NCBI RefSeq assembly: GCF_013201725.1 | Contig: NZ_CP053835.1 | Coordinates: 2,790,001 to 2,854,000 of the forward strand | Reading direction: 5' to 3' | DNA from: Arcobacter defluvii | Lineage (GTDB): Bacteria > Campylobacterota > Campylobacteria > Campylobacterales > Arcobacteraceae | Length of the DNA: 64,000 bases | Part shown: piece by piece, positions 1 through 64,000 of the stretch | How positions within the stretch are numbered: the first letter of the stretch is position 1 | Layout: each line of letters opens with the position of its first letter | Position numbers and translations under genes: made by a program | Notes under the pieces: generated by a model | What the model was told of the DNA's origin: nothing | The model's database searches: none | What the model saw: only the letters and a program-made list of their open reading frames with translations

Positions 1-954
1 AACTCTTATAAATCTATCATCTAAAAAATCAAAGTTTGAGCAATCTCTAACCATGATTTTAAATGGTTTTAATTTTTCTTGAAACTCTTTTGCATTTAGA
101 CTTTTTAGTTTTATTAAAACATAGTTTGCACTGCTTTCAAAAACTTTATCTATCAAATTAGAACTTTTTAGAATATTTTCTAACTCTATTTTATTTTTTA
201 TATTTATGGCTTTTGAAATAGATTTAAAAAGTTTATCATCAAGTGCAGCTTGCAAATAGTTCGAATCAAATTGTGATAATTTCCACATAGGTTCAAACTC
301 TTTTAGCTTTTCTATATTTGCTTTTGTAGAAACAATAGTCCCTACTCTAATACCTGCACTTGAATAAAATTTTGTCATTGATTTTAAAATATATAAATTA
401 TCGTAAGTTTCTAGATATTTTATAGCACTAGATTTATCACAAAAATCTAAAAAACTCTCATCAATCAAAATCGTACAAGACTTTTCTATCCAAGTTTTCA
501 TCAACTCTTCTAAATCATAATATCTTCCATCAGGAGTTGAAGGATTTACAAAAATTACAAAACTATTCTCTTTTACTTCTTGATTAATATTTTCAAATCT
601 ATTTATTAGATTTAATTCATAGCCAAAATTTAAAGCAGCTTTTTTATACTCTAAATAAGCAGGCGAATAAATAGTACAAGTTTTTAAAGCTAAATGTCTA
701 AATAGAGTAAAAATAGCGCTACTTCCACCATTAAAAAGCTCAATTTGAGAACTATTAACTCCATAATTTGAAGATATTTTTTTATATAACTTATCATAAG
801 TTGGATATGAAGATATATCTAAAGTGTTAAAATCTATATTTATTTGAGGTTTTACAAAATTTATATTTGAGGATAAATCTATGATTTCATCAACTCTACA
901 ATTTAACTCACCTGCAAATTTTTCTATTTGTCCACCATGTTCAAAAGTTTTCAT
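1..954 (-). CDS. CobC/CobD-like PLP aminotransferase, 3' end outside window
   Basis: An open frame runs from ATG 954-952 to the left edge without a stop (318 codons), so the C-terminus is missing. The translation begins MKTFEHGGQ and carries fold-type I aminotransferase features: a PSTPDGR loop and a SMTKFYSSAGIRVG segment whose Lys is the expected PLP lysine. This resembles the histidinol-phosphate aminotransferase/CobD family. In a cob operon it most likely supplies the aminopropanol(-phosphate) linker of cobalamin (threonine-phosphate decarboxylase) or acts as CobC. The start overlaps the cobS stop in an ATGA, implying translational coupling. Decarboxylase and aminotransferase activity cannot be separated from this fragment. 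Confidence 0.8.
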   Translation of the reverse strand, partial: MKTFEHGGQIEKFAGELNCRVDEIIDLSSNINFVKPQINIDFNTLDISSYPTYDKLYKKISSNYGVNSSQIELFNGGSSAIFTLFRHLALKTCTIYSPAYLEYKKAALNFGYELNLINRFENINQEVKENSFVIFVNPSTPDGRYYDLEELMKTWIEKSCTILIDESFLDFCDKSSAIKYLETYDNLYILKSMTKFYSSAGIRVGTIVSTKANIEKLKEFEPMWKLSQFDSNYLQAALDDKLFKSISKAINIKNKIELENILKSSNLIDKVFESSANYVLIKLKSLNAKEFQEKLKPFKIMVRDCSNFDFLDDRFIRV

Positions 955-1697
955 AATATTAAAAGTAATCCTATATTTAAAAGTATTAATTCAGTATGTT
1001 CAAGAGTAAATCCTAAACAATCTCCATTTACAAAGCCAAATTTATTGTTTAAAATTTTTAATACAAAATAAAAACTCAAAAGTGATAAAACAAATAAAAC
1101 TAAAACATTTGTTCCAATAAAAAGTGCGATTATTAGATAAATCAAAGCAAAAAGTTTAAGTTGAGAAATCCCAGAATTTGCAAAGGCTAAAGATAAAAAA
1201 CTATCTTTACTAAATTTAAAATATCCAAGAAGATAAATAAGATTTAATCTAGAAATTACACAAATAAGTAAAAATAGAACATACTGTTTTTCATATAAAA
1301 CATAAGTAATTATTCCAACTTTTAAAAGTACAAATGAAAAACCATATAAAGCTCCAATTGCACCAATAGTTGACTCTTTCATTATCTTATAAGCATCTTT
1401 TCCACTATAAGATGCAAACCAAGCATCAACCACATCTATAATTGCTTCTGTGTGTATAAACCCATAAAGAGCAAGATAAATAACCGCACATACAAAAGAT
1501 GCATATAAAGGATGGAAAAAATCAACTAATACATAATTTAAACCTATTACTATTGAAGCTAAAATCGCTCCAACAAGTGGCAATAAAACTAAAGTATATT
1601 TATAAGTTTCGTTGTTAATTTGCATATTTTTCACAAAAACTGGAATAATTGAAAAATATGAAAGAGCAAAGAAAAAGGCATTTAATAGTTGTTTCAT
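951..1697 (-). CDS. cobS: Adenosylcobinamide-GDP ribazoletransferase CobS
   Basis: 248-residue polytopic membrane protein of normal CobS length. CobS joins alpha-ribazole(-phosphate) to adenosylcobinamide-GDP in the inner membrane, the last step of cobalamin assembly. Family landmarks are visible: a DVVDAWFASYSGKDAYKIMKES segment near residue 90, corresponding to the conserved Asp-rich/IMKDS loop, then G-x-IGALYG, and a GDCLGFTLEHTEL motif near the C-terminus. It overlaps cobU upstream and the aminotransferase downstream by 4 bp each, so the three genes form one translationally coupled unit. Confidence 0.93.
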   Translation of the reverse strand: MKQLLNAFFFALSYFSIIPVFVKNMQINNETYKYTLVLLPLVGAILASIVIGLNYVLVDFFHPLYASFVCAVIYLALYGFIHTEAIIDVVDAWFASYSGKDAYKIMKESTIGAIGALYGFSFVLLKVGIITYVLYEKQYVLFLLICVISRLNLIYLLGYFKFSKDSFLSLAFANSGISQLKLFALIYLIIALFIGTNVLVLFVLSLLSFYFVLKILNNKFGFVNGDCLGFTLEHTELILLNIGLLLIL

Positions 1698-2191
1698 TTT
1701 AATCTTCTTTCTAATCCAAATTTTACTTCATAAACCTCATCACAAAGTTTCACAAGCTCTTGTCCAATAAGTCCCGTAAAATCTACAAATTTTCGTGATT
1801 CTTTATCAAAAGGTATTATTCCATTTGATACATCATTTAAAATAAAAATTATATTTGCTTCTATTTTACAAATCTCTTGAAGTTGCTTTTTTAAAATCTC
1901 TTCATCAACTTCAAGATTATTAAAAAGCCACATAGAAACACAATCTATTAAATATGTATTATTCTTTTGTACAACTTTCTCTAAATTTTTTGCTTCTTCA
2001 ATAGTGATAAAATTTTCTTCTCTTTCAAGAATGTGTTTATTTATTCTATTTTGCATAGAATCATCACCAAATGAATTATCATAAGTTGCCACATAATAAG
2101 GTTTTTTTTCACATGAGAGTTCTAGTGATTTTTTTATTCCAGCTTTTGTTTTGCCTGATTTTTGTCCACCAAAATATAATATCTTCATCAT
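1694..2191 (-). CDS. cobU: Adenosylcobinamide kinase/guanylyltransferase CobU
   Basis: 165 residues, slightly short for CobU/CobP. The enzyme phosphorylates adenosylcobinamide and then transfers GMP to it. A P-loop GGQKSGKT occupies residues 8-15; LIDCVSMWLFNNL matches the Walker B-like segment, and VSNGIIPFDKESRKFVDFTG resembles the family's conserved VxNExGxGIVP region. The start offers two adjacent ATGs (2191 or 2188), both inside an overlap with the end of marC (ATGATGA). It sits immediately before cobS. The unusual residues in the VSNG motif suggest a divergent but functional member. Confidence 0.9.
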   Translation of the reverse strand: MMKILYFGGQKSGKTKAGIKKSLELSCEKKPYYVATYDNSFGDDSMQNRINKHILEREENFITIEEAKNLEKVVQKNNTYLIDCVSMWLFNNLEVDEEILKKQLQEICKIEANIIFILNDVSNGIIPFDKESRKFVDFTGLIGQELVKLCDEVYEVKFGLERRLK

Positions 2192-2787
2192 AATCCTAAA
2201 AAGTTTTTAATACCTGTAAATACAATTTGAGCTGAAAGTGCAGCAAGGAATAATCCAGTAATTTTTGAAATCACTAAAAGTCCATGTTTTCCTATGATTT
2301 TTTCTATGAAACTTGAACTATAAAGCATAATTCCTATTACTAAAACAGCACTAATTAAAGCTAAACTTCCAACTAACATTGAAGATGTATTTTCAAAAGT
2401 TGCACCCATTACAAGTAAGATACCAATAGTTCCAGGACCAATAGTAACAGGAATTGATAAAGGTACCACTGCAAGTTGCGAAATATCTTTATCTCCTACT
2501 TTTGTACTATCTTTATTTCCTTTTACTAATTCAACAGCTGTTATAAATAGTAATGCACCCGCACCTATCCTAAAAGCATCAAGAGTTATTCCAAATATTG
2601 AAAAGATATTTTTCCCAAAAAAAAGTAAAATCATACTCGCAACTACAACGGAAATAGTAACTTTTATAGCTAATGCTTTTCTTTGTTTTATTGTTGCTTC
2701 ATTTGTAACAGTTAGAAAAACTGATAAAACAAAAAAAGGTGTCATAATGAAAAACATTTTCAAAAATGTAGAAATAAATAAATCCAT
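2188..2787 (-). CDS. MarC-family integral membrane protein
   Basis: 199 residues with about six hydrophobic segments. A SIPVTIGPGTIGILLVMGA stretch in the middle carries the signature P-x-x-x-GPGTI of the MarC/YhgN family. The biochemical role of this family is not established; earlier links to multiple antibiotic resistance were not upheld. It lies in the cobalamin operon, overlapping cobU by 4 bp, 12 bp after the GDSL hydrolase. Co-transcription does not by itself show a role in cobalamin synthesis. Confidence 0.85.
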   Translation of the reverse strand: MDLFISTFLKMFFIMTPFFVLSVFLTVTNEATIKQRKALAIKVTISVVVASMILLFFGKNIFSIFGITLDAFRIGAGALLFITAVELVKGNKDSTKVGDKDISQLAVVPLSIPVTIGPGTIGILLVMGATFENTSSMLVGSLALISAVLVIGIMLYSSSFIEKIIGKHGLLVISKITGLFLAALSAQIVFTGIKNFLGL

Positions 2788-2799
2788 AAAAATCCTAAT

Positions 2800-3423
2800 T
2801 TAAAAATATTTTTTAATCTCTTTTGCCCAAAGTTCATAAGCTGAGCCATTTAAGTGCAAATCATCAAAAGTGAATTTTTTCTCTAATACTTTTTTTGGAG
2901 CAAAAATTGGATTTAGATTTATAAAAGTAATATGATTTTCTTTTGCATACTTTTCTAATCTTTTGTTTAACTCTTCAACTTTAAAGTTGAAATTTTCCAT
3001 TCTTCTTTCACCAATAAAAAGTGTTGATTGAATATAAACTTTTATATTTTTATCTTTAAAAGTTTTGATGATTTTTAAATAGTTATTATAAACTTCATCT
3101 ACTTCTTTTCCTCGCATAATATCATTTACACCAATCATTATAAAAACTTGTTTTATATTTTTATTTATTGAATCTAGTCGTTCTAACACACCGTTTGTTG
3201 TATCACCACTAATTCCCCTATTTTGTACTTTGTCATTATTAAGTAATTCATCCCAACGTCCTTCATCAGTTATAGAATCACCTAACATCATAGTTTCATA
3301 TTTATCATTATTTTGTAACATTTCAAATTGACTCTTTTTATGTTTATAATATGGATCATCTTGTATTTGCCAAGCTTGTAACATCAAAACTCCACTAACT
3401 AATAATAAAATTAACTTTTTCAT
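2800..3423 (-). CDS. SGNH/GDSL-family hydrolase, exported
   Basis: 207 residues. The N-terminus (KKLILLLVSGVLMLQAWQ) looks like a signal peptide. All SGNH blocks are visible: block I GDS with nucleophile Ser50, block II Gly in GISGDTTNG, block III GVND, and block V D187-x-x-H190. This predicts a periplasmic esterase/lipase-like or acetylhydrolase enzyme; the substrate cannot be read from sequence. It lies 3 bp after cobT and 12 bp before marC in the same operon. It resembles the platelet-activating-factor acetylhydrolase-like GDSL group. Confidence 0.85.
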   Translation of the reverse strand: MKKLILLLVSGVLMLQAWQIQDDPYYKHKKSQFEMLQNNDKYETMMLGDSITDEGRWDELLNNDKVQNRGISGDTTNGVLERLDSINKNIKQVFIMIGVNDIMRGKEVDEVYNNYLKIIKTFKDKNIKVYIQSTLFIGERRMENFNFKVEELNKRLEKYAKENHITFINLNPIFAPKKVLEKKFTFDDLHLNGSAYELWAKEIKKYF

Positions 3424-3426
3424 CTT

Positions 3427-4491
3427 TTATCCTAAAAAACTCTCAATTTTTTTTGTAACTACTTCTTTGGATAAGCCATTTATTGTTGCATAACAAAGTG
3501 CTCCACCACAACCAACACCCTCTTTTGCTTCACCTTCATCATAAAGTTTAAGTGCAGGATGATTTGATAAGCTAAAATCAAAATCACTTGCATAAGCATT
3601 TATTGGGAAATCTAATTGTTCTAATATTGCTTTTAGATTTGAATCTTTATCTTTATTTATCCATTTTGTTGTACAAAGTGCAAGATTTGAAGAATCAATT
3701 TCGCCATCCATACTTTGTAAAATAGAATTAACTACAAGTAAAACACAAGCCATTTGTGTTCCACCTGCAAGGATAACTTTTAAGTCATTTACTCTACTTC
3801 CTAAAATAAATCCCGCATTAAAAATAATCATATTATCACTAACTTTTGATAAGATTTCAAAAATATCATCATTTGTATCTAAATTTTCTAAAGCTTTATT
3901 TATTGTTTCATTTTTTATATCATTTGGAGAATTTTTAAATGAACTAGAAAAATATCCTTCACATTTGTATCCAAGAGCTTTTGCAGTTGCATTTGCTGTT
4001 GTAGTTCCAGCTGGAATTGTTTCAGCTATTATCACATAATCATCTTTTGTTTCAAAATTTTGACCAAATTCTATTCCTTTTTGAAATATTTCCATAGCAG
4101 GTATTTTTGCATTTTTATCAATACTTTCACTTGAATTTATATCAAAATTATAAATCTTAAAATAATCTATTTGAGGAATTACATCTAAGCCCAAATTTAA
4201 AATCTCGATATTTGAATATGGTTTTAATTCATGAATTGCTCTAGTTATAAGAGCAGGTGTTGGCACACCTTTTGGTGTTTGTGCAATATCAGGAAGTGAA
4301 CGAACTTCTTTTGTACATAAAAATTCAGCATCAAGAGTGGGAGTAAGATAGAGTTTTCCAGGTATTCCAGCTTGCGAAATATTTGGTATTTCACATGTTT
4401 TTGTCACACTACAGCTAAGTAAAAAAGTTGCTCTTTTACCTCTTAAGAACTCTAAAAAATCAACTTTTCCTAAAATTGTTTCAAAATTCAT
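3427..4491 (-). CDS. cobT: CobT-like nicotinate-nucleotide:benzimidazole phosphoribosyltransferase (TIGR00303 type)
   Basis: 354 residues. The sequence matches the archaeal/cyanobacterial-type CobT family (TIGR00303, formerly UPF0284) rather than classical CobT: TKTCEIPNISQAGIPG near residue 30, TPKGVPTPALITRAI near 92, and AETIPAGTTTANATAKALGY near 155. The predicted reaction activates the lower-ligand base to its alpha-ribotide for CobS. It is the first gene of the cob operon, with no long leader. Later blocks are well conserved (GGTQMACVL; VGCGGALCYA near the C-terminus). Confidence 0.88.
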   Translation of the reverse strand: MNFETILGKVDFLEFLRGKRATFLLSCSVTKTCEIPNISQAGIPGKLYLTPTLDAEFLCTKEVRSLPDIAQTPKGVPTPALITRAIHELKPYSNIEILNLGLDVIPQIDYFKIYNFDINSSESIDKNAKIPAMEIFQKGIEFGQNFETKDDYVIIAETIPAGTTTANATAKALGYKCEGYFSSSFKNSPNDIKNETINKALENLDTNDDIFEILSKVSDNMIIFNAGFILGSRVNDLKVILAGGTQMACVLLVVNSILQSMDGEIDSSNLALCTTKWINKDKDSNLKAILEQLDFPINAYASDFDFSLSNHPALKLYDEGEAKEGVGCGGALCYATINGLSKEVVTKKIESFLG

Positions 4492-4627
4492 TTGAAGCCT
4501 TTTTGTATAATTTTTGGGAAGTATAACAAATATTAGATAAATGCATATTTGTTTTAATTTTAGCTTATATTTATTTTGTAACTAAATTATATTATAATAA
4601 CATTATAATTTCAAAAGGAGGATTTAT
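4492..4627. promoter_or_regulatory. Divergent intergenic region with strong RBS
   Basis: 136 bp between the divergent cobT operon and the DASS transporter. A strong Shine-Dalgarno AAAGGAGG lies just before the ATG at 4628. AT-rich stretches include TATAAT-like hexamers near 4590-4610 that could be the transporter promoter. No riboswitch-like structure (for example a cobalamin riboswitch) was recognised ahead of cobT; the space is too short for a full B12 riboswitch. Confidence 0.4.
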
Positions 4628-6034
4628 ATGTCAAATCAGACTATAAAATATATTGTCCCTGTTGCAGTATTATTGATCTTATGGTTCATTCCAGCACCAG
4701 AAGGTTTATCAGCTAATGCATGGCATTTTTTAGCAGTATTTTTTGCTGTTGTTGTAGGACTTATTATTGAGCCAGTTCCAGCTGCTCTTGTGGGTTTTAC
4801 TGGTATTTCATTAGTTGCACTTTTAGGGTTAGTAGGAAATCCTAAAGAGAGTATTACATGGGCTCTTTCAGGATTTTCAAATAGTGTTATTTGGTTAATC
4901 TTTGCAGCTTTTATGTTTGCACTAGGTTATAAAAAAACAGGTTTAGGGAAAAGAGTTTCACTTATTATGATTAAATATATGGGAAAAAGTTCACTTGGTC
5001 TTGGATATGCAGTTGCATTTTCGGATTTAGTTTTAGCTCCATTTATGCCATCAAATACTGCTAGAAGTGCGGGATCTGTTTATCCAGTTGCTATTAATAT
5101 TCCACATATTTTTGATTCTTATCCAGATAAAGATCCAAGAAAATTAGGTGCATATATCTCTTGGGTTGCAATTGCAACTACTTGTATTACAAGTTCTATG
5201 TTCTTAACTGCACTTGCTCCAAATTTACTAGCAGTAGATTTAATCGGAAAAAGTACAGGACATGTTATTAGTTGGGGAGAATGGGCAGGAGTTATGTTAC
5301 CACTTATGATTCCATTATTCTTACTTACTCCTTGGTTAACTTATGTTGTTTATCCACCTACACAAAAAAAATCTCCTGAAGCTCCTGCTTGGGCAGCAGA
5401 AGAGTTAAAAAAATTAGGTGCAATTACTTTTAAAGAATATCTTATGGCAGGGCTTGCAACTGTTGCACTTGTTCTTTGGATTTTTGGTAAAGAAATTGGT
5501 GTAGATTCTACAACTGTTGCTATTTCTGTTGTATCAATTATGGTTTTAACAAATGTAATTACTTGGGATGATTTGATTTCAAATAAAGCTGCATTTAACG
5601 TACTTATTTGGTTTGCATCTTTAGTTGCTATGGCAGCTGGTCTTAAAAAAGTTGGTATTTTAGACTGGATTGGAGCAAATACACAAGAAATGTTAGCAGG
5701 TATGAGCCCAATTGCACTTATCTTATCATTACTTGTTCTTTTTTTCTTATTACACTACTTTTTTGCTAGTGTTACAGCTCATGTTACAGCTCTTGTTCCA
5801 ATATTTATGACTATTGCTGCAAGTTTACTTGCACCTGAACAATTAGTTCCATTTACTGTTATTTTAGCTGGAAGTCTTGGGGTTATGGGAATTATTACTC
5901 CTTATGCTACTGGACCATCACCTATTTGGTATGGAGCAGGATATATTTCACAAGCTAGATGGTGGGGATTAGGTGCGATATTTGGTGCACTTTATCTTGC
6001 TGTTATTATCTTAGGTGCATTTATATTCATCTAA
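4628..6034 (+). CDS. DASS/SLC13-family anion:sodium symporter or dicarboxylate translocator
   Basis: 468 residues with 11-12 predicted membrane segments. It carries the family's substrate/sodium loops: PSNTARSAGSVYP near residue 137 (SNT motif), ITSSMFLTALAPN near 184, and GIITPYATGPSPIWYGAGY near 420. This resembles the CitT/SodiT 2-oxoglutarate/malate translocator branch, so dicarboxylate or tricarboxylate uptake is likely. It is monocistronic, with a strong RBS and a hairpin after the stop. The exact substrate cannot be assigned. Confidence 0.9.
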   Translation: MSNQTIKYIVPVAVLLILWFIPAPEGLSANAWHFLAVFFAVVVGLIIEPVPAALVGFTGISLVALLGLVGNPKESITWALSGFSNSVIWLIFAAFMFALGYKKTGLGKRVSLIMIKYMGKSSLGLGYAVAFSDLVLAPFMPSNTARSAGSVYPVAINIPHIFDSYPDKDPRKLGAYISWVAIATTCITSSMFLTALAPNLLAVDLIGKSTGHVISWGEWAGVMLPLMIPLFLLTPWLTYVVYPPTQKKSPEAPAWAAEELKKLGAITFKEYLMAGLATVALVLWIFGKEIGVDSTTVAISVVSIMVLTNVITWDDLISNKAAFNVLIWFASLVAMAAGLKKVGILDWIGANTQEMLAGMSPIALILSLLVLFFLLHYFFASVTAHVTALVPIFMTIAASLLAPEQLVPFTVILAGSLGVMGIITPYATGPSPIWYGAGYISQARWWGLGAIFGALYLAVIILGAFIFI

Positions 6035-6068
6035 AAAATTTAAAAGAGGTTTTCCTCTTTTAAAAAAT
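6035..6068. terminator. Bidirectional hairpin between convergent genes
   Basis: A perfect stem TTTAAAAGAGG/CCTCTTTTAAA (6039-6049 with 6054-6064, TTTT loop) is flanked by A-run and AAAATT, so it can serve the transporter (+) and the TauE/SafE gene (-). It overlaps the end of the latter. Confidence 0.65.
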
Positions 6069-6806
6069 TGTTTGAATCACTAAAAAACAAGCAATTATAA
6101 ATAAAACTACTTTTATAACTTTTCTATAAATTTTTTGTGGAATTATATTTTTTATTTTTAAACCTAAAAACATTGCTATTATAACTACTACTAAACTACT
6201 AAAAGATGTAAAAAGTAACTCTTGATTAAATGAACCATGAATTGAAAAAAGAATGATTTGAATAATTTTTCCAAATAAAAAACATAAATTTGTTGATTGG
6301 ATTATCTCTTTTTTTGTATGTTTTGATTCAAGCGAATATATGATTAAAATCGAAGCCATAACATTTGTTAATCCACCAATAATTCCTGCAACTAAACCAA
6401 AAACTATCATAGAAAAAGTTTTTCTTTTTTGAATCCACAACATCTCAATTTTAAATTTTTGAATAAACAAATATAAAAATATAGATATAGCTAGCAAAAG
6501 TTTAAAAATCTCAGAATTACTATATATTAGTATTTGTGTTCCAATTGCACTTCCTATCATTCCAATAATTGCCAAAGGAAAAAATCTTTTTAATGCTTTA
6601 AGAAACTCTCCTTCACTAAATATACTTATTAAATTTATAAGCAAAGTAGGAATAGCTATATATAAAATAGCTGTTTTCATATCTGTAACCATAGCTAAAA
6701 GGGGAGTTGCAAGCATAGGAAAACCAAAACCGATACTTCCATGAACTAAGGAAGAGATAAAAAGTATAATGGAAAGAATAAGAAAGAAGTCTGAAGATGA
6801 TTCCAT
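6060..6806 (-). CDS. TauE/SafE-family sulfite/anion exporter-like permease
   Basis: 248 residues with about eight hydrophobic segments and the family's paired repeats: VHGSIGFGFPMLATPLLA near residue 21 and AGIIGGLTNVMASILIIY near residue 140. Members move sulfite, sulfoacetate or other organosulfur anions across the inner membrane, but substrate is not predictable. It is alone on its strand: the upstream dsbD gene ends 45 bp away in the same direction, so read-through is possible. Confidence 0.85.
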   Translation of the reverse strand: MESSSDFFLILSIILFISSLVHGSIGFGFPMLATPLLAMVTDMKTAILYIAIPTLLINLISIFSEGEFLKALKRFFPLAIIGMIGSAIGTQILIYSNSEIFKLLLAISIFLYLFIQKFKIEMLWIQKRKTFSMIVFGLVAGIIGGLTNVMASILIIYSLESKHTKKEIIQSTNLCFLFGKIIQIILFSIHGSFNQELLFTSFSSLVVVIIAMFLGLKIKNIIPQKIYRKVIKVVLFIIACFLVIQTIF

Positions 6807-6851
6807 AATAAATCCTAAAAAAGACTTATTATAGAAAAATTTGATTTAAGT

Positions 6852-8603
6852 TTAGAAGTTTTTATTTATTATTTCTAAAAACTCTTTTGGATTTTTATAT
6901 CCAACAACTTTTGAAGATGTAACTTCATTTTTATCTTTATCCCAAAAAATTATCCCAGGAGGTCCTACTATTCCAAACATTTTTTGTAAAGCTTTATCAT
7001 CATCATTATTTTGAGTTACATCTGCTTGTAAAAGTGTAAAACCTTGTAATTTTTTGATAACATCTTCATCTTTAAAAGTTATCTCTTCAAACTCTTTACA
7101 AGCTACACACCAAGAAGCCCAAAAATCTAAAATTACTGGTTTATCTGATTCTTTTATTGCTTGTTTTAATTCTTCAATATTTTTTATTTTTTTAAATACT
7201 AATTTTTCACTTGCAACTTGTGTAACGATTCCAGAAGTAAACTTTTCTAATGGATTTAAAGGATTAGTAGCTCCACTAATTGCTGCAATAAATAATATTC
7301 CACCTAAAAGGAATAAAACAACAGTTATTAATTGAGCAATAATATGTTGATAAATCTTTAAATATATAGCACTTCCAAGAAGTAATAATGCCCATAAATA
7401 CATAATAATAGTTGCATCTAAAACTCTATCAAGAAGCCAAATTGCAACTCCTAACATCACTATTCCAAATATTCTAGTGATTCCTTCCATCCAACCACCA
7501 GGTTTTGGCATAAATTTACCTGCGCCTAAACCAATAAGAAGTAAAGGAACACCCATACCTAAACTCATAACAAATAAAGCCATTCCACCAAGAAGCGCAT
7601 CACCTGTTTGACCAATATAAACTAAAGCTCCTGCAAGTGGTGGAGCAACACAAGGTCCAACAATTAATGCTGATAAGAATCCCATAATAGCAATTCCAAC
7701 TATTCCTTGTTTTTCTTTTCCATCTGTTGTTTTATTTACTTTATTTTGAATAGCTTGAGGAAGTCTTATTTCAAAATAACCAAACATAGAAAAAGCTAGA
7801 GCTACAAATATTAAAGCAAAAACAACTAATACATAAGGATTTTGAAGTGCAACTTGTAAATTTGCGCCAAAAACTCCTGCAATAATTCCTGCAATAGTAT
7901 AAGCAACACTCATAGAAAGTACATAAACTAAAGATAAAAAGAATCCTCGACTAGCTGTCATACTCTCTTTTTGTGAAGCACCTACAATTATAGAAGATAA
8001 AATTGGAATCATTGGGAAAACACATGGAGTTAAAGATAAAAGCAATCCGAATCCAAAAAATGTTGCTAAAACTAAAAGTAAATTCCCATCTTTTAAACTA
8101 TTTGCAATAGTATCTGTTTCATTTAAATCTTGAGTATTAGAAACTTTTTGCTCAACCTCTTTTTTAACTTCTTCTTTTTTTGCACTCTCATCAAAAGTTA
8201 GAAGATATTTTTCACTAATTGGTGCATAACAAAGTCCTGCTTTTGAGCATCCTTGAAAATGAAGTTCAATTTCATATTTGTTTGTATCAATTTTTGATTT
8301 TAATAATTCAAATGGAATAGTTAAATTTAAACTATTAAAATGAACAATAAACTCTTCATAAGATATAGGTTCAGGAATATTTATATTTTGTGTAATATCA
8401 ATTTTTTGTGGTTTTGATATAAATATTTTTATTTTATCATCATATAAATATATATTATCACCTAACTCCAATTTTATGTTTAAATTATCTTGATTTTTTA
8501 TAAAAGTAGTTTTAAATGCCTCTTCAGGTTCTAAAATCTTCGGGTTTAAATCTAAAGAAAAAGAATAAACAAAAATCAATAAAAATAGTAAAATCTTTTT
8601 CAT
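6852..8603 (-). CDS. dsbD: Thiol:disulfide interchange protein DsbD
   Basis: 583 residues with the full DsbD architecture: signal peptide, an N-terminal alpha domain (residues ~20-140, with the Cys pair in HFQGCSKAGLCYAP), an eight-helix membrane domain with the two buried cysteines (SLTPCVFPM and VGPCVAPP), and a C-terminal thioredoxin domain with WCVACKE (C499, C502). DsbD carries electrons from cytoplasmic thioredoxin to periplasmic substrates, for example for cytochrome c maturation. Its start overlaps the preceding thioredoxin-fold gene by 4 bp, so the two are coupled. Confidence 0.95.
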   Translation of the reverse strand: MKKILLFLLIFVYSFSLDLNPKILEPEEAFKTTFIKNQDNLNIKLELGDNIYLYDDKIKIFISKPQKIDITQNINIPEPISYEEFIVHFNSLNLTIPFELLKSKIDTNKYEIELHFQGCSKAGLCYAPISEKYLLTFDESAKKEEVKKEVEQKVSNTQDLNETDTIANSLKDGNLLLVLATFFGFGLLLSLTPCVFPMIPILSSIIVGASQKESMTASRGFFLSLVYVLSMSVAYTIAGIIAGVFGANLQVALQNPYVLVVFALIFVALAFSMFGYFEIRLPQAIQNKVNKTTDGKEKQGIVGIAIMGFLSALIVGPCVAPPLAGALVYIGQTGDALLGGMALFVMSLGMGVPLLLIGLGAGKFMPKPGGWMEGITRIFGIVMLGVAIWLLDRVLDATIIMYLWALLLLGSAIYLKIYQHIIAQLITVVLFLLGGILFIAAISGATNPLNPLEKFTSGIVTQVASEKLVFKKIKNIEELKQAIKESDKPVILDFWASWCVACKEFEEITFKDEDVIKKLQGFTLLQADVTQNNDDDKALQKMFGIVGPPGIIFWDKDKNEVTSSKVVGYKNPKEFLEIINKNF

Positions 8604-8962
8604 TTAAAATCTTCTTTTGTTGTTTGAAGTAACTCTTCTTTACTTAAAACTCCAACATATTCTTTTATTGCTTTACCATCTTTGAAATATAATAATGTTG
8701 GCAATTTTGAAACACCATATTTTTTTGCTAAAACCAGCTGTTCATCAATATCAACTTTATAAATTTCAATATTATCTGGTTTGATTACATCAAAATCTTC
8801 TAAATTATTTGCTAATATTTTACATGGTGGACACCAAGTAGCATAAAAATCTACAATTACATTTTTATCTTTTATTTTTGACTCAAAATTATCTATTGTC
8901 AAGTTTTCATATGCAAAAACTGAAATAGCACTAACTAATATTGATAAAACTACTTTTTTCAT
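8600..8962 (-). CDS. Periplasmic thioredoxin-family protein
   Basis: 120 residues with a signal-peptide-like N-terminus (VVLSILVSAISVFAYE) and a thioredoxin fold carrying WCPPC (C44, C47) and the cis-Pro loop SKLPTLLYF. The export signal and 4-bp overlap with dsbD suggest a periplasmic partner that receives electrons from DsbD. It is the first gene of this two-gene unit. Whether it reduces apocytochromes, other disulfides, or sulfenic acids cannot be said. Confidence 0.88.
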   Translation of the reverse strand: MKKVVLSILVSAISVFAYENLTIDNFESKIKDKNVIVDFYATWCPPCKILANNLEDFDVIKPDNIEIYKVDIDEQLVLAKKYGVSKLPTLLYFKDGKAIKEYVGVLSKEELLQTTKEDFK

Positions 8963-9116
8963 TATTTACCTTATTACTCTTAAAATTTTTGATTTATTAT
9001 ATTTAATCTTTATAAAGAGTTTGTTTATAAGAAATTTATAATTTTCTATTTATTATCACTTATAAGATTTTATTATAAATTTTATGTTAATATCCAATTT
9101 TAATAAAAGGAAATTT

Positions 9117-9494
9117 ATGAATAATTTAGTAGATTTACAACCAAAAATTGTTGAAAAAATGATAAATGATAATATAGTTATGATAGATGTTAGACGACCT
9201 GATGAATGGGCAAGAACAGGCGTTATAAAAAATGCTCACTTATTAACTTTTTTTGATGAATTTGGTGATTATAATATAGAAAAATGGATGGAAGAGTTTG
9301 AAAAGCTTGTAACTTCTAAAGACCAAACTTTTGTATTAATTTGCGCTCATGCAAATAGAACTAGAAACATTGGAAATTTTTTGATAGAACAAGGATATAA
9401 AAACTGTGCTCATTTATTTGGAGGAATGGCTTTATGGGAGCAAGAACAAAGAGAAACTGTTCCTTATAAACTTTTTTCAAAATTAGGAGTTTAA
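9117..9494 (+). CDS. Single-domain rhodanese-like sulfurtransferase
   Basis: 125 residues from the ATG at 9117, chosen over the ATG at 9084 because AAAAGGA lies seven bases before it. The rhodanese fold is recognisable: VMIDVRRPDEWARTGVIKNAHL, an active loop CAHANRTR with Cys76, and a GGMALWEQ end. The Cys makes sulfurtransferase activity plausible. It is a single gene convergent with rimK. No signal peptide is seen, so it should be cytoplasmic. Confidence 0.85.
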   Translation: MNNLVDLQPKIVEKMINDNIVMIDVRRPDEWARTGVIKNAHLLTFFDEFGDYNIEKWMEEFEKLVTSKDQTFVLICAHANRTRNIGNFLIEQGYKNCAHLFGGMALWEQEQRETVPYKLFSKLGV

Positions 9495-9503
9495 AAAACT
9501 CCT
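9485..9503. terminator. Hairpin overlapping two convergent stop codons
   Basis: AGGAGTTT (9485-9492), loop AAA, AAACTCCT (9496-9503). The stem spans the rhodanese stop and reaches the rimK stop, so both genes share this 3' hairpin. No strong T-run follows on either strand. Confidence 0.45.
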
Positions 9504-10434
9504 ATGCTCCAATATTATCTTTTTTAATTTTTCTTTTTTTAGGATTAATTGAGCATCTTGGTTTTATACTATTTTCAATATAATCCATTATTTTAGCTGC
9601 AATATTTATATTTGTAGATTTTTCTATTCCTTCAAGACCTGGACTAGAATTTACTTCCATTACAAGAGGTCCTCTACGTGATGGTATCATATCAACTCCA
9701 CAAACTCCAAGCCCCATTGCCTTTGCTGCTGCAATTGCTGTTGCTTTTTCTTTTCTATTTAATTTATATGATGTTGCACTTCCACCTTGATGTAAGTTTG
9801 ATCTAAAATCTCCTTCTGCACCTTGTCTTTTCATTGCACCAACTACTTCATTATTCACAACAAAAGCTCTAATATCTGCACCACCTGCTTCTTCAATATA
9901 CTCTTGAACAAGTAAGTTTACATCCATTCCATAAAAAGCATCAAGAACTGATTTAGCAGCTTTTTCACTATCAACTAAAACTACTCCTACACCTTGTGTT
10001 CCTTCTAAAATTTTTAAAACTAAAGGTGCTCCACCACTTAAAGCTATTACATCTTTCGCATTTGATTTATTTGAAGCAAAAACTGTTCTTGGCATATCTA
10101 CACCATTTCTTGATAAAACTTGTAAACTTCTAAGTTTATCTCTACTTCGTGTAAGTGCTAAATTTCCTGTTGTGCTAAATACATCTAACATCTCAAAGTG
10201 TCGCACCATTGCAGCACCATAATAAGTTCTACTTGCACCAATTCTAGGAATTATAGCATCAGGAGTTGGCAAAACTTTTCCTTCATAGTTTACAACTAAT
10301 TCCCCTTTCATAATTTCAATTGTACATTTTAAATAATCTATTACTCTTACATCCCAACCTTTTATATTTGCTTCTTCAACTAATCTTTTTGTTGAAAATA
10401 AATCTTTATTTCTTGACAATATATAAATTCTCAT
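9502..10434 (-). CDS. rimK: RimK-like ATP-grasp ligase
   Basis: 310 residues, typical of RimK. RimK adds glutamates to the C-terminus of ribosomal protein S6. ATP-grasp landmarks are present: a GAPLVLKILEGTQGVGVVL nucleotide-binding loop, VQEYIEEAGGADIRAFVV, FRSNLHQGGSA, and VMEVNSSPGLEGIEKST with metal-binding residues. The C-terminal KKRKIKKD tail is basic. Twelve bases upstream lies a retropepsin-like protease gene, an arrangement seen with RimK in other bacteria. The acceptor protein here is inferred from the family. Confidence 0.9.
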   Translation of the reverse strand: MRIYILSRNKDLFSTKRLVEEANIKGWDVRVIDYLKCTIEIMKGELVVNYEGKVLPTPDAIIPRIGASRTYYGAAMVRHFEMLDVFSTTGNLALTRSRDKLRSLQVLSRNGVDMPRTVFASNKSNAKDVIALSGGAPLVLKILEGTQGVGVVLVDSEKAAKSVLDAFYGMDVNLLVQEYIEEAGGADIRAFVVNNEVVGAMKRQGAEGDFRSNLHQGGSATSYKLNRKEKATAIAAAKAMGLGVCGVDMIPSRRGPLVMEVNSSPGLEGIEKSTNINIAAKIMDYIENSIKPRCSINPKKRKIKKDNIGA

Positions 10435-10446
10435 ATAATCCTCTTT

Positions 10447-10872
10447 TTATATAGCTTTTGTTAGATATTCTTTAGAAACATCAACTAAAAAACGGTTGGC
10501 TAAAAACTTTCTTCCTATTAACATCGGATATTTCATATCTGATCTATCAGTTAAGGATATATCTGTTTTATATTTTTTTCCAAAAAAAGAGACACTTACT
10601 TGGATAGTTGCTCTTAATTGAATAATTCCATTTGAACTTTTGACTTTTTTTATTTTGTAAAGTGGCATCTTTATTTTTTTGCCATGGTAAGCAGGATGAA
10701 CTTTATCTAATAATGTAAAATAAACAAACTTATTGTCATTATCTATAAAAATATCATCACAGTGTAACGAATTTGAATCTGCACCAGTATCAATTTTAGC
10801 ATCTAAGTCAAATAACTCTAAATCTAAAATATCAACTATTTCTCTTCTTCCTATAACTTTTTTTTGTGACAT
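10447..10872 (-). CDS. Retropepsin-like aspartic protease (ATP-dependent zinc protease family, RimB-like)
   Basis: 141 residues matching the PF05618 family formerly called ATP-dependent zinc proteases. The visible active motif is aspartic-protease type: DTGADSNSL with D28-T-G-A31; a second family landmark is MLIGRKFL. Partners of this family are commonly encoded with RimK or other ATP-grasp ligases and may trim glutamate tails. It precedes rimK by 12 bp on the same strand. Function is inferred from family and context only. Confidence 0.85.
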   Translation of the reverse strand: MSQKKVIGRREIVDILDLELFDLDAKIDTGADSNSLHCDDIFIDNDNKFVYFTLLDKVHPAYHGKKIKMPLYKIKKVKSSNGIIQLRATIQVSVSFFGKKYKTDISLTDRSDMKYPMLIGRKFLANRFLVDVSKEYLTKAI

Positions 10873-10931
10873 ATTTTACCTCTTAAAAAGATAATTATAT
10901 CACAAAAAAATTCCAGAAAAACTACAATAAA

Positions 10932-11156
10932 TTACTTTTTGGCATCAAGTGCTTTTTGTAATATTGTAATCACCTCTTCTAAGTTTTCATAAGGGATATG
11001 TGATTTCCATTGAATATCTTGTCCATTTAATGAAATACCGATACTAATAATATCAGGAGTATCTTTTCCATAAGGTTCAGTCACATTAGATATAGAAATT
11101 TTTCCTTTTTTTGTACCTGCTAGTGCTAGTGTTCCTAATTCTGTAATAGTAGACAT
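10932..11156 (-). CDS. Small protein of unknown function upstream of the rim genes
   Basis: 74 residues with no signal peptide, membrane segment or cysteine motif. It looks like a compact alpha/beta domain: a beta-rich part (KKGKISISNV, IISIGISLNG) and an acidic amphipathic C-terminal helix (NLEEVITILQKAL). It has an AGGATTAAC ribosome-binding region before ATG 11156 and lies 59 bp before the protease gene on the same strand, so it could be the first gene of a three-gene rim unit. I do not recognise the family. Confidence 0.7.
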   Translation of the reverse strand: MSTITELGTLALAGTKKGKISISNVTEPYGKDTPDIISIGISLNGQDIQWKSHIPYENLEEVITILQKALDAKK

Positions 11157-11215
11157 GTTAATCCTTTATTATTTTAATTTAAATTGTACTTAAATAAGCT
11201 TTTGATTAAGTAAAA

Positions 11216-13264
11216 CTACTCAATTTTTAATGAAGGTTCACCTAAATAAAAACCTTGAAACTCATCAACACCTAAATCAAATAGAGTATTATAAACATCT
11301 TTTGAGTGTACAAACTCTGCAATTACTTTTATATTTAAAGCTTTTGAAAAATCTATAATTGATTTTACCATTTCATAAGAATTTTTGTCGTTATAAATAT
11401 TTTTTATTAAAGAGCCATCAATTTTTATATAATTTGGTCTAATTTTCAAAATATGTGCAAAATTCGAATATCCTGTCCCAAAATCGTCAATCGCAATTTT
11501 TACACCTTGTTTTCTATATTTTAAAATAAACTCTTCTAATAAACTATAATCTGAAATATAATCACTTTCCAATATTTCAAAAACAACTTTTTCCCTATTT
11601 TCACTATCTAATTTATCAATATTTTTATCTAAAGAAATTATAAAATCTCCATCTAAAATATCTTTAAAACTTAAATTAAATGATATTTGTCTTTTTGTTT
11701 TTGATAAATCTGCAAATGCTTTAGATATTATTTGATTTGATAGTTGTAAATACTGTTTTGTTTTTACAGAAATATCAAGAAATAAATAAGGACTTAGATA
11801 AACAGTTTCACCTTTTTCATTTATATCTTTTATTCTCATCAAAGTTTCATATTTTACAATTTCATTATTTCTATTATAAATTGGTTGATAAAAAGGAATA
11901 ACATCATCTTTTTCTATTGCTATTTTTATTTTTTCACGCCAATACATAGATTTTTTTATCATCTCTTTTGTATCAATTTCATTGTTATATACAAAAAACT
12001 TCATATTAGATTTTTTTGCTTTTTTTAATGCAATACTTGCAGCTTTTATAGGTTCTTCTTGAGCGATTGAGATACCTAAAGTTATATTTATAAATACATC
12101 TATATCTAACTCTTCAATATGTATTGCTCTATTTTTAAATATTTTACAAAGTTCACTTATAAACTCATCATATCTTGAAAAGCCCATCATTTTTTTATCT
12201 GCTAAACAAAAAACATTTCCATAAATTCTATATGGACTAACACTAAATTTTGTAGCAAATTCACTTAAAACTTTTGCAATTTCAATTAAAACTAAATTTC
12301 CTGTTGAAAACCCATAAAGTTCATTTATATCACCAAAAGAATCAACATCGATTAAAGCAATTGAAACAAAATCATTATCTTTTATATCATCTTCTAAAGC
12401 TGTTCTATTCTTCAAGTTTGTCAATTCATCATAATATAATCTATCTTGAATCTCTTTAGTTTTTACTTGAACTTGTTCTTCAAAATTTTTTCTATTATTT
12501 TCAACTTGATCAAGTAAGGTATTAAATTGAGTTGCTAAAAAACCTATTTCATCTTTTGATTTAACTGCATTTTCTAACTCATTTGATGGAACATTTGCTT
12601 TCTGAACTTCTTCAAACATTTTATTAATTGGTGTAATTATTTTAATTGTAATAAAAATACCAATCATTGATAAAACTATAAATAAAACCATAGAAATATT
12701 TAATATTAAAGAATTAGTTCCTTCAATAAAAGTATCAAAATCATCTTTATAAATATTTGAAACAATATACCAATCTAATTGTGGATTGTATTGTATCCAA
12801 GATAATTTTTTATAAGTATAATTATATGGATCATAAATTCTATTCCATTCATATTCAAAAGAGTCTTTTTTTAAATATGCTTTTTTTAGTTCCTCATATA
12901 AATATCTTTTTTCTAATCCAGGAATTACTATTTTATCAAACTCTTTTGATGAAAATTCACCACTAGGATCAAAAACAATTTTCCCTGTATTATCAAAAAT
13001 GAAAGCATAACCAGCTTTACCTAAAGTAACTCCTGAAAGCAATAATTCAATTTCTTCTTTTAAGACTTCTTTATCAGTAAGTGTTCTAGATTTTTCATTT
13101 ATTACTGAAACTATCTTATCAAATTGAATTTTTGTATTTTTTATTTCAGTTTCACTTAAAAAATTATTTATTTTAGGAGATAGAAAAAAAACTACAAAAA
13201 CCAAATAAGTCAAAAGACCTAAAATAAACAACCAAGCAATTTTTAGAAAAATTTTTGTATTCAT
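11216..13264 (-). CDS. Membrane sensor with cache, HAMP, degenerate GGDEF and EAL domains
   Basis: 682 residues: TM1 (~10-30), extracytoplasmic single-cache domain (GKAGYAFIFDNTGKIVFDP, ~78-96), TM2 (~185-205), HAMP (~208-265), a GGDEF-like domain (~275-425) and an EAL domain (~440-680). The GGDEF signature is replaced by RIYGNVFCL, so cyclase activity is unlikely. The EAL domain reads YETLMR instead of EAL but keeps the catalytic Glu, NLS, DDFGTGYSNF, KIDGSLI and QGFYLGEP, so c-di-GMP phosphodiesterase activity is plausible. It starts 18 bp after psd. Confidence 0.9.
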   Translation of the reverse strand: MNTKIFLKIAWLFILGLLTYLVFVVFFLSPKINNFLSETEIKNTKIQFDKIVSVINEKSRTLTDKEVLKEEIELLLSGVTLGKAGYAFIFDNTGKIVFDPSGEFSSKEFDKIVIPGLEKRYLYEELKKAYLKKDSFEYEWNRIYDPYNYTYKKLSWIQYNPQLDWYIVSNIYKDDFDTFIEGTNSLILNISMVLFIVLSMIGIFITIKIITPINKMFEEVQKANVPSNELENAVKSKDEIGFLATQFNTLLDQVENNRKNFEEQVQVKTKEIQDRLYYDELTNLKNRTALEDDIKDNDFVSIALIDVDSFGDINELYGFSTGNLVLIEIAKVLSEFATKFSVSPYRIYGNVFCLADKKMMGFSRYDEFISELCKIFKNRAIHIEELDIDVFINITLGISIAQEEPIKAASIALKKAKKSNMKFFVYNNEIDTKEMIKKSMYWREKIKIAIEKDDVIPFYQPIYNRNNEIVKYETLMRIKDINEKGETVYLSPYLFLDISVKTKQYLQLSNQIISKAFADLSKTKRQISFNLSFKDILDGDFIISLDKNIDKLDSENREKVVFEILESDYISDYSLLEEFILKYRKQGVKIAIDDFGTGYSNFAHILKIRPNYIKIDGSLIKNIYNDKNSYEMVKSIIDFSKALNIKVIAEFVHSKDVYNTLFDLGVDEFQGFYLGEPSLKIE

Positions 13265-13282
13265 TACTTACTTCTTTAGAAT

Positions 13283-14086
13283 TTACATTTTACCTATTCT
13301 CTGACCAAATTTAATATTTTTATTCAATAAATCATCTATTTGAACAGAATCTTTTTCCCAAAGCATAACAACAGTTGAACCCATTTTAAAATATCCTAAA
13401 CATTCACCTTTTGTTATTTCAATATTATCATAATTATAAACTTTTATCTCTTTTGCATCAGTATTTGTTTCTACTCTATTTTCAAATTCAAAAACCATTT
13501 GTCCTACATTTAATGCACCTACAAAAACCATATAAAATAGTTTTCCATTGTTTTCACACTCTAAAATTACTCTCTCATTTTGAACAAAAAGTTCGAACTC
13601 TTTATTTAGATATTTTAAATTTACAGGATAAAGTTTCCCAGGAACATGAATTAGTTTATTTAATTTAAAATCACAAGGGGCATGATATCTGTGATAATCT
13701 TTTGGTGATAAATAAAAATTCATAAAAGAACCATTTTTTATTTTTTCAAAATTATCTGTACAGTAAAAAGTTAGTAACTCTTCAACACTATATTCCATAC
13801 CTTTTATTTGTAAGGCTATATCTTCACTTAAAATTCCACATTCTGTGATTAAGCTATCTGCTGGAGAGATTATAATATCACTTGATTTATCAATTTCTCT
13901 TTTTAAAATTAATTCTCTAGTAAATAAATCATTCAACGATTTATAATACCTAGAATGTTTAAATTCACTCATATCAAGTCCCATTAATTTTACATAACTA
14001 GCATTTATTATTTTTTGAATAAATGTTGGGAACTCTTTTTTCGCAAATTTTCCAAAGTATTGAGAAATTAGATTTGTGATATGCAT
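13283..14086 (-). CDS. psd: Phosphatidylserine decarboxylase proenzyme
   Basis: 267 residues. It makes phosphatidylethanolamine at the inner membrane using a pyruvoyl group formed by self-cleavage. The cleavage motif is MGST rather than LGST (Gly236-Ser237), within KMGSTVVMLWE. Other family marks are SLNDLFTREL, ISPADS, and SPKDYHRYHAPCDF with the catalytic His. Length is normal for the short bacterial class. The GGDEF/EAL gene follows it by 18 bp. Confidence 0.93.
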   Translation of the reverse strand: MHITNLISQYFGKFAKKEFPTFIQKIINASYVKLMGLDMSEFKHSRYYKSLNDLFTRELILKREIDKSSDIIISPADSLITECGILSEDIALQIKGMEYSVEELLTFYCTDNFEKIKNGSFMNFYLSPKDYHRYHAPCDFKLNKLIHVPGKLYPVNLKYLNKEFELFVQNERVILECENNGKLFYMVFVGALNVGQMVFEFENRVETNTDAKEIKVYNYDNIEITKGECLGYFKMGSTVVMLWEKDSVQIDDLLNKNIKFGQRIGKM

Positions 14087-14204
14087 TATTTTCCTTTTTT
14101 AATCAGTTAAGTTATTATTTTATCCTTTTTTTCTTCTTAAATTGCTTTAATAAAAAATTAGCTACTCTTCCATAATAATTTATAAAATTTTTAAGGATAT
14201 TTTT

Positions 14205-14447
14205 ATGTATAAAATAGTTGTGGCAAATCAATGTTCTTGCTTCAAAGAGAGTAATTTAGAAAATAATTTAACTTTTGATTCAAAAGAGGAAGCATTAACA
14301 AAAGCAATTGAAATGAGAGATATAATGAATAGTAAATTTTGTAAAAAGCACTCTTTTGAACTTCAAGAGATGTTTAATAACTTTGTAATCTCATTTTATA
14401 AAGAAGAGCTAAAACCTGATTGTTGTGGAAATGGTTGTTGCATGTAA
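14205..14447 (+). CDS. Small Cys-rich protein of unknown function
   Basis: 80 residues behind a good RBS (AAGGA before ATG 14205). It has an N-terminal CSC motif (residues 10-12), an amphipathic middle, a FCKKH segment and a C-terminal DCCGNGCCM cluster, seven or eight Cys in all. The Cys clusters suggest metal or Fe-S binding, but no family is recognised. It stands alone between oppositely oriented genes. The last codons overlap a terminator hairpin. Confidence 0.75.
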   Translation: MYKIVVANQCSCFKESNLENNLTFDSKEEALTKAIEMRDIMNSKFCKKHSFELQEMFNNFVISFYKEELKPDCCGNGCCM

Positions 14448-14463
14448 GCAACAACTATTTTTT
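14434..14463 (+). terminator. Intrinsic terminator embedded in the 3' end of a CDS
   Basis: GTTGTTGC (14434-14441), 6-nt loop, GCAACAAC (14448-14455), followed by TATTTTTTT. The stem's left arm encodes the terminal GCC of the Cys-rich protein, so the terminator begins inside the coding region. Confidence 0.8.
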
Positions 14464-15558
14464 AGGCATTAAAATATACATTTTTCCTTTTTCTTTCATT
14501 CTTCCTGCATACTCAAAAGCAGTTGAACCAAATCCCCAAAAGAAATCTGCTCTAATTTCACCTTTTATTGCGCCACCTACATCTGCTGCAACCATCAATT
14601 GATTTATAGGTTTTTTTGTTATAGGATTTTTTGTATTAATAAAAACAGGAATCCCAAGTGGAATATAACTTCTATCGACTGCTAAATTTCTTTTTGCAGT
14701 TAGTACACTACCAAGACTTCCTTTTGCCCCATCTTTAGAAATTTTGAAAAAAATATAACTCTCATTTATATTTAATACTTCATCTATTTTTGTAGGATTA
14801 TTTATAAAAAATTTCTTCATACCTTGAATTGATAAATCATTTTTAATTAAATAGCCTTTTTCAAGCATATAATTACCAATTCCTGTATAAGGCCAACCAT
14901 TTTGTTCTGCATAACCTATATTTATTAATTTTCCATTGTCAAGTTGAATTTTTCCTGAGCCTTGTATATGAAGAAAAAATAAATCATATTTATCATCAAC
15001 ATAAGCAATTACTTCTAAATTTGGATTTTTAGGATTGTCTTCTATCTCTTTTCTTGTATCATACGGAACTATCTTATTATTTACAATTTTTCCTCTAGAT
15101 TTGTAATTTTGCAGATTTGGGTCATCAGAAACAATCAAATTTTTTGGAATTTTATAAACTGGATATTTATATCTTTTTGTTTTTTTCAAACTTCCATGTA
15201 AAAGTGGTTCATAATATCCTGTTATAGTACCTTCATCACTTGATTTACTATTATATAGTTTATAAGGCTGAAAATTTGTTATAAAAAATTCTTTTCCATT
15301 ACTTTGAAATTCAGCTTTTTGACAAACTTCTTTAAATAATTCATATCTTTTTGATCTTTTACAATCTTTTTTAAAAATATCTAATGCATAATTTAAATCA
15401 TCATCAAAAAAACCTTCAATTTCATTAAAAGATATTGGTTCTGTTTTATTTAAAACTTCTTTTTGGGGAGTTATTTCTTTTTTTTCAATTATCTCTTTTT
15501 TAGAAGAACATCCTGCTATTAGAATAAGTAAAAAAAATATAAATATAAAATTTTTCAT
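14455..15558 (-). CDS. mltA: MltA-family lytic transglycosylase, lipoprotein
   Basis: 367 residues from ATG 15558; an upstream in-frame ATG (15606) lies inside the previous gene and would spoil the signal peptide. From this start the protein opens with a lipoprotein signal and lipobox LIAGC (Cys17). The MltA barrel domain (GTITGYYEPLL) and the C-terminal 3D domain (QLMVAADVGGAIKGEIRADFFWG) are complete, with the catalytic Asp expected in the 3D block. It cleaves peptidoglycan glycan strands to anhydro-muropeptides. Its ATG overlaps the preceding stop (TAATG). Confidence 0.9.
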   Translation of the reverse strand: MKNFIFIFFLLILIAGCSSKKEIIEKKEITPQKEVLNKTEPISFNEIEGFFDDDLNYALDIFKKDCKRSKRYELFKEVCQKAEFQSNGKEFFITNFQPYKLYNSKSSDEGTITGYYEPLLHGSLKKTKRYKYPVYKIPKNLIVSDDPNLQNYKSRGKIVNNKIVPYDTRKEIEDNPKNPNLEVIAYVDDKYDLFFLHIQGSGKIQLDNGKLINIGYAEQNGWPYTGIGNYMLEKGYLIKNDLSIQGMKKFFINNPTKIDEVLNINESYIFFKISKDGAKGSLGSVLTAKRNLAVDRSYIPLGIPVFINTKNPITKKPINQLMVAADVGGAIKGEIRADFFWGFGSTAFEYAGRMKEKGKMYILMPKK

Positions 15559-15854
15559 TAACAACAAGATGAAGAGTTTATAGAATGAATTTCTTTTAGA
15601 CCACAATTATTACAAGAATATTCTATTTCTACAACTCCTGAACAGCCATGATTTCTTAAAATTCTACTATTTATAACTTCTGAAGTAAAAGTTGTATTTG
15701 TATTTTTGTCAAAAAAAGTTTTTGTTTTTGCTTTACAAGTTGGACATTCTCCACTATTTAATAAATCTAATCTACTTTTTTTAGTTTTAAAATATAAAAG
15801 AACAGAAAAGATAGAAATAAGGAAAAGTATTAATATAAAAATAAGAGTTTGCAT
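15558..15854 (-). CDS. Small membrane-anchored zinc-ribbon protein
   Basis: 98 residues. An N-terminal TM helix (~3-22) is followed by a soluble domain with CPTC (residues 37-40) and a second CNNC pair (~80-83), a likely zinc ribbon, and a terminal SSSCC. Not recognised as a named family. It lies 13 bp after dnaK and its stop overlaps the mltA start, so it may be expressed from the heat-shock operon by read-through. Confidence 0.75.
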   Translation of the reverse strand: MQTLIFILILFLISIFSVLLYFKTKKSRLDLLNSGECPTCKAKTKTFFDKNTNTTFTSEVINSRILRNHGCSGVVEIEYSCNNCGLKEIHSINSSSCC

Positions 15855-15867
15855 GAAGCAGAGTTTG

Positions 15868-17754
15868 TTACTCTACTTCTGCATCGATAACGTCATCGTC
15901 ATCTTTTTTAGCTTTTTGATTTGGTTGACCTTGTTGTGCTCCACCTTGTTCTTTTGCATACATAGCTTCTGCTAATTTATGAGATTTTTCAGTTAAAGTT
16001 TTTAATTTTGCTTCAATCTCTTCTTTAGTTGCATTTTCATTTTTTAAAGTTTCTTCTAAATCAGCTGCAGCATCAATAATTGCTTTTTTCTCATCTTCAG
16101 AAACAGCATTTTCATTTTCTTCTAAAGTTTTTCTAGTTGAATGTAATAATGCATCTGCTTGATTTCTTACTTCAATTACAGCTTTTTTCTTAGCATCTGC
16201 TTCTTTGTTTGCTTCAGCTTCTTGAACCATTTTTTCAATTTCTGCATCACTTAATCCAGATGAACCTGAAATTGTAATTTTATTTTCTTTTCCAGTTCCT
16301 TTATCTTTTGCTGATACATTTAAAACACCATTTGCATCAATATCAAATGTTACTTCAATTTGAGGAACACCTCTTGGAGCAGCTGGAATATCAGAAAGTT
16401 CAAACATACCTAAAGATTTATTATCTTTTGCAAATTCTCTTTCACCTTGAACTACGTGAATTGAAACTGCTGGTTGGTTATCATCTGCTGTACTAAATAC
16501 TTGAGATTTTTTAACAGGAATTGTTGTACCTTTTTCAATTAATTTAGTCATAACTCCACCTAAAGTCTCAATTCCTAAAGATAATGGAGTAACGTCTAAT
16601 AATAATACATCTTTAACATCACCTTTTAAAACCCCTGCTTGAACTGCTGCACCAGCTGCTACAACTTCATCAGGATTTACACCTTTATTTAACTCTTTAC
16701 CAAAGAACTCTTTAACTACTTTATTAGCTTTTGGAAGTCTTGTAGATCCACCAACCATAATAATTTCATCGATATCACCTTTATTTAATCCAGCTTCTTT
16801 TAATGCAATTTTAATATGGTCTAAAGTTTCATCAATTAAATGCTCAGTCATAGATTCAAATTTTGCTCTTGTTAAAGATTTAACTAAGTGAATTGGTCCT
16901 GCACTTCCCATAGAAATAAATGGTAAATTGATTTCTGTTGATTCAGCTGAACTTAACTCTTTTTTGGCGTTTTCTGCTGCATCTTTTAGTCTTTGTAATG
17001 CCATTTTGTCATTTTTAATATCAAAACCATTTTCGTCTTTGAACTCTTTTGCTAACCAATCAATGATTGCATTATCAAAATCATCTCCACCTAAGAAAGC
17101 ATTTCCATCAGTAGCTAAAACTTCAAATGTTCCATCACCAATTTCTAATACAGTAACGTCAAAAGTTCCTCCACCTAAATCGTAAACTAGAACTTTTTCT
17201 TCACCTTTTTTATCTAAACCATATGCAAGAGATGCAGCTGTTGGCTCATTGATAATTCTTAATACATTAAGACCAGCAATTGTTCCAGCTTCTTGAGTAG
17301 CTTTTCTTTGTGCATCATTAAAATAAGCTGGTACTGTAATAACAGCATCAGTTACTGTTTGTCCTAAATATTCTTCAGAATCAGCTTTTAATTTTGATAA
17401 AATTTTTGCTGAAATTTCTTGTGGAGTATAAATTTTTCCAGCGATTTCAACTGCTGCTGCCCCATTTCTATCAACAATTTTATATCCAACTTTACCTTGT
17501 GCTTCTTGAGCATTTTTTTCATTCATCATAAGACCCATAATTCTTTTGATTGAATAAATAGTTTTTTCTGGATTTGTAATCGCTTGTCTTTTAGCAGGAT
17601 CTCCTACTAATACTTCACCTTTATCTGTAAAAGCAACAATTGATGGAGTTGTATTTTTTCCTTCTTTATTAGGGATAATTTTTGCTTCCCCATTTTCATA
17701 AACTGCAACACAAGAGTTTGTTGTTCCTAAATCTATACCTATTACTTTACTCAT
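15868..17754 (-). CDS. dnaK: Chaperone DnaK (Hsp70)
   Basis: 628 residues, full length. ATPase motifs [18 protein letters not shown] at the N-terminus, [17 protein letters not shown], and [16 protein letters not shown]; substrate-binding domain with [14 protein letters not shown] linker; acidic tail [11 protein letters not shown]. DnaK folds client proteins with DnaJ and GrpE in the cytoplasm. It is third in the hrcA-grpE-dnaK operon, 95 bp after grpE. That gap is longer than elsewhere and could hold an additional promoter or processing site. Confidence 0.98.
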
Positions 17755-17849
17755 TTTTAATCCTTTATCAAAGTTTTATTTTTAATTTAATTTATATTTT
17801 TTCAAATCTATCTAGTTTTATGACATCACGGTCAGAAAATTATCTAAGA

Positions 17850-18413
17850 CTAATTAGCTATACTAACCATTGAAGGCCTTAATAACCTATCTTTTAACTT
17901 ATAGCCTTTTTGTAATTCCTGAACAATCTGTCCTGATTCATGATTGTCACTATCTACTTGCATTACTGCATTGTGAACATTTGGATCAAACTCACCATCT
18001 GTTTCAACTTTTGTAATATTGTGTTTTTCAAAAGTAGTATTGAAATTTTTAATAGTAAGTTCAATTCCTTCTTTTAATTTTCTTAAAAGTTCAGATGCAT
18101 CAAGTTCAGCATTTGCTGAATGTAAAGCCATTTCAAGAGTATCAATTGGAGCTAATAAATCTTTAGCAAATTTTTCACTTGCATAATCTATAGCTTGATA
18201 TTTTTCTCTTTCAAGTCTTTTTTTGATATTCTCAAAATCTGCATGAACTCTTAGATATTTTTCTTCACTTTTCTTTAGTTCATCTTCAAGCCTTGCAACT
18301 TTTTCTTCTAAACTCTCTTCTTTTGAAACTGTTTCTTCTGTTGTTTCAACTGATGACTCTTCTTGTTGAATCTTTTCTTGTTCTACTAATTCTTCTTTTT
18401 TTTCTTCACTCAC
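17850..18413 (-). CDS. grpE: Nucleotide exchange factor GrpE
   Basis: 187 residues: an acidic Glu-rich N-terminus (~1-30), a long coiled coil (LEEKVARLEDELKKSEEKYLR), a helical core and a C-terminal beta domain (NVHNAVMQVDSDNHESGQIVQELQKGY, the GrpE signature). It releases ADP from DnaK. It lies 9 bp after hrcA and 95 bp before dnaK. Confidence 0.97.
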   Translation of the reverse strand: MSEEKKEELVEQEKIQQEESSVETTEETVSKEESLEEKVARLEDELKKSEEKYLRVHADFENIKKRLEREKYQAIDYASEKFAKDLLAPIDTLEMALHSANAELDASELLRKLKEGIELTIKNFNTTFEKHNITKVETDGEFDPNVHNAVMQVDSDNHESGQIVQELQKGYKLKDRLLRPSMVSIAN

Positions 18414-18422
18414 TGTTATCTC

Positions 18423-19214
18423 CTAAAAAGTTGTAATTTTTTCATAAAAAAATTCATAATCTTTGGGCAATTCACCAACAACCAACATCTTTACATCTTC
18501 ATTGTTTATTTTACAATAATTACAAACACCTATGTAATTTATTGGCAATAAATTTTCAAAATATAATCCTTCTTTCAAATCATCTAATACTTGTCCCTTT
18601 AAAAAACTATTTATTGTATATTCATCAAAATTGTAATTTAAAGCCAAATTTAGAAATTCTCTATAATTAAAAATTTGAAAATCTGTATTTTGTATATTTT
18701 GGTTTATTGCTTCATAAACCTCATAAGCACCCACATCTTTTGAGATTTTTATAATATCTTTTAAATCTATATCTATCATATCTCTCAAAAATCTATAAAG
18801 AGCATCGGAATATTTAACACTAATTGCAAATGAAGAAAATTCTAATATCATATATTTATTTTCTACATTCAAAATATTTTTTAATATATCACTTTTTTCT
18901 TTTTTTATAAAAACAGACAGTCCTATTTGAGATGCAAAATATTCTAAAGCTCGTAAATTTATCCCTTTTAGCTTAAAATTAAGTTTTGATTTCCAATACT
19001 GTTTTAAAGCTTCACTTGTAGGAGTTCTTCCACTACTTATATGTTCTTGAGCTAAATATCCTTCTTCACCTAGTTTTTTAAAATAACCTCTAATAGTTGC
19101 AGGTGAATAAGTTATATCGTACATAGATTTTAATTGAGTTGAACCTATTGGCTCTAAATGCTCAATGTAAGCTCTAATAATTGATTGTAATAAAAACTCT
19201 TTTTTATCTAACAT
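18423..19214 (-). CDS. hrcA: Heat-inducible transcription repressor HrcA
   Basis: 263 residues, short compared with the about 340 of Bacillus but normal for Campylobacterota. N-terminal winged helix with IEHLEPIGSTQLK and YSPATIRGYFKKLGEEGYL; a family landmark SSGRTPTSEALKQYW follows. The GAF-like C-terminal part is reduced. HrcA binds the CIRCE operator, and one sits directly upstream of this gene, so the operon is probably autoregulated. First gene of hrcA-grpE-dnaK. Confidence 0.95.
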   Translation of the reverse strand: MLDKKEFLLQSIIRAYIEHLEPIGSTQLKSMYDITYSPATIRGYFKKLGEEGYLAQEHISSGRTPTSEALKQYWKSKLNFKLKGINLRALEYFASQIGLSVFIKKEKSDILKNILNVENKYMILEFSSFAISVKYSDALYRFLRDMIDIDLKDIIKISKDVGAYEVYEAINQNIQNTDFQIFNYREFLNLALNYNFDEYTINSFLKGQVLDDLKEGLYFENLLPINYIGVCNYCKINNEDVKMLVVGELPKDYEFFYEKITTF

Positions 19215-19233
19215 AAAATGTTACTCCAGTATT

Positions 19234-19260
19234 TTAGCACTCTATCTCTTAAACTGCTAA
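19234..19260 (-). promoter_or_regulatory. CIRCE operator upstream of hrcA
   Basis: TTAGCACTC, 9-bp spacer, AACTGCTAA. The left arm is a perfect match to the CIRCE consensus (TTAGCACTC-N9-GAGTGCTAA) and the right arm matches 7 of 9. It lies between the promoter and the hrcA start, the expected position for HrcA repression. Confidence 0.9.
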
Positions 19261-19263
19261 AGA

Positions 19264-19293
19264 ATTATAACCTATTGAGTCAATATTTGTCAA
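19264..19293 (-). promoter_or_regulatory. Sigma70 promoter of hrcA-grpE-dnaK
   Basis: On the minus strand TTGACA (19293-19288), 18-bp spacer, TATAAT (19269-19264): both hexamers are perfect. The predicted transcription start falls at the CIRCE edge, so HrcA binding would block initiation. Confidence 0.9.
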
Positions 19294-19484
19294 GTATTTT
19301 TATATTATCTTTTAATTTTTTATTTAATTCTTAAAATTGAAAAGATTTTTAAAATTTATTCATAAAAAATTGCAATTTTTATGTAATTTATATATAATTT
19401 ATACACTATTAATATAGAAATCATTTTATTTTAAAGATATAATTGTTTCGATATTAAATAAATTTAAAATATGGAGAGTAAATT

Positions 19485-20444
19485 ATGAAATTTAATGGTA
19501 AAAAAATTGCAACTGCTACTTTGATTGGAATGTTATCAATCCCTGCATTTTCTGCTGAGTTTGTTACAATTGGAACAGGTGGAGTTACTGGAACTTATTA
19601 TCCAACAGGAGGAGCAATCTGTAGATTAGTTAATCAATATAAAAAAGATACTAAATTAAGATGTTCAGTTGAGTCAACTGGTGGTTCAGTATACAATGTA
19701 AATACTATTAAAAATGGAGAATTAGATTTTGGTATTGTGCAATCAGATGTTGTTTATCAAGCAAGTAAAGGAGAAGGTGCTTTTGAAGGTGCTGCTATTC
19801 CAAAACTAAAATCAGTTATGGCTATTTATCCAGAATTACTTACTTTAGTTACTAGAAAAGATGCAAATATTAACTCTTTAATAGATGTAAAAGGGAAAAG
19901 AATTAATATTGGAAATCCTGGAAGTGGAAATGAAGCAACTGTTTTAGGATTATTTGAAGAGAGTGGAATCAAAAAATCTGACTTAAAATTTGCAGGTGCA
20001 TTAAAAGCTTCTGAAATGCCTGATGCCTTAAGAGATAATAAAATTGATGGATATTTTTATATGGTAGGACATCCAACAGCAAATATCAAAGATGCATCAA
20101 ACTCTGTTGATGTAAAAATTACTCCAATTGAAGGTGCAAATGTTGATTCTCTAATTAAAAGATATCCATATTTTGCAAAAGCAAATGTTCCTGGTGGAAT
20201 GTATAAAGGAAATGATACTGATATTCCAACATTTGGGGTAAAAGCTGTACTTGTAACAAGTGATGATGTAAGTGTAAATGCTGTTTATACTGTAGTAAAA
20301 GCTATATTAGAAAATTTTGATGAATTTAAACAATTACATCCAGCTTATGCAAATATCACAAAAGAGTCTTTATTAGATGGATTATCTGCTCCATTACATG
20401 AAGGTGCAAAAAAATATTACCAAGAAATTGGATTAATAAAATAA
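19485..20444 (+). CDS. TAXI-family TRAP transporter solute-binding protein
   Basis: 319 residues with a signal peptide ending AFSA (about residue 23). The mature start FVTIGTGGVTGTYYPTGGAIC is the family signature, followed by ELDFGIVQSDVVYQA and VKGKRINIGNPGSGNEATVLG. Periplasmic receptor for a TRAP transporter; TAXI members are often linked to glutamate, dicarboxylates or other organic acids, but the ligand is not predictable. It is followed by a terminator hairpin and then the fused permease, implying higher expression of the receptor. Confidence 0.92.
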   Translation: MKFNGKKIATATLIGMLSIPAFSAEFVTIGTGGVTGTYYPTGGAICRLVNQYKKDTKLRCSVESTGGSVYNVNTIKNGELDFGIVQSDVVYQASKGEGAFEGAAIPKLKSVMAIYPELLTLVTRKDANINSLIDVKGKRINIGNPGSGNEATVLGLFEESGIKKSDLKFAGALKASEMPDALRDNKIDGYFYMVGHPTANIKDASNSVDVKITPIEGANVDSLIKRYPYFAKANVPGGMYKGNDTDIPTFGVKAVLVTSDDVSVNAVYTVVKAILENFDEFKQLHPAYANITKESLLDGLSAPLHEGAKKYYQEIGLIK

Positions 20445-20446
20445 CT

Positions 20447-20475
20447 AAACTAAGGAGAAAACTCCTTAGTTTTTA
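20447..20475 (+). terminator. Intrinsic terminator between TRAP receptor and permease
   Basis: AAACTAAGGAG (20447-20457), AAAA loop, CTCCTTAGTTT (20462-20472), then T-rich. Because the permease follows in the same direction, this probably acts as an attenuator that sets receptor:permease ratio. Confidence 0.8.
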
Positions 20476-20555
20476 TTTTCATACTTCATTTAAAGAATTT
20501 TAGATGAAGTATGAGAACAAAAATATTATTTAAAATATACAAAGGATATAAACCT

Positions 20556-22661
20556 ATGGCGATTTATGAAGAAAAACCCCATAAAATTTCCCAATTAGAA
20601 GTCGAAGAGGCTAATGAAACAGAAGCTAGATTAAATGAAATGGAAGGACAAAGGGTATTTGGAAGAGAACACTATGAATTTTGGTTAATTTCTATTATTG
20701 CTCTTGCTTGGTCTTTATTTCAATTATATATTGTTGTTGAGCCAACTAACTCTACAATAGTTAGATCAGTGCATCTATCATTTGCAATGATTTTAGCTTT
20801 TTTAATTTATCCAATGATAAGAAAACCATATTTTTTATTAAAAATTAGATGGTTTGGATATACATTAGCAACTATTGGTTTAGTTACTGCTGCTTATATT
20901 GCTTACTTTTATGAAGAGCTCTCGTTAAGACCTGGTGATTATACTTCTTTAGATATTGTTATGGCTGTTATTGCTGTTATAATCTTATTAGAAGCAGGAA
21001 GAAGAGTTTTAGGACTTGCTTTAAGTATAATTGCTATTTTTTTCTTAGCTTATGATTTATTAGGTCCATATATGCCTGAGTTAATTATTCATAAAGGTGC
21101 TAGTTTAAATAAACTTGCTGGGCATATGTATCTTACAACAGAAGGAATATTTGGTGTTCCTCTTGGAGTGTCTGCAGGATTTGTATTTTTATTTGTTTTA
21201 TTTGGTTCTCTTTTAGATAAAGCTGGTGCTGGTGAATATTTTATAAATTTAGCATTTTCAATGCTTGGTAAATATAGAGGAGGTCCAGCTAAAGCTGCTA
21301 TTGTAGCTTCTGGATTTACAGGAATTATGAGTGGAAGTTCAATTGCAAATACAGTAACAACAGGAACATTTACAATTCCACTTATGAAAAGAACAGGGTT
21401 TAGACCAGAGCAAGCAGGAGCAGTAGAGGTTGCAGGTTCAACTATTGGACAATTAATGCCACCTATCATGGGAGCTGCTGCATTTATTATGGCAGAATTT
21501 TTGGGTATGGCATATACAGATGTTATTATTAGTGCATTTATTCCTGCTTTTGTTTCTTATTTTGCACTATTTTATATAGTTCATTTAGAAGCTTTAAAAC
21601 TAGGTCTAAAAGGTTTAAAGAAAGAGGATTTACCTGAAAAACTAAAAACTTTTTTACAAGGTATTCACTATTTAATTCCTATTTTTTTCTTATTATATAC
21701 ATTAGTTGTCTTAAGACAAAGTGCTGCTAGTGCTGCTTTTAATGCAATTATGCTTTTAATGATTTTAATGATTGTACAACATCCTTTTAGAGCTTTTTTA
21801 GCAAAAGAAAAGATTACTAAAGATATTTGGCTTTCAGGATTTGTTGATATTTTAGCTGGAATGATAAGTGGTGCTAAAAATATGATTCCAATTGCGATTG
21901 CAACAGCTCTTGCAGGAATAGTAGTTGGTTCAATAACACTTACAGGATTAGGACAAGTTTTACTTGATGTTGTAGAAACTTTAGCAGATGGAAATATTTT
22001 TGCAATTTTATTACTTGCTGCACTTATTTCATTGATTTTAGGTATGGGTCTTCCAACAACAGCAAACTATATTGTTATGGCTTCATTAACAGCACCTGTT
22101 ATTTTAACACTTGCTGCTGATAATGGATTTTTAATTCCTGCAATTGCTGCACATCTATTTGTATTTTATTTTGGTATTTTAGCAGATGTTACACCACCTG
22201 TTGGGCTTGCAGCTTATGCAGCAGCTGGAATTGCAAAAGCAGACCCTATAAAAACAGGAATTATTGGATTTATGTATAATATTAGAACAGCAATATTACC
22301 ATTTATGTTCTTCTTTAATCCAGAATTACTACTTATCTCAGGAGTTGATCCTTTAAATCCAAGTGATCCTCACGGTTGGATATGGATTACAAATCCAATT
22401 GATATAGCTGTTATTTTTACAACTGCATTTATAGGAATGATTTCTTTCTCTTCATTTATGATTGGATATTTTGTAACAAAAACTACATTATTAGAAAGAT
22501 TATTATTTTTAGTTCCTGTTCCTTTTATGTTTTTACCAAAAGTAATAGAAACATATCTTCCAATACCAAACCATTATGTTTCATATTTAATTGGTATTGC
22601 TATCATCGTTGGAATTTATTTAGTTCAAAAAAGAAGAGTTAAAAAAGAGGCTTCTATATAA
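20556..22661 (+). CDS. TRAP transporter fused permease (DctQM type, TAXI-associated)
   Basis: About 701 residues from ATG 20556, preferred over ATG 20511 because AAAGGA lies 9 bases before it. The N-terminal third has the four-helix small-subunit region; the rest is the large DctM-like permease with GLPTTANYIVMASLTAPVIL and SSIANTVTTGTFTIPLMKR. It imports the ligand captured by the upstream receptor, driven by an ion gradient. Fused QM subunits are the rule for TAXI-type TRAP systems. Confidence 0.92.
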   Translation: MAIYEEKPHKISQLEVEEANETEARLNEMEGQRVFGREHYEFWLISIIALAWSLFQLYIVVEPTNSTIVRSVHLSFAMILAFLIYPMIRKPYFLLKIRWFGYTLATIGLVTAAYIAYFYEELSLRPGDYTSLDIVMAVIAVIILLEAGRRVLGLALSIIAIFFLAYDLLGPYMPELIIHKGASLNKLAGHMYLTTEGIFGVPLGVSAGFVFLFVLFGSLLDKAGAGEYFINLAFSMLGKYRGGPAKAAIVASGFTGIMSGSSIANTVTTGTFTIPLMKRTGFRPEQAGAVEVAGSTIGQLMPPIMGAAAFIMAEFLGMAYTDVIISAFIPAFVSYFALFYIVHLEALKLGLKGLKKEDLPEKLKTFLQGIHYLIPIFFLLYTLVVLRQSAASAAFNAIMLLMILMIVQHPFRAFLAKEKITKDIWLSGFVDILAGMISGAKNMIPIAIATALAGIVVGSITLTGLGQVLLDVVETLADGNIFAILLLAALISLILGMGLPTTANYIVMASLTAPVILTLAADNGFLIPAIAAHLFVFYFGILADVTPPVGLAAYAAAGIAKADPIKTGIIGFMYNIRTAILPFMFFFNPELLLISGVDPLNPSDPHGWIWITNPIDIAVIFTTAFIGMISFSSFMIGYFVTKTTLLERLLFLVPVPFMFLPKVIETYLPIPNHYVSYLIGIAIIVGIYLVQKRRVKKEASI

Positions 22662-22671
22662 AAAAGAAAAG

Positions 22672-22698
22672 AGAAAAGAGAAATTCTCTTTTCTTTTT
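22672..22698. terminator. Bidirectional terminator hairpin
   Basis: A near-palindrome GAAAAGAGA/TCTCTTTTC (arms about 22673-22681 and 22685-22693) with an A-run before and T-run after, between the convergent permease and response-regulator genes. Confidence 0.75.
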
Positions 22699-23422
22699 AC
22701 TTCAATAACACTTTTTCTATTATATATCCATAACCTTTATGAGAAATAATAAAATCATTATCTTTTATTTTATCTTTTAATCTTTTCATTACTGTTCTAA
22801 AAGATGAATCATTTATTGAAATATCATTCCAAATTTCTTTTTTAAATCGTTCAATTGGGATTAATGTTCCAATATTTTTTATCAATACATCTAATACTTC
22901 TGATTCTTTTTTTGATAATTTAACAATTATATTATTGTTATATAATTTACTTGTTTCCATATCATACATATAACTATTATTCAATTTAATTAAATTACTT
23001 ATTTCATTAAGAACTTTTGGTTGTTTATCCAAAAGAACTTCTTGTTTTGCTTTTTGAAGCATTTCCATCATATTGTCAATATTTAAAGGTTTTACAAAAT
23101 ATCCACTTACTCTTAAATTTATAAGCTTTAATAAATCTTCTTCATTTTTATGAGCACTTACAATGATAAATCTCTGATTTGGAATAAGTTTTAATATTTC
23201 ATCAATCATCTGCATGCCATTTATATTTGGCATATTTAAATCTGTAATTACTAAATCGAAGTTCTCTTTATTATCAAAACTTTTTTGAATAATTTCAAGG
23301 GCATCTGCTCCATCACAAGCAACAATAACTTCATCAAAAATTGTATTAAGATAAAAAGCTAAAGTTTTTCTAGCTAACTCTTCATCTTCTACTAATAAAA
23401 CTTTTGTTTTAAATTTCTGCAT
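22697..23422 (-). CDS. OmpR/PhoB-type response regulator
   Basis: 241 residues. Receiver domain (~7-125): VLLVEDEELARK, phosphoacceptor Asp in DLVITDLNMPNINGM, VSAHK and VSGYFVKPL. C-terminal winged helix (~165-240): LSKKESEVLDVLI, FRTVMKRLKDKI, GYGYIIEKV. It most likely receives phosphate from the histidine kinase encoded 47 bp upstream. Regulon unknown. Confidence 0.92.
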   Translation of the reverse strand: MQKFKTKVLLVEDEELARKTLAFYLNTIFDEVIVACDGADALEIIQKSFDNKENFDLVITDLNMPNINGMQMIDEILKLIPNQRFIIVSAHKNEEDLLKLINLRVSGYFVKPLNIDNMMEMLQKAKQEVLLDKQPKVLNEISNLIKLNNSYMYDMETSKLYNNNIIVKLSKKESEVLDVLIKNIGTLIPIERFKKEIWNDISINDSSFRTVMKRLKDKIKDNDFIISHKGYGYIIEKVLLK

Positions 23423-23469
23423 ATTTTCTCTTTATTATGTATTATAAATAGATTATATCAAAATTGCTT

Positions 23470-25995
23470 TTAAGCATTTAGTTTTATTAAAAACTCTACT
23501 CCATCATCTTTATTTACAGCTTCAATTTTACCATTCATATTTTTTTCAATGATTACTTTTGTCATATAAAGTCCAATTCCTGTACCTTGATTTTCAAATT
23601 TAGTTGTAAAATATGGTTCAAAAATTCTTTCGATAATTGTTTCATCTATATTTCCACAATTATTAAAAATTGATATGAATATATTTTCTTTTTCTTTATA
23701 AATTTTTATTTCTATTCTTGCTTTAAACTTTATAGTTTTATCTTTTATAATTTTGGCATCAATTGCATTATTTAGAATATTTACAATTACTTGTTCAAAC
23801 TCATTTTCATAGTTTTCTATTTCAATATTTATTGCATCTATAAGCAATTCTATTGAATTTTTTTCCAAAGATGATTTCACTATTTTTGAACTTTGAATAA
23901 TTGAATCTTTTATATTAAAGACTTTTTTTTCTTTTGATGGTTTATAAAAATTTCTAAAATCATCAATTGTTTGTGACATAAAATCTATTTGTAATTTTGC
24001 ATTTTTAATTGTTTCATTTAATTCATCTTTTGAAATCAATCCATAAGAATCTCGTATATAATAAATCAAAAGATTTATATTATTTAGTGGTTGTCGCCAT
24101 TGATGAGCGATATTTCCAAGCATTTCACCCATTGAAGCTAATTTATTTTGCTGAACTAATAATCTATCTTTTTCAAGATTTTTTTCAACTTCTTCTTCAA
24201 TTTTTTGTTTTAACTCTTCTTCATTCATTTTAAGTTTTGTTATATCATTTAAATAACCGTAAAAACCTATAACATTTGAATAATCATCTTTGATTAAAAT
24301 AGCTCTTGTATAAACCCATTTTATATTACTTTGTTTATCTATAACTCTAAAAATACAATTAAATGAATCGCTGTCATCTTTTACTGCTTTTTTAATAACA
24401 TCTTTTAATGGTTTAACATCATCTTTATAAACAAATTTAAAAAAATTGTTTTTATTTTCAAAATCATTTACTTCATAACCATAATCATTAATACTTTTTG
24501 AAACAAATTTGACAGTTAAATTTTCATCATTTTCCCATCTGAAAATTACAATTCTTCCATGTTCAGTTAAAAGGTCTACATCTCTTAATTCTTTTGTTAG
24601 TTTTACTCTATCATCAATATTCATTGACATCATTAAAACTCTATTTGAGTTAAAAACTTTTCCTCGAACTAAAATCCATTTATAATTATTCCATTTGTCT
24701 TTTAATCTGTATTCACAAATAAAATGCTCACTTTGTTTATTTATATGTTTTTCAAACTCCTTGATAACTTTTAATTTATCATCTTTATGTATTAAACTCA
24801 ACCATTCTTCAAAAGTTTGAATATCATTTCTTTTATAACCAAACATCTCAAGCCATTTATTTGAAAAGAAAATTTCATTTGTTTCTAAGTCCATATCCCA
24901 CAAACCATCATTTGAAGCAATGATTGCAAGCTCATATCTCTCTTTCCATTTTTTAAAAAGGAAATTTTTTCTCTCTAATCTTTTGTTGTATCTATTAAAA
25001 ATTGTATTAATAAATTTTCCAAAAATATTAAAAGAAGTAATAAGTAATAAAGCAATAAATGTAACTAAAAGATAAAATCCAACAAGTTTTGTTTCATATT
25101 CTTCTTTTATATTTTTTAACTCTTGGTTCTTTTCACTTGTTCTTACAAAAATTTTATATTGATATTTAGGAAATGTATATGAAAAATCATTTGCACTTTT
25201 TTCTTCGAAATCTTTTATATCCTTTATATCTTCAATTTTTCCACTCATTTTGTAGTTAAAAACTCTATTTTCGTGAAAATCATAAAAATAGAAATATGAG
25301 TTATTTAAAGTTTTACTTTTTGCAATGATTGAATCAAAAATCGCTTTTTCTGTAAGAACTTTCATATCATCAATTTTTGAATAAGCTCCAATATAAATAT
25401 TCAAAAAATCTATATATTTTATAAAACTTAATTGTATGTTTCTTTTTTGATTATCAACACTATACATTAAATTATTATCACCAATATATTCAATATTTCG
25501 TAACATATAATATTTAAATTTCGCTGTTTTATTTTCAGAATTTGTAAGTTCTGTTAAACTCTCTAATAATTTCTCACCATGTAATAATTTATAATTAATA
25601 TTATCAAATAGTAAAAAATTTATATTTCTTTGTCTTTCTACTTCATTTAGATATGGTTCTAAAAAACTCATATTAAAAGGTTTTCCATCTTTTAGATTTG
25701 CTTTTATAAATCCAATAATCTCATAAATTGAATTACTTAAATCATTTTCAATATCATCAAAATTTGCACTTGTATTATATTTTATACTTGAAATATAAGT
25801 TTTTAAAACATCATTTTTATAAAAATTTTCATTTTGAATAAGAATATTTATCCTATTTTTTTTCTCATATTCTAAAAACAAAAATATAGAGATAAATGAG
25901 ATAACAGAAAGAAATAAAACAAATATTAAAGGTGTATAAATTATCTTATTTTTTATATCTAAAAGTGTATAAAACTTCTTTTTCTTAAAAAACAT
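23470..25995 (-). CDS. Membrane sensor histidine kinase with two PAS domains
   Basis: 841 residues. TM1 (~18-38), a large periplasmic sensor (~39-305), TM2 (~306-326), PAS-PAC 1 (~350-465; GLWDMDLETNEIFFSNKWLEM), PAS-PAC 2 (~480-595), a coiled coil, and a kinase core. The H-box is GNIAHQWRQPLNN, common in Campylobacterota; N-box NILNNAIDAK and G-box GTGIGLYMTK are intact. It starts 8 bp after truA and precedes its likely partner regulator. The stimulus is unknown; the periplasmic part has no recognisable ligand motif. Confidence 0.93.
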   Translation of the reverse strand: MFFKKKKFYTLLDIKNKIIYTPLIFVLFLSVISFISIFLFLEYEKKNRINILIQNENFYKNDVLKTYISSIKYNTSANFDDIENDLSNSIYEIIGFIKANLKDGKPFNMSFLEPYLNEVERQRNINFLLFDNINYKLLHGEKLLESLTELTNSENKTAKFKYYMLRNIEYIGDNNLMYSVDNQKRNIQLSFIKYIDFLNIYIGAYSKIDDMKVLTEKAIFDSIIAKSKTLNNSYFYFYDFHENRVFNYKMSGKIEDIKDIKDFEEKSANDFSYTFPKYQYKIFVRTSEKNQELKNIKEEYETKLVGFYLLVTFIALLLITSFNIFGKFINTIFNRYNKRLERKNFLFKKWKERYELAIIASNDGLWDMDLETNEIFFSNKWLEMFGYKRNDIQTFEEWLSLIHKDDKLKVIKEFEKHINKQSEHFICEYRLKDKWNNYKWILVRGKVFNSNRVLMMSMNIDDRVKLTKELRDVDLLTEHGRIVIFRWENDENLTVKFVSKSINDYGYEVNDFENKNNFFKFVYKDDVKPLKDVIKKAVKDDSDSFNCIFRVIDKQSNIKWVYTRAILIKDDYSNVIGFYGYLNDITKLKMNEEELKQKIEEEVEKNLEKDRLLVQQNKLASMGEMLGNIAHQWRQPLNNINLLIYYIRDSYGLISKDELNETIKNAKLQIDFMSQTIDDFRNFYKPSKEKKVFNIKDSIIQSSKIVKSSLEKNSIELLIDAINIEIENYENEFEQVIVNILNNAIDAKIIKDKTIKFKARIEIKIYKEKENIFISIFNNCGNIDETIIERIFEPYFTTKFENQGTGIGLYMTKVIIEKNMNGKIEAVNKDDGVEFLIKLNA

Positions 25996-26003
25996 TTTAA
26001 CCC

Positions 26004-26726
26004 TTAGTATTTTATTTTAGCTAGGTATAATCCATTTGCCTTAATAGGAGTTTTAAATAAATTTTTCTCACAATTCAACTGTTTTTTCAAATCTTCGATA
26101 GTCAATCTTTTATCATTAATTGCTAATAAAAATCCAACCATTAATCTAATTTGAGAACGCAAATAAGAGTTTGCAACAAATTTAAAAACATAAATATCTT
26201 TATGTTTATAAAAAGCTGTTTCAAAAATTTCTCTTATTGTAACATCTTTATCACTTCCTGTTTTATGAAAATATTTAAAATCATAAACACCAATAAACTC
26301 TTTTATTGCTTCTTTTAAAAGTTTTTCATCTACAGATTTTACGAAAGTAATAAATTTATCATTAAAAGGTGTTGTTGGTTTAGTTGTGATTATATATCTA
26401 TAAACTCTTTTTTTTGCATGAAATCTTGAATGGAAATCTTCATTTACTTTTACTATATGTCTTATTTGTATAGAACTAGGTAATCTTTTATTTAAAATTT
26501 CTTGTAATTTAAAAAAATCTGTCCAAAAATCTGGAATTACACAGTTAAAAACTTGTCCTGTTGCGTGAACTTCTTTATCTGTTCGCCCACTTAGAACTAT
26601 TGAAGTATCAATATTTAGAGTTTTAAAAGCTTTAAGTAATTCATCTTCTATTGTATTTTTATTGGGTTGCTTTTGACTTCCTAAATATGAACTTCCATCA
26701 TAAGCAACAATAAATTTTAAATTCAT
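26004..26726 (-). CDS. truA: tRNA pseudouridine synthase A
   Basis: 240 residues from ATG 26726 (MNLKFIVAYDGSSYLGSQ); a longer frame from 26786 overlaps the upstream permease and adds a non-homologous tail. TruA isomerises U38-40 in tRNA anticodon arms. The catalytic Asp lies in SGRTDKEVHATGQV; FHSRFHAKKRVYRY and the late RSQIRLMVGFLLAI block are also typical. It sits among minus-strand housekeeping genes. Confidence 0.95.
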   Translation of the reverse strand: MNLKFIVAYDGSSYLGSQKQPNKNTIEDELLKAFKTLNIDTSIVLSGRTDKEVHATGQVFNCVIPDFWTDFFKLQEILNKRLPSSIQIRHIVKVNEDFHSRFHAKKRVYRYIITTKPTTPFNDKFITFVKSVDEKLLKEAIKEFIGVYDFKYFHKTGSDKDVTIREIFETAFYKHKDIYVFKFVANSYLRSQIRLMVGFLLAINDKRLTIEDLKKQLNCEKNLFKTPIKANGLYLAKIKY

Positions 26727-26731
26727 AAAAA

Positions 26732-27748
26732 TCAATACTCTTTTTTGATTGTTTTTGAATATAAAATATATGTTCCTATAAGCCAAATAGTTGGAATTAT
26801 ATAAAGTGTATGTAAAAGTAATTTATCACCTATTGCTTTTATTAAAACATAATATAAAACAACAGCAATAAGAGAATAAACTATCGCTCTATTTTTTTCA
26901 TATCTTGGATTAAAATATCCAAAAGTTATTACTAAAAATAGCGAAACTAAAGGGAATAATGAAGTTAAAATATAAAATGTCAAATCATCAATATCAATAT
27001 TCTTTTTTATATTATTTTTCCAATATTCATAGGTATTTGTAAAAACTCCTATTTTACTATCTGCTATTGAATCATTTATATACATTGATTTATAATCAAT
27101 TTGATTAAATTCATTTTCATCAATAATAAAAGCTTTTCCATTTAATAATTTAAAACTTAAGCTTCCTTTGTCATTATCTAAAATAGCTGTATCACTTACA
27201 ATAAATTGGTCTTTTTTATCTTCTGTTTTAAATAATTTTACATTTTCATAAACTTTATCTTCTTTACCACTAATATAAATAAGCCAATCACCAAATTTTT
27301 GTCCAAATTCACTAGCTTTTATATTAAAATTTGCCTCTTTCTTTTTAACATCCAAAAACTGTTTTGTTAAAAATTTTGTTTTAGGAATAAGTCCAACAGA
27401 AACAATCAAGAGTAAAGCTGATAAAAGTAACGTAATAGGTAAAAATATTTTTAAAATATTTATTGGATTTAATCCAAAAGAAGTAATAACAGTCAGCTCA
27501 TACTCACTTGCAAGTTTTGCTAAAGTTATAACTAATGAAATAAAAAAAGATATTGGCATAGTATAAAATATAATTTGAGGAACAACATAAGCATATAAAG
27601 TAAATAATTCAATAAAATTTATAGTAATGATTGATGTTAAAGATGCAATTTTAACTAAAAATACAATTGATGTGATAAAAAATAATCCTAAAAAAATAGG
27701 GAAAAACGTGACTGCTAACTGGGAATATAAATACTGGTTTAATTTCAA
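26732..27748 (-). CDS. LptF/LptG-family (YjgP/YjgQ) permease
   Basis: 338 residues with six membrane segments, three at each end, and a periplasmic jellyroll domain between (~110-255). The opening LNQYLYSQLAVTFFPIFLGLFFI is characteristic. Members form the membrane part of the LptBFG exporter that extracts LPS from the inner membrane. Whether this is LptF or LptG cannot be decided here. It overlaps the prepilin peptidase gene by 4 bp. Confidence 0.9.
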   Translation of the reverse strand: MKLNQYLYSQLAVTFFPIFLGLFFITSIVFLVKIASLTSIITINFIELFTLYAYVVPQIIFYTMPISFFISLVITLAKLASEYELTVITSFGLNPINILKIFLPITLLLSALLLIVSVGLIPKTKFLTKQFLDVKKKEANFNIKASEFGQKFGDWLIYISGKEDKVYENVKLFKTEDKKDQFIVSDTAILDNDKGSLSFKLLNGKAFIIDENEFNQIDYKSMYINDSIADSKIGVFTNTYEYWKNNIKKNIDIDDLTFYILTSLFPLVSLFLVITFGYFNPRYEKNRAIVYSLIAVVLYYVLIKAIGDKLLLHTLYIIPTIWLIGTYILYSKTIKKEY

Positions 27749-28542
27749 AAAAAGACCTTTATAAATGTTTTTAAATTAAAAAAATATTCAGTATAAAATC
27801 CCAAAACTAAATAAGGAATAAATGGAGTTTGAATATCTTTTTTTATTATATTTGAATAGATTGCAGGTATTATAGCAAAAAAAGCAGCTAAAAATATAGC
27901 AAATACACCTGCATCTCCAAGGATGACTCCAATCATTGCAATGATTGGAATATCTCCTTCTCCTAAAGCTTCTTGCGTTTTTAAACTTTCATCTTTTAAA
28001 AGTTTTGATTTTATATTTTGAATATAAAAAGTTATTACAAAATTTAGTAAAACAACTGCTCCACTAAATAAAAAAGCATTATAAAAAGCTTCTGTCATAG
28101 AAAAATTTGTGGCAAAAAAAGACAAAATTAAAGCCACTAAAAGTAGATAATCAGGAACTGCTTTGTATTTTAAATCAATAAAAGATAAAACAATTAACAC
28201 ATAAGATAAAATCATCACAAAAACAAATTCTAAATTTAATCCTAATTTTAAAAATAATAATAAAGTAATAATTCCACTTAACAATTCAACTAAAAAATAT
28301 TGGAATGAGATTTTTACTCCACAATAAGCACAATGAGCTTTTAAAAATAAATAAGAGAATAATGGGATATTATGATACCAAAGAATTGTATGATTACATG
28401 AAGGGCATTTACTTCTAGTTTTTGTAAATATAGATTCATTTTTAGGAAGTTTTATGATTAAAACATTTAAAAAAGAACCTATACAGATACCAAAAATAAA
28501 ACTAAATACCTCCAAAACGTCTCTCTCTTTTACTAAAATCAC
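27745..28542 (-). CDS. Prepilin peptidase (A24 family, bifunctional)
   Basis: Up to 265 residues. GSFLNVLIIKLP near the N-terminus, paired CPSC...CAYC zinc cysteines of the N-methyltransferase domain, and the two aspartates of the peptidase (FIDLKYKAVPD and GEGDIPI) are all present. It cleaves and methylates type IV pilin-like or type II secretion pseudopilins. The ATG at 28542 overlaps uppS by 41 bp; a TTG nine codons later (28515) is an alternative start. Confidence 0.92.
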   Translation of the reverse strand: MILVKERDVLEVFSFIFGICIGSFLNVLIIKLPKNESIFTKTRSKCPSCNHTILWYHNIPLFSYLFLKAHCAYCGVKISFQYFLVELLSGIITLLLFLKLGLNLEFVFVMILSYVLIVLSFIDLKYKAVPDYLLLVALILSFFATNFSMTEAFYNAFLFSGAVVLLNFVITFYIQNIKSKLLKDESLKTQEALGEGDIPIIAMIGVILGDAGVFAIFLAAFFAIIPAIYSNIIKKDIQTPFIPYLVLGFYTEYFFNLKTFIKVFF

Positions 28543-29188
28543 TTAAAATATCATCTAGTTCAGATTCAGTAAAATCAGGCCAATAAGTTTGAGTAAAAAA
28601 CATTTCTGCATAAGCATTTTGCCATAGAAGATAGTTTGAAAGTCTAATTTCTCCACTTGTTCTTATTAAAATATCAACATCTCCCATACCTGCTGTATCA
28701 AGACAAGATTCTAAATTTTTTTCATTTATTTCAAGATTTAAATCATTTAACTTTTTAATAGCTCGAATAATTTCATCTTTTGAACCATAATTTAAAGCTA
28801 AAACTTGGGTTAAACCCGTGCAATTTGAAGTTTTTATTTCTGTTTCAGTTATCGTTTTTTGTAAATTCTTTGAAAACTTACTTAAATCTCCAATTGCTTT
28901 AAATCTTATATTATTTTCTAAATAAACATTTAATTCATTTTTTAAATATCTATCAAGAAGTTTCATCAAAAATTCTACTTCAAGTTTTGGTCTTTCCCAA
29001 TTTTCAGTTGAAAAAGCATATAAAGTTAGATATTTTACGCCAATTTTTGCACAATATGAAGTGATTCTTCTAACTGTTTTAGCTCCTTCTTCGTGACCTG
29101 CTGTTCTATTAAATCCTCGTTCCGTTGCCCATCTTCCATTTCCATCCATAATTATTGCTATATGAGATGGAATTTTTATATCATTCAT
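28502..29188 (-). CDS. uppS: Undecaprenyl diphosphate synthase
   Basis: 228 residues. HIAIIMDGNGRWATERG carries the catalytic Asp and the IPP/FPP-binding loop; LTLYAFSTENWERP and DILIRTSGEIRLSNYLLWQ complete the cis-prenyltransferase signatures. It makes the C55 lipid carrier for peptidoglycan and surface glycans. It overlaps coaBC by 8 bp and the prepilin peptidase frame at its 3' end. Confidence 0.97.
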   Translation of the reverse strand: MNDIKIPSHIAIIMDGNGRWATERGFNRTAGHEEGAKTVRRITSYCAKIGVKYLTLYAFSTENWERPKLEVEFLMKLLDRYLKNELNVYLENNIRFKAIGDLSKFSKNLQKTITETEIKTSNCTGLTQVLALNYGSKDEIIRAIKKLNDLNLEINEKNLESCLDTAGMGDVDILIRTSGEIRLSNYLLWQNAYAEMFFTQTYWPDFTESELDDILSDFSKRERRFGGI

Positions 29189-30452
29189 ATTGGCTAAACT
29201 CTCTTTGTAAATTTTCTAAAATTTCTAAAGAAACATCTAATTTTGAACCTTTAAATTCATAAGAACTATTTTTTAAAATTAATTCTATATTATTATTATC
29301 ACTTCCAAAACTATTTTCATCATTTAAAATATTTAAACATACACCATCAAGATTTTTATTTTCAAGCATTTTTGTAGCACTATTCATTGCTGTAGTTTCA
29401 TCCATCTCTGCTTTAAATCCAATAGAAACAATCTCTTCTTTATCAAGTGATTTTAAAATATCCATATTTTGTTTTAACTCTAAATTCCATAGTGTTCCTA
29501 TTAACTCTTTTTTTAGTTTCCCTTCTTGTGGATAAGAGGGTAAGTAATCACTAACAGCAGCTACCATAAATAAAAATGGTCGCTTCATAATCAAAGTAGG
29601 AGTTGAATTATCCATCAAAGTAGGTTTTGTAAGAACTCCTTTTTTAGCAACTCTTATTGAATCAACTAAATATTCATACATTTCATTTGAGCTTTGAACT
29701 TTTATTAGGTGAATATCTTTTGGTAAATTTTCATAACCTCGTGTGCTAACCAAGCAGACATCTGCACCTTTATAATACAAAGCTTTAGCCAAACTTGAAG
29801 CCATTTTCCCAGATGAAAAATTTGAAATATATCTAACATCGTCTATCTTTTCAACCGTTCCACCACCACTTAAAACAACTCTTCTATTTATCCAATACTC
29901 ATCTTTTAAAAGTTCTTTACAAGTAACATCAAAAATATCAGTTGGCTCAGCCATTGCTCCATCACCAACATCTTTACAAACTAACTCTTTTGTTTGTGAT
30001 GAAACAATCTCATAATTACAAAGCTTTAACATTTTTAGACTTGCTTGTGTAATTGGATTTTTTAGCATATTTGTATTTGCTGCTGGTGCTATTAGTTTCA
30101 TTCTTGGATAGGCAAGCGCAGTTTGAAGTAAAAGATTTGTTCCAAACCCATTTGCTAAAGCATTAATTGTATTTGCACTAGCTGGCGCAATTACAAAAAT
30201 GTCAGACCATTTTCCAATATCTATATGATTATAATCTTGACTTTTATCCCAACATTCACTACTTTCATCTAAAACTTTATTTTGTGAAATTGCTTCAAAT
30301 GTGATTGGATTTATAAACTTCTTTGCACCCTCGGTCATAATAACTCGAACTTGTGCACCTGCTTTTACATAAAGTCTAATTAACTCTAAAGTTTTATAAA
30401 TAGCAATTGAGCCACAAACTCCTACTAATATTTTTTTATTTTTTAAAAGCAT
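29181..30452 (-). CDS. coaBC: Bifunctional phosphopantothenoylcysteine decarboxylase/synthetase CoaBC
   Basis: 423 residues. CoaC half (~1-185): ILVGVCGSIAIYKTLEL flavin-binding start, IAPASANTINALANG (PASANT motif). CoaB half (~195-420): VVLSGGGTVEKIDDVRYISNFSSGKMA, AAVSDYLP and SIGFKAEMDE. It makes 4'-phosphopantetheine for CoA; that cofactor also arms the carrier proteins encoded later in this window. It lies 3 bp downstream of glmU. Confidence 0.95.
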   Translation of the reverse strand: MLLKNKKILVGVCGSIAIYKTLELIRLYVKAGAQVRVIMTEGAKKFINPITFEAISQNKVLDESSECWDKSQDYNHIDIGKWSDIFVIAPASANTINALANGFGTNLLLQTALAYPRMKLIAPAANTNMLKNPITQASLKMLKLCNYEIVSSQTKELVCKDVGDGAMAEPTDIFDVTCKELLKDEYWINRRVVLSGGGTVEKIDDVRYISNFSSGKMASSLAKALYYKGADVCLVSTRGYENLPKDIHLIKVQSSNEMYEYLVDSIRVAKKGVLTKPTLMDNSTPTLIMKRPFLFMVAAVSDYLPSYPQEGKLKKELIGTLWNLELKQNMDILKSLDKEEIVSIGFKAEMDETTAMNSATKMLENKNLDGVCLNILNDENSFGSDNNNIELILKNSSYEFKGSKLDVSLEILENLQREFSQYE

Positions 30453-30455
30453 TTT

Positions 30456-31754
30456 TTACTTCTTTTTACTTGAAAAATGTTTGTAAAAGTAACCATCAAT
30501 AACTTTTGCTTTTGCACGAGTAAGATATAACTCACCTTTTTTTACATTTCCAGTTACTGTTGAGCCAGCACCAATTAAAACATCATCTTCAATATTTACA
30601 GGTGCCACAAATTGTGTATCACTTCCCACAAATACATTTTTACCAATAATTGTTTGATGTTTATTAACTCCATCGTAATTACAAGTAATTGTTCCACAAC
30701 CAATATTTGTTCCCTCATCAATAGAACAATCTCCAAGATATGAAAGGTGTCCAGCTTTTACACCATTCAAAATAGCTTTTTTTGTTTCAACAAAATTTCC
30801 TATGTGAGTTTTATTAAGTTCACTTCCTGGTCGTATTCGTCCCATTGGTCCAACATCGCTATCTTTTACAATTGAGTCTTCAACAACACTGTTTGTTTTA
30901 ATATGTGAGTTTATAATTTTTGAATTTCCTAGAAGTGAAACACCATTTTCAATAATAGATTCACCCTCAATTTGCACACCATCTTCTATATAAATAGTAT
31001 CAGGTAATCTCATGATTACGCCAGCTTTCATAAACTCTTTTTTAATTCTATTTTGATGAATCACTTCAGCATCAGCTAATTCAACTTTTGAATTTACACC
31101 TTTAAAATTTTCTTCATTTACAACAAGTGGTTTTAAAACTTTTCCTTGAGAAATTGCCATTTCCACTAAATCAGTGATGTAATACTCTTTTTGAGCATTG
31201 TTATTGTTTAATTTTGGAAGATTTTCAAGTAAAAATTTTGTTTCAAATTGATAAATTCCTGCATTTGCAGTTGTTATTGCTAACTCTTCAGGTGTTGCAT
31301 CTTTTTGTTCAACTATTTTTTTAACATTTCCATTTTCAATAATTACTCTTCCATATCCATCTGCGCTATCTAACTCTAAAACTGACATTACAATAGTTGC
31401 ATTTATTTCAAATTTTTCTAATTCACTTGCTTGAATAAGTGGCATATCACCATTTAAAACCAAAACTTTTTCATATTTTGGAGTTATTCCCATAACTGCT
31501 CCACCAGTTCCAGGATAATTTTTATGGTCTTGAATTACAAAATTTATATTTGAAAAATATTTTTCAATCTCTGCTTTTACCTTTTCAAATTGATGGAATA
31601 AAACCACTGTAATATCATCACTTAATTTTAAAGCCTCTTTTATTGAATAATATAACATTGGTTTTCCAGAAATCTTATGTAATACCTTTGGAGTATCTGA
31701 TTTCATTCTTGTACCTTGCCCAGCAGCAAGTATAATTATTGATTTATTAAACAT
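30456..31754 (-). CDS. glmU: Bifunctional GlmU (GlcNAc-1-P uridylyltransferase/GlcN-1-P acetyltransferase)
   Basis: 432 residues. N-terminal uridylyltransferase signature [25 protein letters not shown]; the C-terminal left-handed beta helix hexapeptides with [17 protein letters not shown] and [10 protein letters not shown]. It supplies UDP-GlcNAc, the starting substrate of PseB in the pseudaminic-acid pathway encoded at the other end of the window. It is 11 bp after the ankyrin gene. Confidence 0.97.
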
Positions 31755-31765
31755 TCTTTTCCTTC

Positions 31766-33700
31766 TTAAACTAAAGCTTCATTTATCTCTTTTTTTAAAT
31801 TTTCTACAACTTCTTCTAAAGCATTTTTCATTTTTGTATCACTTATATTTGCACTTACCAATTTATCTAAATTTTTCTGTCTATCTTTGAAAAATTGTGC
31901 AACTTTTCTATTTTTTGGATTTCTATTATACATTAAAACTCCAGAAGCCACCAATGCTACAACCAATCTTGCATGTCCAAAAATTGCCGCATAATTAAGT
32001 AAAGTAAAACCTGAATTATCTGGTTGATTCATATCTGCACCAGCAGCAATTAACCAACGTGCAATTTTATAATTCCCATGCCATTGAGTATGATGAAGTG
32101 CTGTTCTTCCATGAATATCTTTAATCGTTAAATCTGCTTTTTTTGTAAGCAATTTTTCAACAACTGTTAAATCATTTGCAATTACAGCTTTATGAATAAC
32201 TGTTCTTCCATCATTATCTTGAATATCAATGTTTATTCTATATTTTAAGAAATTTACTAATCTTTCAACAAAAGCTTCTCTATCTTTTTTATCTTTTAGT
32301 TTCAATCCTTCTTCAACCATATACATCAAAGGTGTACAACCATGTTTATCTGAAATATTTAAATTTACACCATAATTTATAATTGTTCTTAATGTATCAA
32401 AATCATTATATAAAACTAAATCAAATAAAATATTTTTTCCATCTAATCTCTGTGTTTCAATATTTGGTCGATAGGTTAGTACTTTTTTAAGTAAAACATC
32501 ATACTTTTCATCTTCTTTTATATAAAGTGTTAATTGAGGATTTGGTTTTTTAAAACCTTTATTAATTGCAATAATTTCTACGATATCATCAACTACACTT
32601 TTTTCATCTAAATCTCTAGCATCAAGATTTGCACCTTTTAATACTAAGAAATCCATCATTTTGTAGTTTGAATAACCTTTTAAAATCTCTTTGTAAATGA
32701 TATTTTTATTATTTTCATCACTTACATTTACATTTGCACCACAATTTACTAAAAATTCTGCATTTGAAAAATTCTTATTTTCTATTTCTCTTTGGAGTGT
32801 TGTTTTTCCATCTTCATGAATTTTATCAATTTCTAAACCGTTATCTATAAATAAAAGTGCTAAAGGTAAATAATCCTTATCAGGAGTAATTAATTTATAT
32901 TTACCTTCTAAATCTTTAGGTCCATTTTTTTGTAAATCAACAATATGTAAAAGTTCATCAATAATATTTTTATTATGATTATCGACAATATTCATATTTA
33001 TATTTTTTTTAGCAAGAAGTTCTATTAAAGGTATATTTTTAGCCCCTTGTAAAATAGCATTAAAAAGAACATTCTGTCCATCTTTATCTAAAAAATTTAC
33101 ATTGATACCATTTAAAATCAAAGTTGAAGATATATTTATATCATCTTTTAAAACTGCCCTGAAAAGTGCGGTTTGATGATTTTCATCCAATGTATTTAAA
33201 CTGTCTAAGTTATTTACAACATCTTTTAAAATAGTTAAATTTTCACCTTCAACAGCATCAAATAAAACGGTTTTTCCATAACTATCTTTTATATCAAAAT
33301 CAGGATTATATGTCATTAAGATTTGGAACATTTTTTGATTGCCAAGTAAAGCAATATCTTGTAAAATTGTTCTACCTGAACTATTTTTTCTATTTATATT
33401 AAAACCATTTTCAATTAAAAATCTAACCATCATACCGTCAGATCTTTCACAAGCTTCATCTAAAACAGTTTTTCCATAAGTATCTTCTAAATTTATATTT
33501 GCACCATTTAACAATAAAATTTTAATTGCATCTAATTTTTTCTTAGCAACTAATGAAAAAAGTATAGAACGCCCTTTTTCATCTTTTTTATTTAAATCAA
33601 TTCCTCTATTTATGTATCTTTGAATTTTGCTAACATCTAAATTTTCAGAGAATAACTCTTTATAAAAAAGGTCTTCATTTACCTTAAAAAAATTAAACAC
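31766..33700 (-). CDS. Long ankyrin-repeat protein
   Basis: 644 residues made almost wholly of ankyrin repeats (about 14-16 units with the D-x-x-GKTxLxxA/G-AN-x-x pattern, for example [49 protein letters not shown]). No signal peptide or membrane segment, so cytoplasmic protein-protein interaction is expected. Several repeats are longer than 33 residues with inserts. No enzymatic domain seen. It lies between glmU and the SUV3-like helicase; partner unknown. Confidence 0.9.
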
Positions 33701-33761
33701 TAAAATATTCCTTTATATCTTTGCAACTTTTATTAAACTTTACATTTTAGCTAATTTTTTA

Positions 33762-35333
33762 TTAAATTGTTTTTCTACTTCTTGGTTTATAATTTTTTTT
33801 CATATTATTTTCTTTTTTCTCTTTTGTAAATCTTTTTTTAGGATATGATTTTTCAGAATTATCTTCTTCAATCAAATTTCCTTTTAAAGATTTTTCAATA
33901 AAACTATTAAACGAATTTCTTAAAATATAAGCTTTATCATGGTCTGGGAAAAGTTCAGGCATTTTATATGAAAGCCATAAATATAAAGAGATTTTTTTAA
34001 CCTCATCTTCTACTAAAAGCAAATCCTTTTGAGTGATTGCTTTTTTGGGTAGTGTAATTGAAGGTTTATAATGACAAACTCTTTTTTTAATCACGCTTGC
34101 AATATATGATTCATAAGCTTGTAAAATAATTGTTGATTTTGTAGTGATTGGAGCTTGTGCAAGAAGATATTTATCTTCAAGTTTTAAATTAAATCTTGTA
34201 TCAACTATCTTTGCAGCTTCAAGCATAGATGAAATATTAGCAGCTCTAAAAGGTCCTGAAAAATACATATTATCTGCAAAAAATTTTAATACTTTTGTTA
34301 AAGAATTAGTTTTTATATGACTTGCTAAGCTTTCTAGTTGATTGTTATTTATTTTTACTTTAAATGGCGGTTTTATAGTTCTAATTGGAGATTCAAATTC
34401 TTGAGCTATATAAGCTAAAACATCTCTTCTTGTTGCACCTAAATATCCAGCTTCAAAATGTCCATATCTTCCTGCTCGACCAGCTATTTGTACTATTTCA
34501 TTAACTGTTATTTTTCTTCTACTCTTTCCATCAAATTTTTCATCTGTTGTAAATAAAATAGTTTTAATTGGAAGATTTAATCCCATTGCAATTGCATCTG
34601 TTGCAATTAGAATTTGTGTTTTTTTCTCTCTAAATCTTTTTGCTTCATCACGTCTTACTTCAGGAGATAAATTTCCATAAATAACAGAAACAGAATATTT
34701 CTTTTGCAATTTTTGTTTTAATTTTAAAACATCACTTCTTGAAAAAGCAATCAATGCTGTTCCATCTTCAAGTTTTTCTAAAGAAGTCCATTTTGGTAAA
34801 ACTTTTAACTCATTTTTTCTTTGATGTTTTATGATTTCTAATTCTTCACCCAAATAAGTTGCAATTCTTTTTATAGCATCAAGAGCATTTACACTTCCTG
34901 TCATAATGATTTTTTTTGCAGGACATCCAATAATAGCATTTACCCATGCCCAACCTCTATCAGGGTCTTCTAGCATTTGAACTTCATCAATAACAGCAAC
35001 ATCAACATCTAAGTCAAAATCTAACATTTCAATAGTTGAACAAACATGTGCAGCTTCTTCATCTAACATTTGTTCTTCACCAGTAATAAGTGAAGCATTT
35101 ATTTTTGATTCTTTTAAATCCTCATAACCTTCTAGTGCTAAAAGTCGTAAAGGTGCTAAATAAAGTCCAGAATTTGCCTCTTTTAATTTTTGCATTGCAT
35201 TATATGTTTTCCCACTATTTGTAGGACCTACATAAAACTCTAGTTTTCGATTTAGACTTCTTGCTAATGGATATAAAGTTTTTAAATCACAGTTTAATAA
35301 GGTTTGTAGTTGTTCTTGCCAATTTTCTTTCAT
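33762..35333 (-). CDS. SUV3-like DEAH-box RNA helicase
   Basis: 523 residues from ATG 35333 (MKENWQEQLQ); an upstream in-frame ATG adds a non-homologous hydrophobic tail. Helicase motifs: I GPTNSGKT, II DEVQ (VIDEVQMLED), III TGS, V ATDAIAMGLNLP, VI QIAGRAGRYG. This is the SUV3/mitochondrial degradosome-type superfamily 2 helicase, whose bacterial role is poorly known. The basic C-terminal tail (KKRFTKEKKENN...RSRKTI) may bind RNA. No Shine-Dalgarno is seen; a TATAAT lies 6 bp before the ATG, suggesting a leaderless mRNA. Confidence 0.88.
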   Translation of the reverse strand: MKENWQEQLQTLLNCDLKTLYPLARSLNRKLEFYVGPTNSGKTYNAMQKLKEANSGLYLAPLRLLALEGYEDLKESKINASLITGEEQMLDEEAAHVCSTIEMLDFDLDVDVAVIDEVQMLEDPDRGWAWVNAIIGCPAKKIIMTGSVNALDAIKRIATYLGEELEIIKHQRKNELKVLPKWTSLEKLEDGTALIAFSRSDVLKLKQKLQKKYSVSVIYGNLSPEVRRDEAKRFREKKTQILIATDAIAMGLNLPIKTILFTTDEKFDGKSRRKITVNEIVQIAGRAGRYGHFEAGYLGATRRDVLAYIAQEFESPIRTIKPPFKVKINNNQLESLASHIKTNSLTKVLKFFADNMYFSGPFRAANISSMLEAAKIVDTRFNLKLEDKYLLAQAPITTKSTIILQAYESYIASVIKKRVCHYKPSITLPKKAITQKDLLLVEDEVKKISLYLWLSYKMPELFPDHDKAYILRNSFNSFIEKSLKGNLIEEDNSEKSYPKKRFTKEKKENNMKKNYKPRSRKTI

Positions 35334-35339
35334 AGGCGT

Positions 35340-35345
35340 ATTATA
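35340..35345 (-). promoter_or_regulatory. -10 element placing the start at the helicase ATG
   Basis: TATAAT on the minus strand ends 6 nt before ATG 35333, so initiation would fall at or beside the start codon. No -35 consensus is evident. Confidence 0.5.
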
Positions 35346-35470
35346 TACAATAGAATATAATATCAGATTAAACAAAGATCTTAAGTGCAACTCGTTGCAC
35401 TCTTTAGGATTTTGCTACTTTTAACAAAATTTATTTTTGTGTGAAAAAGTAGATAAAACAATATTGGTTC

Positions 35471-35499
35471 CCTTAAAATTAGGGAATCTAATTTTAAGG
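35471..35499 (+). promoter_or_regulatory. Hairpin sequestering the trmA ribosome-binding site
   Basis: CCTTAAAATTAG (35471-35482), GGAAT loop, CTAATTTTAAGG (35488-35499): a 12-bp perfect stem whose right arm ends in the trmA Shine-Dalgarno AAGGA. No T-run follows, so it is not a terminator. Confidence 0.7.
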
Positions 35500-35505
35500 A
35501 ACATA

Positions 35506-36627
35506 ATGAATTGTAAATATTTTGGTATTTGTGCATCTTGTACACTTTTTGATAAAACTTATGAAGAACAACTAAACTACAAAATTCAAAGGAAAAAAGA
35601 GAGATTTTCTAACTTTACAACAATGGAATTTGATATTATCAAAAGTAGTGAGTCAAATTTTAGAAATCGTGCAGAGTTTAGAATTTGGTGGGAAAAAGAT
35701 GCAGAGGGAAATGAGATTTTATCTTATGCTATGAATGACTTCAAAAAAAATATTTTAAAAATTGATTCATGTGAAATGGTAAGCCCTCATATAAAAGAGC
35801 TTATGCCAAAACTTATAACAAAGTTAGAAAGTGATTTAGAACTCTCTTATAAACTTTTTGCCGTTGAATTTTTAGGAAGTTCAACAAATGATATGTTAGT
35901 AACTTTGATTTATCATAAAAAACTTGAAGAGAATTGGATAACAAAAGCAAAAGAAATTGAGTCAGCATTAAATATAAAAATCATAGGAAGAAGTAGAAAA
36001 CAAAAAATTGTTTTAACAAATGACTACATAAATGAAACTTTAAATATCACTAATCAAGATTTCTTTTTTGCTTATGAAGAAAATGGTTTCACTCAACCAA
36101 ATACAAAAGTAAATATCCAAATGATTCAATGGGTTTTAAATAACACTCAAGCTTCAACAAAAGATTTATGTGAGTTATATTGTGGTGGTGGAAATTTTAC
36201 AATACCCTTATCTACAAAATTTAGAAAAGTTTTAGCCACAGAAATTTCAAAAACTTCTATAAAATCAGCTTTGAGAAACTGTAAATTAAATAATATTTCA
36301 ACTATTAGTTTTATACGTATGAGTGCCGAAGAGTTTGTACAAGGACTAAATAAAGTAAGAGTTTTCAATAGATTAAAAGATATAAATTTAGATGATTATG
36401 AATTTGATACTATTTTTATGGACCCACCGCGTTCAGGTCTTGATGATACAACAAGAGCATTAGCAAAAGATTTTTCTAATATTATCTATATTTCATGTAA
36501 TCCAGAAACTTTACATAGAGACTTAGAAGAGCTAACAAAAACACATGAAATCGTAAGATTTGCACTATTCGACCAGTTTGCTTTTACAAATCATATTGAA
36601 AGTGGTGTGATTTTGAAAAGAAAATAG
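35506..36627 (+). CDS. trmA: tRNA (uracil-5-)-methyltransferase TrmA
   Basis: 373 residues from ATG 35506 (AAGGA six bases upstream); a longer frame from 35437 adds a non-conserved tail. TrmA makes m5U54 in tRNA. SAM-binding ELYCGGGNFTIPL, then DPPRSGLDDTT and the nucleophile in ISCNPETLHRDL, are intact. It has an N-terminal CKYFGICASCTLFDKTYEEQL segment, so it lacks the larger TRAM domain of RlmD. Expression may be controlled by the RBS-masking hairpin. Confidence 0.93.
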   Translation: MNCKYFGICASCTLFDKTYEEQLNYKIQRKKERFSNFTTMEFDIIKSSESNFRNRAEFRIWWEKDAEGNEILSYAMNDFKKNILKIDSCEMVSPHIKELMPKLITKLESDLELSYKLFAVEFLGSSTNDMLVTLIYHKKLEENWITKAKEIESALNIKIIGRSRKQKIVLTNDYINETLNITNQDFFFAYEENGFTQPNTKVNIQMIQWVLNNTQASTKDLCELYCGGGNFTIPLSTKFRKVLATEISKTSIKSALRNCKLNNISTISFIRMSAEEFVQGLNKVRVFNRLKDINLDDYEFDTIFMDPPRSGLDDTTRALAKDFSNIIYISCNPETLHRDLEELTKTHEIVRFALFDQFAFTNHIESGVILKRK

Positions 36628-36630
36628 GAA

Positions 36631-36648
36631 CTTGAAACTTGTTTCAAG
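36631..36648 (+). terminator. Hairpin after trmA
   Basis: CTTGAAAC (36631-36638), TT, GTTTCAAG (36641-36648), just after the trmA stop. No T-run, so termination is uncertain. Confidence 0.35.
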
Positions 36649-36718
36649 CCCTATAACTTCAAAGCATTAAAAAATCTTCTAAAAGTATTTTATTTTATTC
36701 CTTACAAAGAAAAAAAAC

Positions 36719-36726
36719 TATAAAAT
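36719..36726 (+). promoter_or_regulatory. -10 element close to the ATPase start
   Basis: TATAAAAT ends 7 nt before ATG 36734 and no Shine-Dalgarno precedes the ATG, another candidate leaderless start. Confidence 0.4.
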
Positions 36727-36733
36727 CTTCTTT

Positions 36734-38020
36734 ATGAAAAAGAAACAACTACTAAAACAGATTATCAGAGATTTTCATTTAAGTGAAAATTTTGATGTAA
36801 AACCTAGAAATATACAACCACCAATTGATACAAAAAAAATAATTACCTTAATTGGTGTAAGAAGATGTGGTAAAACTTCAATTTTTTATCACATGATAAA
36901 TCAACTTATCGAAAAAATAGAAAAAACAAAAATACTATTTTTGAATTTTGAAGATGAAAGATTTGAGTTAAATAGTGATGAATTAGATTTAATATTACAA
37001 GCTTATATGGAATTGTATCCATCATATAAACTAAGTGAGTGTTATTTTTTCTTTGATGAAATTCAAAATATTCCTAATTGGGAAAAATTTATTCGAAGAA
37101 TGTATGACACTATTAGTAAAAATATTTTTATTACAGGTTCTAACTCAAAACTTCTAAGTTCTGAAATTGCAACTAGTCTAAGAGGAAGAACTTTAAACTT
37201 TGAGATATTTCCTCTCTCTTTTAAAGAATATTTATCTTTTAAAGATATAGAAGTAGATTTTTATTCATCAAAAAGTTTAGCCTTTATAAAAAATGCCCAA
37301 GAAAGTTTTCTGAAAAATGGCTCTTTCCCTGAAATTCTATTTTTAGAAGAGATTTATGCAAATAAAACTTTACAAGAATATTTTAATGTACTTTTATATA
37401 AAGACTTAGCCGAGAGATACAACATAACAAATACTGTAGCTTTAAAGTTTTTTCTAAAACGAATAATATCATCAAGTACAAAACAAATTTCAATTAATAA
37501 AATCTTTAATGAATTAAAATCAAGTGGAATTAAAATAGGTAAAAATACTCTATATGAGTTTTTAGAATATGTTCAAAATATATATTTAGCATTGACTTTA
37601 CAAAAATATGACAATTCTTTAATAAACAAAGAATTGGGAGAAAAAAAAATTTATAGTATAGATATTGGATTAAATAATGCAACAGAATTTAGATTTTCTG
37701 ATGATATTGGAAAATCACTTGAAAATGCTGTATTTTTAGAGTTGAAAAGGAAAGAGTTTGATATTTACTATTATAGAACTTCTAAAAGTGAATGTGACTT
37801 TTTGGTATTTGATAAAAACACTATCAGTGATGTTATTCAAGTGACATTTGATATGAGTGATGAAAATACAAAAAGTAAAGAAATAAAAGGTTTAATTGAA
37901 GCTTGTAAAAATTTTGATCTAAAAAGTGGAACAATAATCACTTTTGATAGTGAAGATGAACTAATAGAAAATGGTATAAAAATAAAAATCATACCTTTTT
38001 ACAAATGGTCGATAATTTAA
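36734..38020 (+). CDS. AAA_14/DUF4143-type ATPase
   Basis: 428 residues. N-terminal AAA_14 domain with Walker A GVRRCGKTS (~residue 37), Walker B-like YFFFDEIQN, and sensor ITGSNSKLLSSEIATSLRGR; C-terminal DUF4143 region with a nuclease-like end (LELKRKEFDIYYYRTSKSECDFLVF, D-x-x-V motif). Such solitary ATPases are widespread, variably distributed and of unknown function. It stands alone between trmA and flagellin, marking the boundary of the accessory region. Confidence 0.85.
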   Translation: MKKKQLLKQIIRDFHLSENFDVKPRNIQPPIDTKKIITLIGVRRCGKTSIFYHMINQLIEKIEKTKILFLNFEDERFELNSDELDLILQAYMELYPSYKLSECYFFFDEIQNIPNWEKFIRRMYDTISKNIFITGSNSKLLSSEIATSLRGRTLNFEIFPLSFKEYLSFKDIEVDFYSSKSLAFIKNAQESFLKNGSFPEILFLEEIYANKTLQEYFNVLLYKDLAERYNITNTVALKFFLKRIISSSTKQISINKIFNELKSSGIKIGKNTLYEFLEYVQNIYLALTLQKYDNSLINKELGEKKIYSIDIGLNNATEFRFSDDIGKSLENAVFLELKRKEFDIYYYRTSKSECDFLVFDKNTISDVIQVTFDMSDENTKSKEIKGLIEACKNFDLKSGTIITFDSEDELIENGIKIKIIPFYKWSII

Positions 38021-38047
38021 TCTAATTTTAAGAAATGTTATACAATA

Positions 38048-38162
38048 ATTCTCTTATAACTTTAGGGTTCAAGAGAATCCGAAAAGAGAAAAATTTTCTC
38101 TTTATGCTTGCTACTTTTATAAGGAACAAGAACGTTTAAGGCTGTGATAAACTCTTATCACA
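38048..38162 (+). promoter_or_regulatory. Structured leader upstream of flagellin
   Basis: Three inverted repeats in 115 bp: ATTCTCTT/AAGAGAAT (38048-38055, 38071-38078), AAAGAGAAAA/TTTTCTCTTT (about 38083-38103), and TGTGATAA/TTATCACA (38143-38150, 38155-38162). The first two share AAGAGA/TCTCTT segments and can pair alternatively. No clear sigma28 or sigma54 promoter was seen. Confidence 0.4.
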
Positions 38163-38189
38163 ATGTGTCATAATCAAAAAGGATTTATT

Positions 38190-39044
38190 ATGAGAATTAA
38201 TACTAACGTTTCATCTTTAACAGCTCAAGAAGCTGCACAAAATACAACTAAAACTATTACAAGTTCATTAGAGAAACTTTCTACTGGTCTTAGAATTAAC
38301 AAAGCTTCTGATGATGCTTCTGGTTTAGCAATCGCTGATAAGTTAAGAACTCAAGCAACTTCAATTAACCAAGGTATCTCTAATGGTAACTCTGCTGTTT
38401 CATTACTGCAAATTGCAGATAAATCAATGGCAGAGCAATCAAACATCTTAGATACAATTAAATCTAAATTAATTCAAGCTAATACAGCAACTACTTCAGA
38501 TGATGGTAGAGAGTCTATTAGAAAAGATATTAGTAAACTTTTAACGCAGTTAGATAATATTGCTGGGCAAACAAACTATAATGGTACATATCTTTTACAA
38601 AGTGGTGCGGGAAGTGCAGGAAATGCTGCGTCTACAGCTTTAGAATTCCAAGTAGGGGAAAAAGCTGCAGATATAATAACAAATGAAGCTGTTCAGTCAA
38701 ATACAACAGGATTAAGTCTAACTTCTCTAACTGCACTTACTACTAGTGGAAGTTTAACACTAGCATTAGCTAGTAGTGAGCAAACGACAATTGATAATGC
38801 GATTACAACACTAAATGGGTATAGAGGAAATATAGGTTCTACTCAAAACCAAGTTGAATCTGCGGTTAGAAACTTAATGACTCAAGCAACTAATGTAAAA
38901 GCTGCTGAATCTATCATTAGAGATGTTGATTATGCACAAGAGTCTGCAAACTTCAACAAACAAAACATCATTTCTCAAGCTGGTTCTTATGCAATCAGTC
39001 AAGCTAATGCTGTTCAACAAAATGTTTTAAGATTATTACAATAA
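38190..39044 (+). CDS. flaA: Flagellin
   Basis: 284 residues from ATG 38190 (AAGGA six bases upstream; an ATG at 38163 in frame is less likely). N-terminal D0/D1 (MRINTNVSSLTAQEAA, LSTGLRINKASDDASGLAIADKLRTQ) and C-terminal D1/D0 (YAISQANAVQQNVLRLLQ) are canonical; the central variable region is short and Ser/Thr-rich (SGAGSAGNAAST, LTTSGSLTLALASSEQ), the part expected to carry O-linked nonulosonic acid. It neighbours a Maf transferase and the sugar synthesis genes. A strong terminator follows. Confidence 0.96.
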   Translation: MRINTNVSSLTAQEAAQNTTKTITSSLEKLSTGLRINKASDDASGLAIADKLRTQATSINQGISNGNSAVSLLQIADKSMAEQSNILDTIKSKLIQANTATTSDDGRESIRKDISKLLTQLDNIAGQTNYNGTYLLQSGAGSAGNAASTALEFQVGEKAADIITNEAVQSNTTGLSLTSLTALTTSGSLTLALASSEQTTIDNAITTLNGYRGNIGSTQNQVESAVRNLMTQATNVKAAESIIRDVDYAQESANFNKQNIISQAGSYAISQANAVQQNVLRLLQ

Positions 39045-39060
39045 TTTTAAATATTAAATA

Positions 39061-39090
39061 AAGGAAGATTGAAAACAATCTTCCTTCTCT
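39061..39090. terminator. Strong flagellin terminator
   Basis: AAGGAAGATTG (39061-39071), AAAA loop, CAATCTTCCTT (39076-39086), then CTCTCTATTTTA. It separates convergent flagellin and maf. Confidence 0.85.
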
Positions 39091-41133
39091 CTATTTTATA
39101 ACTCTTTCTAAAAAAATTATATAATCTTTTACTAAATCACTTATTTGTTCTAGAAAAATTTTTTGTATTATTTTTGTTTTTTTAGTTTCTTCTTTTATTC
39201 TTTCATCGTTAAAACAATAATTTAAATATGGAAAAATAATATTATAATAATTTGTTAAAATATCAAAAAAAACAAAATCTTTTTGTTTATAAAAAATATT
39301 TATAAAATCTACAACTAAAGATAAAAAATCATCAAAGAATCTAATTTCATAATTTTCAAATTCTAAAATTTTTTGTTCAATCTTATTATTTAAAAAGTCC
39401 AAATGTAATTTAAAAATATCTTTATTCTTATCATTTAAATTTATTATTGAATATTCATTTAAAGAAGCAATCAATTTATCAGTATTTAAATTAAGTTTTT
39501 CTAATTCTTTTAATCTAGAATCAGTAATTTTTAATGGAATCGTTGAAACAAAGTAAGCTCCATGGATTGAAAGATTATATATATTTGTACTTATATTTTT
39601 TGTAGATAAAATATATTTTTCCAAAAAATTTATGCTAGTATTAAAAAGTGCTGTTGTAAAGACTTCATCTAAAAAATTACCCTTAACTTTTAAAATATTT
39701 TTTCTTAGTCCAAAAGTATTTCTATCTTCACTTGAATATAAATGGAAACTATCAATTCCAGAATTACTATTTTCTGAATGAGTTAATCCTGTATTCTGAT
39801 TTAATGCCATATCTAAACCTATTAAATAAATATTTTTTGCATTCATTTTTATTAATATATCCAATGTAACCTCTCCTACACTTGGTCCATTAAAAGCTAT
39901 ATTGTCTTGAATTAATGAATGAAAAACTTCATATAAAAAAAGATTCTTTTGATTAAATTTTTTTAATACTCTTTCATGAGTCATCGTTGAAGCTAATATT
40001 ATTGTATTTGAAGAAATCTTATTTATACTTTCATCATCAAATTGTAAATCATTTAATATAGACAATTGCTCATCTAAAGTTATTATCATATTAATGGCAA
40101 TATCATTTTCAATTAATTTTTTATAAATTGCTCCAATTGTTACAATAAAGAATTTATTCTGATTTGTTCGAATCCATTCTAAATTATCATCTAATGATGG
40201 TCCTGCTGCTATATATAAAATTGGTTTATCTTCAAAAAAGTCAAAGTTTTTATTTATTTCATTGAAATTTAATATCTTGTAACTCTCACTAATATATTTT
40301 GTTGTTCGATTAAGATATACGTACATTTTTCTATTATAATCATATATGGATGATTTTTTTGATATTAATTCTAATAAGACCTGATCTATGAATTGTCCTA
40401 TATTTATATTTGTTGTCGATACTTTTATTAGATAATTATCTAATTCATAAATATTACAAAAAAGTTCTATCTTTTTCTTTTCATCTTCTTTTTTATCCAT
40501 AATAGAAAAGATTACTCCTCTTTTTGCTAAAACAGAATAATCAACACAAAATAAAGAAAGTCTAAATATTTCTAAGTTTCTTTCAAAAACTAAATACAAT
40601 TTAGCATCTAATTTATTAGCAATTTTAGGTATATGTCTTCCTAATAAAGTCCCTGCAAAAATAAGTTTTTCAACTTTTTTTAATCTTTTTTTATTACCAT
40701 TGGGGAAATCTTTTGTGATTTTTTGATAAGCTTTCATTTGATTATTTGTTAACAATAAAGACTGTTCTAAATTTTCTATATTAAATCTATTTTCTATATT
40801 TATGTTATTATCTTCTTTTATAGTAAAAAGTTCTTCTATATTAAAAATTGAATTTTTATTATCTTTTTCCATTTTTTTAACAAGTTCATCATTTATCTTT
40901 TTAGCTTTTCTATTATAAAGATACTTATTATTCAATATATCAAATATATCAAAATCTCCATTTTCCATTATAAATTCTAATACATATTTTTCTATATAAG
41001 TTCCATTTTCTATCATGCGTGACAACTCATCAATTCTATGATAAAGTTCATTATCATATTCACTTAAAAAAGCTAAATTAGCTAAAAAAGTTGTAGTAAG
41101 TGCATTTTGTAATTCCAATTGAGTTTGAGTCAT
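39091..41133 (-). CDS. Maf-type motility accessory factor (flagellin nonulosonate transferase candidate)
   Basis: 680 residues with the DUF115/MAF_flag10 domain: LYIAAGPSLDDNLEWI (~residue 310), NMIITLDEQ, and FNGPSVGEVTLDILIKMNAKNIYLIGLDMALN. Maf proteins add pseudaminic or legionaminic acid to flagellin Ser/Thr in the cytoplasm before export. Its placement between flagellin and the sugar genes fits that role. It is transcribed divergently from the PseG-like gene 72 bp away. Family identity is clear; donor-sugar specificity is not. Confidence 0.9.
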   Translation of the reverse strand: MTQTQLELQNALTTTFLANLAFLSEYDNELYHRIDELSRMIENGTYIEKYVLEFIMENGDFDIFDILNNKYLYNRKAKKINDELVKKMEKDNKNSIFNIEELFTIKEDNNINIENRFNIENLEQSLLLTNNQMKAYQKITKDFPNGNKKRLKKVEKLIFAGTLLGRHIPKIANKLDAKLYLVFERNLEIFRLSLFCVDYSVLAKRGVIFSIMDKKEDEKKKIELFCNIYELDNYLIKVSTTNINIGQFIDQVLLELISKKSSIYDYNRKMYVYLNRTTKYISESYKILNFNEINKNFDFFEDKPILYIAAGPSLDDNLEWIRTNQNKFFIVTIGAIYKKLIENDIAINMIITLDEQLSILNDLQFDDESINKISSNTIILASTMTHERVLKKFNQKNLFLYEVFHSLIQDNIAFNGPSVGEVTLDILIKMNAKNIYLIGLDMALNQNTGLTHSENSNSGIDSFHLYSSEDRNTFGLRKNILKVKGNFLDEVFTTALFNTSINFLEKYILSTKNISTNIYNLSIHGAYFVSTIPLKITDSRLKELEKLNLNTDKLIASLNEYSIINLNDKNKDIFKLHLDFLNNKIEQKILEFENYEIRFFDDFLSLVVDFINIFYKQKDFVFFDILTNYYNIIFPYLNYCFNDERIKEETKKTKIIQKIFLEQISDLVKDYIIFLERVIK

Positions 41134-41193
41134 AATTCACCTTTATTTGTAATTTAATTTTAGAATTGTTTAAATCAATAATCTTTATTATAG

Positions 41194-41199
41194 TATAAT
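41194..41199 (+). promoter_or_regulatory. -10 element at the PseG-like gene
   Basis: TATAAT with six bases to ATG 41206 and no Shine-Dalgarno: a third candidate leaderless start in this window. Confidence 0.45.
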
Positions 41200-41205
41200 C
41201 TTATT

Positions 41206-42165
41206 ATGATAATAGTACATGCAAAAGGCAATAGCCAATTAGGAATAGGAAATCTTTCCAGATCATATGAATTAATAAAATATTTATCTATTACTAAAGA
41301 TGTTATTGGTATTTTTGAATGTGATGAGAATATTTTCAGAAGATATGATATAAATAATATCTATAGAGTAAATAATTTAAATGAAGCATTAGAATTAGTT
41401 ACAAAATATAAATCTTTTATTTATATTAGCGATTTAGTATCTCCAAAAAAAGAATTAAGTTCATTTTTAAAAGAAAATGGAGCTAAACAAATTTTACATT
41501 TTAATGGAATAAATTCTGGTTTTGAACCTGATATTCTATTTGTGACTGATGGTTTTGACTATGAATTCTTTGATAATCGATTTAAAATTTATCGAGGATT
41601 CGAATACTATATTGTTGGAAATGAAGTAATTAAAAATAGAAAAAAAAAACTAAAGCATATCAAATCTATAAAAAACATTCTAATTTGTTTTGGTGGAGCA
41701 GATCCTGCTTTTTTTACTGAATATTTTGCTAAAAATATAAATGATTTTAAATATAATTATAAGATTGTACTAGGTCCTGCTATGCCTAAAAATCGAAAAG
41801 AAAATATTTTAACTATAAAAAAAAACAATATAGAATACATAGATAGCCCAAAAAATATGATTGAATTACTTTTAAATAGTGATTTATTAATAACTCTTGG
41901 AGGAATGACTACATATGAAGCAATGTGCTTAGGAGTTCCTGCAAGTGCTGTGAGATGGAACTATTTAGAATATATTGTAAAAAGTTTTGGAGAAAAAAAT
42001 ATGATTACAGATTTAGGAAATATAGATGAAGCTTATGAAAACTTATTAAATTTAAATTTAGATAATGTAAATAAAGTTTGTAAAAATGCCTATAATATAA
42101 TCGATGGAAGTGCTTTAAAAAATATTGAAAAGGTTATTAATTCAATAAATGGAGAGAGTTTATGA
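41206..42165 (+). CDS. PseG-like UDP-sugar hydrolase homologue with substituted catalytic His
   Basis: 319 residues, longer than C. jejuni PseG (about 274). N-terminal nucleotide-sugar loop GIGNLSRSYEL aligns with the GFGHIKRD of PseG; C-terminal GT-B half has ICFGGADPAFFT and LLITLGGMTTYEAMCLG. PseG removes UDP from the diacetamido sugar before NeuB-type condensation. The residue aligned with PseG His17 is Asn16, so activity may be altered or the true substrate may differ. It overlaps the NeuB gene by 4 bp and heads a + strand operon to 46945. Confidence 0.75.
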   Translation: MIIVHAKGNSQLGIGNLSRSYELIKYLSITKDVIGIFECDENIFRRYDINNIYRVNNLNEALELVTKYKSFIYISDLVSPKKELSSFLKENGAKQILHFNGINSGFEPDILFVTDGFDYEFFDNRFKIYRGFEYYIVGNEVIKNRKKKLKHIKSIKNILICFGGADPAFFTEYFAKNINDFKYNYKIVLGPAMPKNRKENILTIKKNNIEYIDSPKNMIELLLNSDLLITLGGMTTYEAMCLGVPASAVRWNYLEYIVKSFGEKNMITDLGNIDEAYENLLNLNLDNVNKVCKNAYNIIDGSALKNIEKVINSINGESL

Positions 42166-43211
42166 TAAAAATTGGTAGTAAAATAATCTCAAATGATAGT
42201 CCTACATTTATAGTTGCAGAAGTTGGAGCAAATCATAATGGAGATTTAGAACTTGCAAAAAAAAGTATAGATGCTGCAGTAGAGTGTGGGGTTGATGCAG
42301 TTAAATTTCAAACATATACAACAGAAGAATTATTGTCAAATGAAGATGACATTATAGGCTATGGTAAAGATGAAGAGAGTATCATAAGAGAACCTTTAAA
42401 AAATCTATTTGATAGAATATCTTTAAAAAGAGATTTTCACAAAGAGATCTTTAATTATGCAAAATCAAAAGGGCTTATTTGCTTCTCCACTCCATTTAGT
42501 ACACAAGGAGTTATCTTTTTAGAAGAAATTGATAATCCAATATACAAAATAGCTTCATCAGATGTAAATTATGTAGACATGATAGAGGTTATTGGAGCTA
42601 CAGAAAAACCAGTTTTTTTGTCTACAGGAAAATGTACGCTTTCAGAGATGGATATGGCTATTGAATTGTTACAAAAAAGTGGAACCACGGATTTGTGTCT
42701 ATTGCACTGTATTGCAAACTATCCATCTAAGATGGAAAATATGAATTTAAATGTGATAAAAACTTTAAAACAGATGTACCCAGAGTGTATCATAGGATTT
42801 TCAGACCATTCATTAGGTATTACTGCTTCTTTAGGAGCTGTATGTTTTGGAGCAAAAATTATAGAAAAACATTTTACCATCGATAAAAATTTAGATGGTC
42901 CAGATCACTGGTTTAGTATGGATCCAAACGATATGAAAAATCTTGTTACTGAAATAAGAAATTTAGAAGTAGCATTTGGAACTCAAAGAAAATTTTTATC
43001 CCAAAATGAAGTACCAGAAAAGCATTGGGCTACAAGATCTTTACATGTCAATAAAAATTTAAAGGTAGGAGATATTATAAATAAAGAAGATTTGGATATG
43101 TTAAGACCAGGATATGGAATATCTCCTTTTGACAAAGATAAAGTTATAGGAATGAAGCTAGAAAAAGATATACAAGAAGGGACTGTATTAGAATGGACTC
43201 ATTTCAAATAA
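42162..43211 (+). CDS. NeuB-family nonulosonate synthase
   Basis: 349 residues: TIM barrel (AEVGANHNGDLELAKK, VKFQTYTTEEL, KIASSDVN, GFSDHSLGITASLGAV, EKHFTIDKNLDGPDHWFSMDP) and a C-terminal antifreeze-like SAF domain (~residues 285-349, ATRSLHVNKNLKVGDII). It condenses a 6-deoxy diacetamido hexose with phosphoenolpyruvate. The GPDH segment resembles the NeuB/LegI branch more than PseI, so the product might be pseudaminic, legionaminic or a related acid. Coupled to the PseG-like gene by a 4-bp overlap. Confidence 0.85.
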   Translation: MIKIGSKIISNDSPTFIVAEVGANHNGDLELAKKSIDAAVECGVDAVKFQTYTTEELLSNEDDIIGYGKDEESIIREPLKNLFDRISLKRDFHKEIFNYAKSKGLICFSTPFSTQGVIFLEEIDNPIYKIASSDVNYVDMIEVIGATEKPVFLSTGKCTLSEMDMAIELLQKSGTTDLCLLHCIANYPSKMENMNLNVIKTLKQMYPECIIGFSDHSLGITASLGAVCFGAKIIEKHFTIDKNLDGPDHWFSMDPNDMKNLVTEIRNLEVAFGTQRKFLSQNEVPEKHWATRSLHVNKNLKVGDIINKEDLDMLRPGYGISPFDKDKVIGMKLEKDIQEGTVLEWTHFK

Positions 43212-43220
43212 AGGGTAAAA

Positions 43221-44597
43221 TTGGAACTTATAGTTTGTAATAATAATGAAATAGGTATAAATAGCTATATTCTTAAAGTTGATAATAGAGTAGTAGTTAT
43301 TGATCCTAATGACTATGAAGAAATTGTTCATACTATTGGTGAGTGTAGTTTAGATTATATTCTTTTAACTCATGAGCATTTTGATCATATAATGGCAGTT
43401 GATAAATTAAGAGATACGTATAAGGCTAAAGTGATTGCACAGAAATTTGCGAGTGAACATATACAGTTCGCATCAAAAAATTTATCAAAATTTTCTAATA
43501 TCATATTGGATTTTATGAATAAGACTATTAGTTCTCCCATCAAAGAATTTGTAGTTAAAGAAGCAGATATTACATATGAAGATTTTTATGAGTTAAGTTG
43601 GGAAGGATATGATTTTTTATTTACCCATACACCAGGTCATACAAAAGGAAGTTCTTGTATATTAGTAAATAATTGTTTGTTTAGTGGTGATTCTCTTTTT
43701 GAATGTTGCGAGACTGATACAAAAGGAGTTGGAACTAGCAGAAAAGAATATGAACAAATAACTATATCTTTTTTTAAATCACTTGAAAATACTATAACTG
43801 TATATGCTGGACACTATCATAGTTTTATTTTGGAAGATAAATTAAAAGCAAGAGAAAAAGCTATTCAAATTTTTAAAAGTAGACCAAAATATACAAATTT
43901 ATTTTTAAATTATAATGATTTTTTGAACATTCTAGATAATTCTAATTTTTTTGTCAGAAATGATAGTATTTTTATAATGAAGAAGTATTCTGGTTTTTAC
44001 AAGTTTTATTACTTTGTAAATGATTATAAAAATTTAAATAATTTAAATGATTTTTTTGGTTTATATAAACAACCTGTTATTATTGAAATAATTTCATGTA
44101 GAGAAATAGATGAAGGTATTTATACAAAAATTGGATTTAAACCTTATAAAATTTATTCAAGATATAGAACAGACAAGAAAAATAAAAATTTTGATATAGT
44201 AAAAATAGCAAATATAGAAGATATGGAAGATATATCAACATTAATTAATGAAACTTTTGATCCTTTAGGTGATTATATTCCAAGTAATGATGAACTTATT
44301 GAGTTAATTTTAAAAAAAGAAGTTTTTATTATAAAAGTTGATAATAAGTTAGCAGGTGTATCAATTTATGAAAAAAGACATAAAAATTATTACTTTAGAT
44401 TATCTTGTGTTCATCCTAATCATAGACCAGGATTAATAGGTTATATGTTGGCTTCAACTTCTCCAAAGGATGGAAATATCTATTCTGCTTGGGTTGATGA
44501 TAAAAATTTAGAAGCCATAAAGCTAAATACTTTATTAGGTTATAAAATAGATGGAACTAAAAACTATATTTTTATTAAAAATAAGGAAACAATATGA
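43221..44597 (+). CDS. Metallo-beta-lactamase-fold hydrolase fused to GNAT-like domain
   Basis: 458 residues from a TTG start (AAGGG five bases upstream). N-terminal MBL fold (~1-215) with complete metal ligands: HEHFDH (51-56), HTPGH140, SGD157, and GHYH (198-200), glyoxalase II-like thioesterase arrangement. C-terminal part (~225-458) looks like an acyltransferase of GNAT type ending VHPNHRPGLIGYMLAST and LNTLLGYKIDG. The C-terminal half is homologous to the separate gene at 55106-55930. Fusion with neighbouring ACP suggests hydrolysis and transfer of an acyl thioester. It precedes the ACP by an overlap of 4 bp. Confidence 0.8.
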   Translation: MELIVCNNNEIGINSYILKVDNRVVVIDPNDYEEIVHTIGECSLDYILLTHEHFDHIMAVDKLRDTYKAKVIAQKFASEHIQFASKNLSKFSNIILDFMNKTISSPIKEFVVKEADITYEDFYELSWEGYDFLFTHTPGHTKGSSCILVNNCLFSGDSLFECCETDTKGVGTSRKEYEQITISFFKSLENTITVYAGHYHSFILEDKLKAREKAIQIFKSRPKYTNLFLNYNDFLNILDNSNFFVRNDSIFIMKKYSGFYKFYYFVNDYKNLNNLNDFFGLYKQPVIIEIISCREIDEGIYTKIGFKPYKIYSRYRTDKKNKNFDIVKIANIEDMEDISTLINETFDPLGDYIPSNDELIELILKKEVFIIKVDNKLAGVSIYEKRHKNYYFRLSCVHPNHRPGLIGYMLASTSPKDGNIYSAWVDDKNLEAIKLNTLLGYKIDGTKNYIFIKNKETI

Positions 44598-44887
44598 GTT
44601 TAGAAAAAATTGAGAATATAATAATAGAATCTTTAAAAGAATATAATCAATCGTTAGGAAGTAGTGAATTAAAGAATTGTACAGCACAAACAAGACTTTA
44701 TGGTGAAAAAAGTGTTTTAGACAGTATAGGTTTGGTTTATTTAATAACAGATATTGAAGAAAAAATATCAGATAAATTTTCAAAAAATATAGTATTAGCA
44801 GATGAGAAAGCGATGAGCCAAAGAACTTCACCTTTTAGAGATGTAGAGACTTTAGCAAAATACATTCAAAATCTTTTAGAAGAATGA
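44594..44887 (+). CDS. Acyl carrier protein 1
   Basis: 97 residues, slightly longer than a typical ACP. The phosphopantetheine attachment Ser lies in LDSIGLVYLITDIEEKI, followed by an acidic helix and a C-terminal helix (VETLAKYIQNLLEE). It is sandwiched between the MBL/GNAT fusion (4-bp overlap) and an SDR, so it likely carries the acyl group for those enzymes. It differs strongly from the other two carrier proteins in this island. Confidence 0.88.
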   Translation: MSLEKIENIIIESLKEYNQSLGSSELKNCTAQTRLYGEKSVLDSIGLVYLITDIEEKISDKFSKNIVLADEKAMSQRTSPFRDVETLAKYIQNLLEE

Positions 44888-44888
44888 T

Positions 44889-45590
44889 ATGAATAAAGTT
44901 GTAGTTATAACTGGTACAAGTAAAGGTATAGGTAAATTTTTAGTTCAATATTATTTATTAAAAAACTATATTGTAATTGGTTGTAGTAGAACAAAAAGTT
45001 CAATTAATGATAAAAACTATAGACATTTTGATTTAGATGTTTGTGATGAAAAAGCTATTGTTGAGATGATTAGAAGCATAAAAAAAGAGTTCGGGAAAAT
45101 TGATATTCTGTTAAATAATGCTGGAATTGCTTCTATGAATCATTTTATAACAACATCATATCAAAGTGTACAAAATATTTTTGCTACAAATTTTTTTGGT
45201 ACTTTTCTTTTTACAAGAGAAGTTTCAAAAGTAATGATGAAACAAAAATTTGGAAGAATAGTAAACTATACAACAGTTGCAAAACCTCTAAGACTTGAAG
45301 GTGAGGCAATTTATGCTGCAAGTAAAGCTGCTATTGAAAACTTTACTCAAACTATAGCTAAAGAAGTTGCTTCATATGGAATTACTGTAAATGCAATAGG
45401 TCCAACACCAATACAAACAGATTTAATAAAGGCTATTCCAAAAGAAAAAATAGCAGAGCTTTTAAATAAACAAGCTATAAAAAGGTTTGGAACTTTTGAA
45501 GATATAATAAATGCTATTGAATTTTTTTGTGATGAAAAAAGTGATTTTATAACGGGGCAAATAATATATTTAGGCGGAGTAAATAATTGA
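44889..45590 (+). CDS. FabG-like short-chain dehydrogenase/reductase
   Basis: 233 residues. NAD(P)-binding TGTSKGIGK (~8-16), LLNNAGIA, catalytic YAASK motif, and a C-terminal FITGQIIYLGG. A Thr occupies the usual catalytic Ser region (NYTTVAKP). It probably reduces a beta-keto acyl-ACP, or oxidises a hydroxyacyl group, on the neighbouring ACP. Its stop overlaps the TTG start of the ligase gene by four bases. An ordinary biosynthetic FabG copy is expected elsewhere, so this is a dedicated enzyme. Confidence 0.88.
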   Translation: MNKVVVITGTSKGIGKFLVQYYLLKNYIVIGCSRTKSSINDKNYRHFDLDVCDEKAIVEMIRSIKKEFGKIDILLNNAGIASMNHFITTSYQSVQNIFATNFFGTFLFTREVSKVMMKQKFGRIVNYTTVAKPLRLEGEAIYAASKAAIENFTQTIAKEVASYGITVNAIGPTPIQTDLIKAIPKEKIAELLNKQAIKRFGTFEDIINAIEFFCDEKSDFITGQIIYLGGVNN

Positions 45591-46945
45591 TAAATTGGAT
45601 TTTTGATAATTTTAAAATATTTGGAAATAAAATAGCTATAAACTATAAAAATAGAAGTTATACATATTTGCAACTTTTTTTACAAATTAAAAAAATAGAA
45701 AAAGAGATAATCTCAAATGTTGCTAAAAATGAAGTTATAGCAATAATTGGAGATTATTCTTTTGAATCCATAGCCGTACTTTTTGCTTTATCTAAAAATA
45801 GAAATATTATTGTACCAATTACATCTGTAGCAGAAAATGAGATAAAAGATAAAATTGAAGAGTCTTTTTGTGATAAGATAATAAGAATCGTTGATGAAAA
45901 ATATGTTGTTGAAAATAATATTCCAAAAGAAAAGCATCAGATTATAAAAGATCTTCAAGAAAAAAACAGTTCTGGACTTATATTATTTTCAAGTGGAAGT
46001 ACAGCTAAGCCAAAAGCTATGATACATGACTTTGATATCTTATTAAACTCTTACAAAAATAAAAAAAAGAAATCTCTTAATATGATTGTATTCCTAATGT
46101 TTGACCATATTGGAGGATTAAATACTTTATTAAATATTCTTTCAATTGGTTCTACTATGATAATTCCAGAAAATAGAAATCCTGATGATATTTGTAAATT
46201 AATTCAAGATTATAAAATTACAGTTTTACCCTCTAGTCCAACTTTTTTAAATCTTATTTTAATGAATAATTCACATAATAAATATGATTTAAGTAGTTTA
46301 AAAATGATTACTTATGGCACAGAAACTATGCCAGATAGTCTATTAATTAGATTAAAAAATAGTTTTCCTAAAGTAAAGTTTCTACAAACATTTGGCACAA
46401 GTGAAACAGGAATTGCAAATACAAAATCAAAATCTTCAAACTCTACTTTTATGAAAATAGAAAATCTAGATTTAGAGTATAAAATAGTAGAAAATGAGCT
46501 TTGGCTAAAAAGTAAAACTCAAATTTTAGGATATTTAAACTCATCAATGGATAGTTTTACTAAAGATGGTTGGTTTAAGACTGGTGATTTAGTAGAAACT
46601 TTAGATGATGGTTACATAAAAATAATTGGAAGAAATAAAGAAGTTATAAATGTAGGTGGGCAAAAAGTTTTACCAAGTGAAGTTGAGTCTGTTATTTTAT
46701 ATATGAAAGAGATTGAAGATTGTATAGTTTATGGAGAAAAAAATTTAATTACAGGACAAACAGTGATTTGTGATGTTGTATTAAAAGAAGATATATCAAA
46801 TATAAAAGTTTTGATTAGAAAATTTTGTAAAGATAAACTAGATAATTACAAAATACCTACAAAAGTTAATATTGTAGATAAAATAAATTTTACAGATAGA
46901 TTTAAAAAAATAAGAGGAAGTATTAAAAAATCTGTGTCAATCTGA
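45587..46945 (+). CDS. AMP-forming acyl/aryl ligase
   Basis: 452 residues from a TTG (GGCGGAG upstream, overlapping the SDR stop). ANL-superfamily motifs: ILFSSGSTAKPKA (A3), QTFGTSETG (A5), WFKTGDLVETLDDGYIKIIGRNKEVINVGGQKVLPSEVE (A7-A8), and a C-terminal RFKKIRG Lys (A10). It would adenylate a carboxylic acid and load it as a thioester on a carrier protein. The A8 hinge INVGGQKV is like acyl-CoA synthetases rather than NRPS domains. Last intact gene of the operon from 41206. Confidence 0.88.
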   Translation: MINWIFDNFKIFGNKIAINYKNRSYTYLQLFLQIKKIEKEIISNVAKNEVIAIIGDYSFESIAVLFALSKNRNIIVPITSVAENEIKDKIEESFCDKIIRIVDEKYVVENNIPKEKHQIIKDLQEKNSSGLILFSSGSTAKPKAMIHDFDILLNSYKNKKKKSLNMIVFLMFDHIGGLNTLLNILSIGSTMIIPENRNPDDICKLIQDYKITVLPSSPTFLNLILMNNSHNKYDLSSLKMITYGTETMPDSLLIRLKNSFPKVKFLQTFGTSETGIANTKSKSSNSTFMKIENLDLEYKIVENELWLKSKTQILGYLNSSMDSFTKDGWFKTGDLVETLDDGYIKIIGRNKEVINVGGQKVLPSEVESVILYMKEIEDCIVYGEKNLITGQTVICDVVLKEDISNIKVLIRKFCKDKLDNYKIPTKVNIVDKINFTDRFKKIRGSIKKSVSI

Positions 46946-46964
46946 TAAAATATATAGGAAAATT

Positions 46965-47230
46965 TAACAGTCTATTTTCAATATCCAGAAAATATAAGAA
47001 AAGTAATTTACACAACAAATCTAATAAAATCAGTTCATAGACAATTTAGAAATTTGACTAAAACAAAATGTGGATTTCCAAATGATAATAGCTTAAAACT
47101 ACTTTTTATCGGGATCCAAAGTACTTCAAAAAAGTGTACAATGCCAGTTAGAAATTAGAGTTTAACAATTTCTCAATCTCTCAATATACTTTTTGAAAGA
47201 AAACTAGATAAAACATTAAAAAATTACTAG
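46965..47230 (+). pseudogene. IS256-family transposase C-terminal relic
   Basis: One reading frame translates as YPENIRKVIYTTNLIKSVH, LTKTKCGFPNDNSLKLLF, TMPVRN-stop-SLTISQSLNILFERKLDK, matching the C-terminal part of IS256-family (mutator-type) transposases. A TAG at the position of the usual Trp interrupts it. The N-terminal two thirds are absent. No inverted repeat ends were identified. The remaining sequence to 47309 holds only an AT-rich flank with GTCTCAAA, a motif also seen beside the second relic. Confidence 0.85.
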
Positions 47231-47309
47231 ATGCTGACACAAAATCTTGAACTCTCCCTTACTTAATACAGATTTTTAAACCGTCTCAAAAATAAAAAAA
47301 ATAATCCTC

Positions 47310-48566
47310 TTACTTTGGAATAGCATAGATAATAGTCTCTTCTTGAGTACACTCATAATGTCGCATTATTAATCTGTATTCAGGTAACCACTGTTTTAAT
47401 AAAAGAGGTATATTCCATAAATCATCAAATTTATGATAAATTGAGATTGCTAATTTAGGTTTATATTTTATAATATTATTTATTCCGCCTAATAGAGCTT
47501 GAATTTCAAAAGTTTGTATATCCATTTTTATAAAAGTTGGAATATGATTTATTGTTTCATCTATTGAGACAACTTCAGTTTTTCTATTTGTAACTTCATT
47601 CGTACAAGATACTCCAACTCCTTCTCCATGAAGATAAAAAGTTTTATTCTTATAGTAAGTTCCAGCATTAATTATTGTAATTTTATCTTTTTGTTCTAAC
47701 GTATCTACATATCTTTTTAACTCTTCAAAAGTATTTTTTTCAGGTTCATAACTATATATATGTTTAAATTTTTCATTTGTAACTTTTAAAAAAGATGCTA
47801 TTGTATCACCAGTATAAGCACCACAATCAATAAAAACTTCATCTTCACAAAGAGTTAAAACTTCTTTATCAAAATATTGTAATGAAGTATCATCTTTAAC
47901 TAAAATTGGGTAAAAATAGTCTTCAGTCAATTTAAATTTTAAAATAGCAGCAAAAACCTCTTTTGACTTTTTATCTTCTAATAAATTGTATAGAGTTATG
48001 ATATTTACTATTTCAGAAGCAGTAAATTTATGGTTTAATTTATTTAAATCATATTCATCAAAGCCTTTTTGTTTTTTTTCTATAAGATTTAATGATAGAA
48101 GGTTTTTTGCCAAACTTCTCATACAATACATATGTTTAAATCCACTTCTATAAAAAGTATGAGTAAGATATGCGTAAGAATCTGTATTAAGAAAAATTAC
48201 AACATCATCAGGGTTTTCATAAAATTCTTCTTTACTTATTAATTTTACTTTATCTCTATATTTATAGTATTTTTCTAAATCTAAGTATTTATAATCTAAA
48301 CTATTTGAAAATACTCCACTTTTAGTTTTTATCTCTTCTTCTACCCAATCATAAGCTCCATAAACATCAACACCAAAATTTAGTTTAAAATATTTTACTA
48401 TTGATTTTAAATAGTATCCCGTTCCAAAAAAAATAAACTTTTTTGTTTTACATAACTGTTTAAATCTTTCAAGTTTCTCTTCTTCGAATTTATGGTCAAA
48501 TTTTTCATTTTGTGTATCAAATAGAACTTCAATTATCTCATTAAAATTTTTATCAATATTTAACAT
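47310..48566 (-). CDS. FkbM-family methyltransferase 1
   Basis: 418 residues. An N-terminal ~200-residue region with a Rossmann-like start (KKFIFFGTGYYLKSIVKYF, ~residues 38-57) precedes a C-terminal FkbM SAM-methyltransferase (~230-415): DEVFIDCGAYTGDTIASFLK, IYSYEPEK, THIPTFIKMDIQTFEIQALLGG. Substrate unknown; O-methylation of a sugar or acyl hydroxyl is likely. It is a close paralogue of 50109-51353, both flanking an adenylation enzyme in one minus-strand unit. Such duplicates may methylate two different positions. Confidence 0.85.
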   Translation of the reverse strand: MLNIDKNFNEIIEVLFDTQNEKFDHKFEEEKLERFKQLCKTKKFIFFGTGYYLKSIVKYFKLNFGVDVYGAYDWVEEEIKTKSGVFSNSLDYKYLDLEKYYKYRDKVKLISKEEFYENPDDVVIFLNTDSYAYLTHTFYRSGFKHMYCMRSLAKNLLSLNLIEKKQKGFDEYDLNKLNHKFTASEIVNIITLYNLLEDKKSKEVFAAILKFKLTEDYFYPILVKDDTSLQYFDKEVLTLCEDEVFIDCGAYTGDTIASFLKVTNEKFKHIYSYEPEKNTFEELKRYVDTLEQKDKITIINAGTYYKNKTFYLHGEGVGVSCTNEVTNRKTEVVSIDETINHIPTFIKMDIQTFEIQALLGGINNIIKYKPKLAISIYHKFDDLWNIPLLLKQWLPEYRLIMRHYECTQEETIIYAIPK

Positions 48567-48576
48567 CTAATTCCTT

Positions 48577-50088
48577 TTAAACTAAAAATTCTTTTAATCT
48601 ATTCCTATCAATTTTACCATTTATATTTAAAGGCATTGCCTCAAGTAAAATAAATTTTGTAGGAAGCATATATTTTGGTAATTTACTATGAAGTTCTAAT
48701 AATATGTCTCTTTGAGTATTTTTCATTGTAGACTCATAAATCAAAACTATATTTTTATTTTCATTATCATATAAAACACAAGCATTATCAACTCCATTTA
48801 TAGCCAAAATTGCTGTTTCAATCTCACCTAACTCTATTCTATATCCCATATGTTTTATCTGAAAATCTTTTCTTCCTTTATAGATTAATTCACCTTTTTC
48901 ATTGTAGTAAACAATATCTCCCGTTCTATAAATCTTCTCTGGATAAGCTTTATTTAATGGATTTTGAGTAAATGTAAGAGCAGTTTTTTCTGGATCATTA
49001 TAATATCCAAGTGCTAAAGAGCTACCTCTTACACAAAGTTCTCCTATTTTATTTGCTTCTATTATAAGCTTATCTTCTTGGTCAAGAACTAAGATATCTG
49101 TATTTTTACAAGCAAAACCAATAGGAAGTGGTTCATCATCTTTAAAATCTCTATTCACTATAAAATATGTACAATCAACTGTAATTTCAGTAGGTCCATA
49201 TAAGTTTACAAATAGTGCATTTGGAATATAATTTTTCCAATAATTCATTATTTTTGTTGGCATTACTTCACCTGCAAAACTTACAAATCTTAATTCTAAA
49301 TTTCTATTTTTTAATAAATCTAAAGTAACAATATTGGCCATAATAGAAGGAACCCAAAAAATAAAATTAATTGACTCTTTTTCAAGATAATCAACTAATT
49401 TCACAGGAAACATAAATAGATTTTCTGGAATTAAATTCAAAGTAGCTCCAGTCGATAACATTAAATAGATATCAAGAACAGAGTTATCAAAAATAAATGG
49501 AGCTTGATTTCCAATTTTAAAACTACTATCTATTTTAAAAGTATCAATAGCCCAATCTATATAATCTATTATAGATTTATGAGAAACAACTACACCTTTA
49601 GGTGTGCCAGTTGAACCTGAAGTATTAATTATATACGCAGGATTTGTATCTATTGATAAATTATAATTTGTAAAATTAAACCCTACTTCATTTTCAATTT
49701 CAATATTATCCAATAAAATTATTTCTATATTAAGATTTAAATCTTTTAGTAATTTTGCACTATTTATATTTGTAATAACATATTTTATTTCTAATTTTTT
49801 TATAATGGCTTCAACTCTTGAAATAGGATTTTTTATATCTAAAGGTACATAGAAATCTCCATTATAAACTATTCCTAAAAATGATTTAATTGCTTCAATA
49901 GATTTTGGTAAAAATACACCAATTGGTAAATTTCGATCTATATTCTTTAATTGTAAATATGAAGCAATATTTTTAGATTGTTTTTGTAAACATTTAAAAG
50001 ATATATTACCTTTTTCATCAATTATTGCTGTTTTATTTGGGTATGTTTTTACTGTATTTTCTAAATACTCCAAGATATTTGTTTTCAT
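48577..50088 (-). CDS. Amino-acid-adenylating enzyme (DltA/NRPS A-domain type)
   Basis: 503 residues, a free-standing A domain. NTSGSTGTPKGVVVSH (A3), FDNSVLDIYLMLSTG (A4, with the Asp that usually binds the amino group), NLYGPTEITVDC (A5), YRTGDIVYYNEKGELIYKGRKDFQIKHMGYRIELGEIE (A7-A8), and NGKIDRNRL with the A10 Lys. It should activate an amino acid and load it onto a carrier protein. It sits between the two FkbM genes (10- and 20-bp gaps). C. jejuni Cj1307 is a described analogue in a flagellar locus. Confidence 0.9.
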   Translation of the reverse strand: MKTNILEYLENTVKTYPNKTAIIDEKGNISFKCLQKQSKNIASYLQLKNIDRNLPIGVFLPKSIEAIKSFLGIVYNGDFYVPLDIKNPISRVEAIIKKLEIKYVITNINSAKLLKDLNLNIEIILLDNIEIENEVGFNFTNYNLSIDTNPAYIINTSGSTGTPKGVVVSHKSIIDYIDWAIDTFKIDSSFKIGNQAPFIFDNSVLDIYLMLSTGATLNLIPENLFMFPVKLVDYLEKESINFIFWVPSIMANIVTLDLLKNRNLELRFVSFAGEVMPTKIMNYWKNYIPNALFVNLYGPTEITVDCTYFIVNRDFKDDEPLPIGFACKNTDILVLDQEDKLIIEANKIGELCVRGSSLALGYYNDPEKTALTFTQNPLNKAYPEKIYRTGDIVYYNEKGELIYKGRKDFQIKHMGYRIELGEIETAILAINGVDNACVLYDNENKNIVLIYESTMKNTQRDILLELHSKLPKYMLPTKFILLEAMPLNINGKIDRNRLKEFLV

Positions 50089-50108
50089 ATATTTCCTTTT
50101 AAATTATC

Positions 50109-51353
50109 TCATCTTGGAATAGCATATATAACTGTCTCCTCTTGAGTAGAGCCATAATGTCTCATTTTAAATTTATAATCAGGTAACCACTGTTTTAATA
50201 AAAGTGGAATATTCCATAAATCATCAAATTTATGATAAATACATATTGCTAATTTTGGTTTATGCTCTTTTATATTTTTTATTGCTCCTAAAAGAGCTTG
50301 AATTTCAAAAGATTCTATATCCATTTTTATAAAAGTTGGAATATGATTTATTGATTCATCAATAGAGATAACTTCTGCTTTTTTATCTGTTATGGTTTCT
50401 GTACATGTTGTAGCCGAGCTTTGTCCACTTAAATAAAAAGTTTTATTTTTATAATAAACTCCTGCTTTAATTGTTGTAATTTTATCTTTAGATTCTAATG
50501 AAGAAATATAATCATTTAATTTTTTAAAATTAACCTCTTCAGGCTCATAACTATAAATATGTTTAAATTTACCATTTGTAAATTTTAGAAAAGACGCTAT
50601 AGTATCTCCATTATAACCACCACAATCAATGAAAACTTCGTCATCACTTATATTTATAACTTCTTTATCAAAATATTGCGATGATGCTTTATCTTTTGTA
50701 GAAATAGTGTAAAAATAGTCTTCAGTTAATTTGAATTTTAATATATCCATAAAAACATTTTTAGATTTTTCATCTTCTAATAAATTATATAAAGTTATAA
50801 TATTCGCTATTTCTGAAGTAGTAAATGAGTAATTTAATCTATTTAATTCAAATTCATCAAATTTTTGTTTTGTAAGAATTTCTATTGGCAAAAAATTTTT
50901 TAACAAATTTCTTATTGTATAGATATTTTTAAATCCTAAACTATAAAGAGCCATTGGAAGAGAAGGATAAATATCTGTATTTATAAATATTACAATATCT
51001 TCTGACTTTTCATAAAACTCCTCTTTTGATATTAATTTTACTTTATCTCTATATTTATAGTATTTTTCTAAATCTAGATATTGATAATCTGCAATATTTG
51101 CAAATTTACCTTCTTGTGTTTTCACCTCTTCTACCCAATCATAAACTCCATAAACATCAACATCAAAATTTAGTTTAAAATATTTTACTATTGATTTTAA
51201 ATAATATCCTGTTCCAAAAACAACTAGTTTTTTTGTTTTACATAAGTTTTTAAATCGCTCAATCTTCTCTTTTTCGTATAAATTATCAAATTGATTATTT
51301 TGTGTATCAAATAAAACTTCAATCAAATTATTAAAATGTTCATTCCCAAACAT
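50109..51353 (-). CDS. FkbM-family methyltransferase 2
   Basis: 414 residues, same architecture as the other FkbM protein: N-terminal GTGYYLKSIVKYFKLNF region, C-terminal SAM domain with DEVFIDCGGYNGDTIASF, IYSYEPEE and THIPTFIKMDIESFEIQALLGA. Identity to the paralogue is high by eye (well over half), lower in the middle. It is the first gene of the minus-strand unit, directly beside the IS110 insertion; its upstream promoter may have been altered by that element. Confidence 0.85.
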   Translation of the reverse strand: MFGNEHFNNLIEVLFDTQNNQFDNLYEKEKIERFKNLCKTKKLVVFGTGYYLKSIVKYFKLNFDVDVYGVYDWVEEVKTQEGKFANIADYQYLDLEKYYKYRDKVKLISKEEFYEKSEDIVIFINTDIYPSLPMALYSLGFKNIYTIRNLLKNFLPIEILTKQKFDEFELNRLNYSFTTSEIANIITLYNLLEDEKSKNVFMDILKFKLTEDYFYTISTKDKASSQYFDKEVINISDDEVFIDCGGYNGDTIASFLKFTNGKFKHIYSYEPEEVNFKKLNDYISSLESKDKITTIKAGVYYKNKTFYLSGQSSATTCTETITDKKAEVISIDESINHIPTFIKMDIESFEIQALLGAIKNIKEHKPKLAICIYHKFDDLWNIPLLLKQWLPDYKFKMRHYGSTQEETVIYAIPR

Positions 51354-51423
51354 AAATTACTCCTCGTATAATTAATTTTATGAATATATCATCTAGTTTT
51401 TAACTAAAAAATATATTCTTCTA

Positions 51424-51694
51424 AGATTGAAGTACTAACTTCAAATCTTTTACTTTTTACAGTCTATGACTTTAGATATAACAACATTTTTCTCCTTGTA
51501 GCAATGATGAATTAAATTAATATTTCTTCTAACCAAACTACATCATTTAAGCCTGTTGATATCTTTAGTTGTTAATCATTTATTAAAAGCTGTAGAGGTA
51601 GCTGTATAGCACTTACTACTTATAGATTAACGAGGCTGTGAATCTAGCTTAGGCTAGAACAACTAAAGATTATTATAAACTGAGGTATAAAAAG
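51424..51694. ncRNA. Candidate bridge-RNA region upstream of the IS110 recombinase
   Basis: Seen: a 7-bp hairpin TTGAAGT/ACTTCAA near 51427-51444; a perfect 13-bp long-range pairing ATCTTTAGTTGTT (51561-51573) with AACAACTAAAGAT (51658-51670); within it, GCTGTA/TATAGC (51589-51594, 51605-51610, 10-nt loop) and TAGATT/AATCTA (51623-51628, 51641-51646, 12-nt loop), with a competing CTAGC/GCTAG stem. Established: IS110-group elements encode a bridge RNA in the left non-coding end with two internal loops. Inference: this is that RNA. Confidence 0.55.
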
Positions 51695-52924
51695 ATGTAT
51701 TATGTTGGAATTGATATTGCTAAAAATTTTCATGTTGTTACTATCATTGATGATAGTGAGAAAAAAATTACTACTAAACCTATAAGGGTTACAAATTGTA
51801 TTGATGGATTTTCAAAGTTTATTGTTAAACTTGAAGCTATCTCATCAAATCCAAACGATTTTATAATTGGTCTTGAAGCAACTGGAATTTATGGTGAAAA
51901 TCTTTTAGAGTTTTTAAATGCTCATGGGTTTAATGTTAAACTATTAAATCCATTTCAAACAACCAGATATAGAGAACAACACACAATGAAAAAAGTAAAA
52001 AATGACAATATTGATTCTTGGATTATTGCACTCTTCCTAAAAGATGGCAAATTTAGTTCAGGTTATGTAACTGATGATGAATATCAAAGTTTAAGAACTT
52101 TGTATCGTAATCGTGCTTCTATTCAATCAGATATGAAAGAGGTAAAAAAACGAATTATTACTCAAGTAACAGTTACATTTCCCGAACTTGAAAATTTTAT
52201 TGATATATTTAGTATCACAGGACTTGCACTTTTGGATAAATATCCAACTGCACATCATTATAAACATAGTAGTGTTGATAGAATACTTAAGATATTTAGA
52301 CATATTCAAGGAAATAGCTTTAATAGTGAAAAAGCCCTAAAAGTTTTAGAACTTGCAAAAAATTCTATCTATTCTGGTAAAGCCAAAGATGCAAGAGCCA
52401 TAGCTATTAAAAGTTCTATTAGACTTCTTAAAATCTATCAAGATGAGTTATCTATTTTAGAAGATGAAATATTAGCTTTACTTGAAAACAATGGTATTAA
52501 AGAAGAAAAAGATGTTCCAACTAATTCATTGATTGAGAACTTAAAAACTATTCCAGGTGTTTCATCTAAAACTATTGCTGCAGTTATTAGTGAATGTGGT
52601 GATTTATCAAGATTTACAACACCTATTAAATTTATAGGGTATCTTGGACTATTTCCAACAGAAAATAGTTCAGGTAATTCTAAATCAACAGGTCATTTAA
52701 GTCGTAGAGGTTCATCACTAGCAAAACATGCTCTTTATATGGCAAGTGTAAGTTGTATGATACACAATAAAGAGCTCAAGCAATATTATGATACTAAAAA
52801 ATCTCAAGGAAAATCTAAACAAGAAGGACTTATTGCTGTTTCAAGAAAACTAGCAACTATTATCTATTCCATTTTTAGATACAACACCCCTTATGATCCA
52901 GCTCGTGTTTTTTCTAAGTCATAA
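51695..52924 (+). CDS. IS110-family DEDD transposase/recombinase
   Basis: 409 residues, full length. RuvC-like DEDD domain at the N-terminus: GIDIAK with D7, LEATGIYGENL with E61, KNDNIDSWIIA with D104 and D107. C-terminal Transposase_20 domain with IPGVSSKTIAAVISECGD, FIGYLGLFPTENSSGNS (catalytic Ser region) and HLSRRGSSLAKHALYMAS. RBS GAGG upstream. No frameshifts or stops, so the element may be active. Two structured flanks are described separately. Confidence 0.95.
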   Translation: MYYVGIDIAKNFHVVTIIDDSEKKITTKPIRVTNCIDGFSKFIVKLEAISSNPNDFIIGLEATGIYGENLLEFLNAHGFNVKLLNPFQTTRYREQHTMKKVKNDNIDSWIIALFLKDGKFSSGYVTDDEYQSLRTLYRNRASIQSDMKEVKKRIITQVTVTFPELENFIDIFSITGLALLDKYPTAHHYKHSSVDRILKIFRHIQGNSFNSEKALKVLELAKNSIYSGKAKDARAIAIKSSIRLLKIYQDELSILEDEILALLENNGIKEEKDVPTNSLIENLKTIPGVSSKTIAAVISECGDLSRFTTPIKFIGYLGLFPTENSSGNSKSTGHLSRRGSSLAKHALYMASVSCMIHNKELKQYYDTKKSQGKSKQEGLIAVSRKLATIIYSIFRYNTPYDPARVFSKS

Positions 52925-52967
52925 ACAGTAAATTATAAAAGATCACAAGTTAGTACTAAAATCTAAA

Positions 52968-53115
52968 GATAGCATTCAAAAAAGCTATCACTATACTAAT
53001 TGCCAACCAAACATTTAAACTTGTTTGATCATAGAAACACTACTAGCAAAATTCTAGATAATTGCATAAAAATAGTGCTTCCAAAATCAAACATCAGCAA
53101 GTTTTTTAAACTTGC
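52968..53115. other. Structured 3' flank of the IS110 element
   Basis: GATAGC/GCTATC (52968-52973, 52984-52989); AAACTTG-TTTGAT (53017-53029) pairing with ATCAAA...CAAGTTT (53086-53104, 6-nt bulge); inside that CACTA/TAGTG (53038-53042, 53073-53077) and CTAG/CTAG (53043-53046, 53054-53057); then GCAAGTTT/AAACTTGC (53097-53104, 53108-53115). The remaining sequence to 53276 is AT-rich with no gene seen. Confidence 0.5.
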
Positions 53116-53276
53116 AATGTTCTTAAAAAATACATTGTTAAAAAACTATTGTCTTTTTAAAATTTTCCTTTAATTTAAGTTATTCTTTATAAAAAGGCTT
53201 ACAATTATTCTTTGTAGGATTGTAATATATTTTATATTATTTTGATATAATTAATTAAAAAATATTGGGGATTATA

Positions 53277-53495
53277 ATGAATTTAGAACATAAAATAGAA
53301 CTTTTAGCAGATTTATTTGAATTAGAAGTAACAGATTTTACTCCAGAAACTTTATTAGATGATTTAGAAGAGTGGGATTCTTTAGCTGCTATTTCCTATG
53401 TTGTTATGATGGATGAAGAATTTGGTGTAGTTGCTAATCCGAATGATATAAAAAACTTTAGAACTGTTCAAGATATATTAGATAGTATGAAATAA
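53277..53495 (+). CDS. Acyl carrier protein 2
   Basis: 72 residues from ATG 53277 (GGGG six bases upstream; an ATG 12 bases earlier lacks spacing). The attachment Ser is in EEWDSLAAISYVVMMDEEFGV, with a W-D-S-L motif usual for ACPs dedicated to secondary pathways. It starts an operon that runs to the KASIII gene at 57010. It would carry the substrate for the following SDR. Confidence 0.88.
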   Translation: MNLEHKIELLADLFELEVTDFTPETLLDDLEEWDSLAAISYVVMMDEEFGVVANPNDIKNFRTVQDILDSMK

Positions 53496-53508
53496 TTAAA
53501 GAGATTAG

Positions 53509-54246
53509 ATGTTTAATTTAGTAAATAAAAAAATATTGATTATGGGAGCAACTGGTTATATTGGTAAGCAAGTTGCACTTACTTTAGACAGTTTGGGAGC
53601 TAAATTAATACTTAGTGGGAAAAATGAAGCTATTTTAAATGAAATATTATTTGAGTTAAAAGGTAATGGACATTATCTTTTGCCATTTGATGTAGAAAAT
53701 ATAGATGATATTTCAAATTTTATGAAAAAAATTGTTGCGATAGATGGAAATAAATTATTTGGACTAGTTTACTGTACTGGTATTTTTCCAATAAGACCTT
53801 TAAAAAATACAAAAATAGATTTTTTACATAATTTAATGCTAATAAATTTTTACTCTTTTATCGAAATTGTTCGTTGTTTTAGTGATAAAAGAATTTGTGA
53901 AGAAAAAGCAAGTATAGTATCTTTATCCTCTATAGCTTCTATAAACGGAGAAAAAGGACAGTTAGCATACAGTGCAAGCAAGGGAGCTATGGATAGTAGT
54001 ATAAAAGTTTTAGCAAAAGAACTTAGTTCAAAAAATATTAAAATAAATTCTATAAGACCAGCTGCTTTACTACCAGAAGATATACTTTTTGATAACTTAC
54101 CAGAGGCTATACAAGATACAATAAATCGAATGCAAACAGGACCGATATCAAACAAAAGTATTGCTACACAAATTGCTTTTCTTTTAAGTGAATACTCAAA
54201 TAATATTACAGGACAATGCTTTGATGTAAGAGGTTGTTTAATATGA
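53509..54246 (+). CDS. Short-chain dehydrogenase/reductase (complete active site)
   Basis: 245 residues. Gly-rich GATGYIGKQ (~13-21), VYCTGIF in place of NNAG, catalytic Ser (SLSSIAS), YSASK, and a C-terminal NITGQCFDVRG. Position between two ACP genes suggests reduction of a keto-acyl thioester. It ends in a TGA that overlaps the start of the pseudo-SDR gene. No signal peptide; cytoplasmic. Confidence 0.87.
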   Translation: MFNLVNKKILIMGATGYIGKQVALTLDSLGAKLILSGKNEAILNEILFELKGNGHYLLPFDVENIDDISNFMKKIVAIDGNKLFGLVYCTGIFPIRPLKNTKIDFLHNLMLINFYSFIEIVRCFSDKRICEEKASIVSLSSIASINGEKGQLAYSASKGAMDSSIKVLAKELSSKNIKINSIRPAALLPEDILFDNLPEAIQDTINRMQTGPISNKSIATQIAFLLSEYSNNITGQCFDVRGCLI

Positions 54247-54851
54247 TATCTTTTAAAAATAAGAAAGTTTTAATTATAGGAAATAATTTAGGTTTTGAAA
54301 AAGATATAGCTATTAAATTAAATAATTTAGGAGCTAATATTTTACTGATAAATGAAAATGAAAGCTTAGCAAAAGAGATTTTATCTCTACTTCAAGGAGA
54401 TAATAATAAATATTTGAATTTTACAAATATTAAAGATATAGAAAATTCAGTTGAAAATACTGATATTTATATACATTTTGCAGATGAACAAATTGATAAT
54501 TTATACCTAATTGATCATAATAAACTTCAAAATATATTTAATAAAAATGTTACTTCATATATAAACTTTATTAAAGCTATATCTTCAAAAAAACAAAATA
54601 TAAATAATTTATCTGTTTTATATATATCATCAAATTCAAATCAAATATCTGCTTTAAATATGTCAAAAACTTTATCTTTAGAGCTTTTTGAACAAAATAT
54701 AAGAGTAAATAGCCTAGCTATTGACAATAAATATAAATATGATTTTAATGAAAATAGTAATGAATTGATGCAAAGGATTTCTTCTATGGCAAGTTATATA
54801 GTGAGTGAATATGCTAAATTTATAGTAGGAGAAATTTATAAAATAAATTGA
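54243..54851 (+). CDS. SDR-fold protein without catalytic Tyr
   Basis: 202 residues from ATG 54243, which overlaps the preceding TGA (ATGA) behind AGAGG; a slightly earlier ATG at 54234 is less likely. It keeps the Rossmann outline (VLIIGNNLGFEKDIAIKLNN, LSVLYISSNSNQISALNMSKTLSLELF, IRVNSLAI) but the Gly pattern is eroded and the YxxxK Tyr is missing (N-M-S-K follows A-L). It may be a non-catalytic partner of the upstream SDR. High AT and Asn/Lys content suggests drift; a decaying gene is possible. Confidence 0.75.
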   Translation: MISFKNKKVLIIGNNLGFEKDIAIKLNNLGANILLINENESLAKEILSLLQGDNNKYLNFTNIKDIENSVENTDIYIHFADEQIDNLYLIDHNKLQNIFNKNVTSYINFIKAISSKKQNINNLSVLYISSNSNQISALNMSKTLSLELFEQNIRVNSLAIDNKYKYDFNENSNELMQRISSMASYIVSEYAKFIVGEIYKIN

Positions 54852-54872
54852 ACACAAAATAAGGAGATAAAA

Positions 54873-55103
54873 ATGGAAAAAATAAGAGGAATATTGATTG
54901 ATATTAGACCAGAATATGATTTTTTAGAAGATATAGATTTTATTGAAGCAGGTATGCTTGATAGTTTTGATATTATAACTTTAGTAACTGATTTGGAAGA
55001 GAATTTTGATATTAGAATAGATGGAAGCGATATATTGCCAGAAAATTTTTGTAGTATAAAAGCTATAGAAAATCTTATAGAAAAAAGTGGTGGAGTCTTA
55101 TAA
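54873..55103 (+). CDS. Acyl carrier protein 3
   Basis: 76 residues behind AAGGAGA. The attachment Ser is in MLDSFDIITLVTDLEENFDI; helices flank it as in ACPs. The N-terminal IRGILIDIRPEYDF is unlike the other two. It lies 21 bp after the pseudo-SDR and just before the GNAT-like protein, which could be its transferase partner. Confidence 0.88.
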   Translation: MEKIRGILIDIRPEYDFLEDIDFIEAGMLDSFDIITLVTDLEENFDIRIDGSDILPENFCSIKAIENLIEKSGGVL

Positions 55104-55105
55104 TC

Positions 55106-55930
55106 ATGATGGATAATAATGAGACTATAAAGATTAAGGATATTATTTCATCAAGGAATAAAAAAACAAATTGTTTTTCATTTTTTAATGAAATTTGTGA
55201 TTGGATAGAAGATAGTAAAGCAGATTTTTATTTAATAAATACTTGTGTTTTTGTATTTTACAAAGCAAATAAATTTTATAAATTTTATTACTATGTTGAT
55301 AATTTAGAAGATATAATATTTGCTAAAGATTTATTAAGGGAATACTCTTTATCTAATAAAGTAGTTTTAGAATTTACTACAAAAAATGATAAAGGATTAA
55401 GTCAGATATCAAATACTTTACTTGAAATAGGTTTTGAAATTTATTCTGAATTAGTAAGGCTTATTCAAGGTAAAATTATATTTAAAGAAGATAAAGAAGA
55501 TAAAGAACAATATGAGCTAGCAACTTTAGATAATAAAGATCAACTTTTAGATATTATGCACAAAGAATTTGATATTTTAAAAGATGATATACCTACAGAA
55601 GAAGAGTTATTAAAGCTTATTTCCAATAAATCTATTGTTATCAAAACCTTAGATAATCAAATAATTTTAATACAGATTTATGAATATTTAAAAGGTGCTT
55701 TATATTCAAGAATGACTTGGATAAAAAAAGAGTATAGAAAGCCAAAATACACTATAGATATACACAAATCAATTGATAGCTATTTACAAGACTTAAATAT
55801 AGAAAATTTTAAGAATTTCAAATCTTATGGTTGGATTGATAAATCAAATAGAAACTTAAAAGTAAATTTAAAAATGGGTGCAGTTCTAGATGGAATAACT
55901 TGTACAATATTTTTATATAAAAATAATTAG
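55106..55930 (+). CDS. GNAT-like protein paralogous to the fusion's C-terminal half
   Basis: 274 residues. FYKFYYYVDNLEDI, IGFEIYSELVRLI, DIPTEEELLKLI and MTWIKKEYRKP line up with the C-terminal ~235 residues of the MBL fusion at 43221-44597 (FYKFYYFVNDYKNL, IGFKPYKIYSRYR, YIPSNDELIELI). A weak GNAT acetyltransferase fold with an N-terminal extension is likely; the acetyl-CoA-binding R/Q-x-x-G loop is not clear. It may accept acyl-ACP rather than acyl-CoA. Family assignment is tentative. Confidence 0.7.
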   Translation: MMDNNETIKIKDIISSRNKKTNCFSFFNEICDWIEDSKADFYLINTCVFVFYKANKFYKFYYYVDNLEDIIFAKDLLREYSLSNKVVLEFTTKNDKGLSQISNTLLEIGFEIYSELVRLIQGKIIFKEDKEDKEQYELATLDNKDQLLDIMHKEFDILKDDIPTEEELLKLISNKSIVIKTLDNQIILIQIYEYLKGALYSRMTWIKKEYRKPKYTIDIHKSIDSYLQDLNIENFKNFKSYGWIDKSNRNLKVNLKMGAVLDGITCTIFLYKNN

Positions 55931-55939
55931 GAGTAAATC

Positions 55940-57010
55940 ATGAAAACAACATTTTATGGTAAAAAAATATCTGGTATAGTTACTTTGTTACCTGAAACTG
56001 AATATACATTTGAAGATGATATGAAATATAATAACTTATCAGAAAAGCAGAATAGAAAGCTTCAAAAAACTATGGGTTACGATAGACATAGATTTTTTAA
56101 GCCTGATACATATCTTTCAAAAGTAGCAATTTATGGTTTAAAATTAATGTTTGAAAAAAAACTTTTAATTAAAGATGATATATCTGCAATAGTTGTTTCG
56201 ACTTCTACCCCAGACTATTTAATGCCAGCAACTTCTAATTTAATAATGAGTGAATTGGATTTGGATAATAGTGTTTTTTGTATGGATACAAACCAACAAT
56301 GTGCAGGTTTTGTAAATGGTTTATTACAAGCTTTTATGCTTTTAAATAATGATAATATGAAAAAAGTAGTTTTAATAACTGGTGATGTGATGGTTAGAAA
56401 TCCTGATAGAAGTAATACAAGTGGATACCCACTTTCAGGGGATGCTATTTGTATAACGATAGTAGAAAATTGTGATAAAAAACTTCCTATTTACTATCAT
56501 TCAATTGTTGATGCAAAATCTTATGATGCTTTAGTTTTTCCTGGCTTAGGATTTAGGGAAATAACGCCAGAAGATAAAATTAGATTTAGTAGTGAAAAAT
56601 ATAGTTTTAATAATAACTTAAATAGTATTCATATGGACGGTCAAGCTGTTTTTCAATATGTTATGCAAGATGTACCAAAATATATCAATGAAACTTTAGA
56701 ATTAGCTCAAACCAACAAAGATGATTTAGACTACTACTTTTTTCATCAACCAAATAAATTTATGGTAGATAAATTAGCGCAAAAAATTGAAGTCTCTGAA
56801 AATAAAGTTCCAAGTAATGTGGTTACCTTTTATGGAAATTCTAGTAGTTCTACAATTCCAGTTTGTATTTGTCATAATGTAAAAGATACAATTTTAAAAA
56901 ATAATTATAGATCTATGTTAGCTGGATTTGGTGCTGGATTATCTTATTCTGGAATAGTTATGAACTTAGGAGAATTTGATTTTTGTGAAATGATAGTAAC
57001 AAATTTCTAA
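55940..57010 (+). CDS. KASIII-like 3-oxoacyl-ACP synthase
   Basis: 356 residues. Complete FabH triad: Cys121 in NQQCAGF, His269 in FHQPN, Asn300 in YGNSSSS. N-terminal VVVSTSTPDYLMPATSN and C-terminal SMLAGFGAGLSYSG are typical. It is a dedicated copy that should condense an acyl starter with malonyl-ACP or transfer an acyl group between carriers; C. jejuni has FabH2 in its flagellar locus. Last gene of the ACP2/ACP3 operon. Confidence 0.9.
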   Translation: MKTTFYGKKISGIVTLLPETEYTFEDDMKYNNLSEKQNRKLQKTMGYDRHRFFKPDTYLSKVAIYGLKLMFEKKLLIKDDISAIVVSTSTPDYLMPATSNLIMSELDLDNSVFCMDTNQQCAGFVNGLLQAFMLLNNDNMKKVVLITGDVMVRNPDRSNTSGYPLSGDAICITIVENCDKKLPIYYHSIVDAKSYDALVFPGLGFREITPEDKIRFSSEKYSFNNNLNSIHMDGQAVFQYVMQDVPKYINETLELAQTNKDDLDYYFFHQPNKFMVDKLAQKIEVSENKVPSNVVTFYGNSSSSTIPVCICHNVKDTILKNNYRSMLAGFGAGLSYSGIVMNLGEFDFCEMIVTNF

Positions 57011-57650
57011 AATAATACTTTATATGGCTAGTATAAAAATACCTGTGTAAATTTATTTAAATGATTTACAATTAAATAAAGAAGAACTATGAAAACAAGT
57101 AAAAGAAGAGAAAAAATATCATTAGATAGTATTTTAGAAAAATTTACTTCTCATCTCGGTTATGAAAAATATCAAGAATCAAAAAATTCAAACTATGGAA
57201 ATGGATATAATAAAAAATCACTCTTCTACTCTCCTTGAGAAATTATAAGCTCTTTAAGATTTGTATCTTTTAAAGGCAAAAAAGAAATTTTTCGTAATCT
57301 AAAAACAATTTATATTACAAAAACAGAAAAAGATGTACAATTATTACTGATAGAATTTAATGATATTTGATCCAAAAAAATATCCTCATATTTTACAATC
57401 TTGGTTAAATAATTAGAATGAATTAACTACATTTCTTAAATATCTCAAATTTATCCAAATAATAATTTATACTACAAATATTACAGAATCTGTTCATAAC
57501 TGGAGCTTAATAATCTCTCAACTTGCTATATTTTTTGAAAGTAGATTAGATAGTGAACTTAAAATTTAAGTTCTGGTGTGATAGGATTTTTTCTATTAGA
57601 ATTACTTTGAGATGGAATATTTAACGGTCTCAAATTTTTTTATACTCCTT
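57011..57650. other. Non-coding interval holding an IS256 relic
   Basis: 640 bp between the KASIII and pseH genes. The centre (57089-57569) is a decayed transposase. The outer parts are AT-rich; TTTGAGA/TCTCAAA (about 57606-57634) followed by seven T could be a terminator on the plus strand. No intact gene seen. Confidence 0.6.
57089..57569 (+). pseudogene. IS256-family transposase relic with internal deletions
   Basis: From ATG 57089 the N-terminal part reads LDSILEKFTSHLGYEKYQESKNS then YGNGYNKKSLF before a TGA at 57236. A second part recalls the core: FRNLKTIYITKTEKD, then, after a +1 shift in an A7 run, KKYPHILQSWLNN-stop-NELTTFLKY, IIYTTNITESVH and NWSLIISQLAIFFESRLDSEL. The catalytic middle is deleted. 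Stops fall at conserved Trp positions (TGA and TAG). It is the same family and orientation as the 46965 relic. Confidence 0.88.
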
Positions 57651-58208
57651 CTATATTTGACAATCTTTTATATCATAAAGCTTGTCAAATAAAATTCTTG
57701 ATTTAGAGTTAATGATGCTTTCATCATAAAAATTATCTACTACAACTCTTATCTCATTAAAGTCACTATTTTCACATCTGATAATTTCAATAGTTTTAAC
57801 ACCTCCTAATCTATTTCCCCTTGTATTATCTATAAGTTGCTTAGACTTTAAATATTTTATGTTCAATATAGTTGATATATAACTAATACAAATTCTATTT
57901 ACTATTCCTCCCCCTTCAAATTTATACTCTTCTTTTACTAAATAATCTCCAATATAATAAGTATCATCTGTAATCTTTTTTAAACTAATAACCCCATAAT
58001 CTTTTTCATTGATTGTAATTAGAAAAGAGAAATATTTATCTGCATTTTTTAATAATTCAAAATAATTTTTATGTTCTTCTTTACTTATAATATTCTTGTT
58101 AACAGATATTTTTCTAATAAATTCTTGATTTCTATACTCTAAGATTTGATTATATTTATCTTCATTTAAATATATAAAATTGATTATTCTTAATTCTCTT
58201 TTTTTCAT
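57651..58208 (-). CDS. pseH: PseH-like UDP-4-amino-sugar N-acetyltransferase
   Basis: 185 residues. GNAT fold with the PseH signatures: LRIINFIYLNEDKYNQILEYRNQEFIRK, YGVISLKKITDDTYYIGDYL, EGGGIVNRICISYI. PseH acetylates C4-NH2 of the amino-altrose from PseC. An acyl group other than acetyl could be used, given the ACP genes nearby. It is the last gene of pseB-pseC-AlbA-pseF-pseH, 6 bp after pseF. Confidence 0.88.
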   Translation of the reverse strand: MKKRELRIINFIYLNEDKYNQILEYRNQEFIRKISVNKNIISKEEHKNYFELLKNADKYFSFLITINEKDYGVISLKKITDDTYYIGDYLVKEEYKFEGGGIVNRICISYISTILNIKYLKSKQLIDNTRGNRLGGVKTIEIIRCENSDFNEIRVVVDNFYDESIINSKSRILFDKLYDIKDCQI

Positions 58209-58214
58209 AATATA

Positions 58215-58919
58215 CTACTTGCTTCCTGATTTTAAAATAGCTTCATACATATATTCAGCTCTTACCCAATCTTCAAATGTATCTATGTCCTGTACCAAGT
58301 ATCGTGGTAATATTATAGGTACAGAATCTTTTCCAAAAATAATCTCATCTGATTTGATATTTAAATTCGTCCAATAAAACTGCCCAGCATCTTGATAAGC
58401 TTCTTCTAGGTCTTGACTACGTTTCATAAAATTTTCAGGCCAAAACATTTCACATCTTTCATCTTGCGTGATTTTAAAAGTTCTTTGAATTGGAAATGGC
58501 ATAGATGTACCTGAAAAAGCACTTTTTGCATTTGATTTTTTTAGTTTTTCAAAACCTTCAATCAAATATTTTTCATCTAAAAAAGGTGCTGTTGCATAAA
58601 TAGTACAAATAAAATCGTAGTCTTCACCAACACTTTTTAAATACTCTAAAGCATGATTTACAACTGCACCTGTTCCTGTAAAGTCATCACTCAACTTTTT
58701 AGGACGTAAAAAAGGTACAGTTGCACCATATTTTTTTGAAATTTGTGCAATTTCTTCATCATCGGTTGAAACAATAACTTTATCAAAAAGATTTGATTTT
58801 AAAGCAACTTCTATGCTGTAAGCTATCAAAGGTTTTCCAAAAAAATCTTTTATATTTTTTCTAGGAATTCTTTTACTTCCACCTCTTGCTGGAATTATTG
58901 CAACACAACTATTTTGCAA
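58215..58919 (-). CDS. pseF: Pseudaminic acid cytidylyltransferase PseF
   Basis: 234 residues. IIPARGGSKRIPRKNIKDFFGKP is the CMP-sugar synthetase signature; VIVSTDDEEIAQ and LDEKYLIEGFEKL match PseF. It activates the nonulosonic acid as CMP-sugar for Maf. It overlaps the AlbA_2 gene by 11 bp, unusual for a core pathway gene and suggesting tight coupling. Confidence 0.93.
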   Translation of the reverse strand: MQNSCVAIIPARGGSKRIPRKNIKDFFGKPLIAYSIEVALKSNLFDKVIVSTDDEEIAQISKKYGATVPFLRPKKLSDDFTGTGAVVNHALEYLKSVGEDYDFICTIYATAPFLDEKYLIEGFEKLKKSNAKSAFSGTSMPFPIQRTFKITQDERCEMFWPENFMKRSQDLEEAYQDAGQFYWTNLNIKSDEIIFGKDSVPIILPRYLVQDIDTFEDWVRAEYMYEAILKSGSK

Positions 58920-60252
58920 AATATCCTCCTGTTTTTGGTATTCCTCTAAATTCTATTTTATTTTCATCTTTAAGTTGTTTAATGTATCTTTCTATCGTTC
59001 TCTGTGTTATTTGTGGAAAATAATTTGATATTGCCTTTGCTCTTATAGGTTGATTTTGTTTTATATACTCATATATTTCATTTACACCGACATTTACACC
59101 GACATTTACACCGACATTTATACCGACATTTATTGTTTTTCTATCAACTCTTTTATAAAAAGTTGTTCTAACAGCCTCCCACTCATACTCAAAAGTTGGT
59201 TTTGGAAGACCATATTCTAAACATTCATTTATAATATTTATAGTTCCTTTTCCCCAGTTTTCTATAAATCCACACTTGTAAAATACAGATGCCATAGTTG
59301 GATTAAATGGTTTTGATTGATGTGGTTTATCAAATTTTTCAATTGGAACTTCAGGATTTAATGTTGCACCATTATAAAGAACAAGTTTATCATCATAAAC
59401 TCTTATTTGTAAATTTGAGGTATTTGTATAGTCTCTATGAATCAAAGCATTTATAACTGCTTCTCTTAAAGCTTCATAGGGATATTCTAGTTTTTCCCTT
59501 CTATGAACTCCCTCATAAGAGATATAAGCTTTTAGATATTTAAGTCTTAAAATATCAAGTATCATATCTACTTGATTTATCAAATTTCCCTCTACTATAT
59601 CACTACTTTGTATATCTGTTTCACTTAAAAATCTTCCTATTTTTGAGTGTGATTGAATATAATACTGCTGTGGATTTTTAGAGAAAAGCAAAATAGCTGC
59701 TCTTTTTAGATAATTTCCCTCATATAAATTTAATTTTCGTAAAAGCTCTTCTAAATTATCTTCATTTATTATATCAGGAACTCTATCTTTTGCTAGTTTT
59801 TTAAACTTCTCAATAGTTTTTAAATCTATCTCATCTAAAGTAAATCTCTCTTCAACCACATCGTCCCAAGTTTTACCATACTTTTTGAGTAAAAAATTTG
59901 TAAGATTTCCACCATTTAACTCTATGGTATTACTTCCACTTCTTATATAAAATTTACCATTGTGTGAAATTGGTGCATAGGTTTTATTCACTTTTATTTC
60001 TAAATAATTCTTATTTTCTAAATTTTTTTGAAAAATATCTACAACTAATCCCAAACGATTATTTATTTTATTTGGAAGTATTTCTATTAATTCTTCTATA
60101 TTTTCAATCCCTAAAACCACAGCAGCATCATTTAAACCGATATATAAAACTCCACCCTCACTATTTGCAAATGCACAAATTGTTTTTAGATATTCATCTT
60201 TCCATATTTGTTTAAATTCAACTGCTTGAGATTCTATAAGATTAATATTCAC
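58909..60252 (-). CDS. AlbA_2/Schlafen-type ATP-binding regulator-like protein
   Basis: 447 residues. N-terminal AlbA_2 domain (ESQAVEFKQIWKDEYLKTICAFANSEGGVLYIG), an ATP-binding region with HRDYTNTSNLQIRVYD and GFIENWGKGTINI (GHKL-like), a low-complexity NVGV tandem repeat (~residues 376-392), and a C-terminal winged helix (FPQITQRTIERYIKQLKDENKIEFRG). Such proteins are annotated as transcriptional regulators or RecG-like. It is embedded in the pse operon, overlapping pseC by 4 bp and pseF by 11 bp. Role there is unknown. Confidence 0.85.
   Translation of the reverse strand: MNINLIESQAVEFKQIWKDEYLKTICAFANSEGGVLYIGLNDAAVVLGIENIEELIEILPNKINNRLGLVVDIFQKNLENKNYLEIKVNKTYAPISHNGKFYIRSGSNTIELNGGNLTNFLLKKYGKTWDDVVEERFTLDEIDLKTIEKFKKLAKDRVPDIINEDNLEELLRKLNLYEGNYLKRAAILLFSKNPQQYYIQSHSKIGRFLSETDIQSSDIVEGNLINQVDMILDILRLKYLKAYISYEGVHRREKLEYPYEALREAVINALIHRDYTNTSNLQIRVYDDKLVLYNGATLNPEVPIEKFDKPHQSKPFNPTMASVFYKCGFIENWGKGTINIINECLEYGLPKPTFEYEWEAVRTTFYKRVDRKTINVGINVGVNVGVNVGVNEIYEYIKQNQPIRAKAISNYFPQITQRTIERYIKQLKDENKIEFRGIPKTGGYFAK
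59079..59126 (-). repeat. Four 12-bp in-frame tandem repeats
   Basis: Plus-strand unit CATTTACACCGA, three perfect copies and one with a C-to-T change, plus a partial fifth. On the coding strand they encode (N-V-G-V/I)n in the linker between the ATP-binding and winged-helix domains. Copy-number change would alter linker length by four residues without shifting the frame. Confidence 0.9.
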
Positions 60253-61376
60253 TTTAAGATTTCCAATATTTTTTCACAAACATAATTTTGTTCTTCATGG
60301 GATAAATTTGGATAAATAGGTAAACTTATAGCTTTTTTATAATATTCATCCATAACAGGAGTGATTTCATTTCCAAACCCTAAATTTTTATAATATGGTT
60401 GTTTGTTTATAGGAATATAATGAAGTTGTAAACCGATATTACTTTCTCTCATTTTTAAAACTAACTCTTTTTTATCTATATTAAATTTTTCAAAATCTAT
60501 TTTTATTACATATAAATGATAAGCACTATTATTTGTAAATTCATAAAGAGGAATTATAAAATCTGTTTTTGAAAAAAAATCATCATATCTTTTTGCAATA
60601 GAACGTCTAAGATATAAAAAGCTATCAAGTTTTTTTAATTGAGATAAACCCAAGGCACATGAAATATCTGTTAATCTATAATTAAATCCAAGTTCAACCA
60701 TATCATAATGCCAAGGAGCAATATCAGCTCTTGGACTCATACCATGTCCCCTTAAAAGAAGAAGTTTTTCATAAATCTCTTTTGAATTTGTAGTAATTGC
60801 ACCACCCTCACCAGTTGTTATATGTTTAACAGGATGAAAAGAGAATATTGAACAATCACTGTTAGTGCAGCTCCCTGCTTTTATACCTTCAAAACTTGCA
60901 CCTATACTATGAGCACAATCTTCTAATATTTTAATATTATATTTTTCTTTTAAATATTTTAATTTTAGTTGATTTACAGGATTCCCAGAAAAATGAACAA
61001 CATAAATTGCTTTTATTGAAGAATCTTTCTTAAGTTCTTCTTCACACAAATCTAAATCTATATTTCCATCTTCTTTAATATCAACAAAAATAGGTTTTGC
61101 ATTAACATATAAAATAGAGTTTGAAGTTGCTAAAAAAGAGTTTGGAGTTGTTAATACTTTATCATTTTCATTTAATAAAACTATTGAAGCTAAATGAAGA
61201 GCTACTGTTCCATTTGATACAGCAACACAATATTTTGCGTTGCAATAAGAAGCGATTTTTTCTTCAAACTCTTTTACTTTTGGACCTGTTGTCAAAAAAT
61301 CAGATTTTAAAACTTCAACAACAGCTTCAATATCATTTTCACTAATTGTCTGTTTTCCATAAGGTATAAAATTCAT
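60249..61376 (-). CDS. pseC: UDP-4-amino-4,6-dideoxy-L-AltNAc transaminase PseC
   Basis: 375 residues, DegT/DnrJ/EryC1 fold. FIPYGKQTISENDIEAVVEVLKSDFLTTGPKV start, GTVALHLASIVLLN, EDCAHSIGAS and the PLP Lys in SFHPVKHITTGEGGA. It aminates the 4-keto sugar made by PseB. It starts at the base next to the pseB stop and overlaps the AlbA_2 gene by 4 bp. Confidence 0.95.
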   Translation of the reverse strand: MNFIPYGKQTISENDIEAVVEVLKSDFLTTGPKVKEFEEKIASYCNAKYCVAVSNGTVALHLASIVLLNENDKVLTTPNSFLATSNSILYVNAKPIFVDIKEDGNIDLDLCEEELKKDSSIKAIYVVHFSGNPVNQLKLKYLKEKYNIKILEDCAHSIGASFEGIKAGSCTNSDCSIFSFHPVKHITTGEGGAITTNSKEIYEKLLLLRGHGMSPRADIAPWHYDMVELGFNYRLTDISCALGLSQLKKLDSFLYLRRSIAKRYDDFFSKTDFIIPLYEFTNNSAYHLYVIKIDFEKFNIDKKELVLKMRESNIGLQLHYIPINKQPYYKNLGFGNEITPVMDEYYKKAISLPIYPNLSHEEQNYVCEKILEILK

Positions 61377-62396
<1,020 letters not shown>

Positions 62397-62401
62397 TTAA
62401 G

Positions 62402-62407
62402 ATTATA
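62402..62407 (-). promoter_or_regulatory. Probable -10 of the pse operon
   Basis: TATAAT on the minus strand, about 33 bp before the pseB ATG, with AAAGG as Shine-Dalgarno. The -35 position has no consensus match. Confidence 0.45.
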
Positions 62408-62492
62408 ATATCAAACATTACATTTAATTAATATTTTAATAAAGTATATGTAATAATATTTTACAATTTTATAAAAAAGGTATTTTTAATTA

Positions 62493-62705
62493 ATGCATGA
62501 TTACACTATTCCACAAGATATTATTAAAATTCAGAAAAAACTTACAACTTTTGAAAAAGATTCTAGAAACTACAAAAAATATACAAAAATTTTAGCAAAA
62601 CATATAAAATCATATACAATGAAAAAAAGAGTTAATGCTCATATAAAAACTATTGAAACTATTGAAAAAATTGAGCAAGAAGGAATTGAAGATATTTTAA
62701 AATAA
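62493..62705 (+). CDS. Small basic helical protein of unknown function
   Basis: 70 residues, Lys-rich and helical throughout (IIKIQKKLTTFEKDSRNYKKY, MKKRVNAHIKTIETIEKIEQEG). It has no signal peptide or cysteine motif. RBS (AAAGG) is twelve bases from ATG 62493. It is monocistronic, 96 bp before recA, and on the same strand. No family recognised; a nucleic-acid binding or coiled-coil role could be imagined from the charge only. Confidence 0.65.
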   Translation: MHDYTIPQDIIKIQKKLTTFEKDSRNYKKYTKILAKHIKSYTMKKRVNAHIKTIETIEKIEQEGIEDILK

Positions 62706-62801
62706 AAATATTACAAATTGTAATAAAAATTAAGACTTTAAAAAAAATCTGCTAAAATCCCAACATAAAATATAACAAATCAAATCAACATAGGAAATAT
62801 T

Positions 62802-63851
62802 ATGGATGAGAATCAAAAAAAATCTTTAGAATTAGCTATCAAACAAATTGATAAAACATTTGGGAAAGGTACACTTATTAGACTTGGTGATAAAGTTGTT
62901 GTTCCTACTGAAACAATTAGCACAGGTTCTTTAGGACTTGATTTAGCACTTGGAGTTGGTGGACTTCCTAAAGGTAGAGTTATAGAAATTTATGGGCCAG
63001 AAAGTTCAGGAAAAACAACATTAACACTTCATGCAATTGCAGAATGCCAAAAAGCTGGTGGAGTTTGTGCATTTATTGATGCTGAGCATGCTCTTGATGT
63101 TAAATATGCAAAAGATATTGGAGTAGATACAGACAATTTACTTGTATCTCAACCAGACTTTGGAGAACAAGCATTAGAAATTCTTGAAACAGTTATTAGA
63201 AGTGGTGCAGTTGATTTAGTTGTTATTGACTCTGTTGCAGCTCTTACTCCAAAAGTAGAAATAGATGGAGATATGGATGATCAACAAGTTGGTGTTCAAG
63301 CTAGACTTATGAGTAAAGCTTTAAGAAAAGTAACTGGTTTATTAAATAAGATGAATTGTACAGTTATTTTTATCAACCAAATAAGAATGAAAATAGGAAT
63401 GACTGGATATGGAAGTCCTGAAACAACAACTGGAGGGAATGCCCTAAAATTCTACTCTTCAGTAAGACTTGATATTAGAAGAATTGCTACACTTAAACAA
63501 GGTGAAAATTCTATTGGGAATAGAGTAAAAGTAAAAGTTGTAAAAAATAAAGTGGCAGCTCCTTTTAAACAAGCAGAATTTGATATTATGTTTGGAGAAG
63601 GTATCTCAAAAACTGGTGAATTAGTTGATTATGGTGTAAAACTTGATATTGTAGATAAAGCTGGTGCTTGGTTTAGTTATGGTGATTCAAAAATTGGACA
63701 AGGAAGAGAAAACTCAAAAGTATTCCTAAAAGACAACCCTGAAATAGCACGTGAAATTGAAAATAAAATTCTTGAATCTATGGGAGTTAATGATTCAATC
63801 ATTAGTAGTAGTTCAGATGATTTAGATGATACAGCTGATTTAGACGACTAA
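62802..63851 (+). CDS. recA: Recombinase RecA
   Basis: 349 residues. Walker [74 protein letters not shown] and L2 [16 protein letters not shown] are all present; acidic C-terminal tail ends DDTADLDD. It catalyses homologous strand exchange and LexA-type cleavage. RBS AGGA before the ATG. The next gene is eno, as in other Campylobacterota. Confidence 0.98.
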
Positions 63852-63854
63852 AAA

Positions 63855-63878
63855 ATCAAAGGAAACTTTTCCTTTGAT
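63855..63878 (+). terminator. Hairpin after recA
   Basis: ATCAAAGGAAA (63855-63865) pairs with TTTCCTTTGAT (63868-63878). No T-run follows, so termination strength is doubtful. Confidence 0.4.
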
Positions 63879-63978
63879 AAACAAAATACAAAAATTACTC
63901 TCTTTAAAAAAATACAAAAGCAAATAACAAATCTTTTTTAGCTATAATCATCTAAATTATGAAATATAGGAGATCTAA

Positions 63979-64000
63979 GTGGTATTTATTGATAATATTT
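63979..64000 (+). CDS. eno: Enolase, first codons only
   Basis: A GTG start at 63979 behind AGGAG opens the residues VFIDNI, matching the usual start of Campylobacterota enolase (M-V-F/Y-I-D-N-I). Only 22 bases lie in the window. The recA-eno neighbour relation supports the call. Confidence 0.7.

Follow-up and report, generated by a model that had tools for sequence, protein, structure and literature searches.

Genes for an acyl carrier protein (ACP), a 3-oxoacyl-ACP reductase, and an AMP-dependent synthetase form a known set in the flagellin glycosylation islands of Aeromonas (PMC7874193). The Aeromonas group II and enterobacterial islands share the ACP, 3-oxoacyl-ACP reductase, and AMP synthetase/ligase genes with the locus analysed here, but neither an MBL protein nor an MBL-GNAT fusion is mentioned in those reports (PMC7874193, PMC4875605). 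In such islands carrier-protein genes recur without a worked-out function. The flagellin of C. jejuni carries pseudaminic acid substituted with N-acetylglutamine and di-O-methylglyceroyl groups (PMC3068675). Among described proteins, PqsE is an MBL thioesterase of an acyl pathway, encoded within an acyl biosynthetic operon, as we propose for the fusion reported below, although it acts on a CoA thioester and has no GNAT (PMC12077149). In MadA (YiiD) a GNAT is fused to a domain acting on ACP thioesters, again as proposed for the fusion, but the partner is a hot-dog domain rather than an MBL, the domain order is opposite, and the enzyme is a decarboxylase (PMC8666670).

The window, by which we mean the whole 64,000-nucleotide stretch analysed, comes from an Arcobacteraceae genome and contains a flagellin glycosylation locus of the pseudaminic type (features are on the forward strand unless stated otherwise). 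In particular, the locus comprises a gene for a PseG-like protein with a GIGN motif (41206–42165), a NeuB/PseI nonulosonic-acid synthase gene (42162–43211), and, directly after it, the MBL-tandem GNAT fusion gene (43221–44597), followed by genes for an atypical acyl-carrier-like protein with a DS motif, ACP(a) (44594–44887), an SDR resembling 3-oxoacyl-ACP reductase (44889–45590), and an AMP-forming acyl ligase (45587–46945). Further downstream are a DltA-like amino-acid adenylation gene lying between two FkbM methyltransferase genes (48577–50088, reverse strand), ACP(b) (53265–53495; PP-binding match, E 5.3e-7), SDR(b) (53509–54246), the DltC-like ACP(c) (54873–55103), a stand-alone tandem-GNAT gene (55106–55930), a beta-ketoacyl-ACP synthase III (KAS III) gene (55940–57010), and a separate gene for a PseH-like GNAT N-acetyltransferase (57651–58208, reverse strand). 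A flagellin gene at 38163 and CMP-sugar-synthetase-, PseC-, and PseB-like genes, all recognised from sequence, lie in the same window.

The initial annotation had placed both the fusion and the stand-alone GNAT-like protein next to an ACP gene, and the gene boundaries bear this out: the ATG of ACP(a) at 44594 overlaps the stop codon of the fusion, and ACP(c) ends 2 bases before the start of the stand-alone gene at 55106. ACP(c) scores above the Pfam ACP cut-off. ACP(a) gives no Pfam ACP match; every homologue keeps its DS attachment motif, and comparison of its family profile with an ACP profile gives a match at 86.6% probability and an E of 4.5e-6. The ACP(a) family, which mostly escapes the Pfam PP-binding model, also has an unusual conserved C-terminal stretch, A.EKAMS..SPF.

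The open reading frame at 43221–44597 is a genuine fusion of 458 aa with both halves under purifying selection. Specifically, its TTG start lies 5 bases behind a probable ribosome-binding site, AAAGGG (43210–43215), that is kept upstream of homologues; a 79%-identical homologue likewise starts at TTG behind AAAGGG, a 58%-identical homologue uses GTG as its start codon, and against the 79%-identical homologue the dN/dS is 0.17 in the MBL half and 0.19 in the GNAT half. The shared TTG, a Pfam MBL match, and a GNAT-fold model together uphold the earlier reading of this frame as an MBL and GNAT-like fusion starting at TTG. We found no description of an MBL-GNAT fusion in the open-access literature searched. 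In one other genome of the genus (L076) the fusion DNA is 99.85% identical over a comparison spanning 43221–45590, whereas the proteins of the flanking genes are only 84% (NeuB) and 70% (PseG-like) identical, a contrast suggesting that part of the locus was recently exchanged as a block.

The N-terminal half (residues 1–209; 43221–43847) is a glyoxalase-II-like MBL domain, as indicated by Pfam, ligands, and model matches. Residues 12–169 match Pfam Lactamase_B (PF00753) with an E of 6e-19 (69.2 bits against a cut-off of 22.7), and residues H51, H53, D55, H56, H140, D157, and H198, comprising the HxHxDH motif and the downstream His, Asp, and His, are invariant in 13 of 13 aligned sequences, in agreement with the initial claim that the metal ligands are complete. 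Structure comparison (VIA) of the fusion model (pLDDT 94.2), in rows that cover residues 1–241 only, gives a Z of 27.0 with BLEG-1 (2.1 Å over 200 residues), 26.0 with S. aureus GloB, and 25.9 with YcbL. The short glyoxalase-II-like MBLs (S. aureus GloB, 7l0b; YcbL, 2xf4; TTHA1623, 2zwr; BLEG-1, 7ev5) are 22–28% identical to the MBL half and share its fold over about 200 residues and its metal-ligand set. They differ in standing alone, whereas the MBL of the fusion is joined to a tandem GNAT, sits in an ACP locus, and falls below the cut-off of the GloB equivalog model (TIGR03413; 53.5 versus 200.8 bits). The nearest solved MBL structures include a GloB-type thioester hydrolase, about 25% identical; since enzymes with an MBL fold carry out many different reactions, the fold by itself does not make the domain a thioesterase. 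The genome has 5 MBL genes by one family search.

The C-terminal half comprises two GNAT-like lobes: a degenerate-looking first lobe (residues 210–317; 43848–44171), delimited by AlphaFold2 secondary structure and matches to tandem GNATs, and a second lobe (residues 325–455; 44193–44585). The half aligns with the 274-aa stand-alone protein at 27% identity over 263 columns (E 1e-19), and a tree places the two in one Arcobacteraceae clade (99/97), so that the proposal that they are paralogues holds. Pfam and NCBIfam scans of the two proteins themselves gave no GNAT match, and neither matched PseH (TIGR03585) at an E of 0.01; the GNAT assignment therefore comes from family profiles and predicted models. 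In particular, the family profile matches a solved GNAT, diamine acetyltransferase 2, with an E of 1.5e-6, and 10 of the 30 family members match Acetyltransf_1. The AlphaFold2 model of the paralogue (pLDDT 90.5, pTM 0.85) is a tandem GNAT that matches MshD with a Z of 15.7 (4.7 Å over 253), MAB_4324 with a Z of 15.4, and the nucleotide-sugar GNAT WecD (2fs5) with a Z of 13.2. In Foldseek the paralogue matches tandem GNATs with an E of 1.2e-9, and the fusion matches the tandem GNAT VipF with an E of 3.7e-12; since the structure-comparison rows of the fusion stop at residue 241, its C-terminal fold is called from Foldseek and from the model of the paralogue. The initial annotation had named a fold unrelated to GNAT, or two unrelated proteins, as outcomes that would overturn it, and the models and alignment revealed neither. 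The known tandem GNATs (MshD, 2c27; MAB_4324, 7q3a; VipF, 7wx7) have two GNAT lobes, as do the fusion and the paralogue; these proteins and WecD are only about 8–15% identical to the present ones, have no MBL partner in the solved structures, and differ at the P-loop and Tyr discussed below.

The family of the GNAT-like half was found in 32 of 397 Campylobacterota genomes. In the class to which Marinifilum belongs it was found in 2 of 295 genomes, and in that of a Eubacteriaceae record in 12 of 291. The loci examined, most of them identified purely by sequence, contain 30 full-length copies; each of these lies within 6 kb of an ACP, and for 26 of the 30 a DltA-like adenylation gene is also present. 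Most of these relatives have no MBL alongside. MBL and GNAT-like domains have been brought together repeatedly, as follows from fused, convergent, adjacent, and same-cassette cases in several groups, and each of the two is also found in the company of carrier proteins independently of the other. The fusion is found in four genomes of the family (the window, L076, L077, and L034) and, cut by a contig end, in a genome of another family (L117). In A. cryaerophilus (L035) the two domains are split into convergent genes whose ends overlap by 8 bases; in two Clostridia (L124 and L125) they are adjacent, co-directional, separate genes; and in Marinifilum (L129) they lie 3 kb apart in one cassette. 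The MBL frame of Marinifilum is broken near a T run (L038:8301-8311; poly-T in L129), reflecting either a sequencing error or a pseudogene. Three further loci (L118, L119, and L036) have the MBL with no GNAT-like gene found nearby; in the last of these, from Bacillota, the MBL is flanked by an ACP-like gene on one side and a gene for a LuxE-LuxC protein on the other. An MBL is adjacent in 2 of the 15 loci that were found by the GNAT profile alone. By rough arithmetic about 0.05 to 0.2 such cases would be expected, and because the two may share one origin the excess is suggestive only.

We consider it an even call that the fusion is a two-headed enzyme belonging to a carrier-protein module, one that supplies a pseudaminic-type flagellin sugar with acyl substituents other than acetyl, probably hydroxyacyl or aminoacyl groups. 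In such a module, the adenylation and ligase enzymes would load the ACPs, while chain extension and reduction would fall to KAS III and the SDRs. The GNAT-like part would bind the ACP-borne group, and might transfer it, N-acylate a carrier-bound amino acid, or only dock; the MBL part, like other glyoxalase-II-type thioesterases, would hydrolyse the thioester on the same ACP, either clearing a wrong acyl group or releasing the product. The fusion would thus hold both activities, or an editing activity and an ACP-docking partner, on one carrier. It is very likely that the joined enzyme acts on ACP-borne groups, with the GNAT part probably handling (amino)acyl-ACP and the MBL part as a putative thioesterase that clears or releases what the carrier bears. 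A DltA-like enzyme, an ACP, FkbM methyltransferases, and a GNAT could between them make substituents of the C. jejuni type. By tying a hydrolase and a GNAT-fold partner to named ACPs, the locus offers concrete enzymes and substrates with which to study the making, checking, and attachment of such groups.

The initial annotation had suggested a thioesterase-transferase pair acting on acyl-ACP. The domain make-up, the paralogy, the ACP neighbourhood, and the recurrent partnership of the domains support this in part; the tandem form of the GNAT half and the DltA-like partners of its relatives go beyond that annotation, and the residues of the second lobe speak against a simple transferase. The P-loop pattern Gln/Arg-x-x-Gly-x-Gly/Ala, common but not universal in GNATs, is absent from both copies in the window: the fusion has a non-canonical RPGLIG with Arg402, and the paralogue has RKPKYT. 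W424 and N429 are conserved, and the general-acid Tyr expected seven residues after the conserved Asn, a spacing seen in PseH as Asn131/Tyr138 (PMC4363471), is replaced in the fusion by Asn436, which follows Asn429. We regard it as unlikely, though a serious possibility, that the fused GNAT is catalytically dead and serves to dock the MBL thioesterase to the ACP, with the paralogue or the PseH-like enzyme performing transfer. The non-canonical P-loops, the replacement of a Tyr that many stand-alone GNAT-like relatives keep, and a first lobe that looks degenerate in both alignment and model suggest that transfer chemistry may be lost. Functional GNATs with atypical P-loops exist, however, and AAC(6')-Ii and AAC(6')-Iy use no Tyr as general acid (PMC4964394), so that the altered residues only lower the likelihood of activity. 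In addition, the dN/dS of 0.19 shows that the GNAT half is kept under constraint, the same residues are lost in the stand-alone paralogue, and a loop that contacts the pyrophosphate of CoA would presumably be unneeded with an ACP donor.

The sugar pathway offers a different partner for the MBL, which could act, for example, in a nucleotide-sugar hydrolase step for the PseG-like neighbour. A PseG-like gene with GIGN, a motif kept in 6 of 6 homologues of the 41206–42165 protein, is the first or second gene upstream of the MBL in 6 of 6 Campylobacterota loci compared, and nothing encoded in the genome scores above the PseG cut-off. In Campylobacterota the MBL also stays linked to the PseG-like gene at L118 and L131, two loci without a GNAT-like gene found nearby. 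If, as we presume, PseG has a catalytic His where the PseG-like protein has the Asn of GIGN, a sugar-side role becomes possible. A PDB search with the PseG-like protein or its profile, however, returned no solved PseG; moreover, a member of the MBL family is encoded next to an ACP in the LuxE-LuxC locus (L036), which has no recognised PseG-like gene, and others are found in the clostridial loci. We therefore consider a sugar-side role improbable. It is very unlikely that the MBL is simply a detoxification hydrolase of the ordinary glyoxalase II type, joined to the GNAT by chance and functionally unlinked: its nearest relatives by fold are indeed GloB, YcbL, and BLEG-1, but it lies far under the GloB cut-off, its pairing or close neighbourhood with a GNAT-like gene recurs in Bacillota and Bacteroidota, and both halves are under purifying selection. 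A role like that of MadA, with the GNAT-containing protein producing a starter acyl-ACP or decarboxylating it, is scarcely probable. Genes for KAS III and ACPs do lie nearby, and E. coli MadA, in which the GNAT is fused to a thioesterase-like hot-dog domain, acts on malonyl-ACP, yet the decarboxylase of MadA is the hot-dog domain and its GNAT is inactive by itself (PMC8666670). A Pfam scan gave no match to that hot-dog domain (PF09500) here.

Beyond the two-headed enzyme of a flagellin module, the carrier-protein company of the GNAT-like family invites a wider reading, which we hold tentatively and consider doubtful: the family would be an undescribed partner of DltA-like enzymes and ACPs, with the role of N-acylating carrier-bound amino acids or passing them on, and the MBL fusion would be a self-editing aminoacyl-ACP tailoring enzyme, the products being N-acyl-aminoacyl groups on flagellin nonulosonic acids and clostridial surface polymers. 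Our searches of open-licence papers gave no description of a cassette of adenylation domain, GNAT, and ACP. Three clostridial loci have DltA-like, GNAT-like, DltC-like ACP, and MBOAT genes in a row; the MBOAT matches DltB in the two that were scanned (L126 and L127) and was identified by the MBOAT Pfam model in L123. These Dlt-like operons, with the GNAT-like gene between the adenylation and ACP genes (L123:6733-10836, L126:6694-10863, and L127:7060-10985), may represent a D-alanylation variant with N-acylation. The window itself gave no MBOAT match among the cassette genes scanned, and hence does not classify as a Dlt-type operon. Four loci from another family of the same order (L069, L071, L074, and L079) have the GNAT-like, ACP(a), SDR(a), and ligase genes as in the window, without the MBL; in the 2 of these that were scanned, a formyltransferase-like gene precedes the GNAT-like gene. 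AAC(3)-like transferases occur in several related cassettes; a search of the present genome found none.

Compared with L076 and L077, the segment at 47310–53495 lacks a second KAS III gene and the AAC(3)-like gene, holds the FkbM-adenylation-FkbM block in the opposite orientation, and contains an IS110-type transposase gene, suggesting rearrangement. The frame at 54234–54851 encodes a short, weak SDR of 205 aa that falls just under the Pfam cut-off and is perhaps degenerate. Between the CMP-sugar-synthetase-like and PseC-like genes, a 447-aa open reading frame (58909–60252) resembles, by eye, an AlbA-type putative DNA-binding protein.
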